Source of the DNA: Pseudonocardia abyssalis
GTDB lineage: Bacteria > Actinomycetota > Actinomycetes > Mycobacteriales > Pseudonocardiaceae
Assembly (NCBI RefSeq): GCF_019263705.2
Contig: NZ_JADQDK010000001.1
Location: 1,302,001-1,366,000, forward strand
DNA length: 64,000 nt
Direction: 5' to 3'
The notes beneath the pieces are model-generated. The model was not told where the DNA came from, did not search any database, and saw only the letters and a program-made list of their open reading frames with translations. This document shows positions 1 through 64,000 of the stretch, piece after piece; position 1 is the stretch's first letter, and each line of letters opens with the position of its first letter. The translations under genes were made by a program, and so were the position numbers.

Positions 1-309
1 GGCACGTCACCGGTCGACCTGCGCAGCGCCGTGCTCGCCGGTGCCCGGCGGGTCGTGGACGAGGTGGTGGGTGGCATGGACCCGCCCGCCCGGCTGGTCC
101 CGCTCGACGTCGACGCCGTGGCCGGTGAGGCGGCACACGCCCTCGTCGTCCGGTCGCGGGGGGCGGTGATGCTGGTGGTCGGCCACGACGGGCGCGGCCG
201 TATGGAGGACCTTCCGGTCGGTTCGGTCGCCCAGCGCTGCCTGCGTGATGCGACGTGCCCGGTGGTCGTCGTCCCGGCCGGGGCCGACCCGCGATCCGAC
301 CCCGGGTGA
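1..309 (+). CDS. Universal stress protein, C-terminal part (5' end outside window)
   Basis: The reading frame is open from base 1 and ends at TGA 307-309, leaving 102 residues of a UspA-type domain. The C-terminal half shows the family's nucleotide-loop pattern: a hydrophobic strand (MLVVGHDGRGR), then GSVAQRCLRDATCPVVVVP, which matches the usual G-x-x-G...GS...CPVxVV ending. UspA domains bind ATP or act as stress-response modulators in the cytoplasm; in actinobacteria they are frequent members of the DosR hypoxia regulon. The neighbours (Acg-like nitroreductase, DosS-like kinase) fit that setting. The gene's start and any second Usp domain lie upstream and cannot be judged. Confidence 0.85.
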   Translation, partial: GTSPVDLRSAVLAGARRVVDEVVGGMDPPARLVPLDVDAVAGEAAHALVVRSRGAVMLVVGHDGRGRMEDLPVGSVAQRCLRDATCPVVVVPAGADPRSDPG

Positions 310-421
310 CGGCCGCCGGAGACGCCCGACGGCACCGGACCGACCACCGCTGCGAGCTCCGTGGACCTGGCCGCCGGTTCGCGGCCGTCCGGCGCCCCGG
401 GGAGCCGCATCCCGCGGTTCC

Positions 422-1426
422 TCAGGACCGGCGGGACGGTTCGTTCATGATCAGGTCGGCGACGGGGAGCCGTGGCGTCGCCATGACGGGCCAGCCACGG
501 CCGATGCGCAGCACGACCTGCGGTGGGCGGGTCGCACCGATGAGCATGCGCAGCTGGTCGCGGGGGCCGGGCACCTCGACGATCTGCGAGAGGAACGACA
601 CGGCGAGCCCGTCGGCTGTGGCGGCGAGCAGGACCCGCTGCAGAGCCTGGCCGGCCTGCACCTCGGCCCGTTGTCCGCTGAGGTGGGAGGTGAGGACGGC
701 GATGATCGGGTCCTGCTCGAAGTCCTTGCCGGGTACCCGGTCGGGTGCGGAGCCCGCGCTGAAGTCACGCAGGACCCAGCGGTCCTGCGGGGCGGGCTGG
801 GGGCCGCCCGACGAGGCGGGGACGCCGTCGCGTCGATCGGGCCCGGTTCCCGTCCAGCTCTCCAGCTCGTCGGTGAACGCGGGGTCGGCGACCTGCTGCT
901 GATGGGCGAGGACGGCGAGCCGCCGCACCTGGGCGCGGTCACCGGCACTGTCGACGACGTGCAGCCACGCTCCCTCGTCGAGGGCGGCGCGGCGCAGGGC
1001 GTACAGCTCCTGCTGGGTGACCGCGGCGTCGGTGAACGGATGGCGGTTGGTGCGCCGCAGCGGGACGGCTCGCAGCAGACGCTGCTGCTCCGGTGTGGCG
1101 GCCCGCGTGCCTCCATGGCGGACGGCGGCGATCAGGTCCGGCTGGGCCGGATCGGGGAACAGGGTCACGATCGGCCGGACATGCTGGCCGTGCAGGGCGA
1201 GGCGGAGGGTGAACAGGGCGGCCCCACAGGCGATGCGCTGCTCCCGGTCGTCGGGATCGACGGCCGGGAGACGACGCCGCGGATCCGCGTGCAGCTCGAT
1301 GACGTCCGTGCGCAACCGGAACAGCCAGGGCTGCGCGTTGTGCAGGGACGGGGCTCGCCCCGCCGTCGCGAGGACGTGCTCGACCTGCTCACCGGTGAGG
1401 CCGAGGGTCGAGGGGATGTCGGTCAT
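422..1426 (-). CDS. Acg-like nitroreductase family protein
   Basis: This 334-residue protein starts at ATG 1426 (MTDIPSTLGLTGEQV) and resembles the actinobacterial Acg/Rv3131-type putative NAD(P)H nitroreductases: an early RAPSLHNAQPW segment (the FMN-phosphate region of the nitroreductase fold), a middle PLRRTNRHPF segment, and a C-terminal PPQVVLRIGRGWP block. Acg proteins are FMN-binding members of the DosR dormancy regulon; some have lost catalytic turnover and may sequester flavin, so enzymatic activity is not assured. The gene is divergent from the sensor kinase at 1621, with a 194-bp shared intergenic region. Longer in-frame extension upstream of 1426 has no plausible ribosome binding site and non-protein-like composition. 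Confidence 0.85.
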   Translation of the reverse strand: MTDIPSTLGLTGEQVEHVLATAGRAPSLHNAQPWLFRLRTDVIELHADPRRRLPAVDPDDREQRIACGAALFTLRLALHGQHVRPIVTLFPDPAQPDLIAAVRHGGTRAATPEQQRLLRAVPLRRTNRHPFTDAAVTQQELYALRRAALDEGAWLHVVDSAGDRAQVRRLAVLAHQQQVADPAFTDELESWTGTGPDRRDGVPASSGGPQPAPQDRWVLRDFSAGSAPDRVPGKDFEQDPIIAVLTSHLSGQRAEVQAGQALQRVLLAATADGLAVSFLSQIVEVPGPRDQLRMLIGATRPPQVVLRIGRGWPVMATPRLPVADLIMNEPSRRS

Positions 1427-3339
<1,913 letters not shown>

Positions 3340-3375
3340 CCTGCTCCGGACGACGGTGCCTCCGGTTGCCGACAG

Positions 3376-3390
3376 CGGGACAGGGTCCCG
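3376..3390. promoter_or_regulatory. Perfect dyad CGGGAC-AGG-GTCCCG upstream of the alcohol dehydrogenase
   Basis: A perfect 6-bp inverted repeat with a 3-nt spacer lies between the sensor-kinase stop (3339) and the alcohol dehydrogenase ATG (3500). Its half-sites are those of a DosR box, but the spacer is 3 rather than 4 nt. It could be an operator or part of a kinase terminator; no T-run follows. Confidence 0.35.
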
Positions 3391-3449
3391 CGACGTCCGT
3401 ACCGGCCGGGGCGTAGGCCCGCGCGCAAGGGGCGGTCGGCACGTGAGCT

Positions 3450-3463
3450 GGACCGAGCGGTCC
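3450..3463. promoter_or_regulatory. Perfect dyad GGACC-GAGC-GGTCC close to the alcohol dehydrogenase start
   Basis: A perfect 5-bp inverted repeat with a 4-nt spacer, 37 bp upstream of ATG 3500, in a position suited to promoter control. Operator function is inferred from symmetry and position only. Confidence 0.3.
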
Positions 3464-3499
3464 CTGGTCGGCGCGCCGCCGCTCGGTCAGGCTCGTCGC

Positions 3500-4498
3500 A
3501 TGCGTGCATGGGAGATCCAGCGGCCCGGCCCGATGGGCAGCGGGCCGCTGCGCCGCGTCGACCGCCCGGACCCGCAGCCGGGGACCGGTGAGGTCCGGGT
3601 GCGGGTCCTCGCGTGCGGCGTGTGCCGCACCGACCTGCATCTCGCCGAGGGAGACCTGGAGCCGCGCCGGCCTTCCACGGTGCCCGGCCACGAGATCGTC
3701 GGCGTCGTGGACCGGCGCGGGCCGGGGGCGGTGCGCTTCGCGCCCGGGGACCGGATCGGGATCGCGTGGCTGCGCGGGACCTGCGGCCGGTGCCGGTGGT
3801 GCCGCTGCGGACGCGAGAACCTCTGCCCGGACGCGGCGTTCACCGGATGGGACGCCGACGGCGGCTACGCCGAGTACGCCGTCGTGCCGGAGGGGTACGC
3901 CTACCGGCTGCCTGCCGGGCTCGACGACACCGAGGCCGCGCCGCTGCTCTGCGCGGGCATCGTCGGGTACCGGGCACTGCGGCGGTCCGAGCTGCCGCCG
4001 GGGGGACGGCTGGGCATCTACGGGTTCGGCGCGTCCGCGCACGTCGTCGCGCAGGTCGCCATCGCGCAGGGGGCGGTGGTGCACGTGCTGACCCGTTCCG
4101 AGCGGGCACGGGCGCTGGCCCTCGAGCTGGGCGCCGCCTCGGCCGGGCCCGCCGACGCCGCGCCGCCCGAGCCGCTGGACTCCGCGGTGCTGTTCGCGCC
4201 GGCCGGTGAGCTGGTCCCGGTGGCCATGCGGGCGCTCGACCAGGGCGGCACGCTCGCCGTCGCCGGGATCCACCTCTCCGACGTGCCGGGGCTGGTGTAC
4301 GCCGACGAGCTGTTCCGGGAGAAGCAGCTGCGCAGCGTCACGGCCAACACCCGCGCAGACGGCGAGGAGTTCCTCCGCCTCGCGGCGGCGCTCGGTGTCC
4401 GGCCGAGCGTCACGGTACGGCCGCTCGCCGAGGCGGACCGGGCGCTCGCCGACCTGGCCGGGGACCGGATCGCCGGCGCGGCCGTCCTCGTGCCCTGA
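3500..4498 (+). CDS. Zinc-dependent alcohol dehydrogenase (MDR family, AdhA-like)
   Basis: This 332-residue medium-chain dehydrogenase begins at ATG 3500 ([13 protein letters not shown]). It has a full zinc-enzyme set: catalytic [16 protein letters not shown], the structural-zinc loop [17 protein letters not shown] with four cysteines, and the third catalytic cysteine in [12 protein letters not shown]. The cofactor-binding glycine motif is present as [10 protein letters not shown]. It should oxidise alcohols or reduce aldehydes with NAD(P)(H). It lies immediately downstream of the DosS-like kinase on the same strand after 160 bp containing two perfect dyads, suggesting its own stress-controlled promoter. 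The substrate is not deducible from sequence. Confidence 0.88.
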
Positions 4499-4539
4499 CC
4501 GGCGGCGCCTCCGCGCAGCGGGGTGCGGCGACGAGGCGC

Positions 4540-4700
4540 GGAACCGGCCCAGGGAGCTCGTCCGCGACCACGACGACGGCGTCCTGATCACCGCGCAGGG
4601 CCACACGGTGCAGCAGGCCGTGCAGGACGGGCTCGGCGGGGCCGAGGAGGACGTCGATGTGGGCGCCCGGCTCCCAGACGGGCATCTTGTCGGCCGTCAC
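4540..4700 (-). pseudogene. Truncated N-terminal remnant of a PDR-type oxidoreductase
   Basis: The phosphotriesterase-family stop overlaps a GTG at 4700 (GTGA overlap). From there the minus strand encodes MTADKMPVWEPGAHIDVLLG and, further on, ALRGDQDAVVVVADELPG. The first block is the flavin-domain signature of phthalate-dioxygenase-reductase proteins; compare WAPGAHVDVQLG in the intact reductase at 19475-20425. The second is a degraded version of its YSLCGDP region. About 50 residues are recognisable before the frame runs antisense into the alcohol dehydrogenase. The normal N-terminal strand and both the NAD and 2Fe-2S domains are missing, so this is a relic of a former operon partner. Confidence 0.55.
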
Positions 4701-5734
4701 GACCGGCCCGTGCCGAGGACCTTCTCGGCCACGGCCCGGGTCGCCTCGACGTCGCCGGTGAGGGCCTGGACGGGGTTGACGACCATGATCTGGGTGATCT
4801 GGTCCTCGGTGACCCCGCGCTTGCGCAGTTCGGGCAGCACGTGGTCGGAGATGCGGTGGTGGTGCCAGTTCGGCGTGTGCTTCGCCCGCCACGACGTCGG
4901 GGTGTTGATGGAGAAGAAGCCGGCGTCGTGGGAGATGGTGATGCGCTCGGTGTAGCCCTGCTCGATGAGCTTGACGAGGGTGTCGATGCGGCTCTCGTCG
5001 TCGAGCACGAACTCCATGCCGAAGCGGTCCATGCCGATGAAGGAGCCGTTGTCCATGAGCTCCTTGAGGTAGCCCAGGTCGGTGGAGTCGCCGCTGTGCC
5101 CGATGATCGTGCGTCCGAGGTCGACGCCGTTGTCGACGAACCACTTCTGCTGGTCGCGGCCGTTGGCGTAGGAGACGTTGGTGTGGGTGGAGATCGGCAC
5201 GCCGGTCTCGGCCTGGGCGCGGGCGGCGGCCCGGTAGACGCGGTCGAGGTCGGGGGTGATCCCGTGCTCGTCGGTCACGATCTTGATGATCCCGGCTCTG
5301 ACGCCGTCGGTGCGCGGGACGCCCTTCACGACGTCGTCGACGAACATCCGCTCCAGCACGTCCGGGCCGTCGAGGGTGCGGCCGACGAAACCGTCCGGGG
5401 CGTGGGTGTGGAAGTAGGTCGGCAGGTCCTTCGCGGTGTAGTAGCCGGTGGCCACGACGATGTTGAGTGGTACGTCCTCGGTGAGGCGCAGGACCGTCGG
5501 GATGTCGCGGCCGAGGCCGAGGACCGTGAGGTCGACGAAGGTGTCGATGCCCTTGTCCACGTGCAGCGAGGTCAGGCTCGCGCGGGCCCGCGCGAAGATG
5601 GCGGCCTCGTCGTACTCGGGGTGCTCGATGTTTCGCTCGAGCTCGGGGTTGCGGACCATGAGGTGCTCGTGCATCAGCGTGGTGCCGATCTGCGAGCTGT
5701 CGACGGGTCCGCGCAGGGTGTTGACGGTGCTCAT
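4697..5734 (-). CDS. Phosphotriesterase-family metal-dependent hydrolase
   Basis: A 345-residue amidohydrolase-superfamily protein starting at ATG 5734 (MSTVNTLRGPVDSSQIG). All binuclear-metal ligands of the phosphotriesterase family can be placed: HxH in LMHEHLMV, the carboxylated lysine in GIIKIVTDEHG, then histidines in ISTHTN and IGHSGDS, and the catalytic aspartate in ISHDAGF. Family members hydrolyse phosphotriesters or, more often in bacteria, lactones, so a lactonase-like role is plausible. It sits in an operon-like context with start-stop overlaps to both neighbours, but those neighbours (aldolase at 5731-5988, reductase at 4540-4700) are truncated remnants. This gene itself looks intact. 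Confidence 0.87.
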   Translation of the reverse strand: MSTVNTLRGPVDSSQIGTTLMHEHLMVRNPELERNIEHPEYDEAAIFARARASLTSLHVDKGIDTFVDLTVLGLGRDIPTVLRLTEDVPLNIVVATGYYTAKDLPTYFHTHAPDGFVGRTLDGPDVLERMFVDDVVKGVPRTDGVRAGIIKIVTDEHGITPDLDRVYRAAARAQAETGVPISTHTNVSYANGRDQQKWFVDNGVDLGRTIIGHSGDSTDLGYLKELMDNGSFIGMDRFGMEFVLDDESRIDTLVKLIEQGYTERITISHDAGFFSINTPTSWRAKHTPNWHHHRISDHVLPELRKRGVTEDQITQIMVVNPVQALTGDVEATRAVAEKVLGTGRS

Positions 5735-5988
5735 GCGGTGGCGACTCCTTCGGTGTCGTTCTCGCTGGTGGTGAGTGCGTCTCGGCGCGCGCGGGCGGCG
5801 GTCACGCCTGCCTCGAGGAATCCGACGTCGGAGCCTGCGGCGACCATCCGGAAGTCCCGGCCGACCTCGGTGACGGAGTCGCCGGTGATCCCGGCCGTGG
5901 CGCAGGCCGCGCAGATCTCGGCGACGGCGGCGCGGTGCTGCCCGTCGCGGGGTCCGGTGACCGGATCCAGCCCGAGGCTGGCGGGCAC
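5731..5988 (-). pseudogene. C-terminal remnant of an HpcH/HpaI-type aldolase
   Basis: About 85 residues (ASLGLDPVTGPRDGQH, then AAVAEICAACATAG, then FRMVAAGSDVGFLEAGV) match the end of HpcH/HpaI class II aldolases, where a GPaDLs-SLG motif, a helical AxxxIxxAA stretch and a late xxGSDxxxL motif occur. The TGA overlaps the phosphotriesterase ATG (ATGA), as in an operon. The first two thirds of the family (barrel strands, metal-binding Glu and Asp) are missing. The 240 bp upstream, up to the P450 at 6233, keep only frame-broken scraps. I read this as a decayed gene rather than a functional small protein. Confidence 0.6.
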
Positions 5989-6232
5989 AGCACCTGGCCG
6001 TCGACGGGGCCCGGGCCCGGGCCGGATGCCGAACGGGTCGGTCCCCAGCTGCGCCGGACGCGCCCACGTCGTCCCCGCCGAGCTGGTCGCCCTGGTGGGC
6101 GGGCAGGGTCCCGACGAGCGCCGGGTGCTGGACGCCGACCAGCACGGGGTCCGAGCACCCTCATCGGCGTCGGAGCGTCGCCTGGTCCTCCGAGCCGCGC
6201 TTGACCGTGCCGTGGTTCAGCCGATCACCGGG

Positions 6233-7465
6233 TCAGGTCCGCGCGGGCAGCCGGACCAGACCGCGGTGAATCAGGCTCGGCAGGTAGCTCAGCTCGCCGG
6301 AGGCCAGCGCCAGGTCGGGGGCGCGACGGAGAAGGGCACCGATCGCGGCGCTCGCCTCGATCCGGGCGAGCGGGGCACCCAGGCAGTAGTGCACGCCGAG
6401 GCTGAAGCCCAGGTGCCTGCGGGCCGGGGTGGGGCCGTCGAAGCGGGTGATGTCGAAGCGGTCGGGATCGGGATACACCGCGCCGTCCCGCCCGGCCGAG
6501 GCCATCACGACGATCACCCCGTCGCCGCGGGCGAACCGGCGGCCGCCGACCTCGGTGTCGGACAGTGCCACCCGGATCGTGAACTGCGTGGGCAGGTCGT
6601 AGCGCAGCATCTCCTCCAGCGCCGACGCCATCAGCCCGGGCCGCGCGCGCAGCAGGGCCAGCTGGTCGGGGTGCCGGAGCAGTGCGAGCACCCCGTTCCC
6701 GATGAGGTTGATCGAGGTCTCCATGCCGGCCACGAGCAGCAGCATGCAGATGCCGACCAGCTCCGGCTCGGTCAGCCGGTCGCCGTGCTCCTCGACCAGT
6801 ACGAGCGCACTGAGCAGGTCGTCTGCCGGTTCGGCGCGGCGCTGCGCGACCAGGCCGGCGAAGTAGGCCGCACAGTCGCGGGCGGCGAGGCTGCGGGCGG
6901 CGACGGCGTCGGGTGGGAGCAGCTCGTCGGGATCGGTCCCGCGGGCGATGGCCAGCTCCCAGCCGCGCAGGGCGGGCCGGTCCGGGGCGGGGACGCCCAG
7001 CACCCGGCCGCCGATCATGGTCAGGGCGAGCGGGACGGCGAGGTCGGCGATCACGTCGACCTCCCCGCGGTCCAGCGCGGCATCGAGCAGCGACTCGACG
7101 ACACGCTCGACGACCGGGACCAGGCTCGCGACGGTACGGGGGGTGAACGCCTTGTTGACCAGGCTGCGGAAGCGGCCGTGCTCGGGCGGGTCCATCCGCA
7201 CGAACGAGCCCGGGATGCGCGCGCCCGGGTCCCGGAACGGGCTGATGCCGGCCCGGTAGCCGTGGCCCCACTGCGGGCTCGACAGGATCGTGGCGCACTC
7301 CTCGTAGCGGGTGAACACCGTGACCGGCACGTCGCCGAGCCGCAGCGAACAGGCCGCGGACGCCTCCCGGGCCCGCCGGAAGGCGGGGTATGGATCGGCC
7401 CGGTGGACGGGTTCGAAGGCGTCGAACCCGGGGACGGCCTCGGGGTCGGTATGGACGGCGGTCAT
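6233..7465 (-). CDS. Cytochrome P450 (A)
   Basis: A 410-residue class I bacterial P450. The heme-thiolate loop is FSLGVHYCLG with Cys361; the ExxR motif lies in ALEEMLRYD; the I-helix is VAGMETS, keeping the acid-threonine pair but with Met where the common AGHETT has His. It is the last gene of a four-gene minus-strand unit (P450C-accC-P450B-P450A); its ATG (7465) overlaps the stop of P450B by four bases. It should hydroxylate or otherwise oxidise a lipid or polyketide intermediate, needing a ferredoxin/reductase pair. No ferredoxin is encoded nearby, but a PDR-type reductase with its own 2Fe-2S domain is at 19475. Substrate unknown. Confidence 0.93.
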   Translation of the reverse strand: MTAVHTDPEAVPGFDAFEPVHRADPYPAFRRAREASAACSLRLGDVPVTVFTRYEECATILSSPQWGHGYRAGISPFRDPGARIPGSFVRMDPPEHGRFRSLVNKAFTPRTVASLVPVVERVVESLLDAALDRGEVDVIADLAVPLALTMIGGRVLGVPAPDRPALRGWELAIARGTDPDELLPPDAVAARSLAARDCAAYFAGLVAQRRAEPADDLLSALVLVEEHGDRLTEPELVGICMLLLVAGMETSINLIGNGVLALLRHPDQLALLRARPGLMASALEEMLRYDLPTQFTIRVALSDTEVGGRRFARGDGVIVVMASAGRDGAVYPDPDRFDITRFDGPTPARRHLGFSLGVHYCLGAPLARIEASAAIGALLRRAPDLALASGELSYLPSLIHRGLVRLPART

Positions 7466-8697
7466 GGCGTGCTCTCTTCCTGCAGGCGGACGACCAGCTC
7501 GGACATGCCGCGGACGACGAGGTTCGGGCGGTAGAGCGGTTCGGCGAGCAGCTCGCACCGGCCCACGCGGGTCGCCACGGCGCGCAGCACGGCCTCCATC
7601 TCCAGCCGCGCCAGCGACGCCCCGAGGCAGTAGTGCAGGCCGAGGCCGAAGGCGAGGTGCCGGCGTGGCCGTGGCTCGCCCGCGTACCGGGAGAGGTCGA
7701 GCTCCGCGGGTCGCGCGAACGCCTCGGGATCCCGGTTGGCCGAGCCGAGCAGAACGATGACGGCGTCGCCGGGGGCGAACACCCGCCCGCCGACCGTCAG
7801 CTCGGCGCGGGCGGTGCGGGTCGTGAGGTGCACCGGCGGATCGTGGCGCAGCATCTCGTCGACGGCGGGGAGCGCGAGGTCCGGGTCGGCGCGCAGCCGG
7901 GCGAACTGGTCGGGATGGCGCAACAGGCCGAGCAGCCCGTTGCCGATCAGGTTGACGGTGGTCTCGTGCCCGGCGACGACGAGGATGAGCAGCGTGCCGA
8001 GCAGCTCGTGCTCCGAGAGCGTGTCGCGGTCCGCCTCGACCTGCGCGAGCGCGGTTATCAGGTCCTGGCGGGGGTGCGCTCGCCGCCGGCCGATCAGCTC
8101 GGTGAACAGCGCGGCGAAGTCCTGCACCGCGCGGGTGCGGGCGTCGAGCTCGGCCGGGGTGAGCAGGGCGTCGGGGTCGAGCCCGCGGGCGATGCCGGCC
8201 GACATCCGGCGGACGTCGGCGTGGGCACCGGCGGGCACGCCGAGCAGGTCGCAGACCATGGTCAGCGGCAGCGGGTAGGCCAGCGACTCGATCAGGTCCA
8301 CCTCCCCGGCCGCGAGGGCGGAGTCGAGCAACCCGTCGACCAGCTCCACCGCGCGCGCCCGCATGCGCTCGATCCGGCGGGGTGTGAACGCGGCGCTCAC
8401 CAGGCGGCGCAGCCGGGTGTGGTCCGGCGGCTCCAGCCACAGGAACGAGCCGGCCAGCTCGACGTCGCTGTCGGGATGCAGCAGTGCGGGCTCCTCGGCG
8501 TGGCTCCACGACGGGTCCGCCAGGATCGCCTCGCAGTCGGCGTGGCGGGTGACGAGCTGGGTGCCGTGCGGGCCGGGGACGAACGGTCCTGCGGCGCGCA
8601 GCACGTCGTAGGCGGGGTAGGGGTCGTGCCGGGCCGCCGGGGAGAAGGCGTCGACGACGGCCTGCTGGACGGGATGGACTGCGGCGGAGGGGGTCAC
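7462..8697 (-). CDS. Cytochrome P450 (B)
   Basis: A 411-residue P450 starting at GTG 8697, which overlaps the stop of accC (GTGA). Heme loop FGLGLHYCLG with Cys357; I-helix VVAGHETTVN (canonical acid-alcohol pair); ExxR in AVDEMLRHD. It is visibly closer to P450C (shared ANRDP, PPDHTRLR and HETTVN segments) than to P450A, which suggests a local duplication. Position inside a unit that also carries a biotin carboxylase ties it to the lipid/polyketide pathway rather than to catabolism. No signal or membrane segment; cytoplasmic. Confidence 0.93.
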   Translation of the reverse strand: MTPSAAVHPVQQAVVDAFSPAARHDPYPAYDVLRAAGPFVPGPHGTQLVTRHADCEAILADPSWSHAEEPALLHPDSDVELAGSFLWLEPPDHTRLRRLVSAAFTPRRIERMRARAVELVDGLLDSALAAGEVDLIESLAYPLPLTMVCDLLGVPAGAHADVRRMSAGIARGLDPDALLTPAELDARTRAVQDFAALFTELIGRRRAHPRQDLITALAQVEADRDTLSEHELLGTLLILVVAGHETTVNLIGNGLLGLLRHPDQFARLRADPDLALPAVDEMLRHDPPVHLTTRTARAELTVGGRVFAPGDAVIVLLGSANRDPEAFARPAELDLSRYAGEPRPRRHLAFGLGLHYCLGASLARLEMEAVLRAVATRVGRCELLAEPLYRPNLVVRGMSELVVRLQEESTP

Positions 8698-10070
8698 GCG
8701 GTGCTCCGTTCGGGTTCGGACGAGCGTCGGCGCATGCGGTCGAGCAACGCGGTGTCGTGGTGGCCCGCGACGAACTCGGGCTCGGCCAGCACGGTGCGCA
8801 GGAAGTCCGCGGTGGTGACGAGGCGGTCACCGGTCAGCTCCAGCTCGGCGAGCGCGCGGTCCATCCGGGCCAGGGCGCCCGCCCGATCGGGCGCCCAGAC
8901 GACGATCTTCGCCAGCAGCGAGTCGTAGTCGGGTGGGATTCGGTAGCCGCTGCTCACATGGCTGTCGACCCGGACGAACGGCCCGCCGGGCAGGACGCAG
9001 CGGGTGATGAGTGCCGGGGCGGGCGCGAAGTCGCGGTCCGGGTCCTCGGCGTTGATCCGGCACTCGAGCGCTGCGCCTCGGGGCGTCACGTCGTCCTGGG
9101 TGAAGCCCAGCGGTTCGCCCGCGGCCACCCGCAGCTGCTCGGCGACCAGGTCCAGGCCGGTGACCAGCTCGGTGACCGGGTGCTCGACCTGCAACCGACA
9201 GTTGACCTCCATGAACGAGAAGTTCCCTTCGGCGTCGACGAGGAACTCCACGGTCCCGGCGCCGACGTATCCCGCGGCCAGCGCTCCGCGCACCGCCGCT
9301 TCGCCCATCGCGGCCACGGTCGCGCCGTCCAGCCCGGGAGCCGGGGTCTCCTCGACGAGCTTCTGGTGGCGCCGCTGCACCGAGCAGTCGCGGGCGCCGA
9401 GGTGCACCCCGGCGCCGTGCGCGTCGCACAGCAGCTGGATCTCGACGTGGCGCGCGGAGTCGAGGTAGCGCTCCACGTACACCCGGCCGTCGCCGAACAC
9501 CGCCTGCGCCCCGGCCCGGGTGCGGCGGTAGTCGTCGCGGAAGTCGGCCCCGTCGCGCACCACCGTCATGCCGCGGCCACCGCCGCCCGCGGCCGCCTTG
9601 ATGATCACCGGGTAGCCGATGTCCTCGGCCAGCGCGAACGCCTCGTCCACGTCGTCGATCGCGGTGACGCTGCCGGGGAGCAGCGGCAGCCCCGCCTCGG
9701 CCATGAGTGCCCTGGCCACCGCCTTGTCGCCGAGCCGCGCCAGCACTGCGGCGGGTGGGCCGACGAACGTGAGGCCCTCGGCCGCGCACACCTCGGCGAA
9801 GTCGGCGTTCTCCGACAGGAACCCGTAGCCGGGGTGGATCGTGTCGGCCCCGGTCATCCGGGCCGCCTCGATCACCGACGGGATGTGGTTGTAGCTCAGG
9901 CGCGCCGGGCCGGGGCCGATGCACACCGCCAGGTCGGCGTAGTGGACCGCGGCCGAGTCCGCGTCCGCCGTCGAGTACACCGCGACGGTGCGTAGGCCCA
10001 GCTCGCGGCACGTCCGCAGCACACGCAGCGCGATCTCACCGCGGTTGGCCACCAGCACGGTGCGGGTCAT
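8694..10070 (-). CDS. accC: Biotin carboxylase subunit of acetyl-CoA carboxylase
   Basis: A 458-residue ATP-grasp biotin carboxylase: N-terminal VLVANRGEIALRVLRTC, glycine-rich ATP loop AAAGGGGRGM, catalytic region MEVNCRLQVEHPVTE, RINAEDP and a C-terminal YDSLLAKIV segment. The length fits stand-alone bacterial AccC (about 450), with no fused biotin domain. It carboxylates the biotin on a carrier protein. The matching carrier (AccB, 40548) and carboxyltransferase (AccDA, 38842) are about 30 kb away next to the PUFA-type synthase, so the three together make a dedicated malonyl-CoA supply. It overlaps P450 genes at both ends by four bases, hence is translationally coupled to them. Confidence 0.94.
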   Translation of the reverse strand: MTRTVLVANRGEIALRVLRTCRELGLRTVAVYSTADADSAAVHYADLAVCIGPGPARLSYNHIPSVIEAARMTGADTIHPGYGFLSENADFAEVCAAEGLTFVGPPAAVLARLGDKAVARALMAEAGLPLLPGSVTAIDDVDEAFALAEDIGYPVIIKAAAGGGGRGMTVVRDGADFRDDYRRTRAGAQAVFGDGRVYVERYLDSARHVEIQLLCDAHGAGVHLGARDCSVQRRHQKLVEETPAPGLDGATVAAMGEAAVRGALAAGYVGAGTVEFLVDAEGNFSFMEVNCRLQVEHPVTELVTGLDLVAEQLRVAAGEPLGFTQDDVTPRGAALECRINAEDPDRDFAPAPALITRCVLPGGPFVRVDSHVSSGYRIPPDYDSLLAKIVVWAPDRAGALARMDRALAELELTGDRLVTTADFLRTVLAEPEFVAGHHDTALLDRMRRRSSEPERSTA

Positions 10071-11275
10071 CGGAAGGTGAGGGGCAGCTCGCGCAGGCCC
10101 CGGATCAGCAGGTTGGGCCGGTAGACGGGCTCGCCCGCGGGTTCGAGCACCCGGACCCGGCGCGCGAGCTCGGTCAGCAGGATCTCGCCCTCCAGCCGGG
10201 CCAGCGCGGCCCCCATGCAGTAGTGGATGCCGAGGGCGAATCCGAGATGGCGCGGGGTCGAGGTCCCGGGCGCGTAGCGGGTCACGTCGAACTCGTCGGG
10301 GCGGTCGAAGACCCGCGGGTCCCGGTTGGCCGAGCCGACCAGCACGCAGACGTGCTCGCCCGCGGCGAACGTGCGGTCGCCCACCACCAGCTCGCGCCGC
10401 GCGGTGCGGGTGGTCATGTGCACCGGTGAGTCGTAGCGCAGGATCTCGTCGGCGGCCGACCGCGCGAACTCGGGGTGCCGGCGCAGCAGGTCGAGCTGCG
10501 CGGGGTTGCGCTGCAGCGCGAGCAGGCCGTTGCCGACCATGTTGACCGTGGTCTCGTGACCGGCGATGAGCAGCGTGATGCAGGTGGCGAGCATCTCGTG
10601 CTCGGTCAGGGTGTCGCCCCGGTCGTGCACGGCCCCCAGCGCGCTGACCAGGTCGTCGCGGGGGTGCTCCCGGCGCCGCGCGATGAGCGTGCGGAAGTAG
10701 TCCAGCAGCTCGCGGGACGCCTCGTCACGTGCCCTGCGTTCCTGCGGCGACAGCACCGGGTCGGGGTCGAAGCCCCTGGCCAGCGCCGGGCCCAGCCGGT
10801 GGACCATGGCCTGGTCGGGTTCCGGCACTCCCATCAGCTCGCAGATCACGATCAGCGGCAGCGGGTAGGCGATGGCCTCGATCGCCTCGACGGTCCCGGC
10901 GGCGAGCGCGGAGTCGAGCATCCCGGTGACCAGCTCGGTGATCCGCGGGGTGAGGTCGACGACGACCTTCGGCGTGAACGCCTTGCTGACCAGGCTGCGC
11001 AGGCGGGTGTGGTCGGGCGGGTCCATCCAGAGGAACGACGTGGGCAGGTCGACCCGCTCGGCGTCGGGATGGAAGATCTCCGCCTCGTCGCGGTGGCTCC
11101 ATGCCGTCTCACTGAGGACGGCGCTGCACTCGGCGTGCCGGGTGACGAACTCGACCCCCATGCCGCTGTCCAGGAACGGTACCGCCTCGCGTACCAGCGC
11201 GTAGCGCGAATAGGGATCGGCGCGGTGTTCGGGCGCGAACGCGTCGAACACGACGGGACTGGCAGGAGCGTTCAT
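10067..11275 (-). CDS. Cytochrome P450 (C), first gene of the minus-strand unit
   Basis: A 402-residue P450. ATG 11275 has a GAGAGAAG ribosome binding site just upstream; an in-frame ATG at 11323 would add 16 residues but lacks a good site. Heme loop FALGIHYCMG with Cys353, I-helix IAGHETTVNM, ExxR in AADEILRYD. As promoter-proximal gene it is followed by accC, P450B and P450A, each with four-base overlaps. Its promoter lies in the 200-bp region shared with the divergent fatty acyl-AMP ligase operon, so both units can be co-regulated. Confidence 0.93.
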   Translation of the reverse strand: MNAPASPVVFDAFAPEHRADPYSRYALVREAVPFLDSGMGVEFVTRHAECSAVLSETAWSHRDEAEIFHPDAERVDLPTSFLWMDPPDHTRLRSLVSKAFTPKVVVDLTPRITELVTGMLDSALAAGTVEAIEAIAYPLPLIVICELMGVPEPDQAMVHRLGPALARGFDPDPVLSPQERRARDEASRELLDYFRTLIARRREHPRDDLVSALGAVHDRGDTLTEHEMLATCITLLIAGHETTVNMVGNGLLALQRNPAQLDLLRRHPEFARSAADEILRYDSPVHMTTRTARRELVVGDRTFAAGEHVCVLVGSANRDPRVFDRPDEFDVTRYAPGTSTPRHLGFALGIHYCMGAALARLEGEILLTELARRVRVLEPAGEPVYRPNLLIRGLRELPLTFR

Positions 11276-11343
11276 CACACTTCTCTCGTCGGCGCGGCCG
11301 GAGATTCGATCGAAGACTGACATGAATTCCGGTTCGGGCCGGG

Positions 11344-11366
11344 GGCGATCGGCGAAGGCGATCGGC
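11344..11366. promoter_or_regulatory. Direct repeat GGCGATCGGC-GAA-GGCGATCGGC in the divergent promoter region
   Basis: Two exact copies of a 10-mer, spaced by 3 nt, lie between the P450C and FAAL starts. The same 10-mer occurs at 45640-45649 in the divergent ABC-transporter/exporter region, and a related GATCG dyad is upstream of the LysR gene (23843-23872). It may be a binding site for a shared regulator; CGATCG-containing words are common in GC-rich genomes, so this stays tentative. Confidence 0.35.
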
Positions 11367-11467
11367 CGATGCGACTCGGGAAACTCGCGTTGACCAGCCT
11401 GCCGGAACGGGGTGCGCTCATCCCCGCAACGCTTCTCGAAAAACCCGGACAGCGAGTTGAGAACAGT

Positions 11468-11514
11468 GAGGACGAGATGCGCACGCCCCGTGACGAGGAC
11501 GAGATGCGCACGCC
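11468..11514 (+). repeat. 27-nt tandem duplication carrying Shine-Dalgarno and start codon
   Basis: GAGGACGAGATGCGCACGCC occurs at 11468 and again exactly 27 nt downstream at 11495, followed by a near-copy. Each copy contains a GAGGA-like ribosome binding site and an in-frame ATG (11477 and 11504), so the acyl-AMP ligase has two equivalent translation starts nine codons apart. Confidence 0.75.
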
Positions 11515-13171
11515 CTGCGACCCGGCCCGGACGCGGCCACTCACGCTGCACGACGCGCTCGACGTCGTCGCGGCCCAGTTCCCCGAGCAGTGCATCCACT
11601 TCCCCGACGAGAACGCCGTGCTCCGCTACCGCGAGCTGGCCGACGCCTCCCGCACCGTCGCGGCCGCGCTGGTCCGGCGCGGGGTACGCCCCGGTGACCG
11701 GGTCGGCGTACTGGCCCCCAACACGCCCGAGTTCCTGACCACCCTGTTCGGGGCGGTGCGGGCGGGCGCGGCGGCCGCGCCGCTCGCGCTGCCGGCCGGC
11801 ACCGACCTCGGCGACTACCTGCGCCGCACGCAGCGGGTCGCCGGCACAGCCGGCATGTCGCACCTCGTCGTCTCGCACCGCATCGCGTCCCGCCTCGTCC
11901 CGGCGCTGGCCGCGCTCGCCGGGCCGGACGTGCTCGACAGCGCCGAGCTGGACACCGGGGCCGGCGGCGAGCACATGCCCGAGGTCGCGGTGGCGGCCCC
12001 GGCGATCGTCCAGTTCACCTCGGGGAGCACGGCCGTCCCGAAGGGGGTGGTGCTCAGCCACGCCAACGTCTGGTCCTGCGCGCGGGCCATCACCGCGGCG
12101 ATCCGGCTCGGGCCGGCGGACGTGCACGGATCGTGGCTGCCGCTGTTCCACGACATGGGCCTGTTCGGCGCGCTGACCGGCCTGTTCCGCGGGATCCCGC
12201 TGCACCTGTGGTCCCCGGCCGGTTTCGTCCGCCGCCCGGCCCGGTGGCTGGAGCAGTTCGCCACGGCCGGTGCCACGATCTCGACGATGCCCAACTTCGG
12301 CTACGACGCGCTGCTGGGTGCGGTCACCCCGGAGCAGGCCGCCAGCCTGGACCTGTCGGCGTGGCGGGTGGCGTTCAACGGGGCCGAGGCGGTGTCGGCG
12401 GGTTCGGTCGCCGCGTTCCTGGACCGCTTCGCCGCCGCGGGTTTCCGCCCCGGCGCGATGGTGCCGGCCTACGGGATGGCCGAGGTCACGCTGGTCGCGA
12501 CGCTGCCGCCGTCGGGCCGGGCCCCGGTCGTCGAGCGGGTCGACCGGGGCGTGCTGGCCGAGCACGGGCGGGCGGTGACCGTCGCGGCGGGGGTGCCGGG
12601 GGCGCGCGAGCTGGTCGGACTGGGCCGCGCCGTCCCGGACATGGAGGTCCGCGTCGCCGACGGCGACCGGGTGCGACCCGACGGCGTGGTCGGGGAGATC
12701 CAGATGCGCGGCGCGATGGCGACCCGGGGGTATCTCGGTGCCGCGGGCGGGGACGACCTGTTCACCGCCGACGGCTGGCTGCGCAGCGGCGACCTGGGCT
12801 ACCTGCGCGACGGCGAACTGTTCTTCACCGGCCGGCTCAAGGAGATGATCACCGTCGCCGGCCGCAACGTCTACCCCCTCGACGTCGAGGAGGCCGCCCG
12901 CGGGGTCGCCGGCGTGCACCGGGGCAACTGCGTCGCGTTCGCACGCGGCGGCGGCGGGCCCGAGCAGGTGGTGCTCGTCGCCGAGACCACCTCGTCCGAC
13001 CGGGAGGGCCTGGAGCAGCGGCTGCGTGAGCGCGTGGCGGCCGTCGCCGACGTGCCGGGCGTGGCGGTCCACCTGGTCTCCCCGAGGACCATTCCGCGCA
13101 CTACCAGCGGAAAACTGCGGCGCCTCGACATGCGCGCCGCACTCGCAGCCAGAGAACAGGTGAACACATGA
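11477..13171 (+). CDS. Fatty acyl-AMP ligase (FAAL)
   Basis: An adenylate-forming enzyme of 564 residues (or 555 from ATG 11504). It has the AMP-binding loop TSGSTAVPKGVVLSHANV, the FAAL-typical SWLPLFHDMGL and FNGAEAVS segments, a YGMAEVTL adenine motif and the hinge region GDLGYLRDGELFFTGRLKEM with a late TSGKLRR lysine motif. FAALs activate a fatty acid as acyl-adenylate and pass it to an ACP rather than to CoA; the stand-alone ACP two genes downstream of the next gene (14494) is the obvious acceptor. First gene of an eight-gene operon ending at 18272; its stop overlaps the desaturase start (ATGA). The start is ambiguous because of a 27-nt tandem duplication. Confidence 0.88.
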   Translation: MRTPRDEDEMRTPCDPARTRPLTLHDALDVVAAQFPEQCIHFPDENAVLRYRELADASRTVAAALVRRGVRPGDRVGVLAPNTPEFLTTLFGAVRAGAAAAPLALPAGTDLGDYLRRTQRVAGTAGMSHLVVSHRIASRLVPALAALAGPDVLDSAELDTGAGGEHMPEVAVAAPAIVQFTSGSTAVPKGVVLSHANVWSCARAITAAIRLGPADVHGSWLPLFHDMGLFGALTGLFRGIPLHLWSPAGFVRRPARWLEQFATAGATISTMPNFGYDALLGAVTPEQAASLDLSAWRVAFNGAEAVSAGSVAAFLDRFAAAGFRPGAMVPAYGMAEVTLVATLPPSGRAPVVERVDRGVLAEHGRAVTVAAGVPGARELVGLGRAVPDMEVRVADGDRVRPDGVVGEIQMRGAMATRGYLGAAGGDDLFTADGWLRSGDLGYLRDGELFFTGRLKEMITVAGRNVYPLDVEEAARGVAGVHRGNCVAFARGGGGPEQVVLVAETTSSDREGLEQRLRERVAAVADVPGVAVHLVSPRTIPRTTSGKLRRLDMRAALAAREQVNT

Positions 13172-13998
13172 CGACCACGCCAACGGAAAGCATCCCGGGA
13201 ATGGACCGGATGCACAGCCTGGAGGTTTTCCGGCACTACGACCGGAGCCACTGGAAGCTGTCCGAAATCGATCTCGACGGAATCGACCGGAGCCTCGTCC
13301 GCCCGGAATACGTGACGCTCGTGAAGAGCGCGGTGATGGGCGAGTCGAACGTCATCGCGGCGGTCCACGGATTCATGAACGAGTTCATCGACGACTACGA
13401 CTTCTCGGCGTTCGCGGTGATCTGGGGCTACCAGGAGGTGCAGCACCACTACGCGTTCACCTCCTGGCTGCAGGCCGTGGGGGAGACCGTCGACTCGCGG
13501 GCGGTCGCCGCCATGCGCGCGCCGTACGAGCCGGGCAGCAGCCGCTCCGCCACGCTGGCCACCAACATCATCTCCGAGCTGACGGTCAACCACGTCTACC
13601 GCTCGGTCGCGGCATGGGTGCGCGAGCCCGTCCTGGCCGACCTGCTGCGGCGCGCGAGCCGCGACGAGGCGGCACACGCCAGGGAGTTCAGGTACTTCGC
13701 CGGGGAGCGCCTGCGCGCGCACCCCGAGGAGCTCGCGTCCGTGCTGGAGACGCTGTACTTCTACACCTCCGACGAGAAGATCAAGCACCCGGTGAGCGTG
13801 TTCAAGTCCGGCCTCGACGCGCTCGACGGCCACGAGACCATCGACACCGGCTTCCAGCTCTTCCTCGACCAGATGGCCGAGACCGGCGAGCTCGGCGAGC
13901 TGCAGGCCAAGATCCGCAAGGCGTTCGGCGGCCTCACCGGGCTCGACCTGTCCAGCAACGGCAAGGTGCGTCGGGCGCTCGCCGGGGCGATCTCGTGA
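13168..13998 (+). CDS. Ferritin-like diiron protein, soluble acyl-ACP desaturase family (A)
   Basis: A 276-residue helical protein with the complete diiron ligand set of soluble acyl-ACP desaturases: Glu59 (MGESN), Glu90-x-x-His93 (QEVQHH), Glu137 (ISELTV), Glu167-x-x-His170 (RDEAAH). Soluble desaturases insert a double bond, or in specialised members further modify chains, on ACP-bound acyl groups using reduced ferredoxin and O2. Location directly after a FAAL and just before a stand-alone ACP indicates an ACP-tethered fatty acyl substrate. A second, divergent paralog (15623) is in the same operon. No membrane segments, so this is not a JamB/DesA-type membrane desaturase. Confidence 0.85.
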   Translation: MTTTPTESIPGMDRMHSLEVFRHYDRSHWKLSEIDLDGIDRSLVRPEYVTLVKSAVMGESNVIAAVHGFMNEFIDDYDFSAFAVIWGYQEVQHHYAFTSWLQAVGETVDSRAVAAMRAPYEPGSSRSATLATNIISELTVNHVYRSVAAWVREPVLADLLRRASRDEAAHAREFRYFAGERLRAHPEELASVLETLYFYTSDEKIKHPVSVFKSGLDALDGHETIDTGFQLFLDQMAETGELGELQAKIRKAFGGLTGLDLSSNGKVRRALAGAIS

Positions 13999-14483
13999 CG
14001 GCTTCCCCGGAGCTGACCCTGCCGTGGGCGCAGCGCGCCGACGGACACTGCTTCGGCTGCGCGCCCGCCAACCCGGTGGGCCTGGGGCTGCGCTTCCACC
14101 TCGACGGCGACGGGCTGGTCACCGAGTTCTGCCTGGACCGCCGCTACGAGTCCTACCCCGGCGTCGTACACGGCGGGATCGTGGCCCTGGTCTGCGACGA
14201 GGCCATGGGCAACCACGTCGTGATCGGGCACGGCCGCCCGGCCGTCACGACCAGCCTGCGGATGCGCTACGTCGGCGTGGTGGCGGTCGGCGGCCGCTAC
14301 CGCTGCCGCGCCACCACCGAGGAGGGCCGGTCCGGGACCGTCGCCGGCCGCGCCGAGGTGCGCGACGCCGCGGGCGAGCTCGTGGTCACCGCCACCGCCG
14401 TCTACCGCCCCCTGCCCGCCGACGCTGCCGGGCTGCCGCTCACGACGACCCGGCACCCCGCCCTCCCGTCACCCGTCGCATGA
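13995..14483 (+). CDS. PaaI-type hotdog thioesterase
   Basis: GTG 13995 overlaps the desaturase stop (GTGA) and opens a 162-residue frame. The PaaI/4HBT signature is clear: HCFGCAPANPVGLGLRF near residue 17, then YPGVVHGGIVALVCDEAMG (the hotdog helix with the catalytic acid region) and TSLRMRYVGVVAVG. Such proteins hydrolyse acyl-CoA or acyl-ACP thioesters; the HCFGC-type start is typical of actinobacterial PaaI proteins. In this operon it may release or edit the ACP-bound chain. A second thioesterase of another subfamily is at 16498. Confidence 0.88.
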   Translation: MTASPELTLPWAQRADGHCFGCAPANPVGLGLRFHLDGDGLVTEFCLDRRYESYPGVVHGGIVALVCDEAMGNHVVIGHGRPAVTTSLRMRYVGVVAVGGRYRCRATTEEGRSGTVAGRAEVRDAAGELVVTATAVYRPLPADAAGLPLTTTRHPALPSPVA

Positions 14484-14493
14484 GGAGTCCACT

Positions 14494-14793
14494 GTGAACC
14501 TGTCTTCTGTGAACCAGTCCACCGGGACCACGTCTGCCGTGCCCGCAGTCGCCGAGATCACCGAGGTCGTCATCGGGATCGTGGCGGGGGAGCTGGGCGT
14601 CGAGCCCGCGTCGCTGGCGCCCGACAGCGATCTGCGCGCCGTCGAGGGCGCCGACTCGATCAGGGTCCTGCGGATCATCGCCACCATCGAGCAGCGATAC
14701 GACATCGAGCTCGAGGACGCCGACGTCTTCGGGGTCAGCACGGTCGACGAGGTCGTCACCGTGGTCCGGGCGGCCCTGGACGGCGCCAGGTGA
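14494..14793 (+). CDS. Stand-alone acyl carrier protein
   Basis: A 99-residue ACP from GTG 14494. The phosphopantetheine site is EGADSIRVLRI with Ser55 (DSI in place of the usual DSL), preceded by an acidic helix I and followed by the helix II/III pattern (ATIEQRYDIELEDADVF). It has an extended, unstructured N-terminus of about 20 residues. Being flanked by a FAAL, two soluble desaturases, a cyclopropane-type methyltransferase and two thioesterases, it most likely carries the fatty acyl chain that these enzymes modify. No phosphopantetheinyl transferase is encoded in the window. Its stop overlaps the next GTG by four bases. Confidence 0.92.
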   Translation: MNLSSVNQSTGTTSAVPAVAEITEVVIGIVAGELGVEPASLAPDSDLRAVEGADSIRVLRIIATIEQRYDIELEDADVFGVSTVDEVVTVVRAALDGAR

Positions 14794-15626
14794 CCGCGGG
14801 AGTCGTCGAGACCAACCAGCACTACGACCTCGACCCCGCGATCTTCGAGCAGTTCCTCGACCCGATGCGCAAGTACAGCTCGGCGCTCTACCGCACCGCG
14901 GCCGACGACCTGGCCACCGCGCAACGGCACAAGCTGCGCTTCGTCGCCGACCGCATGAGCGTCGCCGACGGCGAGGCGGTGCTCGACATCGGCTGCGGCT
15001 GGGGTGCGTTGACGCTGTTCCTCGCCGGCCGCTACGACTGCACCGTCACCGGTGTCACCCCGGCACGCCGCCAGCACGACCACGTGGTCGGCACGGCCGC
15101 GACCCGCGGGCTCACCGACCGGGTCCGCGTGCACCACGGGATGTTCGAGGACTTCGACGCGCCGCGCGGGTCGTTCGCCGCCGCGGCGGCACTCGGCTCG
15201 GTGGTCCACATGCCGGACCTGCCCGCGGTGTTCGCGAAGGTCCGGCGCCTGCTGCGCCGGGGCGCCCGCTTCTACGTGTCCGAGAGCTGCTTCCGCAGCG
15301 CGGCGATCCAGGCCGAGTTCGACGCGCGGCCGGGGACCGACTTCGTCCGCGACTCGATCTTCGGCAACGGGCGGCTGCGGCCGCTGTCCGAGCTGGTGGC
15401 CGCGGCAGAGGCGGCCGGGTTCGCAGTCGACGCCGTCGACGACCTGACCGACCACTACCGCCGCACCATCGACCACTGGATCGAGCGGGTGGCCGCGCGC
15501 GCCCCGCAGCTCGACGCGATCCGGGACGGCACGGCGGCGGACCTGACCCGGTACCTGGAGATCGCCAACGCCGGCTGGGGCTACACCACCAAGCACTACG
15601 GCGTGACCCTGCGGAACGCCCGATGA
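14790..15626 (+). CDS. Cyclopropane-fatty-acid synthase family SAM methyltransferase
   Basis: A 278-residue protein close in size to mycolic-acid cyclopropane synthases/methyltransferases. N-terminal NQHYDLDPAIFEQFLD and KYSSALY are hallmarks of the family, followed by SAM motif I VLDIGCGWGALTLFLAGRY (about residues 64-82), GVTPARRQ, a hydrophobic cavity region and a C-terminal GWGYTTKHYGVTL. Family members add a methylene or methyl group across a cis double bond of an acyl chain; the two desaturases beside it would supply that double bond, on the ACP. Whether it makes a cyclopropane, a branched methyl or another product cannot be read from sequence. Start GTG 14790, stop overlapping desaturase B. 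Confidence 0.88.
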   Translation: MTAGVVETNQHYDLDPAIFEQFLDPMRKYSSALYRTAADDLATAQRHKLRFVADRMSVADGEAVLDIGCGWGALTLFLAGRYDCTVTGVTPARRQHDHVVGTAATRGLTDRVRVHHGMFEDFDAPRGSFAAAAALGSVVHMPDLPAVFAKVRRLLRRGARFYVSESCFRSAAIQAEFDARPGTDFVRDSIFGNGRLRPLSELVAAAEAAGFAVDAVDDLTDHYRRTIDHWIERVAARAPQLDAIRDGTAADLTRYLEIANAGWGYTTKHYGVTLRNAR

Positions 15627-16501
15627 TCACCGGAAACGCGGTCGACACCGCGGAGCTGATCGACACCGAGGACCTCGCGGCGGCCGTCGACGCGTTCCTG
15701 GGCGCGCTGCCCCCGGAGCGTCGCTGGGACGCCGAGCAGAGCCTGGACTGGGCCCGTGCGGACGCCGGGCGGCTCACCGACGGCCAGCGCTCCGCGGTCG
15801 AGTTCGTCACCGTCATCGAGGACCACCTGCCCGGCTACTTCGACATCTACCACCGCAGCTTCCCGGTCGACTCGAGCGTCGATCCGGCGGTGTTCGCCCA
15901 CCACCGCGAGCTCTACCACTTCACCGTGCGGTGGGCGGCGGAGGAGGACACCCACGCCCGCGCGCTCGCCCGCTACCAGCGGGCGTCGGGCATGCGGGAG
16001 CGCGACGAGCTGCGCACCGACCTCGCCGGGTACGGACGGCAACCGTTCCTGCTCGACTATGCCCACCCGGTGCAGTTCTTCACCTACGCGCTGGTGCAGG
16101 AGAAGGCCACGCAGATCTACTACCAGCAGCTGCGGGCCGACGTCGCCGACCCGGTCCTGTCCGACCTGCTCACCCGCCTGTCCCGCGACGAGGCCCGGCA
16201 CTTCACGTTCTTCGCCGACGTCGTCACCCGCTACCTGCGGGTGCACGGCGACCGGGTCGCGGCGCCGATCCGCGACGTCATCGCCGACTTCCGGATGCCG
16301 CTGGCCGACATCAGGGGCTACTGGCGGTGGGCGCTGCGAATCGCCGACGTCGCGCGCTACGACCACACCGACGCCTACGACCACCTGGTCTCAGTGGTCG
16401 ACCGCGCGGTCGACCACCGCACCGAGCCGCTCGACGAGCTGATCCGGTTCGTCGAGTCCTGCCGCACCGTCACGACCCTGACCGAAGGGACCCACTCATG
16501 A
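15623..16501 (+). CDS. Ferritin-like diiron protein, soluble acyl-ACP desaturase family (B)
   Basis: A 292-residue second desaturase-type protein. Ligands: Glu66 (VIEDHLP), Glu108-x-x-His111 (EEDTHA), Glu160 (LVQEKAT), Glu190-x-x-His193 (RDEARH). The FYxxxVQEKATQxYYxxL context is close to plant-type and mycobacterial DesA acyl-ACP desaturases. Overall similarity to desaturase A is low apart from the ligand motifs, so the two probably act at different positions or steps. Electron supply would need a ferredoxin or a reductase such as that at 19475. Overlaps the methyltransferase before it and the thioesterase after it by four bases each. Confidence 0.86.
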   Translation: MITGNAVDTAELIDTEDLAAAVDAFLGALPPERRWDAEQSLDWARADAGRLTDGQRSAVEFVTVIEDHLPGYFDIYHRSFPVDSSVDPAVFAHHRELYHFTVRWAAEEDTHARALARYQRASGMRERDELRTDLAGYGRQPFLLDYAHPVQFFTYALVQEKATQIYYQQLRADVADPVLSDLLTRLSRDEARHFTFFADVVTRYLRVHGDRVAAPIRDVIADFRMPLADIRGYWRWALRIADVARYDHTDAYDHLVSVVDRAVDHRTEPLDELIRFVESCRTVTTLTEGTHS

Positions 16502-16947
16502 ACACCGCCATCCCTGAGACCGTGACCGTGCCCGCGCACCGTACGAGGCTCGTCGTGCGGGGCTACGAGATCGACGCGCTCGGCCACGTCGCCGGCACCG
16601 TGTACATGCAGTACGCCGAGCACGCCCGCTGGGAGTGCCTCGCCGCGGCCGGGCTGACGGTGAACGCCCTGCTCGGCGCCGGGATCATGCCGGCGGCGCT
16701 GGAGGTCACGATCAGCTTCCGCAGCGAGCTGCGCGTCGGCGACGACGTCGAGATCGGCTGCGAGTTCCACTGGGGCGAGCGCAAGACCGCACGCATCGTC
16801 CAGCAGGTGCTGCGCGCCGACGGCACCCTCGCCGCCGAGGTCACCTGCATCGCCGGGCTGCTCGACCTGAACCGCCGCCGGCTGGTGGAGCGGCCGCGCG
16901 AGCGGCTGCGGGAGCTGGCCACCGCACCCGAACTGCTCGGCGTCTAG
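16498..16947 (+). CDS. FcbC/YbgC-type hotdog thioesterase
   Basis: A 149-residue hotdog protein with the 4-hydroxybenzoyl-CoA-thioesterase-like opening RGYEIDALGHVAGTVYMQYAE (usual pattern YE-x-D-x-x-GHV-x-N/Y) followed by ISFRSELRVGDDVEI. The family hydrolyses acyl-CoA or acyl-ACP; stand-alone members of this type release chains from iterative polyketide synthases. It differs clearly from the PaaI-type thioesterase at 13995, so the operon has two thioesterases of distinct subfamilies. ATG 16498 overlaps the desaturase B stop. Confidence 0.87.
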   Translation: MNTAIPETVTVPAHRTRLVVRGYEIDALGHVAGTVYMQYAEHARWECLAAAGLTVNALLGAGIMPAALEVTISFRSELRVGDDVEIGCEFHWGERKTARIVQQVLRADGTLAAEVTCIAGLLDLNRRRLVERPRERLRELATAPELLGV

Positions 16948-16967
16948 CCCACGAGGTGGCCGCCTCG

Positions 16968-18272
16968 ATGGCAGCACGCGAGCACGCCGTGGTGGTCGGC
17001 GCCGGCATGGCGGGGTTGCTGGCCGCCCGGGTCCTGAGCGACGCGTTCGCCCGGGTCACGATCGTCGAGCGCGACGCCCCGTCGAGCGGGGTCCGGCGCG
17101 GCGTGCCCCAGGGCGCGCACCTGCACGGGCTGCTCGACGGCGGCCGGCGGATCATGGAGGAGCTCTACCCCGGGTTGACCGACGAGCTGGTCGCCGCGGG
17201 CGCGCCGACCGGCGAGCCGCTGCGCGACACCCGCTGGTACCTGCACGGGCGCCGGCTGGCGCCCACCGCGACCGGGATGCGCTCGGTGCTGGCCAGCCGC
17301 CCGTTCCTGGAGTCCGCGCTGCGGGCCAGGGCGGTCGCGGTGCCCGGGGTCGACGTCGCGGGCCCGGGCACGGTCACCGGCCTGTGCACCGACGGCAGCA
17401 GGGCCGTGACCGGTGTGCGGGTGCGCCCGCGGTCCGGTCGCGAGGAGAGCCTCGCTGCCGATCTCGTCGTCGACGCGTCGGGTCGCGGGTCGCGGGTCGC
17501 GGACTGGCTGAGGGCAGCCGGTCACGCCGCGCCGGTGCAGGAGCGGGTCGACGTCGACCTCGGCTACGCGACCCGGTTCTACCGCCGGCGCCCCGAGCAC
17601 CTCGACGGCCAGCTCGCCGTGACGGTCTCGACCATCCCGCGGTTTCGCGGCGGGGGCTGCCTGGCCGTCGACGGCGGGCGCTGGCTGGTGACACTGGCCG
17701 GGATGCTCGGCGACCACCCCCCGGCCGACGCCGCCGGGTTCGAGGCGTTCGCCGCCACGCTCCCCACGCCGGACATCCACCGCGTCATCGGGGCCGCCGA
17801 GCCGCTGGGCGACCCGGTGCCCTACCGCTTCGGCGGCTCGCTCCGGCGCCGCTTCGACCGCCTGCCCGACCCGGCCCGCGGGTTCGTGGCGCTCGGCGAC
17901 GCGGTGTGCAGCGTGAACCCGCTCTACGCCCAGGGCATGTCGCTGGCCGCCCAGCAGGTGCGGGTGCTGCGCGCGCAGCTCGCATCGCCGGGCCCGCTCG
18001 ACCCGCGCACGTTCTACCGCGACACCGCGCGGCTGTGCGACGCGGCGTGGGAGATCGCGACGCGCTCGGACCTGGCCCTGCCCGAGGTCGACGGCCGCCG
18101 TCCGCTGCCGGCCCGCGTACTGGACGGCTACATCCGACGCGTGCAGCTCGCCGCCCACCGGGACCCGGTGGTGTCCCGGGCGTTCCTGCGGGTGGCCAAC
18201 CTCGTCGACGCCCCCGCGACGCTGCTGGCACCCCGCGTGCTGGTGCGCGTCCTGCGGCCCGGCGCCTGCTGA
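16968..18272 (+). CDS. FAD-dependent oxidoreductase/monooxygenase
   Basis: A 434-residue flavoprotein with N-terminal dinucleotide fold VVVGAGMAGLLAARVLSD, a mid-protein DASGRGSRVADWL, and the second FAD motif VALGDAVCSVNPLYAQGMSL typical of group A monooxygenases and related halogenase-like/epoxidase-like enzymes. Halogenase WxWxIP is not seen, so hydroxylation or epoxidation is more likely. It is the last gene of the FAAL operon, separated by 20 bp from the thioesterase. ATG 16968 preferred, with GAGGTGG upstream; GTG 16956 is an alternative. The substrate is inferred to be a product of this operon. Confidence 0.82.
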   Translation: MAAREHAVVVGAGMAGLLAARVLSDAFARVTIVERDAPSSGVRRGVPQGAHLHGLLDGGRRIMEELYPGLTDELVAAGAPTGEPLRDTRWYLHGRRLAPTATGMRSVLASRPFLESALRARAVAVPGVDVAGPGTVTGLCTDGSRAVTGVRVRPRSGREESLAADLVVDASGRGSRVADWLRAAGHAAPVQERVDVDLGYATRFYRRRPEHLDGQLAVTVSTIPRFRGGGCLAVDGGRWLVTLAGMLGDHPPADAAGFEAFAATLPTPDIHRVIGAAEPLGDPVPYRFGGSLRRRFDRLPDPARGFVALGDAVCSVNPLYAQGMSLAAQQVRVLRAQLASPGPLDPRTFYRDTARLCDAAWEIATRSDLALPEVDGRRPLPARVLDGYIRRVQLAAHRDPVVSRAFLRVANLVDAPATLLAPRVLVRVLRPGAC

Positions 18273-18564
18273 CACCTCGGCGTGGATCCACCGCGCAGCC
18301 CGGCCCGACCCGATGGGTCGCGGCCCATCCGCCGGACACGGCCGGGCGACGAGGTGGCGGTGGAACACGAGCACGCGCGGTCGGTCGACGGCGCCCGCAC
18401 GAAGTCAGGATTCTGCGACGAGCGGCGCGGCGGAGCATGACTCGAGCCCGGGTTCCACGGCCCGGTCCCGCGGTGGGTGGAAAGGCCTGGCGGCGGGCAG
18501 GCGCGCGACCCCGGGCCGGGGTCGCTGCGCGCATGCGCCGTCGAGTCGCGTGGTGGATCCCGGC
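18273..18564. other. Convergent intergenic region, nothing recognised
   Basis: This 292-bp spacer separates the converging FAD oxidoreductase and MBL hydrolase genes. No protein-like frame, hairpin with T-run, or repeat stands out; open frames here are chance products of high GC. Confidence 0.5.
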
Positions 18565-19383
18565 TCAGACGGGGCCTCCGCCGACGGGGTGGACGAGGCC
18601 GGGCCGGGCCAGCCGGACCGGGCCGGGGAACTCCGCGACGGCCGCCGCCTGCAGGTTCCGCAGCCAGTCCTCCTGCACGGAGGCGAAGTGGGTCAGCATC
18701 AGCTCGCCCACGCCCGCCCGGGCGGCGATCCGTCCGGCGTCACCTCCGCTGAGGTGGCCGTGCTCGGTCCGGTCGGTCGCCGACAGCGTCGCCTCGGCGA
18801 GCAGGAGGTCTGCCCCCTGCGCCAGTACGACGGCCGCGTCGGTGACGCCGGTGTCCCCGGTGTAGGCGAGCGTGCCGGACGGGCCGCTCACCCGGACCCC
18901 GCAGCTCGGCTCGATGTGCCGCAGCTCGTGCATCTCCAGCTCGCAGTCCCCGACGGTGACCCGGTGGCCGGGCCTGTACTCGCACACGTCGAACGCCACT
19001 TCGAAGGCCCGGTCGAGCAGCCGGGAACCGGCGACGGGGAACAGCGACGCCCAGCGCAGGAACCGTTCCGGCGCGCCGACCGGGGCGAACAACCGGACCG
19101 GGCGGAACTCGTCCGCGTCCACCTCGGGCCCGCCGGGAAACGTCGTGAGCAGCGACAGCAGGGCCTTTCCGACGGGCAGCAGGTCGTAACAGTGGTCGGA
19201 GTGGAAATGGCTGATCACGACGGCGTCGAGCGCGGCGGGCCGGGTGACCGAGGACAGGGCCAGGGCCACCCCGGGACCGCAGTCGAGCAGGATCCGCGCC
19301 TGCGCGGTCTCGACCAGGTAACCCGAGCTAGCCTGGCCGTCGGCCGGCATCCCGGCCCGGCATCCAAGTACCGAGAGCTGCAT
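18565..19383 (-). CDS. Metallo-beta-lactamase-fold hydrolase (RNase Z/AtsA-like)
   Basis: A 272-residue MBL-fold protein (ATG 19383, GGAG about 9 bases upstream; a GTG at 19392 is less likely). The metal motif is SHFHSDHCYDL, with further ligands in ELRHIEPSCG, TGDTG and LTHFAS. It belongs to the group with RNase Z-like and arylsulfatase-like small-molecule hydrolases; at this size with a Gly-rich SSGYLVE start, hydrolysis of an ester or lactone is more likely than RNA processing. It shares its strand with the downstream reductase gene (upstream in transcription, 91-bp gap), so they may be co-transcribed. Confidence 0.8.
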   Translation of the reverse strand: MQLSVLGCRAGMPADGQASSGYLVETAQARILLDCGPGVALALSSVTRPAALDAVVISHFHSDHCYDLLPVGKALLSLLTTFPGGPEVDADEFRPVRLFAPVGAPERFLRWASLFPVAGSRLLDRAFEVAFDVCEYRPGHRVTVGDCELEMHELRHIEPSCGVRVSGPSGTLAYTGDTGVTDAAVVLAQGADLLLAEATLSATDRTEHGHLSGGDAGRIAARAGVGELMLTHFASVQEDWLRNLQAAAVAEFPGPVRLARPGLVHPVGGGPV

Positions 19384-19474
19384 GGCACACACTCCGATGT
19401 GTCGAAACTTCGTCCGCGGCGTGTCGGACGGGTGCGAGCGACGCCGGACGGACCTGTCAGTGGGGTGCGGCCGC

Positions 19475-20425
19475 TCAGAGGTCGAGGACCAGCAGCGGTG
19501 ACGCGGCGCGGGAGACGCAGATCATCATGGTCTTGCCCGACTCGCGTTCGGCGGTCGAGAGCACGGAGTCGCGGTGGTCGATCTCGCCGGCGAGCACCGC
19601 CGTCTCGCAGCTCGCGCAGGTGCCCTCCCGGCACGAGGACGGCATCGGGAGCCCGGCGGCGTCGAGGGTGTCGAGCACCGAGACGCCCGCGCCGACCCGC
19701 AGCGTGGTGCCGGTGCTCGCGACCAGTACGTCGAACGCCTGGTCCGGGCCGGCCGCCGGGTCGATCCGGGGCCGGAACCGTTCGACGTGCAGTGATCCGG
19801 TGGGCCGCCCGGCGCCGGCGCGTTCCAGCGCGTCGAGCAGCGGCTCCGGTCCGCAGCCGTAGACCTGCGCGTCCGGCGGTGCCGCCGCGAGGATCCCGGC
19901 CAGCGGAAGCAGGCCGTACTCGTCCTCGGGGTGCAGCCGGACCCGGGAACCGCCGCAGGCCAGCTCGTCGAGGAAGGCCAGCCGGCTGCGGCGCCGGGCG
20001 CCGTAGTGCAGGGACCACCCCGCGCCCGACGCCTGCACCACGCGGATCATCGGCAGCAGCGGGGTGATCCCGATCCCGCCGGCCACGAAGACGTAGTGCC
20101 GGGCGTCGACGAGCGGGAAGTTGTTGCGGGGCAGGCCGATCTCCAGCTCCGAGCCCGGCCGGACCAGGTCGTGCAGGTAGCGGGACCCGCCGCGGCCGTC
20201 CGGCTCGCGCAGCACCCCGATCCGCCAGGTCGTGCGGTCGGCCGGGTCACCGCACAGGGAGTACTGCCGGACGGCGTCCCCGAGCTGGACGTCCACGTGC
20301 GCGCCGGGCGCCCAGGGCGGCAGCGGGCCGCGGTCGGGGCGGGCGAGGGTGTAGGACACGACGTCCTCGGCCTCGATCTGGCGCGCCACCACCTGCAGGG
20401 CCAGTCCGGTCGGCAAGTCGGGCAT
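19475..20425 (-). CDS. PDR-type oxidoreductase (FMN/NAD reductase fused to 2Fe-2S ferredoxin)
   Basis: A 316-residue three-domain protein of the phthalate dioxygenase reductase family: flavin domain (APGAHVDVQLG, RQYSLCGDP), NAD domain (FVAGGIGITPLLPM, YGCGPEPLLDALE) and a C-terminal plant-type 2Fe-2S ferredoxin with SSCREGTCASCETAV plus a late cysteine in MMICVSRA. It moves electrons from NAD(P)H to an oxygenase. No Rieske oxygenase is in the window, so plausible partners are the three P450s or the two diiron desaturases, none of which has its own ferredoxin here. Divergent from the acyl-CoA dehydrogenase at 20588. Confidence 0.9.
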   Translation of the reverse strand: MPDLPTGLALQVVARQIEAEDVVSYTLARPDRGPLPPWAPGAHVDVQLGDAVRQYSLCGDPADRTTWRIGVLREPDGRGGSRYLHDLVRPGSELEIGLPRNNFPLVDARHYVFVAGGIGITPLLPMIRVVQASGAGWSLHYGARRRSRLAFLDELACGGSRVRLHPEDEYGLLPLAGILAAAPPDAQVYGCGPEPLLDALERAGAGRPTGSLHVERFRPRIDPAAGPDQAFDVLVASTGTTLRVGAGVSVLDTLDAAGLPMPSSCREGTCASCETAVLAGEIDHRDSVLSTAERESGKTMMICVSRAASPLLVLDL

Positions 20426-20587
20426 CGGCGGGTCCTCCTCCCATCCGGGTACCAGCGTCGCCGGACGCACGGGGCCGGGCGGCGTGGAGCGCCCGATTCG
20501 ACTTCCCCGATTGGACCTGGCAATCACCCCGATCACGCCGTCCGATCCGCGCGACGATCGGGTCCGATGCCCCGAGAGGAGGTTCCG

Positions 20588-21751
20588 GTGACCGGAACCA
20601 TGACCGGACTCGCCGACCGCACCCGCGCGTTCGTCCGCGAGCACGTCTTCCCGATCGAGCGGGAGATCATCGTGGACGGGCGGGTGATGGACGACGGACT
20701 GCGCGTCGAGCTGCAGAAGGCCGCGAGGCAGGCCGGCGTCTTCGGCCCGCTTTCCCCCGTGCAGTACGGCGGTCTCGGCCTGGACTTCCGGGCCCAGGCC
20801 GACGTGCTCGAGGCCGCCGGGTCCAGCCTGATCGGCGCGCTGGCCCTCAACTGCTGGGCCCCCGACGACGCCAACATCGCCCTGCTCGAACGCACCGCGA
20901 ACGCCGAGCAGGCGCGTCGCTACCTCGGGCCGCTCGCGTCGGGGGAGGTGCGCTCGTCGATCGCGATGACCGAACCGGCCCCGGGCGCGGGCGCCGATCC
21001 GGCCCTGCTGAGGACCTCCGCCGAGCAGGTCGGCGGAGGGTGGGTGATCAACGGGACCAAGCACTTCACCACCGGCGCCGACGGTGCGGCGTTCGTCATC
21101 TGCGTCGCGAACACCGGCGCCGGGCCGACCATGTTCCTCGTCGACCACGACAACCCCGGCATGACCGTCGGGCGCCGGATGCCGACGCTGGACCGGACGG
21201 TCCCCGGCGGGCACTGCGAGGTGACATTCACCGACTGCCGCGTCGACGACGACGCGGTGCTCGGCGAGGTCGGCTCCGGCATGGAGCACGCGCAGGTGCG
21301 GCTGGCACCGGCCCGGCTGGCGTTCTGCATGACCTGGCTCGGGCTCGCCGTCCGCAGCCAGGAGCTCGCCGCGGAGCGGATCAGCCACCGCTGGGCGTTC
21401 GGCTCGGTGATCGCCGAGCACGGCATGGCGCAGGCCCAGATCGCCGACAACGAGATCGACATCATCGCCTCGCGCAGCCTGATCCGGTCGACGGCCGAGG
21501 TGCTCGACGCCGAGGGACCCGCGAGCTCGTCCGCGCGGCACCTCGCGTCGGTCACCAAGACGTTCGTGTCCGAGGCGGTGTGGCGGGTCCTGGACCGCTC
21601 GGTGCAGCTGCACGGCGGCCTCGGGGTCTGCGAGGACCACCTCGTCGCCCGGTACCTCGTGGAGGCGCGGGCGTTCCGCATCTACGAGGGGCCATCGGAG
21701 GTCCTGCGCTGGTCCATCGCCCGCCGGGTGCTCCGGCCCTACCGATCCTGA
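20588..21751 (+). CDS. Acyl-CoA dehydrogenase family flavoprotein
   Basis: A 387-residue acyl-CoA dehydrogenase: AMTEPAPGAGADP, IKxHF-like INGTKHFTTGA, and the C-terminal RIYEGPSEVLRW holding the usual catalytic glutamate. GTG 20588 follows a strong GAGAGGAGG at 5-bp spacing; ATG 20600 is too far from it. The enzyme introduces an alpha,beta double bond in acyl-CoA, or in secondary metabolism on an acyl-ACP. First gene of a plus-strand group with a hotdog protein and an alpha/beta hydrolase. Its stop codon lies in a 15-nt tandem repeat array. Confidence 0.88.
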   Translation: MTGTMTGLADRTRAFVREHVFPIEREIIVDGRVMDDGLRVELQKAARQAGVFGPLSPVQYGGLGLDFRAQADVLEAAGSSLIGALALNCWAPDDANIALLERTANAEQARRYLGPLASGEVRSSIAMTEPAPGAGADPALLRTSAEQVGGGWVINGTKHFTTGADGAAFVICVANTGAGPTMFLVDHDNPGMTVGRRMPTLDRTVPGGHCEVTFTDCRVDDDAVLGEVGSGMEHAQVRLAPARLAFCMTWLGLAVRSQELAAERISHRWAFGSVIAEHGMAQAQIADNEIDIIASRSLIRSTAEVLDAEGPASSSARHLASVTKTFVSEAVWRVLDRSVQLHGGLGVCEDHLVARYLVEARAFRIYEGPSEVLRWSIARRVLRPYRS

Positions 21752-21787
21752 CCCGCCCGATCCTGACCCGCCCGATCCTGACCGGCC
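21743..21787 (+). repeat. 15-nt tandem repeat (3 copies) over the acyl-CoA dehydrogenase stop codon
   Basis: CGATCCTGACCCGCC repeats three times (the third with one change). The first copy contains the TGA stop (21749-21751) and each further copy repeats an in-frame TGA, as expected from tandem duplication of a stop region. Confidence 0.85.
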
Positions 21788-21807
21788 AGCCGTCCAGGGA
21801 GGACGCC

Positions 21808-22377
21808 ATGACCCGCACCATCCCGCTGCCGAGCGGTTTCGCCCAGCCCTTCGCCGACGCCGTGACCGGGGACGCCCCGGACTTCGAGGGCCTGCGCGCC
21901 GTCGCCGACGCGCTGGTGCCGTTCGGCAACCACGCCGGCATCACGATCACCGAGATCGGCCCGGACCGGGCCGTCGCCGAGATCCCCGACCAGCCCCACC
22001 TGACCAACCACATGGCGACGGTGCACGCCGGAGCGCTGTTCCTGGCCGCCGACATCGCCGGGGCCTCGGCGTTCGTCGGGGCCGCGGCCGACGTCCTGTC
22101 CCGGATCGACCTGCTCGTGCTGCGGGACGCGCGCTCGACGTTCCGCAGGCCGGCGATCGGCCGGGTCCGGGCGGTCGCCACCGTCGACGACCGGGACATG
22201 GCCCGCGTCCGGGCCACCGACGCGGGCGGCCGGGTCGAGGTCGACGGACGGGCGCACCTCTACGACGATGCCGACGTCCTCGTCGCGAAGTTCACCTTCG
22301 ACTACGTCTGCACCGTGCTCGCCCTCTCCACGACCGCCCCGCCGTCGAACGCCCCGACACCGATCGCTGGGAGCTGA
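21808..22377 (+). CDS. Hotdog-fold thioesterase (DUF4442/PaaI-like)
   Basis: A 189-residue protein from ATG 21808 (GGGAGGA ribosome binding site). Central motif NHMATVHAGALFLAADIAGASAFVG has the hotdog helix with the HAG signature; RIDLLVLRDARSTFRRPA follows, as in YiiD-type/DUF4442 thioesterase-like proteins. It probably hydrolyses or binds acyl-CoA/ACP. It sits between the acyl-CoA dehydrogenase and an alpha/beta hydrolase whose GTG start lies 2 bases after this stop, hence co-transcription is likely. This is the third hotdog protein in the biosynthetic region. Confidence 0.78.
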   Translation: MTRTIPLPSGFAQPFADAVTGDAPDFEGLRAVADALVPFGNHAGITITEIGPDRAVAEIPDQPHLTNHMATVHAGALFLAADIAGASAFVGAAADVLSRIDLLVLRDARSTFRRPAIGRVRAVATVDDRDMARVRATDAGGRVEVDGRAHLYDDADVLVAKFTFDYVCTVLALSTTAPPSNAPTPIAGS

Positions 22378-22379
22378 CC

Positions 22380-23276
22380 GTGTCCGCGAGTCCCCCCATC
22401 AAGCGCCCTTCGGCGTTCTCGCTGCTGGAGCAGGTGCCGGTCACCGCGGCCGACGGTACGACCTTCGTGGTCCGGGTGCTGCCGAACGACGACCCGGCCG
22501 TACCGGTGGCGCTGGTGCTGCCGGCGATGGCGCTCAAGGCCAAGTTCTACCTGCCGCTGCTCACGGCGCTGCGGGCCGCGGGGCTGTCCGCGGCCGCCTG
22601 CGACCTGCGCGGGCAGGGGGAGAGTGCGCCGCTGCTGGGCGACGGCCCCGACTTCGGCTACAAGGAGCTGATCGAGACCGACCTGCCGGCAGTGGTCGCG
22701 GCGGTGCGGGAGCGGTTCCCGCAGGCCCCGCTGTTCCTGTTCGGGCACAGTCTCGGCGGTCAGCTCGCGCTGCTGTTCGCGGCGGCGAACCCGGACGCGG
22801 TGGACGGCGTCGCCGTGATCGGGACCGGCACGGTCTTCTGGCGGGCGTTCGGGCCCCGGCGCTGGTTCGAGGCGTTGTGGTCGATCCAGTGGATCGGGCT
22901 GGTCGCGGCCGTCCGCGGCTCGTGGCCCGGTGGCGTCCTCATCCCGGGCGCGATGGCGGGCGGGGTGATGACCGACTGGGCGCGGCACTCGCGGACCAGC
23001 CGCTACCGCTTCCGGGGCCGCAGTCTCGACTACGACGCGGCGCTGCGGGCGCTCACCGCCCCGGTGCTGACGATCGCGCTCGACCGCGACCTGCTGGGAC
23101 CCAAGTCGAACGTCGACTTCCTGGGCCGCCGGATGCCGGCGGCGCGGCTGACGGCCTGGGACGTGGACGAGGACTCCGGCGTGGTGCACCGCGACCACTT
23201 CGAGTGGGTCAAGGACAGCGCGGTGCTGGCCCCCGCGGTGGCCCACTGGGTCCGCACCGGATCCCTCCCGAGCTAG
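22380..23276 (+). CDS. Alpha/beta hydrolase (serine hydrolase)
   Basis: A 298-residue alpha/beta-fold hydrolase. Nucleophile elbow FGHSLGGQLAL, an early CDLRGQGESAP typical of the lid-loop arginine region, the acid likely in ALDRDLLGPK and the general-base histidine in VVHRDHFEWVK. No signal peptide, so cytoplasmic. It could act as an ester or thioester hydrolase on an intermediate of the pathway. Starts at GTG 22380 immediately after the upstream stop; its own TAG stop lies inside a 19-nt tandem repeat. Confidence 0.82.
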   Translation: MSASPPIKRPSAFSLLEQVPVTAADGTTFVVRVLPNDDPAVPVALVLPAMALKAKFYLPLLTALRAAGLSAAACDLRGQGESAPLLGDGPDFGYKELIETDLPAVVAAVRERFPQAPLFLFGHSLGGQLALLFAAANPDAVDGVAVIGTGTVFWRAFGPRRWFEALWSIQWIGLVAAVRGSWPGGVLIPGAMAGGVMTDWARHSRTSRYRFRGRSLDYDAALRALTAPVLTIALDRDLLGPKSNVDFLGRRMPAARLTAWDVDEDSGVVHRDHFEWVKDSAVLAPAVAHWVRTGSLPS

Positions 23277-23334
23277 CCGATCCCTCCCGGGCTGGCCGAT
23301 CCCTCCCGGGCTGGCCGAGCCTCCCGGGCTAGCA
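23260..23334 (+). repeat. 19-nt tandem repeat between two convergent genes
   Basis: Three full copies of a GATCCCTCCCGGGCTGGCC-like unit (23260, 23279, 23298) and a degenerate fourth. The first copy carries the hydrolase TAG stop; the fourth carries the stop of the convergent gene at 23329. No terminator-like hairpin with T-run is seen. Confidence 0.8.
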
Positions 23335-23763
23335 GAGCCGGTAGCCGGCCGAGGCGTGGGCCACGACCTCGTCCCGTTCGTCGCGGATCTCCGCGGCGGC
23401 GGCGACGAGGTCGTCGGGCGTCACCGCGATGCGGGCGACGCAGTACAGGCGGCTGCCGTGCGCGGCGCGCCCGTCGCGGACCAGGTGGATGCCGTCGGCC
23501 CGGGCGGGGGTCCCGAACGTGGACGCGACGAGCGTGCGCATCGCCTCGTCGCACACCGCCCTGAGGACCGCTACGCAGAGCGGGTCCCGGAGGGCGGCGT
23601 GCAGGGTGAAGTCCACCCAGATCCCGGCGTCGACGTCGGTGAACCTCGGCCCCAGCCGGGCCATGTCGAGGGTCGCGGCGGACGCGAGCCGGTCGAGCGG
23701 ATCGGGCGCAGCGGGCTGCCACCGGGCGGCTCGGCGCAGGGTCTCCGGGGTCGGTTCGCGCAC
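23329..23763 (-). CDS. Small protein of uncertain function, possibly hotdog-fold
   Basis: A 144-residue protein from GTG 23763, with GGGAG six bases upstream. I do not recognise the family with confidence. The end (VAAAAEIRDERDEVVAHASAGYRLC) resembles the last strands of PaaI-type thioesterases, and a middle helix DEAMRTLVASTFG could be the hotdog helix, but the HGG/HAG signature is absent. It is convergent with the hydrolase and divergent from the LysR gene, with a 248-bp divergent region containing a 28-base perfect palindrome arrangement. A pathway role is inferred from location only. Confidence 0.45.
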   Translation of the reverse strand: MREPTPETLRRAARWQPAAPDPLDRLASAATLDMARLGPRFTDVDAGIWVDFTLHAALRDPLCVAVLRAVCDEAMRTLVASTFGTPARADGIHLVRDGRAAHGSRLYCVARIAVTPDDLVAAAAEIRDERDEVVAHASAGYRLC

Positions 23764-23842
23764 GCATGCTCCCGCTCGTCGTCGGGTCTCAGGTCGTCCG
23801 GGTGACCTTCGCCGCCCGTGCCGGCGCGATCAACGTGTGCAT

Positions 23843-23872
23843 GGTGATGCCGATCGCCCGATCGGCATCACC
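23843..23872. promoter_or_regulatory. Perfect 14-bp inverted repeat (2-nt spacer) in the LysR divergent promoter region
   Basis: GGTGATGCCGATCG, then CC, then its exact reverse complement. It lies about 80 bp from the GTG at 23763 and 140 bp from the LysR ATG. LysR boxes are T-N11-A, an odd-centred symmetry, while this dyad has an even centre, so a TetR- or GntR-like operator is as likely as a LysR site. Confidence 0.55.
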
Positions 23873-24011
23873 TACCGCCGGTCGGTCCCGTCCGTCCGGT
23901 TCTCGGCCAACGGCCATGCGGTCGTCCCGAAGCGTGCAGTCGAGGTTCACCCGACCGAGTGGAGCGTCGACGACAGTAGGGCGGGCCGGGGGTCGGCAGC
24001 GGAGGGACAGA

Positions 24012-24950
24012 ATGGAATTCAGGCATCTCGTGTCGTTCCTGGCCATCTCGGAGGAGCTGCACTTCGGCCGGGCCGCCGCGCGGCTGCACCTCACCCAACC
24101 GTCGCTGAGCCAACAGCTCAAGCGCCTCGAACGGACCCTCGGGGTGCAGCTCGTGGCCCGCAGCTCGCACGACGTGCGGCTGACCCCGGCCGGCCGGGCG
24201 TTCGAACCGGAGGCGCGCGCGATCGTCGCGCAGATGGCGAAGGCGACGAACTCGGTGCGAGAGCTGGCGGCCGGGCGCACCGGCACCGTCAACGTCGGCT
24301 ACAACTTCCCCGCGGGCCAGCACATCCTGCCCGCGACGCTGGCTCGGATGCACGCCGACCTGCCGGACGTCTCCGTCGCGCTGGCGGAGCGGCGCACCGG
24401 GCCGCAGCTCGCCGCGCTCGCCGAGGGGGCCATCGACGTCGCGCTGGTGTACGGACGCCCGGTGCACCCCGAGCTCCGGTACCGCAGGCTGCTGCAGGTG
24501 CCGATGGTGGCGGTGGTGGGGGCCGGGCACCGGTGGGCCGGGCGGCCCGGGGTGCCGTTCGCGGAGCTGGCCCGCCAGCCCTGCATCATGTTCGCCAGGG
24601 ACCAGAGCCCCGGGATGTACGACGTGATCCACTCCGCCGCGGAGAAGTCCGGCGTCGCCATGAACGTCACGCACGTCGTCGACGATCCCGGTGCGACGGC
24701 GATCCTGGTGTCGGTCAAGTCGCTCATCGGGTTCGCCTCCGCGTCGCGCGCGATGTACGTCGGCTCGTTCGTCGGCGGGGTCCGGCCCATTCCCGTGCAG
24801 CTCTACGACCCGGTGCCGAACGTGGACCTCTACGCGGTGTGGCGCCCGGACATCACGGCGCTCGGGGAGGCGTTCCTCGACCGGATGGAGGCCGCCGGGC
24901 CGTTCCAGAGCCCGTCGCTGGGTTTGGTGGACTCCCACTCCGGGCGATAG
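24012..24950 (+). CDS. LysR-family transcriptional regulator
   Basis: A 312-residue LysR regulator (ATG 24012, GGAGGGA just upstream). The N-terminal helix-turn-helix is textbook: FGRAAARLHLTQPSLSQQLKRLE, then a linker helix and the periplasmic-binding-protein-like effector domain beginning at GTVNVGYNFPAG. It resembles the aromatic/acid-responsive subgroup, but the effector is unknown. It is the only obvious regulator inside the biosynthetic region, lying between the acyl-CoA dehydrogenase group and the acyl-CoA ligase, so it is the best candidate for pathway control. Confidence 0.9.
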   Translation: MEFRHLVSFLAISEELHFGRAAARLHLTQPSLSQQLKRLERTLGVQLVARSSHDVRLTPAGRAFEPEARAIVAQMAKATNSVRELAAGRTGTVNVGYNFPAGQHILPATLARMHADLPDVSVALAERRTGPQLAALAEGAIDVALVYGRPVHPELRYRRLLQVPMVAVVGAGHRWAGRPGVPFAELARQPCIMFARDQSPGMYDVIHSAAEKSGVAMNVTHVVDDPGATAILVSVKSLIGFASASRAMYVGSFVGGVRPIPVQLYDPVPNVDLYAVWRPDITALGEAFLDRMEAAGPFQSPSLGLVDSHSGR

Positions 24951-24958
24951 GGAAAACG

Positions 24959-24970
24959 AACCGGCCGGTT
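24959..24970. promoter_or_regulatory. Palindrome AACCGGCCGGTT between LysR and acyl-CoA ligase
   Basis: A perfect 12-bp palindrome just after the LysR stop and 44 bp before the ligase start. A possible operator; short GC palindromes are common here. Confidence 0.25.
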
Positions 24971-25013
24971 ACCGGAAGCGCGTTGCCGACCTGACCGCGA
25001 TACCCGAGCATGG

Positions 25014-26753
25014 GTGGACGTGAACAGAATCGCGAATTCGGGAACGGGACAGACACTGGCGGCCGACTGCGGCCTGTACTCCGTTCTGGCGGAGTGGGCG
25101 CGCACAGATCCGGACCGACCCGTGATCAGCCGGAAGGGTGCGGACGGCTGGCAGGACGTCAGCTGTGCGGAGCTCGCCGCGCACGTCGACGCCGTCGCCG
25201 GGGTCCTGCTCGACCGGGGCGTGCGGCACGGCGACCGGGTGGCGGTGCTCGGCACCACCCGCTACGAGTGGGCGGTGGCCGACCTCGCCGTGCTCAGCAT
25301 CGGCGCGGTCACCGTGCCGATCTACCCGACCGCGTCGGAGCACCAGGTCCGGCACGTGCTCGGCGATTCCGGGGCCACCTGGTCGGTGGCCGAGGACGCG
25401 GCTTACGGCGACCGGCTCCGGGCGGCGGGCGCGGGCGAGGTGTGGTCCTTCGCCGAGATCGACGCCTGGCGCGACGTCCCGGCGGACATCGACCGGATCC
25501 GGGAGCCGGTCCGGGCCGACGACCTGGCCACGATCGTCTACACCAGCGGTACCACCGGCCTGCCGAAGGGCTGCATGCTCACCCACGCCAACATGTACGC
25601 GTCGTCGGCGAACACGGTGCGCCAGACCGACTGGCTGTTCCGCCGTGCCTCGCCGGACGACTCCGCCCCGGCGGCCACGCTGCTCTCGCTGCCGCTGTCG
25701 CACGTGTTCGGTCGCACGATCCTGCTCTCCTGCCTGATCGCGGGCACCCGGACGGGCCTGGTCGCGGGCGTGCCGGAGATGCTGGGGGAGCTGCCGGGGT
25801 TCCGTCCGACGTTCCTCGCGCTCGTCCCCTACGCGCTGGAGAAGATCCGCAAGCGGGCCCGGTCGGTCCTGGCGGACGACGCCGAGGCGGCCGCGGTCGC
25901 CACGGGACTGGGCGCCACGGGACCGGGCGGAGGGGACGATCGGCGGGCCGACCCCTCGCACCAGCGGGTCCGGGACCTGCTCGGCGGCCGGCTGGGGTAC
26001 GTGATCTGCGGCGGTGCCTCGCTGGACGACACCACATGGGGCTTCTACGCCGGCGTGGGGATCGAGATCCTGAACTGCTACGGCCTGACCGAGGCGGCCA
26101 CGGCGGTGACCGTGAACGCGCCGGCGACCAACCGCTTCGGCACGGTCGGCCGGCCGATCCCCGGCACGACCGTGGCCATCGCCGACGACGGTGAGGTGCT
26201 GGTGAGCGGCGACAACGTGTCCCCCGGCTACTGGCCCGCCGCCCGCGCGCAGGCCGGGACCTGGCTGCACACCGGCGATCTCGGGGAGCTCGACGACGAC
26301 GGCTTCCTGCGCATCACCGGGCGCAGCAAGGAGATCCTGGTGACCAGCGGCGGGAAGAACGTGGCCCCGACACCGTTGGAGGACCGGATCCGGCTGCACC
26401 CGCTGGTGAGCAACTGCATGCTCCTCGGTGACGGGCGGTCGCACGTCACCGCGCTGGTCACCCTCGACGCCGCCGCGGCGGCGGGCTGGGCGGCGGAGCG
26501 GGGTCTCGGGCCGGTCGACGAGCACCTGTGCCGGGACCCGGCGCTGCTGGCCGAGATCGGCACCGCGGTGGACGCGGCCAACGCGCTGGTCTCGCGCGCC
26601 GAGTCGGTCCGCCGGTTCCGGGTGGTCGCCCGGGACTTCACGGTCGACGCCGGGCACCTCACGCCGTCGATGAAACTGCGCCGCGCGGCGATCGCGGAAG
26701 CCTACGCGGCGGATGTCGCGGCGTTGTACGGAAACGAGATTTCAGTCGCGTGA
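25014..26753 (+). CDS. Long-chain fatty acid-CoA ligase (FadD15-like AMP-forming)
   Basis: A 579-residue adenylate-forming ligase of the long-chain acyl-CoA synthetase type: IVYTSGTTGLPKGCMLTHAN, PLSHVFGR, YGLTEAATAVTVN, HTGDLGELDDDGFLRITGRSKE, TSGGKNVAPTPLED and a late SMKLRR lysine segment. It differs from the FAAL at 11477 by the TSGTTG loop and the GGKNVAP block of the FadD15/FAA1 group, so CoA is the expected acceptor. Start uncertain: GTG 25014 or 25020, with no strong ribosome binding site. It may prime a starter or feed a fatty acid into the downstream PUFA-type synthase. Confidence 0.88.
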   Translation: MDVNRIANSGTGQTLAADCGLYSVLAEWARTDPDRPVISRKGADGWQDVSCAELAAHVDAVAGVLLDRGVRHGDRVAVLGTTRYEWAVADLAVLSIGAVTVPIYPTASEHQVRHVLGDSGATWSVAEDAAYGDRLRAAGAGEVWSFAEIDAWRDVPADIDRIREPVRADDLATIVYTSGTTGLPKGCMLTHANMYASSANTVRQTDWLFRRASPDDSAPAATLLSLPLSHVFGRTILLSCLIAGTRTGLVAGVPEMLGELPGFRPTFLALVPYALEKIRKRARSVLADDAEAAAVATGLGATGPGGGDDRRADPSHQRVRDLLGGRLGYVICGGASLDDTTWGFYAGVGIEILNCYGLTEAATAVTVNAPATNRFGTVGRPIPGTTVAIADDGEVLVSGDNVSPGYWPAARAQAGTWLHTGDLGELDDDGFLRITGRSKEILVTSGGKNVAPTPLEDRIRLHPLVSNCMLLGDGRSHVTALVTLDAAAAAGWAAERGLGPVDEHLCRDPALLAEIGTAVDAANALVSRAESVRRFRVVARDFTVDAGHLTPSMKLRRAAIAEAYAADVAALYGNEISVA

Positions 26754-26893
26754 ATAGTCGGAGAACGGGCGCTGTGACGGTCTCGCGCTGATTGCCGGGG
26801 GCTTTCGCGCCATAGCGCTGCGCGGTGCCGCATTGCGTATCCGTGGAATAGCGACAGGATCTAATCATCGGCCAGATGAGGGAGCTGAAGTAC
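26754..26893. promoter_or_regulatory. Likely promoter/leader region before the core synthase operon
   Basis: This 140-bp region is noticeably less GC-rich than its surroundings and precedes the FAD reductase that starts the run leading into the synthase genes. No exact -35/-10 pair could be assigned. A GGAGCTG ribosome binding site sits before ATG 26894. Confidence 0.35.
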
Positions 26894-28129
26894 ATGTATG
26901 ACGTCATTGTGGTGGGTGCCCGCTGTGCCGGTTCGCCGGTGGCGATGCTGCTGGCCCGACGGGGTCACCGCGTGCTGCTCGTGGACCGTTCGACGTTCCC
27001 GAGCGACACGCCCTCGACCCACTACATCCACCAGGCGGGCCTGGCCCGGCTGCAGGACTGGGGTCTGCTCGACCGGGTCGTCGGTACCGGCGTGCCCGCG
27101 ATCCGGCACCTCAACTTCACCTACACCGGCATCGAGATCGCCGGGTTCGCCGACCCGATCGAGGGCGTCGACGCGGTGTACTGCCCGCGGCGCACCGTGC
27201 TGGACTCCCTGCTGGTCGACGCGGCGCGCGAGGCCGGGGTCGACGTCATCGAGGACTTCACGATGGCCGACGTGGTCTTCGCCGAGGGCCGGGCCATCGG
27301 CATCCGCGGCCGCCAGCGCGGCGGGCCGGAGCTGGAGTTCCGCAGCGCGTTCGTGGTGGGCGCCGACGGCGCCGGCTCGACGGTGGCCGACAAGGTGGGC
27401 GCCGACTTCTACGTGCGCCGTCCCGCCGGCTGCTTCATCTACTACTCCTACTTCAGCGGCCTGTCGCACTGGGGCATGCACCACCGCACCGGTTTCGGCG
27501 AGCAGCAGATCGGCACCTGGCCGACCAACGGCGGGGTCAACCTGCTCGCCGTGATGCGCAAGCGGGACCGGTTCGCCGACTTCCGCGCCGACGTCGACGG
27601 CTCGTTCCAGGAGATCTTCGACCAGATCGACCCGGCGCTCGGCGAGGAGCTGCGCGACAGCGGCGTCCGCGAGGAGCCGTTCCGGCCGATGCGCTACCCG
27701 GACAACTTCTACCGCCGCTCGCACGGCCCGGGCTGGGCGCTGGTCGGCGACGCCGGCTACCACAAGGACCCGTTCACCGGCTGGGGCATCACCGACGCCT
27801 TCAAGTACGGCGAACTGCTCGCCGAGCGGCTGCACGAGGGCCTGTCCGGCGCGCGCCCCGTCGACGACGCGGTCGCCGAGTACGCGAAGGAGCGCGACGA
27901 GGCCAGCGCCGGCACCTTCGAGCTGACCTGCAGCATCTCCGAGCTGCAGCTCACGCCGTTCTACGACGCGGTGTTCAGCGCGGCCTCGCACAGCGAGGAG
28001 TACACGAAGAAGTTCTTCGGCCTGATCGCGGGCGGGATCCCGGGCGAGCAGTTCTTCGGGCGGGACAGCCTCGAGCGCCTCTACGACGAGGTGGACGTCC
28101 CGGCCGACCGGCGGGTGTTCGCCGGCTGA
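26894..28129 (+). CDS. FAD-dependent oxidoreductase, geranylgeranyl-reductase-like
   Basis: A 411-residue flavoprotein starting at ATG 26894 (MYDVIVVGARCAG), chosen for its GGAGCTG site over ATG 26876. The Rossmann motif is the relaxed VVGARCAGSPVAMLLARRG seen in geranylgeranyl-reductase-like and halogenase-like proteins; GADGAGSTVADKVG and ALVGDAGYHKDPFTGWGITDA are the second and third FAD motifs. Family members reduce isolated double bonds in lipids or act as monooxygenases. Location just before the synthase suggests double-bond reduction or oxygenation of its product. It differs clearly from the FAD enzyme at 16968. Confidence 0.83.
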   Translation: MYDVIVVGARCAGSPVAMLLARRGHRVLLVDRSTFPSDTPSTHYIHQAGLARLQDWGLLDRVVGTGVPAIRHLNFTYTGIEIAGFADPIEGVDAVYCPRRTVLDSLLVDAAREAGVDVIEDFTMADVVFAEGRAIGIRGRQRGGPELEFRSAFVVGADGAGSTVADKVGADFYVRRPAGCFIYYSYFSGLSHWGMHHRTGFGEQQIGTWPTNGGVNLLAVMRKRDRFADFRADVDGSFQEIFDQIDPALGEELRDSGVREEPFRPMRYPDNFYRRSHGPGWALVGDAGYHKDPFTGWGITDAFKYGELLAERLHEGLSGARPVDDAVAEYAKERDEASAGTFELTCSISELQLTPFYDAVFSAASHSEEYTKKFFGLIAGGIPGEQFFGRDSLERLYDEVDVPADRRVFAG

Positions 28130-28184
28130 GGACCGACACCCAGACACCCCGACACCCCGACATCCGACGACCGGAAGGACGGCC

Positions 28185-28787
28185 ATGCCCCCCACCAGGC
28201 TCACAGTGCTCGGCGACAGCTTCGTGGAGGGGCGTGGCGACCCGGCCCCGGAGGGCGGCTACCGCGGCTGGGTGCCGCGGCTGGCCGACCTCCTCGGGCT
28301 GCCCGCGGGATCGGTGCGCAACCTCGGCGCCCACGGGGCGACCACCCAGGACGTGCTCGACCACCAGATCGGCCGGGCGCTGGTGGGTAAGCCACCGCTG
28401 ATCGGCGTCGTCGTCGGGGTCAACGACCTCGTCAGCGACTACGACCCCGCCCGGTTCCGCGCCAACCTGAACGAGATCTTCTCCGTGCTGTGCGGGATGG
28501 ACACCGTCGTGTTCACCGCCGACTACCCCGACATCCCCTCCAACCTCCCCGTCCCGGAGGGGTTCCGCCGGCTGATGCAGGGCCGGTTCGCCGAGGCCAA
28601 CGCGGCGATGCGCGCGGCCGCCGCGTCGACCGGGGCCCTGTGCCTGGACCTCGCGGGCGCCCCCGAGTGGCGGCCCGGGCCCGCGTGGTCCTCCGACGGC
28701 CTGCACCCGAGCCCCGAGGGGCACCAGCGGTTCGCCGCGTCCATGGCCGAGCTCGTCGCCCGTGACACGGGCCTCGTCGCCGCCTGA
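28185..28787 (+). CDS. SGNH/GDSL-type hydrolase
   Basis: A 200-residue SGNH hydrolase, ATG 28185 behind GGAAGGAC. Block I TVLGDSFVEGRG carries the nucleophile serine; block II NLGAHGATT, block III GVVVGVNDLV, and block V DGLHPSPEGH with the Asp/His pair complete the family set. No signal peptide, so cytoplasmic. In synthase loci, SGNH enzymes serve as thioesterases/esterases or acyltransferases; here it directly precedes the PfaA-type synthase by 43 bp and may release its product, since the synthase has no thioesterase domain. Confidence 0.87.
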   Translation: MPPTRLTVLGDSFVEGRGDPAPEGGYRGWVPRLADLLGLPAGSVRNLGAHGATTQDVLDHQIGRALVGKPPLIGVVVGVNDLVSDYDPARFRANLNEIFSVLCGMDTVVFTADYPDIPSNLPVPEGFRRLMQGRFAEANAAMRAAAASTGALCLDLAGAPEWRPGPAWSSDGLHPSPEGHQRFAASMAELVARDTGLVAA

Positions 28788-28830
28788 GTCCTGCTGTGCG
28801 AACCGACACGACCGAATCGAGAGGACGACC

Positions 28831-31800
28831 GTGAGCAACGAGCTGTCGGAACGCCGGCTGGCCCGCAACCTGATCGCCGTCGTGGGCATGTCGGGGCTGT
28901 TCCCCATGGCCCACGACCACCGCGAGTACTGGCAGAACATCGTGGACGGCGTGGACTGCACGTCCGAGGTCCCCGCGTCGCGCTGGAGCCTCGAGGACTA
29001 CCACGACGCCGACCCGTCGGCACCGGACAAGACGTACTCGAGGCGCGGGGCCTTCCTGCCCGACGTCGAGTTCGACCCCGTGGAGTTCGGGCTGCCCCCC
29101 AACCAGCTCGAGGTCACCAGCACGATGCAGACGCTGAGCCTGGGTGTGGCTCGGGACCTGTTGCGCGACGCCGGCGCCGACGGCGACTGGTACGACCCGA
29201 GCCGCACCGGCGTCGTGCTGGGCACGACCGGGCCGGTGCCGCTGATGCACCCGCTCGCCGCGCGCCTGTCCACGCCGGTGCTCAAGGAGGCCGTCCGCAG
29301 CTGCGGGCTGTCCGCGGCCGACGCCGACGCGATCGCGGCCAAGTACGTGCAGGCCTTCGCGCCGTGGGAGGAGAACTCGTTCCCCGGGCTGCTCGCGAAC
29401 GTGGTGGCCGGCCGGATCGCGAACCGGCTGGGGCTGGGCGGGATGAACGCCACGGTCGACGCCGCGTGTGCCGCCTCGCTCGCCGCCATCCGCACGGCGG
29501 TGGCCGAACTGGTCGACGGCCGGGCCGACACCATGATCACCGGCGGCGTCGACACCGAGAACTCGATCTTCATCTACCTGTGCTTCAGCAAGGTCGGCGC
29601 ACTGTCGCCCGGCGGGGTGATCCGCCCGTTCGACGAGGGCGCCGACGGCACCCTGCTCGGCGAGGGCATCGGCATGCTCGCGCTGCGCAGGCTCGCCGAC
29701 GCCGAGCGCGACGGGAACCGGATCTACGCCGTCATCCGCGGGATCGGATCGTCGAGCGACGGCCGGGCGAAGAGCATCTACGCGCCGCGCGCCGAGGGCC
29801 AGCGGCTGGCGCTGGACCGGGCCTACGCCGACGCCGAGTGCTCGCCCGCGTCGGTCGAGCTGTTCGAGGCGCACGCCACCGGCACCGCGGTCGGCGACCG
29901 GACCGAGCTCACCGCGCTGGGTGAGCTGCTGTCCGCCGCGTCGGACGAGCCGAGGTTCGCCGCTCTGGGCAGCGTGAAGTCCCAGATCGGGCACACCAAG
30001 GGCGCCGCGGGCACCGCCAGCCTGATCAAGCTGGCGCTGGGCCTGCACCACCGGATGCTGCCGCCGACGATCAACGTGGAGCGGGCGAACTCCGCGATCG
30101 GGCCGGACGCGCCGTTCTACGTCAACGGGACCACCCGGCCGTGGATCCTCGACCCGCACCGCCCGGTGCGCCGCGCCGCCGCGTCCGCGATGGGCTTCGG
30201 CGGCACCAACTTCCACGTGGTGCTCGAGGAGCACGTGCCGTCCCGCGACCGGATGCGGGTCCAGCACCGCACCGCCCGCGCGCACCTGTGGCACGCCCCC
30301 GACCCGGACACGCTGTTGGCGGCGCTTCGGGCGGGGGAGCCGTCGGTCGACGGTGTGGAGATTCCCGAGCAGCACGCCCGGATCGGGTTCGTCGCCGCGG
30401 ACGACGGTTCCGCTCTCCGGGAGCTCGCGATCGAGCAGCTCGCCGCGCAGCCCGACGCCGACGCGTTCTCGCACCCGCGGGGTGTCCACTACCGGCGTCG
30501 CGCGCAGCCCGGCCTGAAGGTGGGCGCGTTGTTCGCCGGGCAGGGCAGCCAGTACCTGGACATGGGGGCGCAGGCGGCGCTGAACAATCCGGTCGTCGCG
30601 GCCGCGCTCGATGAGGCGAACGCCTCCTTCGACGGGGCGGGCACCCGCCTCGCGCAGGTGATGTACCCGCCGCCGGTGTTCGACGCCGGGGTGCGCCAGG
30701 GCCAGGAGGCCGCGCTGCGCCGCACCGAGCACGCGCAGCCCGCGATCGGCGCGCTGGCCGTCGGCCAGTTCCGGTTCCTGCGCGAGCTCGGCCTGCGCTG
30801 CGACGCCCACCTGGGCCACAGCTTCGGCGAGCTGACCGCGCTCTGGGCCGCGCAGGCGCTGCCGGACAGCGACTTCTTCACCCTCGCGCGGGCCCGCGGG
30901 CTCGCGATGGCCCCGGAGGCCGACACCCCCGACGCGGGCACGATGGCGGCGATCACGGCGTCCCGCGACGAGGTCGAGGAGCTGCTGGCCGGGTTCCCCG
31001 ACGTGGTTCTGTGCAACCACAACGCGCCCGACCAGGTCGTCGTCGGCGGTGGCAGCGGTGCGGTCGCCGAGGTCGTGGAGGCCTGCGCCGCCCGCGGGTT
31101 CGACGCGCGTCTGCTGCCGGTGGCCGCGGCGTTCCACACGCCGTACGTCGCACACGCCGCCGAGGCCTTCGCGGCGGCCGTGGCCACCGTCCGGATCGGA
31201 GAACCGGCGGCTCCCGTGCACGCCAACTCGCCGGACGCCGGCTACGGCGCCGACCCCGACGCCAACGCCCGGACCCTGGTCCAGCAGCTCGCGCGCCCCG
31301 TCGAGTTCGTCGCCGGGTTGCACGCGATGCGCGACGCGGGAATCACGGTGTTCGTCGAGTTCGGGCCCAAGCAGGTGCTCACCTCGTTGGTCCGCCGCAC
31401 GCTCGGCGACGACGTCGAGGCGTTCGCCACCGACGGCGGACCGCTCGGGGACAGCGACGTCGCGCTGAAGGCGGCGGCCGTCCGGCTCGCCGTGCTCGGC
31501 GTCCCGATCACCGCGGTCAACCGGTACGACGCTCCACCGCCCGCGCCCGCTCGCACCGGCGGGATGGCGGTGACGCTGTCGGCCCCGGAGTACGTCCCGG
31601 AGCAGCGCCGGACCGCCTACCGCGACGCGCTCGCCGACGGCTACCGCGTGGCGGGACCGGCGCCCGAGACGGCGGGGCTCGCCGTGGCGGGGACGAACGG
31701 GGCGCAGGGCAACGGGGCGCAGGGCAACGGGGCGCAGGGCAACGGGGCGCAGGGCAACGGGGCGCAGGGCAACGGGGCGCACGGCGCCCCTGTGGTGGTC

Positions 31801-34800
31801 CACGGCTCGGAGGTCCTCGCGACGCGCGGTACGGGCCCGATCGCGTCCCGACCCGCAGTCCTGCCCACGGCAGCCGCGGCGAGCAGGCCCGCGGTCGACG
31901 TCACCGGGGCCGCCCTGCTCCGGCACGTCGACGTGCACGCGGACTACCTGGAGGGCCAGCTGCGGATCGCCGAGCAGCTCGCCGCCACCGTGCGGGACGG
32001 GGCAGGCGATCCGGCCGTCGCGGACATGGTGCAGGCGGTGGTCGAGCACAGTGCCGGGATCGGGCAGGCCCACATCCGGGCCAACGAGATCCTGGCGTCA
32101 CTCACCGGACTCGAACTCGGCAGCCCGCTGCCGACTCCGGCTCCGGCGGTGGCTCCGGCGCGGCAGGTGGCCGAACCGGCCGCCGACGTCGACGCTGAAC
32201 TGCGGGCACTGGTGGCCGCGCCGCCCGTCCCGGCCACCGCGCCCGTCCCGACCACCGCGCCGACCACCGCGCCGACCACCGCGCCCGTCCCGGCCACCGC
32301 GCTCGCTGCCGAGCCGGTCGCGGTCGCGCCTGCGCCTGCGGCCGCGCCGGATCTGTTGGGTGTGTTGCGGGGGGTGGTGGCGGAGAAGACGGGTTATCCG
32401 GTGGAGATGGTGGATCCGGGGATGGATCTGGAGGCGGATCTGGGGGTCGACTCGATCAAGCGGGTGCAGGTGCTGGGTGCGGTGCAGGAGCTGTTCCCGG
32501 AGCTGCCGGAGATCGGTCCGGAGCAGTTGTCGGAGCTGCGCACCCTCGACCAGATCGCGACGTTCCTCGGTGCGGCGGCCCCGCAGGCGGCTGCGGCCCC
32601 CGTCGCTCCCGTGGCTCCCGCCACTGCCGAGCCAGTCGCGCCTGCGGCTGCGCCGGATCTGTTGGGTGTGTTGCGGGGGGTGGTGGCGGAGAAGACGGGT
32701 TATCCGGTGGAGATGGTGGATCCGGGGATGGATCTGGAGGCGGATCTGGGGGTCGACTCGATCAAGCGGGTGCAGGTGCTGGGCGCGGTGCAGGAGCTGT
32801 TCCCGGAGCTGCCGGAGATCGGTCCGGAGCAGTTGTCGGAGCTGCGCACCCTCGACCAGATCGCGTCCTTCCTCGGAGGGGCCGGTGGTGTCGGCCCAAA
32901 AGCACCTGAGGCCGGGGCGACCGCGCCCCGGCACCGGGTCGGGCTGGTCCGCCTGCCCCGTATCGACCTGATCGAGGACCCCTACGCCGACGAGCCCGTC
33001 GCCCTGCTGGTCGACGGCGGGGGCCCTGACGGTGGGGGCCCGGACGGGGACGCCGTCGCGTCCGCGCTGGAGGCGAGCGGCTGGACCGTGCGACGGGCCC
33101 CCGGCCCGGACCTCAGCGGTCCCGCCGACCTCGTGCTCCATCTCCTCGACGGACCCGACGTGGTGGACGCGCTGGCCGGTGCCGTCGCGACCGCGGGTCC
33201 GGCGGTGGGCGCGCTGACCACGGCCGGCACCCGCGCGGCGTACGTGACGGTGACCCGCCTCGACGGTGAGCTGGGCCTGTCCGGGCGCTGCGACCCGGAA
33301 CGGGCGCTGCTCGGCGGCGTCGGCGGCCTGGTCAAGACCCTGGCCGCGGAAGACCCCGCGGTCTTCGCGCGGTCGGTCGACGTCGACCCCGCCCTGGCTC
33401 CTGACGAGTTCGCCGCGGCGCTGCTCGCGGAGCTGCACGACGCCGCGACCGACACCCTGGAGGTCGGGATCGGTGCCGGTGGGCAGCGGTGCACGGTGGT
33501 TCCCGGCCGTCACCGCCCGGCCACCGAGCGGTCCGTGGTCGACCCGTCGGCGCCGCCGCCGACGACCACGCTGGGTGCCGACGACCTGCTCGTGGTCACC
33601 GGTGGCGCGCGCGGTGTCACGGCGCTGTGCGTGCGCGCGCTGGCCGAGCACAGCGCGGCCGCGTTCCTGCTGCTGGGCCGCACCGCGCTCGCCGACGAGC
33701 CTGCCTGGGCCGCGGGAGTGCCGGACGGCGAGCTCAAGCCCGCCGTCATCGACGGCCTGCGCGCCGACGGCGGGCGGCCCACACCCCGCGACGTCGACCG
33801 GGCGCTGGGGGAGCTGCGGGCCGGGCGCGAGATCCGGTCCACCCTGGCGGCGCTGGGCTCGCGGGCCCGCTACCTGGCGGTCGACGTCACCGACGCCGAC
33901 GCCGTGCGGTCGGCCCTGGCCGCGGACCGGGACCGGGTCACCGGCGTCGTCCACGGCGCCGGGGTGCTGGCCGACGCGCTGCTGCCGGACAAGACCCCCG
34001 AGCAGGTGCGGCGCGTGTTCGCCCCGAAGCTGGGCGGGCTCGCGGCCGTCCTCGGGGCGCTGGACGGCGCGCCGCTGCGGCACCTGGTGCTGTTCACCTC
34101 GGTGGCCGGGCTGCTCGGCAACTCCGGGCAGGCCGACTACGCCGTGGCCAACGAGGCGTTGTGCCGGTTCGCCGCGAGCCACCGGGCCCGCCACCCCGAG
34201 CAGCACGTCACCGCGATCGACTGGGGGGCGTGGGACGGCGGCATGGTCACCGACGCGCTCCGCGAGCTGTTCAGCGCCCGCGGGATCCCGCTGCTCGACC
34301 CCTCGGCCGGCGCCAGGGCGTTCGTCGAGCAGTTCACGGCCGAGCGGGTGGCCGAGATCTGCGTGCTGATCGGGGCGGACACCTCGCTGGCCGCCCCCCG
34401 GCGGGTGCCGCCCCCGGCGTTCACGGCCGCCCGTGACCTCGCGGGCCTGGTCGACGACCCGGTGATCCAGGCCCACCGGATCGGGGCCCACCCGGTGCTG
34501 CCCGCGACGTTCGGCCTCGGCTGGCTGGTCGCCGTCGTCGAGCGGGCCCATCCCGGGCTGACGGTCGTCGAGGTCGGCGACTTCCAGGTGCACAAGGGCA
34601 TCGTGTTCGACGGACCCGTCCCGGAGCGGCTGCGCGTGCAGGTCGACGCCGCGTCCGTCGACGGGACGGGGGTTCGGGTCCGGGCCGCGGTGCGCTCCGG
34701 CGACCCGCACGGGCTCGCGCCGTCGCACTACGCCGCCACGCTGCGGCTCGCGCCGGCACCCGCCGAGCCGCCCCGCTCGACGGCCCATGAGGTGGGGGAA

Positions 34801-35283
34801 GGGCCGGAGGACGCCCTGGAGATCTACAGATCGGCCGTGCAGTTCCATGGGCCCGCGTTGCAGGGGATGCGGCGCATCCTGGCCGCGGACCCATCCGACG
34901 ACGGGCGGCTGGTGGTGCAGTGCCGCCTCGCGGACTCGGCGGTCGCCGACGGCGCGTTCCACGGCCGGCTCTACAGCCCGGTACTCGCCGACGTCCTGCT
35001 GCAGGGCCCGCCGGTGCTGGGACACCGCCTGCTCGGCGCCCCGTGCCTGCCGCTGGGCATCGACCGCGTCGACCTGTACGCGCCGCTGCCCGACGACGAG
35101 CCGTTCGTGCTCGTGCTCGACGGCGTCGAGCGGCGCCCGACCGGCGTCACCGTCACGGCGACCGCGTGCACCCCGGACGGGGCCGTGCTGCAGCGGTTCA
35201 CCGGGGTCACCGTCGTCTCCACCCCGGACCTGGCGGACCGCTTCAACGAGGCGGTCCGGCACCGAAGCGAAGGAGCACGATGA
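28831..35283 (+). CDS. pfaA: PUFA-synthase-like iterative polyketide synthase (KS-AT-ACP-ACP-KR-DH)
   Basis: A 2150-residue megasynthase from GTG 28831 (GAGAGGAC upstream). KS (residues about 11-475) has the PfaA-type active site DAACAAS with Cys213, HATGT His348 and GHTKGAAG His388. AT (about 563-880) has GHSFGE Ser664. A flexible region with a six-fold NGAQG repeat (956-985) and Pro/Ala/Thr linkers leads to two near-identical ACPs (DSIKR serines 1208 and 1310). KR has VTGGARGVTA near 1591 and Tyr1770 (GQADYAVANEA). A terminal DH-like domain has His1887 in GAHPVLPATF. This matches PfaA of PUFA synthases, but with two ACPs rather than the usual five or more. There is no PPTase domain, which argues against an enediyne synthase. 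Its stop overlaps the next ATG. Confidence 0.9.
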   Translation: MSNELSERRLARNLIAVVGMSGLFPMAHDHREYWQNIVDGVDCTSEVPASRWSLEDYHDADPSAPDKTYSRRGAFLPDVEFDPVEFGLPPNQLEVTSTMQTLSLGVARDLLRDAGADGDWYDPSRTGVVLGTTGPVPLMHPLAARLSTPVLKEAVRSCGLSAADADAIAAKYVQAFAPWEENSFPGLLANVVAGRIANRLGLGGMNATVDAACAASLAAIRTAVAELVDGRADTMITGGVDTENSIFIYLCFSKVGALSPGGVIRPFDEGADGTLLGEGIGMLALRRLADAERDGNRIYAVIRGIGSSSDGRAKSIYAPRAEGQRLALDRAYADAECSPASVELFEAHATGTAVGDRTELTALGELLSAASDEPRFAALGSVKSQIGHTKGAAGTASLIKLALGLHHRMLPPTINVERANSAIGPDAPFYVNGTTRPWILDPHRPVRRAAASAMGFGGTNFHVVLEEHVPSRDRMRVQHRTARAHLWHAPDPDTLLAALRAGEPSVDGVEIPEQHARIGFVAADDGSALRELAIEQLAAQPDADAFSHPRGVHYRRRAQPGLKVGALFAGQGSQYLDMGAQAALNNPVVAAALDEANASFDGAGTRLAQVMYPPPVFDAGVRQGQEAALRRTEHAQPAIGALAVGQFRFLRELGLRCDAHLGHSFGELTALWAAQALPDSDFFTLARARGLAMAPEADTPDAGTMAAITASRDEVEELLAGFPDVVLCNHNAPDQVVVGGGSGAVAEVVEACAARGFDARLLPVAAAFHTPYVAHAAEAFAAAVATVRIGEPAAPVHANSPDAGYGADPDANARTLVQQLARPVEFVAGLHAMRDAGITVFVEFGPKQVLTSLVRRTLGDDVEAFATDGGPLGDSDVALKAAAVRLAVLGVPITAVNRYDAPPPAPARTGGMAVTLSAPEYVPEQRRTAYRDALADGYRVAGPAPETAGLAVAGTNGAQGNGAQGNGAQGNGAQGNGAQGNGAHGAPVVVHGSEVLATRGTGPIASRPAVLPTAAAASRPAVDVTGAALLRHVDVHADYLEGQLRIAEQLAATVRDGAGDPAVADMVQAVVEHSAGIGQAHIRANEILASLTGLELGSPLPTPAPAVAPARQVAEPAADVDAELRALVAAPPVPATAPVPTTAPTTAPTTAPVPATALAAEPVAVAPAPAAAPDLLGVLRGVVAEKTGYPVEMVDPGMDLEADLGVDSIKRVQVLGAVQELFPELPEIGPEQLSELRTLDQIATFLGAAAPQAAAAPVAPVAPATAEPVAPAAAPDLLGVLRGVVAEKTGYPVEMVDPGMDLEADLGVDSIKRVQVLGAVQELFPELPEIGPEQLSELRTLDQIASFLGGAGGVGPKAPEAGATAPRHRVGLVRLPRIDLIEDPYADEPVALLVDGGGPDGGGPDGDAVASALEASGWTVRRAPGPDLSGPADLVLHLLDGPDVVDALAGAVATAGPAVGALTTAGTRAAYVTVTRLDGELGLSGRCDPERALLGGVGGLVKTLAAEDPAVFARSVDVDPALAPDEFAAALLAELHDAATDTLEVGIGAGGQRCTVVPGRHRPATERSVVDPSAPPPTTTLGADDLLVVTGGARGVTALCVRALAEHSAAAFLLLGRTALADEPAWAAGVPDGELKPAVIDGLRADGGRPTPRDVDRALGELRAGREIRSTLAALGSRARYLAVDVTDADAVRSALAADRDRVTGVVHGAGVLADALLPDKTPEQVRRVFAPKLGGLAAVLGALDGAPLRHLVLFTSVAGLLGNSGQADYAVANEALCRFAASHRARHPEQHVTAIDWGAWDGGMVTDALRELFSARGIPLLDPSAGARAFVEQFTAERVAEICVLIGADTSLAAPRRVPPPAFTAARDLAGLVDDPVIQAHRIGAHPVLPATFGLGWLVAVVERAHPGLTVVEVGDFQVHKGIVFDGPVPERLRVQVDAASVDGTGVRVRAAVRSGDPHGLAPSHYAATLRLAPAPAEPPRSTAHEVGEGPEDALEIYRSAVQFHGPALQGMRRILAADPSDDGRLVVQCRLADSAVADGAFHGRLYSPVLADVLLQGPPVLGHRLLGAPCLPLGIDRVDLYAPLPDDEPFVLVLDGVERRPTGVTVTATACTPDGAVLQRFTGVTVVSTPDLADRFNEAVRHRSEGAR
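31696..31785 (+). repeat. In-frame 15-nt tandem repeat (6 copies) encoding NGAQG
   Basis: Six copies of AACGGGGCGCAGGGC (the last ending CACGGC, giving NGAHG) in the AT-ACP linker of the synthase. The encoded Gly/Asn/Gln-rich stretch should be disordered, and copy number is probably variable between strains. Confidence 0.9.
32344..32865 (+). repeat. Tandem ACP domains, 216 nt with one mismatch, 306-nt period
   Basis: Bases 32344-32559 and 32650-32865 are identical except for T32478 versus C32784. Each encodes one ACP core with its DSIKR phosphopantetheine serine. Codon use in both copies (GAT, TTG, GGT, TAT, GTG) departs from the C-ending codons of the flanking synthase, suggesting recent duplication or gene conversion of an atypical segment. 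Confidence 0.92.
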
Positions 35284-37244
35284 CCAGCGTCCTGGAGTTC
35301 GTCGGCGAGCCGTTCGATGCGGCCGCCTGGACCGCCGCACCCCCACCGGAGGTCGCCGCACCCCCCGCCGCACCCCCCGCCGCCTCGCCGCTCCCGGCGC
35401 CGCAGCGGGACGGGCCGGGGCCGACCGCGCTCACCACGCTGTGGGAATCGGTGGCACAGGCGCACCGCAGCGCGCTGCGGGCGCAGGAGGCCCTGCAACG
35501 GCGCATGGTGACGGCCCGGCCGGGGGTGGGCGCGGCGGAGCCGCCCGCACCGCCCGCGGTCCGGACCGCGCCGGAGGGCGCGTTCAAGCCACTGGCCCGC
35601 ACCACGGTGACCGCACTCGACACCGCCGCACTGGCCCGGCTCGCGGCCGGTGACGTCGCCGGGGTGTTCGGCTCCGCCTACGACCAGGACGGCGCCAACC
35701 CCGCCCTGCGGTTCGCCGGGGGAGACCGGCCGGTGCTGAACGCGGTGGGGCGGATCGAGCTGCGCGGCGGGGCGGCAGGCGCGGGGCGGGTGCTGGCCGC
35801 GGCGGAAGGCGACGCGGTCGCCGCGGCCGTGCAGGCCACGCAGGTGTTCGCGCTGTTCACGGGCCTGCACCTGTGCCTGGCCGACGCGGAGTTCGTCGTC
35901 ACCGCGCCGCCGTCCGACGGTGCGCGGATCGCCGGAACGGTCGATCTGGAGGTGACGGCCGTCGATCTCGTACCCCGGCCCGGGCTGACGGCCCGGGCCA
36001 CCGTCGACGGTGTCGGGGCGTTCGAGGTGTCCGTGGAGGTCCGGGAACGGCCGGGCACGCCGGCCGGCCCGGGCGCCGGCGGCCGGGGTCCGTGGCTCGG
36101 CCGGCTCAGCGCAGCGGGTGAGCGGACGCTGCTCAGCGAGCTGCACATGGCCCACCTCGCCCGCGGCGACCAGGGCCTGGCGATGGGCCCGGAGTTCGCG
36201 ACCAACACCGGTCGCAAGGCGACCCGGCTACCGACCGGCGGCCTGCTGCTGGTCGACCGGGTCGTCCACGTCGACGGCGAGCGGGGCCGCCTCGACAGCG
36301 CCCGCTACGAGACGGAGTACGACTCGCCGGCCGACTCCTGGTACTACGCCGACACGGCGAACGCGTCGATGCCGCACTGCGTCTACATGGAGACCTCCCT
36401 GCAGGCCGCCCTGCTGATCGGCTACTACCTGGGCCCGACACTGGCCGCGCCGGACGCCACGGTCAGCCTGCGCAACCTCGGCGGCACCGCCACGGTGCTG
36501 CGCGAGGTCGACCTGCGTGACGCGACGATCCGGCAGAGCTCCGAGCTGCTGTCCACCACGCCGCTGCCCGGATCGATGCTGCAGGAGTTCCGGTACTCCC
36601 TGGCCGTGGACGGCGAGCCGTTCTACCGGGGCGAGACGATGTTCGGCTACTTCGGCGACGCCGCGCTGGCCAACCAGACCGGCCTCGACAGCGGCCGGAC
36701 GCTGCCGACGTGGCTCGACGCGCAGGAGGTGCGTCCGCGGACCCGCAGGCTCGACCTCACCGCGCGCCGCGCCGACCCCGCCGCGTCGCGCTGCTCCCGC
36801 GGGAAGCTGGCCCTGCTCGACGAGATCGAGGTGGTCGACGGCGGCGGGCGGCACGGCGCGGGGTACCTGCACGCCGTGCGCGCGATCGACCCCGCGGACT
36901 GGTTCTTCGCCCGCCACTTCCACCTCGACCCGGTGATCCCCGGCTCGCTCGGGGTGGAGTCGGTGATCCAGGCGATGCAGGAGTGGCTGCTCGACTCCGG
37001 GCACGCCGACCACCTGCGGGACCCGCAGTTCGTCGTCCCGGTAGGCGAGCCGTTCGCGTGGAAGTACCGCGGCCAGTTCCTGCCCGTCGACGCGACCTCC
37101 ACGCTGGAGGTGCACCTGCGTGACGTCGTCGCCACGCCCGGCCGGGTCCGGGTGAGCGCCGACGCCAGCATGTGGAAGCCCGGCCTGCGAATCTACGAGC
37201 TCACCGGTGTCGCGGTCGAGCTGCGGGAAGCGGGTGCGCCGTGA
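35280..37244 (+). CDS. PfaC-like protein reduced to tandem FabA-type dehydratase domains
   Basis: A 654-residue protein overlapping the synthase by four bases. After a Pro/Ala-rich N-terminus, VFGSAYDQ and the [14 protein letters not shown] segment mark the start of a PfaC-type DH region. DH1 carries [16 protein letters not shown] (His366), DH2 carries [18 protein letters not shown] (His546/His548), the FabA hotdog active-site helix. In PUFA synthases these FabA-like domains dehydrate and isomerise intermediates to set methylene-interrupted cis double bonds. Canonical PfaC also has KS and chain-length-factor domains in front; both are absent here, so only the single KS of the upstream protein can elongate. 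No thioesterase domain at the end. Confidence 0.87.
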
Positions 37245-38845
37245 CCGAGCTCGCGAGGTCACCGTTCGGCGCGGCGCCCGAGCTCGCCGAGGCGGTCGCC
37301 CGCGACGCCGCCGCCGTCCGCGCCGCCCTGCTGTGCCTGGACCGGCCGCTGTTCGTGGTGCGCGACGGCGCCGGGATCGGCGTGTGCACCGACGACCGGG
37401 CGGCGCGGGCCGCCGGCCAGGTCCTCGCCGCGCTCGCCCCGCTGCGGCCCGACGCGCTCGGGGACGACGGGTTCCGCGCGGCGCACGGCGTCCGCGAGGC
37501 CTACATGACCGGGGCCATGGCCAACGGGATCGCCTCGGCCCGCCTGGTGGTGGCGCTGGCCCGCTCGGGGAGGCTGGGGTCCTTCGGCGCCGCGGGCCTG
37601 CTGCCCGATCGCATCGACGCCGAGCTGGCCACGATCCGCCGCGACGCGCCCGGGCTGCCGTTCGCGTGCAACCTCATCCACAGCCCCAGCGAGCCCGCGC
37701 TGGAACGGGCCACCGTCGAGGCGTGCCTGCGCCACGAGGTGCGCTGCGTCGAGGCGTCGGCGTTCCTCGACCTGACCCCGCAGGTCGTCCGCTATCGGCT
37801 GGCCGGGCTCGCCCGCGCCGGCGACGGCGCGGTGCAGGCCCGCAACCGGATCATCGCGAAGGTGTCGCGGGTCGAGGTCGCCGAGCTGTTCCTGCGGCCC
37901 GCGCCGGAGCGGATCGTCCGCGCACTGCTGGAGGCGGGGGCCGTCACCGCGGAGCAGGCCGAGCTGGCCCGCGCGGTCCCGATGGCCGACGACATCACCG
38001 CAGAGGCCGACTCCGGCGGCCACACCGACCGGCGCTCGCTGGTGGTGCTGGTGCCCGAGCTGCTCGCGCTGCGCGACCGGATCGGGCGCGAGTGGATGCC
38101 CGCCCGCCGGGTCCGGATCGGGGCGGCCGGTGGCATCGGCACGCCGGCCGCGGTGGCGGCGGCGTTCGCGCTGGGCGCGGCGTACGTCGTCACCGGGTCG
38201 ATCAACCAGGCCTCCGTGGAGGCCGACCAGTCCGCGGCCACCAAGGACCTGCTAGCGGGCGCCGGCCCGGCCGACGTCGACATGGCGCCCTCGGCCGACA
38301 TGTTCGAGATGGGCGTCGAGGTGCAGGTCCTGCGCCGCGGCACACTGTTCGCGGGCCGGGCGAAGAAGCTGTACGAGACCTACCGGGCCCACGACGGCAT
38401 CGACGCGATCCCGGTGGCCGAGCGGGCCGAGCTCGAGCAACGGGTGTTCCGCCGCCCGCTCGACGAGGTGTGGCAGGACTGCGTGGCGTTCTTCACCGCC
38501 CGCGACCCCGCCCAGATCGCCCGCGCGCAGGACAGCCCCAAGCGGCGGATGGCGCTGATCTTCCGCTGGTACCTGGGCCTGTCATCGGGATGGAGCATCG
38601 CGGGCGCACCCGACCGCGTCGCCGACTACCAGGTCTGGTGCGGGCCCGCGATGGGCGCCTTCAACTCCTGGGTGAGCGGCACCCACCTTGCCCCGCCCGC
38701 GAACCGGTGCGCCGCGGAGCTGGCCGGGCACCTGATGCGCGGAGCCGCGTTCACCGCGCGCGCCGGTCAGTTGCGCCTGGCCGGCGTCCGGCTGCCCACC
38801 GAGTGCACGACCTACCTGCCCGACCCCTATCTGGAGGACTCGTGA
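37241..38845 (+). CDS. pfaD: PfaD-type enoyl reductase (FMN-dependent, NPD-like)
   Basis: A 534-residue TIM-barrel flavoprotein of the PfaD/nitropropane-dioxygenase-like group. Diagnostic segments: [79 protein letters not shown] and [16 protein letters not shown]. PfaD acts in trans as the enoyl reductase of PUFA synthases, saturating selected intermediates with FMN and NADPH. GTG 37241 overlaps the previous stop, and its own stop overlaps the carboxyltransferase start, so stoichiometric coupled translation is expected. Confidence 0.92.
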
Positions 38846-40551
38846 CGACCACGGAATGGCTGGTCTGCGACGGCTGCGCCGCGATGATCTACGGCAGGCG
38901 GTTCGCCCGAGCCGGGCGGATCTGCCCGGAGTGCGGCTGGCACGCCCCGCTGACCGCGCCGCAGCGGCTGGCGAGCCTGCTCGACCCCGGTTCGGTGCGG
39001 ACGCTCGAACTGGTCGTCGCCGACGCCGACCTGCCCGAGTTCACCGACCTGCGGCCCTACTCCGACCGGCTCCGCGACGCCCGCGCCCGCACCGGGCTGG
39101 CCGAGGCCGTGGTCTGTGCCCGCGGCCGGATCGACGACAACCCGGTCGTCGTCGCCGCGATGGACTTCCGGTTCCTGGGCGGCAGCCTCGGGACGGCCGT
39201 CGGCGAGGCGGTGACCCGGGCCGCGGAGATCGCGCTGCGGGAGCGCACCCCGCTGCTGATCGTCACGGCATCGGGTGGGGCCCGCATGCAGGAGGGAATC
39301 CTGTCGCTGATGCAGATGGCCAAGACGAGCCAGGCGCTCGGCCAGCTCGACGAGGCCGGCGTCCTCACGGTCTCGCTGATCACCGATCCCACCTACGGCG
39401 GGGTGGCGGCGTCGTTCGCCACCTCGACCGACGTGATCATCGCCGAACCCCGGGCCCGGCTCGGGTTCGCCGGGCGCCGGGTCATCGAGCAGACGATCCG
39501 CGAGACCCTGCCGGCCGGGTTCCAGACCGCGGAGTTCCTGCTCGAACACGGTGTGATCGACATGATCCGGTCGCGGGCGGAGCTGCGGGCGACGCTGGCC
39601 CGGCTGCTCTCGGTGGCGAGCAGGCGCCCCGTCTCCGACGACCGGGCCCCTGCCCCGCAACCCGCGGGCCCCGCCCTGATCACCGACGCCGACCGGCTGC
39701 CCGAGCGGGACCCCTGGCTGTGCGTGCGGGCCGCGCGCCGGCTCGGCAGGCCCACGACGCTGGACCACGTCGCGATGCTGGTCGACGGGTTCGACGAGCT
39801 GCACGGCGACCGCAGCTCGGCTGACTGCCCGGCGCTGGTCGCCGGCCTCGGCCGGTTCGAGGGGGTCCCGGTGGTGGTGATCGGGACCCAGAAGGGACAC
39901 GACGGCGCCGAGCTGGCCGCCCGCAACTACGGCATGCCGAGCCCGGCCGGCTACCGCAAGGCGGCCCGGGTGATGCGGCTGGCGGCGAAGCTCGGCCTGC
40001 CGGTGATCACCCTGATCGACACCGCGGGCGCCCACCCCGGCGTCGACGCCGAGCGGCACGGGCAGGCCGTCGCCATCGCGCAGAACCTCGTGCTGATGGC
40101 CGGGCTGCCGGTCCCGGTCGTGGCCGTGGTGACAGGGGAGGGCGGCAGTGGCGGCGCGCTCGCGCTGACCGTCGCCGACCGCATCCTGATGTGCGAGAAC
40201 GCGGTGTACTCGGTGATCAGTGCCGAGGGCTGTGCCGCGATCCTGTGGAAGGACCCGGCCGCGGCGCCGCTCGCCGCGACCGCCCTGCGTGTCGACGCCC
40301 GGTCGCTGCTGCGGCTCGGGATCGTCGACGGCGTGGTGCCCGAGCCGGGCGAGGGCGCCGAGACCGATCCGGTGGCGGCGTCCGAGGCGCTGCGCGCCGC
40401 GCTGGCGCAGACCCTCGGTGAGCTGCTGCCGCTGGACCAGATGACGCTCGTGACGGCCCGCCGGGCCCGGTTCCGGCGCTTCGGCTCGGACACGGCGGTG
40501 CTCGTGGACCCGGCCGCCGCCGGGCGCCCGGACCGGGTGGTGTCGCGATGA
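38842..40551 (+). CDS. accDA: Fused acetyl-CoA carboxylase carboxyltransferase beta-alpha (AccD-AccA)
   Basis: A 569-residue fusion. The beta half begins with a C4 zinc finger (Cys9, 12, 28, 31 in CDGC...CPEC) and continues with [20 protein letters not shown] and [12 protein letters not shown]; the alpha half has [53 protein letters not shown] and [18 protein letters not shown]. It transfers CO2 from carboxybiotin to acetyl-CoA to make malonyl-CoA. Most actinobacteria rely on AccA3/AccD-type acyl-CoA carboxylases, so a plastid/E. coli-type AccDA inside this operon is noteworthy. It pairs with AccB (next gene) and AccC (8694). Confidence 0.93.
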
Positions 40552-41015
40552 CCCCGCCCGAGGACGTCGAGCGGGTGGCGGTGGTGCTGCGCGAGCAGGT
40601 GCTGATCCTGCTCGCGCAGGCGGCCCGCACGCCCTCGGCCGTGCGGATGACCGCGGGCGGGGTGACCGTCGAGGTCGACTGGGCCGCCCCGTCCCCGGCT
40701 GCCCCGTCCCCGGCCGCCCCGTCCCCGGCTGCCCCGTCCCCGGGGCCCGCGGCACCCGCCGTCGAGCCGGAACCCGACACCGTCGCCCTGTGCGCGGAGA
40801 CCGTGGGGGTCTTCTACCGGGCCCCGGAGCCCGGCGCCACGCCCTTCGTCGCGGTCGGGGACGAGGTCCGGGTCGGGCAGCAGGTGGGGATCGTCGAGGC
40901 GATGAAGCTGATGATCCCCGTGGAGGCGAGGCGGGCCGGGCGGGTGGCGGACTTCCTCGTCGCCGACGGGATGGCGGTCGAGCACGGCCAGCCACTGCTC
41001 CTGCTGTACCCCTGA
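40548..41015 (+). CDS. accB: Biotin carboxyl carrier protein
   Basis: A 155-residue AccB with the biotinyl motif [12 protein letters not shown] (Lys120; EAMKLM in place of EAMKMM), preceded by the E. coli-type thumb region ([22 protein letters not shown]). The N-terminal helix is followed by a proline/alanine linker built from a four-fold AAPSP repeat. It carries CO2 between AccC and AccDA. Last gene of the synthase operon; its TGA falls in a 17-nt tandem repeat followed by a strong hairpin. Confidence 0.94.
40683..40742 (+). repeat. In-frame 15-nt tandem repeat (4 copies) encoding AAPSP in AccB linker
   Basis: Four copies of GCCGCCCCGTCCCCG-type units encode AAPSP repeats in the mobile linker between the N-terminus and the biotinyl domain. 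Linker length may vary by unit number. Confidence 0.85.
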
Positions 41016-41053
41016 GACCACTGCATCCCTGAGACCACTGCATCCCTGAGACC
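41010..41053 (+). repeat. 17-nt tandem repeat (2.6 copies) over the accB stop codon
   Basis: CCCTGAGACCACTGCAT occurs at 41010 and 41027, with a partial copy at 41044. The first contains the accB TGA (41013-41015). Unit length equals that of the 61028-61079 array, but the sequence is unrelated. Confidence 0.85.
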
Positions 41054-41056
41054 GAC

Positions 41057-41089
41057 GTGCGGTCGGGGCTACTTGAGCCCCGACCGCAC
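41057..41089. terminator. Strong hairpin between convergent accB and ABC permease
   Basis: GTGCGGTCGGGGCT, loop ACTTG, then the exact reverse complement: a perfect 14-bp GC-rich stem with a 5-base loop. It covers the TAG of the permease (41069-41071) and lies 42 bp past the accB stop. No T-run, but GC-rich hairpins without T-runs commonly terminate transcription in actinomycetes; it can serve both strands. Confidence 0.7.
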
Positions 41090-41938
41090 GAACGCGTGCA
41101 CGATGTGGCGCTGCAGCACCAGGTAGAGCGCGAAGATGGGCAGGCACGCCAGTCCGGCCAGAGCCATCAGCGGGCCCCAGTCGTTGCCCTCGGTGCCCAT
41201 GAAGCTGCGCAGACCCAGCTGGATCACCGCGTTGCTGCGCTGCAGCACCATCGCGGGCCAGAAGTACTCGTTCCACGCGTTGATGAACAGCAGGATCGAC
41301 AGCGCGGCCAGCGCGGGGCGCACATTGGGCACCACCACCGTCCACAGCGTCGTCCAGGACGAGCGGCCGTCCATCGCCGAGGCCTCCAGCAGCTCCTTGG
41401 GGAAGCTGTCGAGGTGCTGGCGCAGCAACAGCACGCCCAGCGCGGAACACAGGTTGGGCACGACGACGCCCGCGAGGGTGTTGAGCAGCCCGAGCTGCAG
41501 CAGCAGCGAGTAGTTGGGCAGCATCGTCACCTGGAACGGCACCAGCCAGGTGCCGATGAATGCGAGGTAGAGCAGCCGTTGGAACGGGAAGCGCCACGCG
41601 GCGAAGGCGTATGCGGCCAGCAGCGCGGTCAGCAGCTGGCCCAGCGCCGTCAGCAGGGCCACCGCCGTCGTGTTGACCATCAGCCCGACCACGTCGACCT
41701 TCGCCGCAGCGTCGACGACGTTGAGCAGCGACATCGGCCACGGCAGGGGGTTCTGCGAGTAGACGTCCTCCGGCCGGCGCAGCGCCGTGGCGTAGAGCCA
41801 GTAGATCGGGAAGACGCACAGCACGCCGAGCACCGCCAGCACGGCGTGCCCTCGCACGACGCGCCAGCGGGACGGGACAGGGCGATCCGGATCGGGGATG
41901 TGAACGGCGGGTGCCGGGGTCAGGGTGCCGGACGACAT
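41069..41938 (-). CDS. ABC sugar transporter permease (MalG-like)
   Basis: A 289-residue integral membrane protein with about six transmembrane segments, starting at ATG 41938 behind GAGGAGG. The ABC coupling motif EAS/EAA-loop is visible as ELLEASAMDGRSSWTTLWTVVVPN. It forms the translocation channel with the permease at 41968. Last gene of an operon ATPase-binding protein-permease-permease read leftwards. Carbohydrate import is the family role; the solute is unknown and a link to the adjacent biosynthetic operon is not shown. Confidence 0.92.
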   Translation of the reverse strand: MSSGTLTPAPAVHIPDPDRPVPSRWRVVRGHAVLAVLGVLCVFPIYWLYATALRRPEDVYSQNPLPWPMSLLNVVDAAAKVDVVGLMVNTTAVALLTALGQLLTALLAAYAFAAWRFPFQRLLYLAFIGTWLVPFQVTMLPNYSLLLQLGLLNTLAGVVVPNLCSALGVLLLRQHLDSFPKELLEASAMDGRSSWTTLWTVVVPNVRPALAALSILLFINAWNEYFWPAMVLQRSNAVIQLGLRSFMGTEGNDWGPLMALAGLACLPIFALYLVLQRHIVHAFVRSGLK

Positions 41939-41967
41939 GGGAGCCTCCTCGGCTGTCGTGGAACGAC

Positions 41968-42948
41968 TCAGTTGTCGTGGAAGGTCAGACGGTCCGACAG
42001 CCAGACCAGCGCGGTCGCGACGGCGCCGAACCCCACCAGCAGGACCATCCCCGCGGCGGCGCCCAGCCCGGCGTCGAAGCTGCGGAAGCTGTAGTCCCAC
42101 AGCAGGTAGTAGATGTTGGTGGTCGCGTCGGCCGGGCCGCCCTGCGTCATCGTGTCGATCAGTGGGAACGTCCACTGCGCGGAGAGCAGGACCGTCATCA
42201 GTGCCAGGAACACCAGCGTCGGAGACAGCAGCGGCAGCGTGATCCGCCGGGTGATCTGCGAACGGGTGGCACCGTCGACCGCGGCCGCGTCGGCGTAGTC
42301 GCCGTTGATCCCGGCCAGCCCGGCGGAGACGATCAGCACGGCGAAGCCGAGCACGTGCCAGCCCGTGATCACGATGATGGCCAGCTGCGCGGTGGAACTG
42401 TCGTTGAGCCAGTTCGTCGACGTGCCCAGCACCCGGTTCACGACACCCGATCCGGGGTCGAGCAACCACTGCCAGACCGCGGCGCTGGCGACCGGCGCCA
42501 CCAGCATCGGGGCGAACACCATGGCCTGGTAGACCACCGCCGCCCGGCCGCGGACCTCCCGCGTCAGCAGCCCCACCAGCACCGGCACGACGATCGAGAA
42601 CGGCAGCAGGGCGAGGATCAGCACGACGGTCCGCCCGACCGAGTCGCCGAGGTCGGGCAGCTCGAACAGGCGCTCGTAGTTGGCCAGGCCCACCGGGACG
42701 GCGGGCGAGGTGGGCAGCAGGTTCCACGAGTAGAACGAGAGCTGGGCGGTCTGCACCAGCGGGCGGTAGGTCCAGACCACGAGCAGCACCAGCGCGGGTG
42801 CCACGTAGAGGTAGGGGACCACCGCGTGCAGGAGCCGTCGAACCCGGGCCGGTCGTGCGGTGTGCACGACCGGCCCGGGCCCGGCCGGCCCGGTGGAGGA
42901 CCCGTGGCCGACGGGGGCGGTCACGGGCGGGGCCAGCTCGACGAACAT
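41968..42948 (-). CDS. ABC sugar transporter permease (MalF-like)
   Basis: A 326-residue permease with a cytoplasmic Pro/Gly-rich N-terminus, about six transmembrane helices and the coupling loop DYADAAAVDGATRSQITRRITLPLLSP. ATG 42948 lies 2 bp from the stop of the binding-protein gene, so translation is coupled. Partners: MalG-like permease (41069), binding protein (42951), ATPase (44371). Confidence 0.92.
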   Translation of the reverse strand: MFVELAPPVTAPVGHGSSTGPAGPGPVVHTARPARVRRLLHAVVPYLYVAPALVLLVVWTYRPLVQTAQLSFYSWNLLPTSPAVPVGLANYERLFELPDLGDSVGRTVVLILALLPFSIVVPVLVGLLTREVRGRAAVVYQAMVFAPMLVAPVASAAVWQWLLDPGSGVVNRVLGTSTNWLNDSSTAQLAIIVITGWHVLGFAVLIVSAGLAGINGDYADAAAVDGATRSQITRRITLPLLSPTLVFLALMTVLLSAQWTFPLIDTMTQGGPADATTNIYYLLWDYSFRSFDAGLGAAAGMVLLVGFGAVATALVWLSDRLTFHDN

Positions 42949-42950
42949 GC

Positions 42951-44333
42951 TCAGCCGTCGCCGGGGAACAGCCCGACGGCCCGCTCCTGCGCGTCGGCGA
43001 GCGTCGTCGCCGGGTCGGCGCCCTGGTACACCGACGCCTCGACGGCCTCCATCATGCCGTCGCGGATCTGCAGGTAGGAGTTGCCGGGGAAGGAGATCCA
43101 CGGCTCCATCCGGCCCAGCTGTTCGAGGTTGGGCCGGACCAGCGGGTTCTCGGCGATCCAGCCCTGCAGCCCGTCCGGGTCGTCGACCAGGCCGGTGCGC
43201 AGGGGCAGGTAGCCGATGTTGGTGGAGATCATCTCGTAGGCGTTCTCGCTGGTGAGGAACTGCATCAGCTCCCAGCCGGCCCGCTGCTTCGCGGGGTCGT
43301 CGGCGAGCAGGAACAGCGACGCACCCGAGTTGGTCGGGATGGTCGGCTGCCCGTCGAAGCTGGGCATCGGCGCGGACCGCAGGTCCCAGCCGCCCGACGC
43401 CGCGCCCTTGGTGAACGTCGCCTGGATGGCGCTGGTCTCCAGGATCATGCCCATCTCGCCCCGGGCGAACGCCTCGTAGCCCTGCTGCTGGGTGAACACC
43501 GGGGTGACGCCGGCGTCGACGAACCCACGGGCCATCTCCACGACCTCGACGACCTCCGGGTCGGCGAAGGTCGGTGCGGTGCGGTCCTCGGAGATCACCC
43601 GACCGCCGTTGGAACGGACCAGCGCCTGCAGGCACCAGTCCTTGGCCGTCTTGGTGAGGCAGTCGAGGTAGACCCCGCCCTTGCCGGTCGCGGCGGTGAT
43701 GGCCTGCGCGGCAGTGCCGACCTCGGCCCACGTGGTCGGGGGCGCGGCCGGGTCGAGGCCGGCCGCCTCGAACAGGGAGGCGTTGTAGTAGAGGACCGGG
43801 GTGGAGAAGACGAACGGCACGCCGTAGGTCTGGCCCTCCCAGTCGCCGAGCACACGGGCCGTCGGGGCGTAGGGGTGCTCGGCGCCGTCGAAGTTCGCCT
43901 GCACGGCCTCGGTGCCGACGATCGTGTCCAGCGGCTTGGCGCCGAGCTGGTTGACGGTGAAGTCGAGGTCGCTGAAGCCGAGCTGCGCGACGTCGGGCGG
44001 GTTGCCCGCGGCGATCTGCGTCTGCAGGCTCGATATGGTGTCGGTGGCCGGGTTCGGGCTGTTGCCCTGCGGCCGCTGCGGGGTCACCGTGATGTTCGGG
44101 TGCTCGGCCTGGAACTGGTCGATCAGCGCGGTGAAGGTGTCGGTCCAGGCCCCGGCCTGGCCGAAGTTGTAGCTCTCGAAGATGATCGACACCTGCTGGT
44201 CGGGGGTCAGTTCGGGGACGACGGCGGTCGGTTCGGCTTGCGGGGCGGTCGCGCTGCCGCCGACCCCGCACGCCGTCGTGGCGAGGGTCAGGGCCAGCGC
44301 GACCGCGAGGCCGAGGCGATGACGGATCTTCAT
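42951..44333 (-). CDS. Extracellular solute-binding lipoprotein (family 1, sugar type)
   Basis: A 460-residue binding protein. The N-terminus (MKIRHRLGLAVALALTLATTAC) is a lipoprotein signal with the modified cysteine near residue 22, so it is anchored outside the membrane. Typical family 1 features follow: ITVTPQRPQGNSP, AGNPPDVAQLGF, YGVPFVFSTPVLYYNASLFEAAGLD and an EAFARGEMGMILETSA segment. It captures the solute for the MalFG-like permeases. Oligosaccharide or sugar-alcohol ligands are usual; the ligand here is unknown. Confidence 0.92.
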   Translation of the reverse strand: MKIRHRLGLAVALALTLATTACGVGGSATAPQAEPTAVVPELTPDQQVSIIFESYNFGQAGAWTDTFTALIDQFQAEHPNITVTPQRPQGNSPNPATDTISSLQTQIAAGNPPDVAQLGFSDLDFTVNQLGAKPLDTIVGTEAVQANFDGAEHPYAPTARVLGDWEGQTYGVPFVFSTPVLYYNASLFEAAGLDPAAPPTTWAEVGTAAQAITAATGKGGVYLDCLTKTAKDWCLQALVRSNGGRVISEDRTAPTFADPEVVEVVEMARGFVDAGVTPVFTQQQGYEAFARGEMGMILETSAIQATFTKGAASGGWDLRSAPMPSFDGQPTIPTNSGASLFLLADDPAKQRAGWELMQFLTSENAYEMISTNIGYLPLRTGLVDDPDGLQGWIAENPLVRPNLEQLGRMEPWISFPGNSYLQIRDGMMEAVEASVYQGADPATTLADAQERAVGLFPGDG

Positions 44334-44370
44334 GGCGGGAGGTGCTCCTCGAGGTGGGGGACTGCTGGAC

Positions 44371-45498
<1,128 letters not shown>

Positions 45499-45607
45499 AT
45501 GTCCTCCTTGCGTACGCTCGTCGGCCGCGTGGGTTCCGCTCGACCGACGCGGCGAACCTACGGCCGGCGGCAGCCCGGATCCCGGCCGCTGTCGCGAGGC
45601 CGTCGGG

Positions 45608-45649
45608 TCGATCGGCAGATCGAATCGGCAGCGCCCGTCGGCGATCGGC
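45608..45649. promoter_or_regulatory. Candidate operators between ABC ATPase and MFS exporter
   Basis: TCGAT-CGGCAG-ATCGA (45608-45623) is a perfect 5-bp inverted repeat, and GGCGATCGGC (45640-45649) repeats the 10-mer found twice at 11344-11366. The region must hold both divergent promoters. Regulatory function is inferred. Confidence 0.35.
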
Positions 45650-45720
45650 GATTCCACTGGGGCGCGTCGATCCGGCCATGTCCGGACCGCCGGGGCGACG
45701 CCGTCACTAGCGTCCCGGCG

Positions 45721-47091
45721 ATGAGCACCGTGCGTAGCCGGTCCGCGCTCGTCCTGGTGTGCGTGGCCGCGTTCCTGGTCTACCTCGACACCAGCATCAC
45801 GCCGGTCGCGGTGCCCGCCATCGATGCCGAGCTCGCCGCGGGGGCCACCGCGGCGCAGTGGCTGCTCGACGCCTACGTGCTGGCATTCGCGTGCCTGCTG
45901 CTCACCGCGGGTGCGCTGGGTGACCGGTTCGGGCGGCGCTCCGTGCTGGTGGCCGGCGTCGCGGGTTTCACCCTGGCCTCGGTGGCCTGCGCACTGGCCC
46001 CGGATGCCGGCACCCTGATCGCGGGCCGCGCCGCGCAGGGCGTGTTCGCGGCGGCCGTGGTGCCGCTGTCGCTGGCGGTGGCCGCCGGGTCGGCCCCGGA
46101 CGCAGCCGGGCGAGCCCGAGCGATCGGGATGTGGGGCGGCACGTGCGGGGTCGCGCTCGCGCTCGGCCCGCTGCTCGGCGGTCTGCTGGTGGAGACCCTC
46201 GGATGGCGCAGCATCTTCTGGGTGAACCTGCCGATCGGCGTGCTCGCCTGTGTGGGCCTGCTCCGGTCGGTGCCTGCGCAGGCACCCGCGACAGGCGGAC
46301 GGGTCGACGCGGTAGGGCAGGTGCTGTTCCTGGTCGGAGGTGCGGGACTGACGTTCGCCCTGATCGAGGGCCCGTCGCTGGGCTGGGGATCGGGAGTGGT
46401 CCTCGGGCTGCTGGCGGGCGGAGTCGTGGCGTGGGCGCTGTTCGCCGGCTGGGAGTCCCGCACGGCGGCCCCCATGCTGCCGCCGCGGCTGCTGGTGATC
46501 CCCGAGGTCGGGCTCGCGTGCGCGGTGAACTTCCTCGGCCTGTTCGGCCTCTACGCCGCGATCTACCTCGTCACGGTCCACCTGCAGACCGGGCTGGGGT
46601 TCTCGCCCCTGGAGACGGGCGTGCAGTTCGTCGCGCTGTTCGGTGCGCTCGGCGTGGCCGCCGTCCTCGCTTCGCGGGTGGTTCGGCAATGGGGGACGCG
46701 GGCGACGATGGTCGCCGGTCTGGGGTGCATCGCCGTCGGCATGGCCGGGCTCACGCTGCTGGCGGGCGGGGTCGGGTACGCGGGATACGGCTGGGCGCTG
46801 GTGTTGCTGGGCGTGGGCGTACCGCTGTCGAGCGGGGTGGTGGCGATCCAGGCGATGATGGGTGCCGTGCCCGCGGAGCTGGCAGCGACGGCGTCCGGTG
46901 CGATGAACACCTTCCGCCAGTTCGGTGCCGTGTTCGGGGTGGCGCTGGCCGGCATCCTGTCCCCGGTGCGCGACGGTGTGGTCACCATGATGCATGTGAC
47001 GTTCCTGGCGGCCGGCGGCGCCGCTCTCGCCGCAGCGGTACTCACCGCGGTGGTGCTGCGTCCGGTACCGGACGCAGCCTCGACGCGCTGA
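45721..47091 (+). CDS. MFS exporter, DHA2 (14-TMS drug/proton antiporter) type
   Basis: A 456-residue, highly hydrophobic protein. N-terminal FLVYLDTSITPVAVPAID matches the DHA2 motif D1 (LDxTvvNVALP), GALGDRFGRRSVL is MFS motif A, and GPLLGGLLVETLGWRSIFWVNLP is motif C plus the WRWiFxiN segment. DHA2 proteins export drugs, dyes and metabolites. Adjacent to the biosynthetic region, it is a reasonable efflux candidate for the product, though no direct evidence links them. Confidence 0.9.
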   Translation: MSTVRSRSALVLVCVAAFLVYLDTSITPVAVPAIDAELAAGATAAQWLLDAYVLAFACLLLTAGALGDRFGRRSVLVAGVAGFTLASVACALAPDAGTLIAGRAAQGVFAAAVVPLSLAVAAGSAPDAAGRARAIGMWGGTCGVALALGPLLGGLLVETLGWRSIFWVNLPIGVLACVGLLRSVPAQAPATGGRVDAVGQVLFLVGGAGLTFALIEGPSLGWGSGVVLGLLAGGVVAWALFAGWESRTAAPMLPPRLLVIPEVGLACAVNFLGLFGLYAAIYLVTVHLQTGLGFSPLETGVQFVALFGALGVAAVLASRVVRQWGTRATMVAGLGCIAVGMAGLTLLAGGVGYAGYGWALVLLGVGVPLSSGVVAIQAMMGAVPAELAATASGAMNTFRQFGAVFGVALAGILSPVRDGVVTMMHVTFLAAGGAALAAAVLTAVVLRPVPDAASTR

Positions 47092-47244
47092 TCGCACGGT
47101 TCGCCCACTCATGGCGGGCGCGGCCGCGCCGGTCGACACCACCGGGTGGGTCCGGCGAGGGCGCACCCGCCCGCGGCGACGGCACGCAGGACGCCGCGGT
47201 CCCGTGGTGGAGGAGGAGTGTCGAAAGGAGTTCGGTGTCCGTCG

Positions 47245-47901
47245 TCAGGTCTTGATGCGGCCCGTCTCGTACGCCCACATCGCGATCTCGACGCGGTTGC
47301 GGGCGGCGAGCTTGCGCATGAGGCTGGCGAGGTGGGTCTTGACGGTGCTGATGCTGATGTGCAGGTCGTCGGCGATCTCGTGGTTGGTCCAGCCCTGGGC
47401 GACGGGGATCAGGACCTCTTCCTCCCGGCTGGTGAGGGGTTCGATCGGCGGCGCCGGTCTGGGTCTCGCACGGGTGTCGGCGAAGGCGGCGAGGAGCCGC
47501 GCGGTGATGCTCGGGGCGATCAGGGCGTCTCCCTGGGCGGCCGCCTGGATGGCCTGGGTGAGCAGTGCGGGGCCGGCGTCCTTGAGCAGGAAGCCGCGGG
47601 CGCCTGCCTTCAGCGCCCCGTACACGTAGTCGTCGAGGTCGAAGGTGGTGATCACGACGACCGCCAGCGGGTCGTCGACACCCGCGCCGGCGAGCTGCCG
47701 GGTGGCCTCGATCCCGTCCACCTGGGGCATGCGGACGTCGAACAGGCAGACGTCGGGGCGGAGCGTGCGGGCCAGTGCGACCGCCTCGCGGCCATCGGCG
47801 GCCGCACCGACGACCTCGATGCCGGGCTGGGCATCGAGGATCATGGTGAGGCCGGCACGGACGATGTCCTGGTCGTCGGCGATGAGCACACGGATGGTCA
47901 T
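47245..47901 (-). CDS. NarL/LuxR-family response regulator
   Basis: A 218-residue response regulator: receiver domain with acidic pocket IADDQDIVRAG, phospho-acceptor Asp55 (LFDVRMPQVDG) and conserved lysine in GFLLKDAG; C-terminal LuxR-type helix-turn-helix LTSREEEVL...NHEIADDLHISISTVKTHL. ATG 47901 overlaps the kinase stop, so the two are a translationally coupled two-component pair. Target genes are not evident. Confidence 0.94.
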   Translation of the reverse strand: MTIRVLIADDQDIVRAGLTMILDAQPGIEVVGAAADGREAVALARTLRPDVCLFDVRMPQVDGIEATRQLAGAGVDDPLAVVVITTFDLDDYVYGALKAGARGFLLKDAGPALLTQAIQAAAQGDALIAPSITARLLAAFADTRARPRPAPPIEPLTSREEEVLIPVAQGWTNHEIADDLHISISTVKTHLASLMRKLAARNRVEIAMWAYETGRIKT

Positions 47902-49040
47902 GTCGTCGCGACGCCTTTCGGCAGCACCGCGTCGACCGTCCAACCGCCGTCGGGGTCGGGTCCGGCCTGGAGGGTGCCGCCGAGCAGGCTCGCTCGTTCG
48001 GCCATGCCGACGAGGCCGTAGCCCGGGGGCGTGTGGCTGCCCGCATCGCCGTCGTCGCGGACGGTCAGGCGAACCCGTTCGCCCTCGTCGGCGACGCGGA
48101 TGGCGACCCGGGTCGCGTGGCGGGCGTGGCGCACCGCGTTGGTGACCGCCTCCTGGGCGATCCGGTGGAGGGCGACCCCCACGGAGGGGTTGAGCTCGTC
48201 GAGGTCACCGGACAGCTGCACGTCGACGCGGGGCCAGCCACCGCCGCCGCGGGCGAGTTGCTCGATGGCTGCCGCACCCGGGTGCGGGGCGAAGTCGGGC
48301 TCCGTCCCGTCGCGCAGGACGCCGACCATGGCGCGCATCTCCGCGAGCGTCCGCGACGCCGTTTCCTCGATGGTCTCGAGCGTGGCCAGTGCACGGTCGG
48401 GGTCGGATGCGGCCACGGCCCGCCCGGCCTGGGCCTGGATGGCGATGGCCGAGACGTGGTGGCCGACCGCGTCGTGGAGCTCGCGGGCGAGCTGGTTGCG
48501 CTGGCGGAGCTTGGCCTGCTCGATGTCGCGGACCCGGGCCCCTGCGTGATAGCGGATCGACGTGCCGAGCGCGGCGGAGAACAGGAAGAACCCGTACCCG
48601 GCCACCACCTCCGCCGGGTCGGCCGGCACGGCGGCGAGCGTGACGGGAAGCCAGACCAGGATCATCCCCAGGCCGATCGCGGCCTCCCGGCCGGCCCCCC
48701 AGCGGAACAGCGAGTACGGGAGCACCAGCACGGCCACGATGCTGTTGAGTCCGGTCCCGTCGAAGGCGAAGAGCCTCGCGACGTCGAACGCGATCAGGCT
48801 GCCGAACGCGACCACGACCGAGCCCAGGGGATGGGTGCGTCGCCACAACAGCGCGAGCGCGATCACGAGGCTGAGGGTGAGCACGACCGGGCGCCACCAC
48901 GCGAGGTCCTGGCGGAGCACGGTCTCCACGACCGACCACGACACGAGCGCGGCGACGAGCGCCCGGTCCCGCCACACCCGGGCGGGCGGATGCGCAGGAC
49001 GGGGTTCCGCCCACAGCGCCCGGAGGTTGCCGCCCACCAT
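47898..49040 (-). CDS. Membrane sensor histidine kinase (HisKA_3, NarX/DesK-like)
   Basis: A 380-residue kinase. The N-terminal half has about four or five transmembrane segments without a large extracellular domain; the HisKA_3 motif is ARELHDAVGHHVSAIAIQAQ, followed by HATPase_c with QEAVTNAVRHA and RDDGDAG/GYGLVGMAERA. It phosphorylates the response regulator at 47245. The start is uncertain: ATG 49040 lacks a clear ribosome binding site; an in-frame ATG at 49088 exists but would add atypical residues. Confidence 0.9.
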   Translation of the reverse strand: MVGGNLRALWAEPRPAHPPARVWRDRALVAALVSWSVVETVLRQDLAWWRPVVLTLSLVIALALLWRRTHPLGSVVVAFGSLIAFDVARLFAFDGTGLNSIVAVLVLPYSLFRWGAGREAAIGLGMILVWLPVTLAAVPADPAEVVAGYGFFLFSAALGTSIRYHAGARVRDIEQAKLRQRNQLARELHDAVGHHVSAIAIQAQAGRAVAASDPDRALATLETIEETASRTLAEMRAMVGVLRDGTEPDFAPHPGAAAIEQLARGGGGWPRVDVQLSGDLDELNPSVGVALHRIAQEAVTNAVRHARHATRVAIRVADEGERVRLTVRDDGDAGSHTPPGYGLVGMAERASLLGGTLQAGPDPDGGWTVDAVLPKGVATT

Positions 49041-49197
49041 GCCCACAGCGTAGAGAGGCGGCGCTCGTGGCGGACCAGCCGAAAGCACGAGACGCGGGTC
49101 GTCCCCGCGGCCAGGACGACCCGAGCAGCCGGACGGATGTGCCGGTCGGGCCGCCCCGTCATCGTGAGCCCATGCCGATCGACCAGGAAGGGCCGTG

Positions 49198-49750
49198 ATG
49201 CAGGCGATCGTCCAGCACGGCTACCGAACAGTCGACGTCCTGCGCCTGCAGGACGTCGACGAGCCCACCCCCGGGCCCCACGAGGTGCTCGGCCGCGTGC
49301 ACGCGGCCGCGGTGAACCACGGCGACTGGTTCGTCACCTCCGGCCGGCCCGACGTCATGCGCGCGGCACTCGGGCTGCGCGGGCCACGGGTCGCCGTCCG
49401 CGGACGAGACGTCACCGGACGAGACGTCACCGGACGAGACGTCACCGGACGAGACGTCACCGGACGAGACGTCACCGGCCGGGTCGCGACGGTCGGCGCG
49501 GCCGTGACCGGGTTCCGCCCCGGGGATGACGTCCACGCCGCGGTCGCCGCAGGCAGCTTCGCCGGGTACGTCTGCGTGCCCGAACGCATGCCGGCGCTCA
49601 AGCCCGCCGACCTCACCGCCGTGCAGATCGCCAAGGCCCTCGGCGCTGACGTCACCGGCGTGCAGCTCCCGCAACGCCGAGCTGGTCGGTTCGCCCGGCG
49701 CCGACCGCGTCATCGACTACACCCGGGAGGACACCTCGCCGAGCGACACG
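49198..49750 (+). pseudogene. Decayed quinone-oxidoreductase/MDR dehydrogenase
   Basis: The N-terminal GroES-like part is recognisable (MQAIVQHGYRTVDVLRLQDVD, AAAVNHGDWF, GAAVTGFRPGDDVH). After KPADLT the sequence jumps to AVQIAKALGADVTGV; relatives have about 45 residues between, including the GASGGVG nucleotide loop, so an internal deletion is inferred. Right after, homology moves to another frame (NAELVGSPGADRVIDYTRED, about 49675-49735), indicating a frameshift, and the gene then stops about 100 residues short. The VTGRD segment has expanded to five copies. Several independent lesions make function unlikely. Confidence 0.75.
49402..49476 (+). repeat. In-frame 15-nt tandem repeat (5 copies) encoding GRDVT
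   Basis: Five exact copies of GGACGAGACGTCACC in the oxidoreductase pseudogene, where intact relatives have a single GRDVxG segment. This is a clean expansion with no mismatches, implying it is recent. Confidence 0.92.
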
Positions 49751-49817
49751 CCCGAGCCGAGCTCGTCACCGCCGTGTGCGGAGGGCCGCGTTCGACCATC
49801 GACGAAGGAGACCGACC

Positions 49818-50564
49818 ATGAACGATCTCGACACCACCCGGCAGGCCGGGAACCAGGCCGGCGGCCACATCGTCCCCGCCGACCCCCTGAGGTCCCTCGG
49901 GCCCGCCGACCGTCGCCTGCTGCGCGGAGCCGGCCTCACCGGCACCGTCGGCAGCCTGCTCATGCTGGCCACCTTCGTGTTCGTCGGCGCGCTCGGCCTG
50001 CCGGACCCCTCCGCCCCCGAGACCCTGCTCCGCTTCCCGGAGATCCAGTACGCCCGGGCGGCAGAGCACCTGCTCTACCTCGCCGCGCTCGTGCTGTGGG
50101 CGGTGCATCTCGAGCTGCTGCACCGAGTGCTGCGCGTCACCGCACCGGTGCTGTCCACCGCCGCTCGGACCGTCGGTTCCCTCGGCTCGGCCGTGCTCAC
50201 GGCCAACGCCGTGCTCAACATCGCCACCGCGCCGATGTCGCGGGCCTACCAGCAGGCCGCCGAGGTCGACCGGCCGGTCGTGGTCCTGGCCTGGCAGGCC
50301 GCGCAGGGCGTCATGGACGCGCTGCTGGTCACCGGCGCTCTGCTGCTGCCCGTGGCAGTCGTGCTGTTCGGGATCGCGCTGTGCCGCGGCCTGAGCCCGG
50401 TCCTTGGCCGGGGCGCGGTCGTCGTCGGCACCGCGGGCACGGCCGCCGTCGTCGTCGTCATCGCGACCAGCTCGCCCTCCACCCTGGTCGCCGTCAGCAT
50501 CCTCGGCACGCTGACCTTCCACCTGGCCGCAGGCATCCGCTGGATCCGACTGTCGCGCAGGTGA
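49818..50564 (+). CDS. Multi-pass membrane protein, function unknown (DUF4386-like)
   Basis: A 248-residue protein starting at ATG 49818 behind GAAGGAG. About six or seven hydrophobic segments alternate with short loops (first: GLTGTVGSLLMLATFVFVGA, about residues 39-58). The lack of charged catalytic motifs and the overall layout resemble DUF4386-type membrane proteins, an uncertain match. It follows the oxidoreductase pseudogene and precedes another membrane protein in the same direction; the two may be one unit. Confidence 0.65.
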   Translation: MNDLDTTRQAGNQAGGHIVPADPLRSLGPADRRLLRGAGLTGTVGSLLMLATFVFVGALGLPDPSAPETLLRFPEIQYARAAEHLLYLAALVLWAVHLELLHRVLRVTAPVLSTAARTVGSLGSAVLTANAVLNIATAPMSRAYQQAAEVDRPVVVLAWQAAQGVMDALLVTGALLLPVAVVLFGIALCRGLSPVLGRGAVVVGTAGTAAVVVVIATSSPSTLVAVSILGTLTFHLAAGIRWIRLSRR

Positions 50565-50635
50565 CCGCGGACGCGTCACTCGGGACGTACCAGGCGACGT
50601 TTCACGATCATTCGACCGTAACGAAGGAGTCAGGG

Positions 50636-51331
50636 ATGAGATCACCGCAGGGCACCGGCACCACGACGGCGCACGGTGGGATGTTTCGAGGCCGGCTCGT
50701 CGGCGCCGCGGCGATCGCGTTCGCGGTGTCGGTGGTGATGGAGAACGCGGTGTACGGCTTCCCCGCCGCGCCGACCTTCGGCGCTCCGATCGAGGACGTG
50801 CTCGCCTACTACGCGGCCAACCGCGACTCGGTCGCGATCGCGACCGGGGTGGTGGCCCTGAGCCTGCCGCTGCTGCTCCTGTTCGTGACGGGCCTGCACG
50901 GCCTCGTGGAGCGGCGCGGCGGAGCGGGCGCCGACTGGTCGCGCCTCGCCCTGGCCGCCGGTGCGACGCTGTCGGCCGTCCTCGTGCTCGTCAACGCCCT
51001 GCAGATCGGCCTCGCGCTATCCGCCGGCGGGCTCGCCGAGCCGACGCCCGCGTTCGAGCTCGTCTGGCACGCTCACGCGGCGGCGTTCGCGCTGGCACTG
51101 CCGATGCTCGGCACCACCTTCATCGGCGCGGCCCTCGCGACGCACGCGAGCGGGCTGACCCCGGCGTGGCAGCGCCTGCTGGGCCTGGTGGGCGGGAGCA
51201 TGCTGCTCGCCGCGGGGGTCGGCAACCTCGCGATCGCCGACGGCTCGGCGCTGCTCTTCGTCGGGCTCGCGGGGTTCGCCGCCTGGCTCGTCTGGCTGCT
51301 CACGACCGGCGTGCGCCTCGTCCGGTCGTGA
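50636..51331 (+). CDS. Multi-pass membrane protein, function unknown
   Basis: A 231-residue protein from ATG 50636 with an AAGGAG site 8 bases upstream. Six hydrophobic segments are evident (e.g. LVGAAAIAFAVSVVMENAVYG, GVVALSLPLLLLFVTGLHG). I do not recognise a family. It follows the membrane protein at 49818 after 71 bp and, like it, may be a stress-related or redox-related membrane component; this is only inferred from neighbours. Confidence 0.65.
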   Translation: MRSPQGTGTTTAHGGMFRGRLVGAAAIAFAVSVVMENAVYGFPAAPTFGAPIEDVLAYYAANRDSVAIATGVVALSLPLLLLFVTGLHGLVERRGGAGADWSRLALAAGATLSAVLVLVNALQIGLALSAGGLAEPTPAFELVWHAHAAAFALALPMLGTTFIGAALATHASGLTPAWQRLLGLVGGSMLLAAGVGNLAIADGSALLFVGLAGFAAWLVWLLTTGVRLVRS

Positions 51332-51667
51332 TCGAGACGTCCGGGCAGCAGAGGCCCTCGACGAGGGCGCCGCCTGCCGTTGACCGGGGCCGGCCCGGAG
51401 ACGACGCTGTGGGCGCGTGAGAACGAGTCCGGATCGGCTTCCGGTGCGGTCGGCCGCTGCCGCTTCCCGGCCCCGGACCCGGCGGCCGTCAGTCGAGGAT
51501 CGGGTGGGCGACGGTCGCCACGACGGCGCATCCGGCACCTGCGGGCACGAGCACGGCACGTGCCGGAGGTCCGGAGGCCGGGGGATCGGTCGGGTCTGCC
51601 CGGCGGCGACGACGCGCTCCCACGGGATCCGGACACCCGGCGCGAGGTGATGGGGCGCAGGGCCACC
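51332..51667. other. Convergent intergenic region, no gene recognised
   Basis: These 336 bp lie between converging genes. Open frames on both strands are arginine/proline-rich without recognisable motifs or ribosome binding sites, so I see no gene, RNA or clear terminator here. Confidence 0.5.
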
Positions 51668-52201
51668 TCAGGGGGTGAACCGCCCCTGCCAGGACGCCTG
51701 CGCGCCCGAGTCACCGATCCGGTACACGAGGTAGATCGTCGCGAGGGCGACCGCGACCGCCACCACGGAGATCAGGATCCCGACCGGGGCGGAGGTCGGC
51801 GCGAGGAAGGTCCGGCGGGTGCCGCGGGTCGCCGTGCCCGGACCGGTCACCGCGGTGTGGCGGGCCACCGTGACGGACCGGGACTCGCGCTCGCGCCACC
51901 ACACGATCAGCGCGAGGACGGCGAGGGGCAGTGCCACGTAGAGCGCGGTGTCGCCGAGTTCCGTGTGCACCTCCAGCGCGGCGGTCTCCTCGACGCGTTC
52001 CTCCAGCCACTCCCCGGCCCCGGTCGTGAGGGGGACGAGGGCCAGGGTGCCGAGCGTGAGCAGGGCACCGGGGCCGGCCAGACGACGGGCCACGGCCGGC
52101 CACAGCGCGCTCGCGGCCACGATCAGGGCGGCGAGCGGCAGGAGGACGACGACGGCGTGCACGAGCAGGATGTGGGCGGGCAGGCCGTTCACGGTGGTCA
52201 T
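51668..52201 (-). CDS. Membrane protein, DUF2231-like
   Basis: A 177-residue protein with four hydrophobic segments. The start (NGLPAHILLVHAVVVLLPLAALI) with early histidines, and the central EVHTELGDTALYVALPL, resemble the DUF2231 group of small membrane proteins, sometimes redox- or heme-associated. ATG 52201. It is the last gene of a leftward group with the VIT1-like transporter and the SRPBCC protein. Function unknown. Confidence 0.7.
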   Translation of the reverse strand: MTTVNGLPAHILLVHAVVVLLPLAALIVAASALWPAVARRLAGPGALLTLGTLALVPLTTGAGEWLEERVEETAALEVHTELGDTALYVALPLAVLALIVWWRERESRSVTVARHTAVTGPGTATRGTRRTFLAPTSAPVGILISVVAVAVALATIYLVYRIGDSGAQASWQGRFTP

Positions 52202-52229
52202 GGAGTTCCTTCGTGGGTGGTGGGTCGGG

Positions 52230-52952
52230 TCAGAGTCCGGAGGCGCCGACGAGTAGCCCGATGCCGAAGGTGACGGCCATGGCCAGTGCTCCGCCGAGCA
52301 CCAGCCGGAGGACCGCCGGGCCCCGCGTCGAGCCGCCGAGCGAGGAGCTGACGGCGCCGGTGAGGGCGAGGGCGAGGAGCACCACGACGACGGTCACCGC
52401 GACGCGGGCGTCGGCGGGTGGCAGCAGGATGGCCAGCAGCGGGAGCAGGGAGCCGAGGACGAACGCGCCCGCGGAGGCGGCGGCCGCGTGCCACGGGTTG
52501 GTGAGGTCGTGCGGGTCGATGCCGAGCTCGACGTCGAAGTGGGCGGCGTACGGGTCGTTCGCGGTGAGCTCGGCGGCCACCAGCCGGGCGGTCCCGGGGC
52601 TGATCCCCTTGGCCTCGTACAGGGTGGCGAGCTCGGCCAGCTCCGCGTCGGGAAACCGGTCGAGCTCGTCGCGCTCGCGGGCGAGCAGTGTCTTCTCGGT
52701 GTCGCGCTGGCTGCTGACCGAGACGTACTCGCCCAGCGCCATCGACACCGCGCCGGCGACCACGCCCGCCACGCCGGCGGTGAGGATCGCCCCGGTGGCG
52801 GTAGTGGCACCGGCGACCCCCACGACCAGTCCCGCGGTGGACACGATGCCGTCGTTGGCCCCGAGCACGCCCGCACGGAGGCGGTTGAGCCGCCCGGACA
52901 GCCCGGCCCGGGGAGCGTCCGGATCCCCGCGGTCGGCCGGCAGGAACCTCAT
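52230..52952 (-). CDS. VIT1/CCC1-family transporter
   Basis: A 240-residue membrane protein. The N-terminal signature RAGVLGANDGIVSTAGLVVGVAGA and GALSMALGEYVSVSSQRDTE-type block (here AGAVSMALGEYVSVSSQ) are diagnostic for VIT1/CCC1 proteins, which move Fe2+/Mn2+. The cytoplasmic metal-binding helix (DTEKTLLARERDELD) is present but without the ferritin-like fusion domain of MbfA. ATG 52952 overlaps the stop of the SRPBCC gene. A role in iron or manganese homeostasis during stress is likely. Confidence 0.88.
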   Translation of the reverse strand: MRFLPADRGDPDAPRAGLSGRLNRLRAGVLGANDGIVSTAGLVVGVAGATTATGAILTAGVAGVVAGAVSMALGEYVSVSSQRDTEKTLLARERDELDRFPDAELAELATLYEAKGISPGTARLVAAELTANDPYAAHFDVELGIDPHDLTNPWHAAAASAGAFVLGSLLPLLAILLPPADARVAVTVVVVLLALALTGAVSSSLGGSTRGPAVLRLVLGGALAMAVTFGIGLLVGASGL

Positions 52953-53593
52953 GCGGCGACGGCCGGGGCCGGGGTCCGCTCGGCCCGTTCGGCGATGCCG
53001 CGCAGCATCCGCCGGCTCATCACGAAGCTGACCACCGACGCCGGCTCGACGACCAGTGCCGCCCACCGGCGCAGGTACCCGTACCGCTCGCGGGACACCA
53101 GCCGGGTCGTGCCGTCGGGCTGCTCGGTCAGCACGAACGCCCAGGTCGAGTCGAACGGGGACGGGGTGCGCCCGAGCGGGATACCGCCGCGCAGCACGAG
53201 CGACCGTCCCGGATCGACCGACGCGACGGTCAGCGCCACCTCGGGGGCGAGCCGGACCTCGGCCCCGGCGGTGACGTCCTGCCACCGCGGCACGATCTCG
53301 TCGGCGCTGTGGATGTCGCAGCCGACGAGGTTCTCCAGGGCGTCGTAGCTGTAGAAGCCGCCCCGGCCCTGCCCGAGCTGGGCGACCCACGGCCATGTCT
53401 GCGCCGCCGGGGCGTGCACCGTGACCGCGCGGGTCGTCGTGAGGTCCGGGCGGGCGATCAGGTCGTCGCCGGGCCAGGCGGTCGCCAGCTCGTCCGGGGT
53501 GGCGCCCCAGTGGGCCATCCAGCGCCGGCCCAGCGCCTTCCCGGCGACGAGCAGGACGAACGCGACGGCGGTGCGGCGGGCGGGTGCGGGCAT
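52949..53593 (-). CDS. SRPBCC-fold protein
   Basis: A 214-residue protein with a short hydrophobic N-terminus (RRTAVAFVLLVAGKALG) followed by an SRPBCC/START-like domain (VTVHAPAAQTWPWVAQLGQGRGGFYSYDALENL). This WPWVxQlGqxRGGFYSYdwLEn pattern is common in actinobacterial and rhizobial stress loci. The fold binds hydrophobic ligands; the substrate is unknown. First gene of the leftward group with the VIT1-like and DUF2231-like genes. Confidence 0.8.
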   Translation of the reverse strand: MPAPARRTAVAFVLLVAGKALGRRWMAHWGATPDELATAWPGDDLIARPDLTTTRAVTVHAPAAQTWPWVAQLGQGRGGFYSYDALENLVGCDIHSADEIVPRWQDVTAGAEVRLAPEVALTVASVDPGRSLVLRGGIPLGRTPSPFDSTWAFVLTEQPDGTTRLVSRERYGYLRRWAALVVEPASVVSFVMSRRMLRGIAERAERTPAPAVAA

Positions 53594-53813
53594 GGCTCCA
53601 GGATGTCCCGGTCAGGCCGGGTGCGTCAGGGTCCTCCGGCCCGACCGGGTACCGCCCTCGGTCCCACCGGCACCACACCGGCGACGACGAGCAGCGCGGC
53701 ACCGGTGAACATGCCCGGTCCACACGTGGCGCAGGCCGGGCGCGGTGGCACCGGCCGACAGGTGCACGTCGACGGGCCTGCCCGCCAGGTGCGCGCGCCG
53801 TCGACACGTCCCG

Positions 53814-54704
53814 TCACGAGGCGCCGGGTGTCGGTCGGACGATCAGGACGGGGCAGGTCGCGTGGTGGACCAACGACTGGCTGGTCGAGCCCAGCAGGAG
53901 GCCGGTGAACCCGCCACGGCCCCGGCTGCCGACCACCAGCAGCTGCGCGGGTTCGGCGTGCTCGAGCAGTGAGCGCACCGTGTGGCCCCGGTCGACGATC
54001 CGCCGCACCGGGACGTCCGGGTACTTCTCCTGCCACCCGGCGAGGCGTTCGGCCAGCACCTCCTCCTCGGCTACGGTCCGGGCCTCCCGGCCGACCCACC
54101 GGTCGGTGCCGGGCAGGAACGGCTCGGTCCAGGCGTGCACGGCCCGCAGCTCGGTGTGCCGCCACGACGCCTCGTCGAACGCCGCGGCCACGGCCGCGTC
54201 GCTGACCGGTGACCCGTCGACCCCGACGACGACGGGGCCGGCGGTGGGCGGCGCGCCGTCGACACCACGTCCTCGGACGACGGCGACCGGGCACCGGGCG
54301 TGCTCGGCGACGGCGACGACGCAGGAGCCGAGCAGGAGCGCGTCCACACCGCCCCGGCCGTGCGCCCCGAGCACGAGGAGCGCGGCGGCGTCGCTCTCCT
54401 CGAGCAGCGCCGGCACCGGTCCCGAGGTGTGCAGGGTGACGGTGACGTCGAGCTCGGGGTGCCGCAGCAGGACCGCTTCGCGGGCGTCGGACAGGATCTG
54501 CACCCCGTCGGCGCGGACCGCGTCGAAGTAGCTCTGCGGCAGGGGGACCCCGGCGCCGTAGGTGAGCGTGTCGGTCTCGACGGCGTGCACCAGCCGGATC
54601 GGGCGGTGCCGCTGTGCCGCCTCGTCGGCGGCCCACTGGGCGGCCTGCAGGGACAGCGCGGACCCGTCGACGGCGGCGACGATCCTGGAGATGGTGCTGG
54701 TCAC
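53814..54704 (-). CDS. Tandem-domain universal stress protein
   Basis: A 296-residue protein with two UspA domains: residues about 5-140 (IVAAVDGSALSLQAAQWA ... LGAHGRGGVDALLLGS ... CPVAVVRG) and 155-293 (VVVGVDGSPVSDAAVAAAF ... VGSRGRGGFTGLLLGST ... CPVLIVRP). Both keep the G-x2-G-x9-G(S/T) ATP-binding motif. Two-domain USPs of this size are typical DosR-regulon members in mycobacteria. GTG 54704; a 7-bp inverted repeat lies 112 bp upstream. Compare the USP fragment at the left edge of the window. Confidence 0.93.
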   Translation of the reverse strand: MTSTISRIVAAVDGSALSLQAAQWAADEAAQRHRPIRLVHAVETDTLTYGAGVPLPQSYFDAVRADGVQILSDAREAVLLRHPELDVTVTLHTSGPVPALLEESDAAALLVLGAHGRGGVDALLLGSCVVAVAEHARCPVAVVRGRGVDGAPPTAGPVVVGVDGSPVSDAAVAAAFDEASWRHTELRAVHAWTEPFLPGTDRWVGREARTVAEEEVLAERLAGWQEKYPDVPVRRIVDRGHTVRSLLEHAEPAQLLVVGSRGRGGFTGLLLGSTSQSLVHHATCPVLIVRPTPGAS

Positions 54705-55069
54705 GAGGGGTGACTCCGTTTCGTCGGTCTGTGCGACAGCAGGCGCACCGCGGCTCCCGGCGGGTGCCGGTGACCCGACGCTAGGGACGGCCGGTGCCCG
54801 CGGGCGACGGTCGTTGGTCCCCGGTCGCGGGGACCTCCGCCGGGCCCGGCCCGAGCCGTCGTGCCCGACGGGTGCCGAGGGGCGGTGCAGGCCGCCTCGA
54901 GCCGGGCCGCCGACACCGAGCCTCGTCGGGGGCCGTCGGGTCGCCGCCCGGTGTCCGGTCGCGCTCGCCCGCCCCTGTCCCCGCCGACCGCTGACCCGCG
55001 CGGTCCTGCCGGCACGGGCCGGACGGCCTCAGGACGACGGACCTGCGGGTCACCGCGTCGGGCCCGCGA
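54705..55069. other. Intergenic region upstream of USP, no gene recognised
   Basis: A 365-bp spacer that should contain the USP promoter. Apart from the inverted repeat at 54816-54835 nothing is recognisable; frames here are low-complexity Arg/Pro/Gly products of GC bias. Confidence 0.5.
54816..54835. promoter_or_regulatory. Inverted repeat GGTCCCC-N6-GGGGACC upstream of USP
   Basis: A perfect 7-bp inverted repeat, 112 bp upstream of the USP start. The half-sites have DosR-like GGGAC cores but in the outward arrangement, so it may be an operator for another regulator or simply a hairpin. Confidence 0.35.
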
Positions 55070-55252
55070 TCACCGGGACCGCACCCGGCCGATGCGTACG
55101 CCCGACGCGCTGACGGCGTCCCCGGCCACGGTCACGGTTCCGATGCGGACCCTGCTGTGGTCGTAGACGTCACCGGACGGGGTGGCCGTGCCGATGGCGA
55201 CACCGCTGTGGTCGATGACGGGTCGGTCGATGGCGGTGCGGGCGTTGTCCAT
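55070..55252 (-). CDS. Small repeat protein of unknown function (60 residues)
   Basis: ATG 55252 is preceded by a strong GGAGGAG site. The 60 residues contain three imperfect repeats, HSGVAIGTATPSGD, HSRVRIGTVTVAGD and ASGVRIGRV, an alternating hydrophobic pattern suggestive of a small beta-structure. No family is recognised. It lies between the USP and CorA-like genes on the same strand. Too short and too regular to be sure, but the ribosome binding site and biased composition support translation. Confidence 0.55.
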   Translation of the reverse strand: MDNARTAIDRPVIDHSGVAIGTATPSGDVYDHSRVRIGTVTVAGDAVSASGVRIGRVRSR

Positions 55253-55367
55253 GTCGTCTCCTCCGGAGGATCGGTGGACCACCGACCCTGCCCCCGTGGC
55301 GTCGCAGGCGGAACGGGCCGAACGGCACGCGGTTCCGGGACCCCCTGCGCCCACCGGCGGAGCCGGG

Positions 55368-56411
55368 TCAGAGCCAGCCGCGGCGGCGGAACATGGCGTA
55401 CAGGGCGCCGCTGATCGAGGCGATGAGCAGCACGCTGGCCACGACGCCCCACTGCTGCCCGAAGCCGGGGTAGGGGATGTTCTGCCCGTAGAAGCCGGTG
55501 ACGGCCGTCGGGATGGCGATGATCGCGGCCCAGCCCGTCAGCTTCTTCATGATCTCGTTGAGCCGGTTGCCCTGGATCGTCAGGCGGGTCTCCAGGATCG
55601 TGGTGACGAGGTCGCGCAGGCTCTCGGTCCACTCGGTGGCCCGCAGGACGTGGTCGTACACGTCCTGGAAGTAGTGCATCATCTCCTCGTCGACCAGGTG
55701 GACGTCGCGGCGCATGAGCGTGTTCACGACCTCCCGCATCGGCAGCACCACCCGACGGAGCAGCACGAGGCTCTTGCGGAGCTGGAAGCTGCGGCGCTGC
55801 ACCTCGATGCCGGCCCCGTCCTCGGCGAAGAGCTGCTCCTGGAGCTGCTCGATCTGGTCGTCGAGGGACTGCACCGCGGTGAAGTGCCCGTCGACGACGA
55901 CGTCGAGCAGCCCGTGCAGCAGGTAGCCGACGCCGTGCCCCCTCAGGTCGGGGCTGTCGTCCCAGCGTCCGACCAGCGCGTCCACGTCGAATCCGTCGTC
56001 CTTGCGGATGGTGATCAGCGCGCGGGTCGTGACGAACGCGGCCAGCTCGCTGCTGACCAGTTCGGTCCCGACGAGGTGCACGGCGTAGGCGGAGAGGAAC
56101 AGGTGGTCGGGGTAGCGGTCCAGCTTGGGGCGCTCGTGGCGCAGCACGGCGTCCTCGACGGCGAGCGGGTGCAGGCCGAACTCGGCGGTGAGGATCTCCA
56201 GGTCCGCGGCCCCGGGGTCGTGCAGGTCCAGCCAGAGGGTCGTCCCGGTGCGGGCGGTGCGGGCGCCGATCTCCGAGACGGGGAATCCCTCGGCCTCGAG
56301 CACCCCCTCGCGGTAGAGGCGGGTCCGGGCCTGGCCCGGGACGGCGTCGCCACCGGCGGGGGGCAGCGACCGGGCGCAGCGGGAGGCGTCGGCCGGGCGG
56401 GTGGCCGTCAC
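55368..56411 (-). CDS. corA: CorA-family divalent metal transporter with variant GQN motif
   Basis: About 347 residues. The soluble domain begins near TRLYREGVLEAEGF, with the long stalk helix (LDDQIEQLQEQLF, RKSLVLLRRVVLPMREVV) and the two C-terminal transmembrane helices. Between them, at the selectivity loop, the sequence is TGFYGQNIPYPG: the CorA/Mrs2 hallmark GMN is GQN here. The protein ends with the basic RRRGWL tail. CorA pentamers carry Mg2+ or Co2+; ZntB relatives (GIN) export Zn2+. The start is uncertain: GTG 56411 is the best in-frame codon before the domain but lacks a clear ribosome binding site. Confidence 0.85.
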   Translation of the reverse strand: MTATRPADASRCARSLPPAGGDAVPGQARTRLYREGVLEAEGFPVSEIGARTARTGTTLWLDLHDPGAADLEILTAEFGLHPLAVEDAVLRHERPKLDRYPDHLFLSAYAVHLVGTELVSSELAAFVTTRALITIRKDDGFDVDALVGRWDDSPDLRGHGVGYLLHGLLDVVVDGHFTAVQSLDDQIEQLQEQLFAEDGAGIEVQRRSFQLRKSLVLLRRVVLPMREVVNTLMRRDVHLVDEEMMHYFQDVYDHVLRATEWTESLRDLVTTILETRLTIQGNRLNEIMKKLTGWAAIIAIPTAVTGFYGQNIPYPGFGQQWGVVASVLLIASISGALYAMFRRRGWL

Positions 56412-56515
56412 GACGGGGGGAGCAGCGGGTGCCGTGCCATGGCCCGAGCGTCCCCCCCGGGGATGTGTCCGGGCCAGGGGCGAAGGTCCCGGTCTCGACC
56501 CACCGGGCGGGCCGC

Positions 56516-57985
56516 TCAGAGGTCGTTGCCCGGGTAGGACAGCCCGAAGCTCTTGTTCGCCAGCGGGAAGTCCGGGACGATCGTGTCCGCCAGCGCCACG
56601 GGCAGTGCGGGCCAGTTGAGGAAGCTGGGATCGACCACCGCGACCCGGCCCAGCGTCCCGTCCGGGCGCAGCTCCACCCGGTGCACGATCGTCCCCCGCC
56701 AGCCCTCGACGATGCCGACCCCCGTGCCGGTCCCCGACGGGGTGCGGCCCACGACGAGATCGGGGGGCGGGTCGCCCAGCAGCGTGGTGAGGTACGCGAC
56801 GGAGGCGGCGAACTCCTCGGCCCGGACCCGGAACCGGGCGAGCACGTCGCCGCCGGTGTGGGCGTGCACGGTCCGCGGTGGCGGGGGGAGCACGGGGTGG
56901 TCGTGCCGCGCGTCGGTCGGGAGGCCGCTGGCCCGGGCCACGTATCCCAGCGTGCCGAGGTCGGTGGCCTGCTCGGCGGTGAGCACGGCGGTGCCGGTGA
57001 AGCGGTCGCGCACCACGCTGTGGCCGAGCGCGAGTGCCACGATCCCGGCGACGTCGACGGCCAGCGACCCGAGGACGCCCGGATCGGGCGGCCGGAGCAG
57101 CGTGGCGGAGCCGGGCCCGAACGCTCCGCGCAGCAGCCGGCTCCCGGTCACCTCGTCGTTGATCCGCAGCAGCCGCTCGCGGACGCGCTGCGCGTGCGCG
57201 TCGAGGACGCCGTGGGCGACGTCGTTGCACAGCGCCCCGATGTCGGTGACGTGGTTGTGCAGGCGTTCGAGCTCCAGCAGCACCGCGCGCCGCCGGTGCA
57301 CCCCGGGATCGACGGTGCCCGCCCGTGCGTCCTCCACGGCCAGGCAGAACGCGAGGGCGTGCCCGACGGAGGTGTCCCCGCTGATCCGCTCGGCCAGCAC
57401 GACGCCGTCCTCGGGCGTGCGGCCCTCGAACAGCTTCTCGATGCCGCGGTGGGTGTACCACAGCCGCGCCTTGAGCTTGAGGATCGTCTCCCCGACGACG
57501 GAGAACCGGAAGTGCCCCGGCCCGATCATCCCGGCGTGCACCGGCCCGACCGGGATCTCGTACACCCCGGGCCCGGTCACCGCGCCGAACGGGTAGGGGC
57601 CCTCGGTGTCGCCGAAGGCGGGTGGGTCCCCGGCGTCGGACAGCATCGGGTACCAGCCGCGCGGCCAGTGGAAGTGCCGGACCAGCCGGCGGGGGAGCGG
57701 GTGGTCGACGGGGACGATGCCGAAGAGGTCGCGCATCCGGCGCTCGAAGCGGCCCGCGGGGAACGACAGCGCGGCCAGGCTGGGCACGCGCGGGTCCCGG
57801 GGGTCGAGCGGGACGTGCAGCTCGATGCGGCTCTCCGGAGCGTCCGCGGTGGCTCCGCGGGTGAACAGGTACACCGCGCGCAGCCCGCCGCCGGAGGGCC
57901 GGTCGTCGTGGCCGGCGACCAGCGCGACGCGGTGGCCGTCGGCGATCAGCGCCGCGGCCCGGGCGGGGAGCTCGTCGGGGGTCAT
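56516..57985 (-). CDS. hycE: Hydrogenase-4/complex I-like large subunit (NuoCD fusion) lacking NiFe cysteines
   Basis: A 489-residue HycE-type subunit: an N-terminal NuoC-like domain (about 1-135, FERRMRDLFGIVPVDHPLPRR) fused to the NuoD/large-subunit domain (GPVHAGMIGPGHFRF, THRGIEKLFEG, ERLHNHVTDIG). The two motifs that hold NiFe in hydrogenases are altered: RxCGxC reads R200-I-S-G-D-T205 and DPCxxC reads D452-P-S-F-L-N457, so all four cysteines are Ser, Thr, Ser, Asn. It cannot bind a NiFe centre and belongs with the Ehr-type complexes. Last gene of the six-gene leftward operon. Confidence 0.9.
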   Translation of the reverse strand: MTPDELPARAAALIADGHRVALVAGHDDRPSGGGLRAVYLFTRGATADAPESRIELHVPLDPRDPRVPSLAALSFPAGRFERRMRDLFGIVPVDHPLPRRLVRHFHWPRGWYPMLSDAGDPPAFGDTEGPYPFGAVTGPGVYEIPVGPVHAGMIGPGHFRFSVVGETILKLKARLWYTHRGIEKLFEGRTPEDGVVLAERISGDTSVGHALAFCLAVEDARAGTVDPGVHRRRAVLLELERLHNHVTDIGALCNDVAHGVLDAHAQRVRERLLRINDEVTGSRLLRGAFGPGSATLLRPPDPGVLGSLAVDVAGIVALALGHSVVRDRFTGTAVLTAEQATDLGTLGYVARASGLPTDARHDHPVLPPPPRTVHAHTGGDVLARFRVRAEEFAASVAYLTTLLGDPPPDLVVGRTPSGTGTGVGIVEGWRGTIVHRVELRPDGTLGRVAVVDPSFLNWPALPVALADTIVPDFPLANKSFGLSYPGNDL

Positions 57986-59442
57986 CGGGCTCCGTCCAGG
58001 ACGGCGGCGGCCGCGTCGATCAGGACGGCCACCGGTCCGGCGCCGATCCCGAGGGCCGCGGCGGCCAGCAGGCCGCCGACCAGTGCGACCGCGGTCGACC
58101 GGGGCAGCGCCGTCGCGGGGAGGAGGTCGGGCGGCGGGCCGAGCAGCATCCGGCTGAGGTGCCCGAGCAGCGCGGCTGCGATGACGACGACGAGGACCAG
58201 CGCCACCGCGGTGGCCCAGCCGATGCCCCCGGTGAAACCGGCGCGGGCGATCCCCAGCTCGCTGGCGAAGATGCTGAACGGCGGCAGCCCGACCAGTGCG
58301 AGCACGCCGAGCCCGAGGCAGCCGGCCAGCACCGGCTGCCGGGCGGCGAGGCCGCGGACGCCGTCGATCCGGCTCGTGCCGGCGAGCTGCAGCAACCGCC
58401 CGGCCCCGAGGAACAGCACGGCCTTGACGAGACCGTGCCCGAGCGCGTGCAGCAGGACCGCGGCGGTGGCGGCGGTCCCGCCCGCCGCCGCACCGAGCGC
58501 GAGCAGCCCCATGTGCTCGATGCTGGAGTAGGCGAGCATCCGCTTGTGGTCGCGCTGGGCGATCAGCAGGGACGCCGCGATCGCCAGCGAGGCCAGCGCC
58601 GCCGCGACCAGCAGGGCGCGCATGAACCCCGGGCCGAGCGCGAGGTCGGCCACGGCCCGGATCCGCAGCAGCGCGTAGAACGCCACCGACAGCAGCACCC
58701 CCGACATCAACGCCGATACCGGCGCGGGGGCCTGGCTGTGGGCGTCGGGCAGCCAGGCGTGCAGCGGGGCGAGCCCGGCCTTGGCACCGAACCCGACGAC
58801 CAGCAGCACCACCGCGATCCGGGTGACCCCCGGGTCGAGCTGCGGACCCGCGGCGACCAGCGCGGCCCAGTCCAGCCCGGCGCCGGTCCCGGTCTCCTGC
58901 GCGGCGAAGTTGAGCACCACCAGCCCGAGCAGGGCGAGCGCGATCCCGGCCGAGCAGATCACCACGTACTTCCAGGCGGCCTCCACCGCCGCCGTGCTGC
59001 GGCGCAGCCCGACCAGGAACGCGGTGACGATCGTGGTGGCCTCGACCGCGACCCACAGGACCCCGAGGTCGGCGGCGAGCACGGCCAGCGCCATGGCCGC
59101 CAGGAACAGCTGCACCAGCACGCCCATCCGGCCCGCGGTCCGCGCGCTCGCCCGGCCCGCCGACATCTCGGTGGCCAGGTGGGCCGGGGTGGCGACCGCG
59201 GTCAGCAGCGCGATCGCGCCGATCAGCACCAGCATGAACGCGCTGACGGCGTCGACCCGCAGCAGCGGGCCCACCGTGAACGGGCGGTCGACCACGGACG
59301 CGGCGAGCGCGACCGCCGAGGCCAGCACCAGCGCCGCGGACGCCGTGCCGACCCACCCGGTCGCGCGCCGCCACCCGAACAGGGCGTGCACCACCGCAGC
59401 CAGTGCGGGCACCGCGACGGGCGCGAAGGCGAGCAGCGTCAT
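57982..59442 (-). CDS. hycQ: Antiporter-like membrane subunit (HyfF/HycQ-type, NuoN/L family)
   Basis: A 486-residue, about 14-TM protein of the Mrp/NuoLMN family. Conserved residues for proton translocation are visible: WVAVEATTIVTAF (Glu), GFGAKAGLAPLHAWLPDAH (Lys and His) and HALGHGLVKAVLFLGAG. ATG 59442 overlaps the previous stop (TGATG) and its own stop overlaps the hycE start. It should pump or conduct ions in the membrane arm. Confidence 0.9.
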   Translation of the reverse strand: MTLLAFAPVAVPALAAVVHALFGWRRATGWVGTASAALVLASAVALAASVVDRPFTVGPLLRVDAVSAFMLVLIGAIALLTAVATPAHLATEMSAGRASARTAGRMGVLVQLFLAAMALAVLAADLGVLWVAVEATTIVTAFLVGLRRSTAAVEAAWKYVVICSAGIALALLGLVVLNFAAQETGTGAGLDWAALVAAGPQLDPGVTRIAVVLLVVGFGAKAGLAPLHAWLPDAHSQAPAPVSALMSGVLLSVAFYALLRIRAVADLALGPGFMRALLVAAALASLAIAASLLIAQRDHKRMLAYSSIEHMGLLALGAAAGGTAATAAVLLHALGHGLVKAVLFLGAGRLLQLAGTSRIDGVRGLAARQPVLAGCLGLGVLALVGLPPFSIFASELGIARAGFTGGIGWATAVALVLVVVIAAALLGHLSRMLLGPPPDLLPATALPRSTAVALVGGLLAAAALGIGAGPVAVLIDAAAAVLDGAR

Positions 59443-60092
59443 CAGTCCCTCAGCTCGCGCAGCTCGTCGAGGTCGGTGCGGCCGAACAGGGTCCGCATCC
59501 GTCCCGTCAGCACCTGCAGGACCACCACGACGAGCAGCACGTCCAGTGCCACGCCGGCCTCGACCACGAGCCCGATCCCGGCGGTGGTCAGGAAGGCGAC
59601 GGCGGTGATGCCGTTGTCCATCAGCAGGAAACCGATGATCTGCGACAGGGCCCGGCGGCGGGTCACCAGCACGAAGAACCCGATCAGCACGACGGCGACG
59701 CCGACCGGGGCGGCCCGCGTCGCGGGCGACGGGGCCAGGTCGACGATCGGCTGCGACACGGCCAGTGCGAGTGTCGTCAGCACGGCGGCGGCGAGCAGCG
59801 ACGCGGTGACGTTGACCAGCGGCCGCGTCACCCGTCGCTCGGACCCGGCGGCGGCCAGCGCGCGCCGCAGCACGGCGGGCAGCACCCCGGCCCGCAGCAC
59901 CAGCACCCCGGCGGCCGCGACGGCCAGTTCGACGGATCGTTCCTGCACGGCGAGCAGCGCCACGACGGCGGCCAGCGCCGCCCCCTGCACGGTGTACAGG
60001 CCGATGATCACCGACAGCTCGCGGCGCCACAGCATCAGCACGGCGGTGAGCAGCAGCGCTCCCACGGCGAGGTCGAGCAGCACGACGTCCAC
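59442..60092 (-). CDS. hycP: Membrane subunit HyfE/HycP-like (NuoK-related)
   Basis: A 216-residue protein with about six transmembrane helices, GTG 60092. The C-terminal half (IGFLLMDNGITAVAFL with a membrane-embedded acidic residue, ending VLTGRMRTLFGRTDLDELREL) is typical of HyfE/HycP. It links the antiporter subunits to the HycD module. Confidence 0.85.
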   Translation of the reverse strand: MDVVLLDLAVGALLLTAVLMLWRRELSVIIGLYTVQGAALAAVVALLAVQERSVELAVAAAGVLVLRAGVLPAVLRRALAAAGSERRVTRPLVNVTASLLAAAVLTTLALAVSQPIVDLAPSPATRAAPVGVAVVLIGFFVLVTRRRALSQIIGFLLMDNGITAVAFLTTAGIGLVVEAGVALDVLLVVVVLQVLTGRMRTLFGRTDLDELRELRD

Positions 60093-60095
60093 GGC

Positions 60096-61028
60096 TCAGC
60101 CGCCCAGCACGGAGGAGGCGGTGACGGCGAGCAGCGCGAGCAGGAACGACCCGGCCAGCAGCTCCGGCACCCGGAACAGCCGCACCTTGGCCAGGAACAC
60201 CTCGGCGACGGCGAGCGCGGCACCCAGCAGCGCCACCTTGGCGGCGAACGCGACCACACCGACGGCGGTCGCGAGGACGCCGGGCCCGTCGGCGATGCCC
60301 CACGGCAGGAAGAGGTTGGCGAACAGTCCCAGGTACACCGACAGCCGCATCGCCGAGCCGAGTTCGACCAGCGCGAGGTCCGGACCGGCGTACTCCAGCA
60401 CCATCGCCTCGTGCACCATCGTCAGCTCCAGGTGCGTGGACGGGTTGTCCACCGGCAACCGTCCGGTCTCGGCGACGATCACGACGAGCAGGGCGACGGC
60501 CGCGAGCAGGCTCGCCGGGGACACCACCCGCTCCGGGTCCCGCAGCGTCGAGGACACGACCGCGGTGAGGTTCGTGGAGCCGACCGGCACGGACAGCGCG
60601 AAGATCGCCACGAGCAGCGTGGGCTCGACGAGGGCCAGGATCGTCACCGCCCGGCTCGCGCCCATCCCGCCGAACGCGGTGCCGGTGTCGATCCCGCCGA
60701 GGGCGAGCGCGACCGCACCGAGCGCGAGCAGGGCCACGACGGCGAACAGGTCGGCCAGCGGCCCCAGCGCGGACGTCGTCGCGACGAAGGGGGCGACCGC
60801 CGTGACCACCAGCGTCGTGGCGACCAGCAGCACGGGCGCGGCGCGGAACACCCCGCTCGTGCCGCGCGGGGTGAGCGGCTCCTTGCGGACGAGCTTGCGC
60901 AGGTCGCGCCACGGCTGCAGGACACCCGGGCCCGCACGTCCCTCCAGCCGGGCCCGGACCTGCCGTATCAGGCCCACGAGCAGCGGTGATCCGCCGACGA
61001 CGAGCAGCACCTGCAGGACCCCGGTCAT
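60096..61028 (-). CDS. hycD: Membrane anchor subunit HycD/HyfC-like (NuoH family)
   Basis: A 310-residue NuoH-type protein: PLLVGLIRQVRARLEGRAGPGVLQPWRDLRKLVRKE near the N-terminus (the quinone-chamber region of NuoH relatives) and the loop VAETGRLPVDNPSTHLELTMVHEAM with its conserved acidic residues. It joins the membrane arm to the hydrophilic subunits. ATG 61028 is the last of four ATGs in a 17-nt tandem array, which may affect its translation. Confidence 0.9.
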   Translation of the reverse strand: MTGVLQVLLVVGGSPLLVGLIRQVRARLEGRAGPGVLQPWRDLRKLVRKEPLTPRGTSGVFRAAPVLLVATTLVVTAVAPFVATTSALGPLADLFAVVALLALGAVALALGGIDTGTAFGGMGASRAVTILALVEPTLLVAIFALSVPVGSTNLTAVVSSTLRDPERVVSPASLLAAVALLVVIVAETGRLPVDNPSTHLELTMVHEAMVLEYAGPDLALVELGSAMRLSVYLGLFANLFLPWGIADGPGVLATAVGVVAFAAKVALLGAALAVAEVFLAKVRLFRVPELLAGSFLLALLAVTASSVLGG

Positions 61029-61079
61029 CGCAGGACCCCGGTCATCGCAGGACCCCGGTCATCGCAGGACCCCGGTCAT
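61028..61079 (-). repeat. 17-nt tandem repeat forming three MTGVLR minicistrons
   Basis: On the minus strand ATGACCGGGGTCCTGCG occurs three times in tandem (ATGs at 61079, 61062, 61045), followed by the true hycD start (ATG 61028, MTGVLQ). The first ATG overlaps the upstream gene's TGA. Because 17 is not a multiple of 3, each copy reads Met-Thr-Gly-Val-Leu-Arg-stop and each stop overlaps the next ATG (ATGA). Confidence 0.92.
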
Positions 61080-63070
61080 CGCAGCACCACCAGGGCCACG
61101 AGCAGGGCGCACACGGTCCAGAAGCCGTAGCCGAGGTAGCGGTGCACACTCCCGTTCGCCAGCCGGCGTCCCGCGACGCCCCACGCGGCGACGGCCGTGA
61201 GCACGGGTGCGTAGAGCCGCCGCTCGATGCGGTCGGGGACCCGCAACCGGTACTCCACGGCCTCGACGAGGTAGCGGGACTCCCGGTGGTGGGTGACGTC
61301 GACGTCCTGCTCGGGGCGCAGCACGTTCTCGAAGACCCGCTGCATCGGCTCGGCGAAGGAGGTGGCGGTGTACTCCATGCGCGCGGTCGGCCGGCCGCCT
61401 CCGCAGTCCCACAGCCGCGCCCCGCGCCGGGCCCGCCGGGCGGCGAGCAACCGGGGGACGGCGACGACGACGGCGACCGCCCCGAGCAGCGCGACCAGCA
61501 GCAGGGCGGGAGACACGGCTCCGTCGACGCCGACCAGTTCGACGGCCACGGTCCCGGTGACCGGTGCGGGCGCCCCCACCAGTGCACCCGCGACCCGGCC
61601 CAGGCCCGGCAGCACCAGCGTCGGCGCCACGGCCAGGCCGACGCACGCCACCCCGGCCAGGGCCATCGCGGCGACCATCGTCGGCGGGCTCTCCCGGGCG
61701 GCCGCGGCGGCGTCGCTGCGCGGTCGGGCGAGGAACCCCACCCCGAACGCCTTGACGAACGTCGCCACCGCCAGTCCGGCGGTGAGCGCCACGGCGCCGA
61801 CCGCGAGCGGGAGCACGACGGAGGCGCCGGAGGAGTCGAGGCCGCGGATCAGCGCCTGCAGCAGCACCCATTCGCTGACGAACGCCGTGCCGGGCGGCAG
61901 CGCCGACGCCGCCAGCGCGCCGAGCCCGAACGCGAGCGTCGTCGCCGGCATCGTGGGGCGCAGGCCGCCCAGCGTGTCGAGGTCCCGGGTTCCGGTGGCG
62001 TGCAGGACGGACCCGGCCGCGAGGAACAGCAGCGTCTTGTACGCGGCGTGCCCGACCACGTGCAGCAGAGCGGCGGTCAACGCCAGCGCGGCGAGTCCCG
62101 CGCGGCCGGTGGAGGCGAACAGGCCGGCCGCGCCCACCCCGACGAGCACCAGGCCCATGTTCTCGGTGGTCGAGAAGCCCAGGAGCGCCTTCAGGTCGGT
62201 GACGACCACCGCCTGGAGGATCCCGTACACCCCGGAGACGGCACCGAGGACGAGCACCAGCACCCACCACCAGGTGGAGCCGCCGCCCAGCAGGTCGAAC
62301 CCGACCCGCACGATCCCGTACACGCCCAGTGCCACCATCGCCGCGGACATCAGCGCGGAGACGTGGCTGGGCGCCTCCGGGTGGGCGCGGGGCAGCCAGG
62401 CGTGCAGCGGCACGATCCCCGCCTTGGACCCGAACCCGACCAGGCACAGCACGAACACCAGCCCGCCCGACGCGGGCGCCGGGGCGGCCCGGATCGCGGC
62501 GAAGGAGTCGCCGGGGGCGGCGAGCAGCAGCAGCCCGGCGAGGATCGCGACGAACCCGAGGTGGGTCGTCACGGCGTACCAGCGGGCGGCGGAGGCCACG
62601 GCGGGACGCTGCCGGTGCTCGGCCAGCACCAGCAGCAGCGAGGCGAGCGCCATCAGCTCCCAGCACAGCAGGAACGTGCCGACCCCGCCCGCCGCGGGCA
62701 CCAGCAGCAGCGACAGCGCGAACAGCGGGAAGGCGGCCTGCACGGCCCGGCCGTCGAGTGCGTGGCGGGTGTACCCGATCCCGTACACCGCCGAGACGGC
62801 GACGACCGCACCGCCCACGGCGAGGAACACCCCGCCCAGCGGGTCGACGGCGAGCACCACCCCGGTCAGGGGAAGCAGGTCCGGCAGCTCGGCCGACCAC
62901 GGTGTCCCCAGCACCGCCGCGACGCCCGCGAGTGCGCCGAGCAGCCCGACCGCGACGGTACCGGCGCCGGCGCACACCGGGCGCGGCCCGCGCGGCACCA
63001 CCACCGCGGCCAGCACCGTCAGTACGGCGGCGAGGACGGCCCCGGAGAGCCCGGCCCCGACGGGGTTCAC
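61076..63070 (-). CDS. Large antiporter-like membrane subunit (HyfB/HycC-type, NuoL family)
   Basis: A 664-residue protein, GTG 63070, with about 14 transmembrane helices and a C-terminal hydrophilic portion ending in further helices. Conserved segments: LCWELMALASLLLVL (Glu), GFGSKAGIVPLHAWLPRAHPEAPSHVSALMSA (Lys, His), HVVGHAAYKTLLFLAAGSVLH. The C-terminal part (MEYTATSFAEPMQRVFE) is the usual HyfB/HycC extension. It corresponds in position to Rv0083 of M. tuberculosis. Confidence 0.92.
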   Translation of the reverse strand: MNPVGAGLSGAVLAAVLTVLAAVVVPRGPRPVCAGAGTVAVGLLGALAGVAAVLGTPWSAELPDLLPLTGVVLAVDPLGGVFLAVGGAVVAVSAVYGIGYTRHALDGRAVQAAFPLFALSLLLVPAAGGVGTFLLCWELMALASLLLVLAEHRQRPAVASAARWYAVTTHLGFVAILAGLLLLAAPGDSFAAIRAAPAPASGGLVFVLCLVGFGSKAGIVPLHAWLPRAHPEAPSHVSALMSAAMVALGVYGIVRVGFDLLGGGSTWWWVLVLVLGAVSGVYGILQAVVVTDLKALLGFSTTENMGLVLVGVGAAGLFASTGRAGLAALALTAALLHVVGHAAYKTLLFLAAGSVLHATGTRDLDTLGGLRPTMPATTLAFGLGALAASALPPGTAFVSEWVLLQALIRGLDSSGASVVLPLAVGAVALTAGLAVATFVKAFGVGFLARPRSDAAAAARESPPTMVAAMALAGVACVGLAVAPTLVLPGLGRVAGALVGAPAPVTGTVAVELVGVDGAVSPALLLVALLGAVAVVVAVPRLLAARRARRGARLWDCGGGRPTARMEYTATSFAEPMQRVFENVLRPEQDVDVTHHRESRYLVEAVEYRLRVPDRIERRLYAPVLTAVAAWGVAGRRLANGSVHRYLGYGFWTVCALLVALVVLR

Positions 63071-63552
63071 CGGCCGGTCACCGTCCGCAGGGCGGCGACG
63101 ACGGCCTCCGGGCGCGGCGGACAGCCGGGCACGGAGAGGTCCACCGGGACCACGTCGCCGACCGCGCCCACGACCCCGTACGCCCCGGCGAACACGCCGC
63201 GGTCGCACGCGCAGTCCCCGACCGCGACGACGACCCGCGGTGCGGGCACGGCGTCCAGGGTGCGGCGCAGCGGGCCGGCCATGTTGCGGGTCACGACGCC
63301 GGTCACCAGCAGCGCGTCGGCGTGCCGCGGCGAGGCCACCAGGCGGGCGCCGTAGCGGCCGGCGTCGTACACGGGCCCGAAGGCCGAGGCGATCTCCATC
63401 TCGCAGCCGTTGCACGACCCGGCGTCGACGTGGCGGACCTGCACCGACCCGCCGAGCTCCGGCGCGGCGACCGGCCGCGGCGCCGTCGGGGCGTCGGGTG
63501 CGTCCTCGGCGGCGCGCCCGGCCCGGCGGATCGCCCGCAGGAGCCTCAGCAC
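63067..63552 (-). CDS. Hydrogenase/complex I small subunit (NuoB/HycG-like)
   Basis: A 161-residue NuoB-type iron-sulfur protein from GTG 63552. The four N2-type 4Fe-4S ligands are intact: Cys47 and Cys50 (GSCNGCEMEI), Cys114 (GDCACD) and Cys144 (VPGCPPRPEA). It would transfer electrons to the large subunit's quinone or other acceptor site. First gene of the operon; no HycF/NuoI ferredoxin subunit follows. Corresponds in position to Rv0082. Confidence 0.92.
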   Translation of the reverse strand: MLRLLRAIRRAGRAAEDAPDAPTAPRPVAAPELGGSVQVRHVDAGSCNGCEMEIASAFGPVYDAGRYGARLVASPRHADALLVTGVVTRNMAGPLRRTLDAVPAPRVVVAVGDCACDRGVFAGAYGVVGAVGDVVPVDLSVPGCPPRPEAVVAALRTVTGR

Positions 63553-63688
63553 GGGTCGTACCGGGGCACCGGTCCGGGCGATCGAGACGTCGGGTGGGTG
63601 ATCACCGGACCAGGGTCGTCACCGGTCGCGGCCCGGACCAGGACCGAAGGTCCCGACCCGTCCGCCATCGGACCCCCCGGGGACCGAC

Positions 63689-63702
63689 GGGACTTCCGGC
63701 CC
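63689..63702 (+). promoter_or_regulatory. DosR-box-like dyad GGGAC-TTCC-GGCCC
   Basis: GGGACTTCCGGCCC matches the mycobacterial DosR core GGGAC-TWWA-GTCCC at 9 of 10 half-site positions and in TT of the spacer. It lies 72 bp upstream of ATG 63774 and 137 bp from the divergent complex operon start (63552). A DosS-like kinase (1621) and DosR-type target genes (USP, Acg-like) are in the window, which supports but does not prove function. Confidence 0.45.
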
Positions 63703-63773
63703 GCCCGCCGGGGACCTGTGACGCTCCCGCACGGGTGCGGTGGTGCGAGAGCGTCGTCCCCGGAGGTGACGTC

Positions 63774-64000
63774 ATGACCGCACGGACCACGACCCACGAC
63801 GGCGACTGGCTGGTGGTGCCCTTGCCACCGTTGGAACGGGGTTGGCGCTGGGCGCGGATCGTCGAGCAGCTCGCGGGCCCCGGACCCGCCCGGTTCCGGG
63901 TGCGTTGGGTGGGCAACGACCGCGACTCGGTGGTGGTGCCGTCCGACGGGTACCGGATCGAGAGCGCCGCCGACTGGCCGCAGCCGCCGTCGAGCGCGAT
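63774..64000 (+). CDS. DUF1918-like protein (3' end outside window)
   Basis: From ATG 63774 (CGGAGG upstream), 75 residues are visible. HDGDWLVVPLPPLERG, then ARIVEQLAGPGPARFRVRWV and SVVVPSDGYRIE, resemble the DUF1918 domain (small SH3-like barrel: GDrlvv...G.IvEv.G...Y.VRW..G......PG.D). DUF1918 proteins are short actinobacterial proteins often found in stress/DosR neighbourhoods. The gene runs off the window end. Confidence 0.65.
   Translation, partial: MTARTTTHDGDWLVVPLPPLERGWRWARIVEQLAGPGPARFRVRWVGNDRDSVVVPSDGYRIESAADWPQPPSSA

Follow-up and report, generated by a model that had tools for sequence, protein, structure and literature searches.

The operon described here, in a 64,000-nucleotide stretch of the Pseudonocardia abyssalis genome that was analysed as a whole (the window), probably encodes a secondary-lipid (Pfa-type) synthase with a single ketosynthase (KS) and a single isomerase, which would make a shorter, sparsely unsaturated acyl chain released by GDSL hydrolysis. 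Gene content, catalytic motifs, conserved synteny, a failure to find a KS-CLF and the deletion of a dehydratase (DH1) loop are observations, reported below; what each enzyme does, how long the chain is, how it is released and what the finished product is are inferred. The features concerned are as follows.

28831..35283, + strand: PfaA homologue, 2150 aa (Pfam, TIGR02813), with KS (residues 15-417), AT (567-862), two near-identical ACPs, KR (1588-1802) and a PKS-type DH (about 1875-2135; His1882, Asp2054)
35280..37244, + strand: PfaC-derived dehydratase protein, 654 aa, with no KS and no CLF; degenerate DH1 core (about 98-280), pseudo-DH2 (about 285-470) and FabA-type DH2 (508-641)
37241..38845, + strand: PfaD enoyl reductase (TIGR02814)
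38842..40551, + strand: AccD-AccA fusion (carboxyltransferase), with four zinc-finger-like Cys near the N terminus
40548..41015, + strand: AccB biotin carboxyl carrier protein, with an EAMKLM site
28185..28787, + strand: GDSL (SGNH) hydrolase (Pfam), proposed releasing thioesterase
26876..28129, + strand: FAD flavoprotein of the halogenase/monooxygenase/reductase type (Pfam), proposed tailoring enzyme
25014..26753, + strand: FadD-like acyl-activating ligase
23766..24950, + strand: LysR-type regulator, with relatives near a few related operons
8694..10070, - strand: stand-alone AccC (biotin carboxylase), proposed to be the third component of the acetyl-CoA carboxylase (ACC)
7462..8697, - strand: cytochrome P450, overlapping AccC by 4 bases

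The coordinates of the five genes from PfaA to AccB agree with those of an earlier note on this DNA, as do the four-base overlaps (ATGA/GTGA) at all four junctions (35280-35283, 37241-37244, 38842-38845 and 40548-40551). The domain order KS-AT-ACP-ACP-KR-DH and the presence of PfaD, both read in that note, were confirmed by profile searches. PfaA scored 1551 bits against TIGR02813 (cut-off 1010.1) and contained one KS, one AT, two PP-binding stretches, a KR and a PS-DH, with its PKS_DH_N part falling under the Pfam cut-off (21.7 vs 27), and PfaD scored 616.6 bits against TIGR02814 (cut-off 449.25). The TIGR02813 score with tandem ACPs, the clade of the KS (see below) and PfaD all place the system in the PfaA family of PUFA-type synthases. 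Synteny in relatives shows that the upstream GDSL hydrolase, flavoprotein and FadD genes are part of the conserved operon, and the LysR-type protein is a possible regulator of it. A single conserved cluster extending from 7 to 41 kb was unsupported; the CMAS and desaturase-like genes co-occur with the family only at weak identity, and the genes for an acyl-CoA dehydrogenase and an alpha/beta hydrolase were seen again as a pair in 8 of the 80 loci.

Judged by its alignment, the dehydratase protein has one live FabA-type DH and one dead DH1. It had been read as carrying two FabA-type dehydratases; Pfam finds a single FabA domain (508-641), and the alignment shows that the active-site loop of DH1 is deleted, leaving the DH1 core, the pseudo-DH2 and an intact DH2 (His546/Glu560), likewise in the relatives examined. 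The DH1 loop of S. globosus, Persicobacter and Azospirillum contains a His and an acidic residue, and the window protein has at this place a short stretch with neither. In alignment with FabA structures, His546 and Glu560 of DH2 pair with a His and an Asp that we take to be catalytic, and they give DH2 the His and acidic residue of a FabA-type dehydratase/isomerase. Both residues are invariant in 83/83 sequences (the window, 80 loci, the same-genus genome G015 and S. cattleyicolor). A complete DH1 active-site motif was found by alignment in none of the 75 sequences of this set in which DH1 could be assessed, the other eight rows being not judgeable. An HFDGD string near the lost loop in 4 of the 75, lacking the P-G-S...E part, was treated as chance.

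The PfaC-derived dehydratase protein corresponds to the C-terminal portion of PfaC-type proteins. It is 42% identical (residues 98-653) to the PfaC-type protein of a Streptomyces globosus plasmid cluster (L113), and 47% identical (192-648) to the PfaC-type DH region of a Streptomyces albogriseolus plasmid cluster (L130). Unlike the window, both clusters carry KS, CLF, DH1 and DH2 on one PfaC-type protein. The C-terminal order of canonical PfaC is given in the accessible text of PMC4882568 as pseudo-DH1, DH1, pseudo-DH2, DH2.

Of the 15 ketoacyl-synthase places that a search of the P. abyssalis genome gave, one is PfaA and six are KS domains spread over three modular PKS proteins. A further one is a stand-alone FabF/KasA-type KS, and the remaining seven are weak, partial hits, left uninspected. 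One of the three modular PKS proteins also carries adenylation and formyltransferase domains. Four AT places were found: PfaA, two modular ones, and a 336-aa frame near the stand-alone KS, which we tentatively read as FabD. The domains of the cluster and this genome scan bear out the earlier reading that PfaB, a second PfaC-type KS and a CLF are missing, since none was found in the cluster or the genome apart from the seven uninspected weak KS hits. With the KS-CLF of S. globosus as the query, 21 family genomes (P. abyssalis and 20 relatives) gave no match spanning both halves among the best matches, the ones listed, the positive control being the self-hit only. Of the marks of a canonical PUFA synthase (Types A/B), namely PfaC with KS-CLF, two active FabA-type DHs and PfaB, none was found.

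To place the KS, a tree was built of 47 domains, drawn from 26 of the 55 named loci with a KS, four same-genus genomes, the window and comparators. Compared with an earlier tree, six modular KS rows were dropped and six rows added (three same-genus KS and three S. albogriseolus domains). The window KS fell in a 31-row clade of single-KS actinobacterial sequences (100/100), inside a 36-row PfaA-KS group (96/98); the deep order is unsure owing to long branches. The PfaA-KS grouping was the same in both trees, and both warn of long branches meeting. This group excludes the PfaC KSs, the CLFs, the enediyne PKS and the stand-alone KS of FabF/KasA type, and an enediyne-type KS was rejected on this ground. 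No placement of the KS inside a family with a known product was seen in the material searched, in a tree where a Gloeothece PKS served as loose stand-in for a verified heterocyst-glycolipid KS (HglE). The tree and the failure to find a KS-CLF in trans support a reduced, iterative Pfa-type synthase with one KS.

The PfaA KSs of S. globosus and S. albogriseolus branch just outside the 31-row clade, yet their clusters retain KS-CLF and both DH sites, which makes loss the most plausible origin of the reduced form. KS-CLF and DH1 were thus probably lost in the reduced family. The dehydratase protein was found at E 1e-50 or better in 7 of 60 same-genus genomes, P. abyssalis counted. The four other same-genus genomes in the tree form a clade of their own (100/100), and the window KS joins two rows from Amycolatopsis and one from Actinokineospora (88/91, drawn open). 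This grouping apart from the same-genus clade suggests that the operon arrived in the window horizontally.

To examine the occurrence of the layout, one genome per species (84,980 species) was scanned with two peptide patterns, giving 126 confirmed relatives. The loci of the best 80 of these were fetched, so that counts lean to close kin; gene presence was determined by tblastn with the genes of the window, by which diverged copies may be missed, and the denominator for each neighbour is the number of loci reaching far enough. The layout is not the singular find it was first taken for, but that of a conserved actinobacterial family that is partly in print. Among the best 80 of 126, a large share of the loci come from Nocardia, and Frankia and Rhodococcus are represented too. 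Exactly one KS was present in 55/55 loci that show a KS, again among the best 80 of 126 relatives. The GDSL hydrolase gene immediately precedes PfaA in 55 of 56 loci, the flavoprotein occurs in 52 of 56 and FadD in at least 46 of 56, some loci ending inside the gene. PfaD was found in 71 of 77 loci (absent in 6), AccDA in 43 of 74 (absent in 31), AccB in 41 of 72 and AccC in 41 of 68, which suggests that PfaD and AccDA are inessential family-wide. A convergent UgpE-like permease gene follows downstream in 39 of 64 loci.

The active sites of PfaA are largely preserved in the relatives. Cys-His-His of the KS and GHS of the AT are retained in 55/55 PfaA frames and the KR Tyr motif in 52/53, and the His and the Asp of the PKS-DH are each present in 53/54 frames, the window counted in. 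The strict AxFHT pattern in the AT, which we take as a malonyl-type sign, occurs in only 28/55 frames, a point against the pathway proposed below. The number of ACP motifs per PfaA varies from 1 to 5 in 53 full-length frames, two being the commonest (26/53).

The fused AccD-AccA and AccB named in the earlier note were recovered by profile matches, some models falling slightly under their cut-offs. The AccD part scored 330.8 bits against TIGR00515 (cut-off 317.45), and the AccA part scored 308.4 against NF041504 (cut-off 300) and just under the cut-off of TIGR00513 (315.8 vs 319.3). AccB was under the TIGR00531 cut-off (102.5 vs 115.2) and contains the EAMKLM site, presumably the biotin motif. 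AccC was above the PRK08591 cut-off and under that of TIGR00514. All four putative ACC subunits (AccD, AccA, AccB and AccC) are encoded in the window, with AccC outside the operon. The dedicated malonyl-CoA supply proposed in the note is supported by the ACC genes in the operon, and its account of the ACC has to be extended by the AccC at 8694-10070.

The detached AccC has its closest relatives, among those compared, inside the PfaA operon of same-genus genomes. In G015 and G054, where the operon order is AccB-AccC-P450, AccC shares 83% identity with it and the P450 shares 77-81% identity with the window P450. Identity between the remaining proteins of these two operons and their window counterparts is only 46-72%, and the other biotin carboxylases compared in the P. 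abyssalis genome are 44-56% identical to the window AccC. Judged by match ends, 41 of the 42 AccB-containing loci have AccC 6-45 bases behind AccB, and the remaining locus stops short of this point; the window, where AccC lies 30 kb from AccB, is the exception, which counts against the proposed pathway. The stand-alone AccC probably completes the ACC, and as a resident gene it may serve the incoming ACC.

The GDSL hydrolase contains GDS, GxND and DxxH blocks, which we take to be the GDSL hydrolase motifs, and no signal peptide was obvious by eye. One metagenomic protein (P0142) carries a GDSL hydrolase N-terminal to PfaA in a single chain, a fusion that links the hydrolase with the synthase. 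The best PDB matches of the flavoprotein are the flavin halogenases 3e1t and 8zop, and the matches of both FadD and the flavoprotein are far under curated cut-offs. The functions assigned to the GDSL, FadD and flavoprotein proteins are putative, being read from family and position only. The FadD and halogenase-like flavoprotein genes suggest that the product is activated and is oxidised or halogenated.

In the proposed pathway, the ACC (AccD-AccA, AccB and the detached AccC) would form malonyl-CoA, and the AT of PfaA would load malonyl onto the two ACPs. The single KS of PfaA would catalyse every condensation, with reduction by the KR and saturation by the PKS-type DH and PfaD. The live FabA-type DH2 would dehydrate, and probably isomerise, in chosen rounds to give isolated cis double bonds. 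The chain would probably be medium to C18-C20 in length, with less unsaturation than in EPA/DHA. Release of the acid would fall to the GDSL hydrolase, in place of PfaB; FadD could re-activate this acid and the flavoprotein oxidise or halogenate it.

In canonical systems, according to passages of PMC9702510, KS_A extends C2-C10 and C16/C18 and KS-CLF extends C10 and C20, and FabA-type DHs both dehydrate and isomerise. PfaB is described in part of PMC12895367 as the terminal acyltransferase. The absence of KS-CLF, PfaB and DH1 therefore predicts a chain of at most about C20 that has fewer double bonds and leaves by a different route, the most obvious candidate for this step being the GDSL hydrolase. 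Chain length would be set by one KS alone in the note's reading, and the GDSL hydrolase may act on length too. The specificity of KS_A may be altered, so that canonical chain-length rules might not transfer. DH1 is given the larger role in the protist synthase by the literature (PMC9702510, PMC9667614) yet is lost here, which makes the capability of DH2 alone uncertain. We tentatively extend the proposal to an actinobacterial lineage that runs PUFA-type chemistry with one KS and one isomerising DH, its chain length set by the PfaA KS and a GDSL thioesterase replacing PfaB, not by a CLF; such a natural minimal synthase, feeding an oxidised or halogenated lipid, is conceivable, at somewhat less than even chances.

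The acyl chain might instead be the starter or tail of a PKS/NRPS product of the lipopeptide type, not a free lipid. We consider this unlikely, although it fares best among the alternatives. Behind the P450 of the same-genus G015 operon come a KS-AT-ACP protein and two further proteins bearing C-A-PCP domains, and hybrid PUFA-PKS-NRPS pathways exist, as an accessible part of PMC13291983 states. A modular PKS locus of the P. abyssalis genome (about 734-759 kb) also includes an adenylation domain, but this locus lies about 570 kb away. At the thresholds used, C/A domains were found in only one of 90 scanned sequences, the G015 stretch, and none in the window. The scan covered flanks of no more than about 10 kb, and the stretches from G054, G059 and G068, which end just behind AccC or P450, provide no test there.

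Conventional long-chain PUFAs of the EPA/DHA type are a still less probable product. PfaA and PfaD score above the family cut-offs, and PUFA was predicted for the homologous Nocardia cluster in the portion of PMC4035055 concerned. Against this, no KS-CLF or PfaB was found and a single FabA DH is live, and passages of PMC9702510 report that mutation or deletion of DH1 abolishes PUFA formation by a protist synthase in E. coli (see also excerpts of PMC9667614). A split canonical system, with a KS-CLF acting in trans, is very improbable: the genome does hold a FabF/KasA-type KS and modular KSs, but the 21-genome search described above gave no KS+CLF-spanning match among the matches listed, with the self-hit as its one control. 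Just as improbable is a decayed, non-functional PfaABCD remnant, for which the dead DH1 and several lost domains could be cited, because the KS, AT, KR, PKS-DH and DH2 motifs are kept in nearly all relatives examined, the single-KS layout is shared by 55/55 loci that show a KS, and the frames are open with four-base overlaps.

The preferred reading, a single-KS synthase with GDSL release, was compared with known systems. In common with the canonical PfaA-PfaB-PfaC-PfaD systems of Shewanella, Photobacterium and Moritella, the window has a PfaA with KS-AT-tandem ACP-KR-DH, PfaD, and a FabA-type DH of PfaC origin. It differs from them in lacking PfaB and KS-CLF, in the inactivation of DH1 by deletion, and in having a GDSL hydrolase gene, ACC genes and two ACPs. 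The Streptantibioticus cattleyicolor pSCAT cluster (L114) resembles the window in that one KS was found and the DH1 loop is missing; its PfaA is apparently split in two, and its KS falls outside the 31-row clade.

Related clusters of Nocardia, and probably also those of Frankia/Rhodococcus, are already in print, with no product. The PfaA of Nocardia cluster #11 (KS/AT/ACP/ACP/KR) shares the two ACPs, and the section of PMC4035055 dealing with this cluster leaves the missing KS-CLF, dead DH1, GDSL and ACC undiscussed. Products of the secondary-lipid Types M (Frankia, Actinosynnema, S. avermitilis) and Q (R. erythropolis PR4) of Shulse and Allen are uncharacterised according to the accessible text of PMC3098273, where the one ACC gene noted belongs to another type (Type R). 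Frankia and Rhodococcus loci also occur in the family, the listed type strains not being among the 80 loci, and going by that text the family likely, but not firmly, corresponds to Type M or Q. In the parts of the open-licence literature (PubMed Central) that were searched, no record was found of a product for the single-KS family, of the dead DH1, or of the GDSL link. A myxobacteria review was the one paper among them holding both 'PUFA synthase' and 'GDSL'.

The choice of chain length and double bonds in PUFA-type synthases is unsettled, with KS-CLF, PfaB and DH1 each having been assigned a role. A natural system that dispenses with all of them and keeps its other motifs across many genera would be a small, testable machine for this question. 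It would also hint at a lipid, so far uncharacterised, made by Nocardia, Frankia, Rhodococcus and their relatives, and argues against annotating single-KS clusters as makers of omega-3-type PUFAs.

The Pfa operon of the window is accompanied by an AccC-P450 pair on the opposite strand and by further genes upstream and downstream:
7462-10070, minus strand, AccC-P450 pair, compared here with same-genus Pfa operons
13168-16501, plus strand, close neighbours encoding a rubrerythrin/ferritin-like protein (below cut-off), a cyclopropane-synthase-like methyltransferase and a fatty-acid-desaturase-family protein
19931-23276, plus strand, acyl-CoA dehydrogenase and alpha/beta hydrolase, with relatives near family operons
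41069-44543, minus strand, UgpA/UgpE/UgpB-like ABC transporter (glycerol-3-phosphate/sugar type), convergent with the Pfa operon

Sequence comparison placed the AccC-P450 pair far nearer to the same-genus Pfa operons than it placed the window's own Pfa operon. Because of this, the pair is likely a remnant of a resident operon, lying next to a probably foreign Pfa operon.

Conservation of the other genes was examined in the best 80 of 126 relatives. In 8 of these 80 loci the operon has relatives of both the acyl-CoA dehydrogenase and the alpha/beta hydrolase nearby. Of the 64 loci that reach far enough downstream, 39 again carry a UgpE-like permease there. The trio at 13168-16501 showed no conservation with the Pfa-type family.

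Two further loci carry PKS genes:
5645-17864 of L128 (same-genus genome G015), PKS (KS-AT-ACP) and two NRPS proteins, directly after the Pfa-ACC-P450 operon
about 734000-759000 of contig 1 of the window's own genome, modular PKS locus whose domains include six KS, one adenylation and one formyltransferase domain

In a scan for C and A domains, L128 was the one sequence in which they were seen; at the score thresholds used, none appeared in the remaining 89, which have short flanks.

PfaD was not found in 6 of 77 family loci (L054, L066, L069, L078, L088 and L090; loci from the best 80 of 126 relatives), possibly a branch that keeps double bonds unreduced.

In the metagenomic protein P0142, the N terminus of PfaA carries a fused GDSL hydrolase. 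A one-KS cluster of a second layout is present in Streptantibioticus cattleyicolor:
7531-16984 of L114 (pSCAT), apparently two-piece PfaA, DH1 loop absent

This cluster shares the single KS and the absence of the DH1 active-site loop with the window, but differs in that its PfaA is apparently divided into two.
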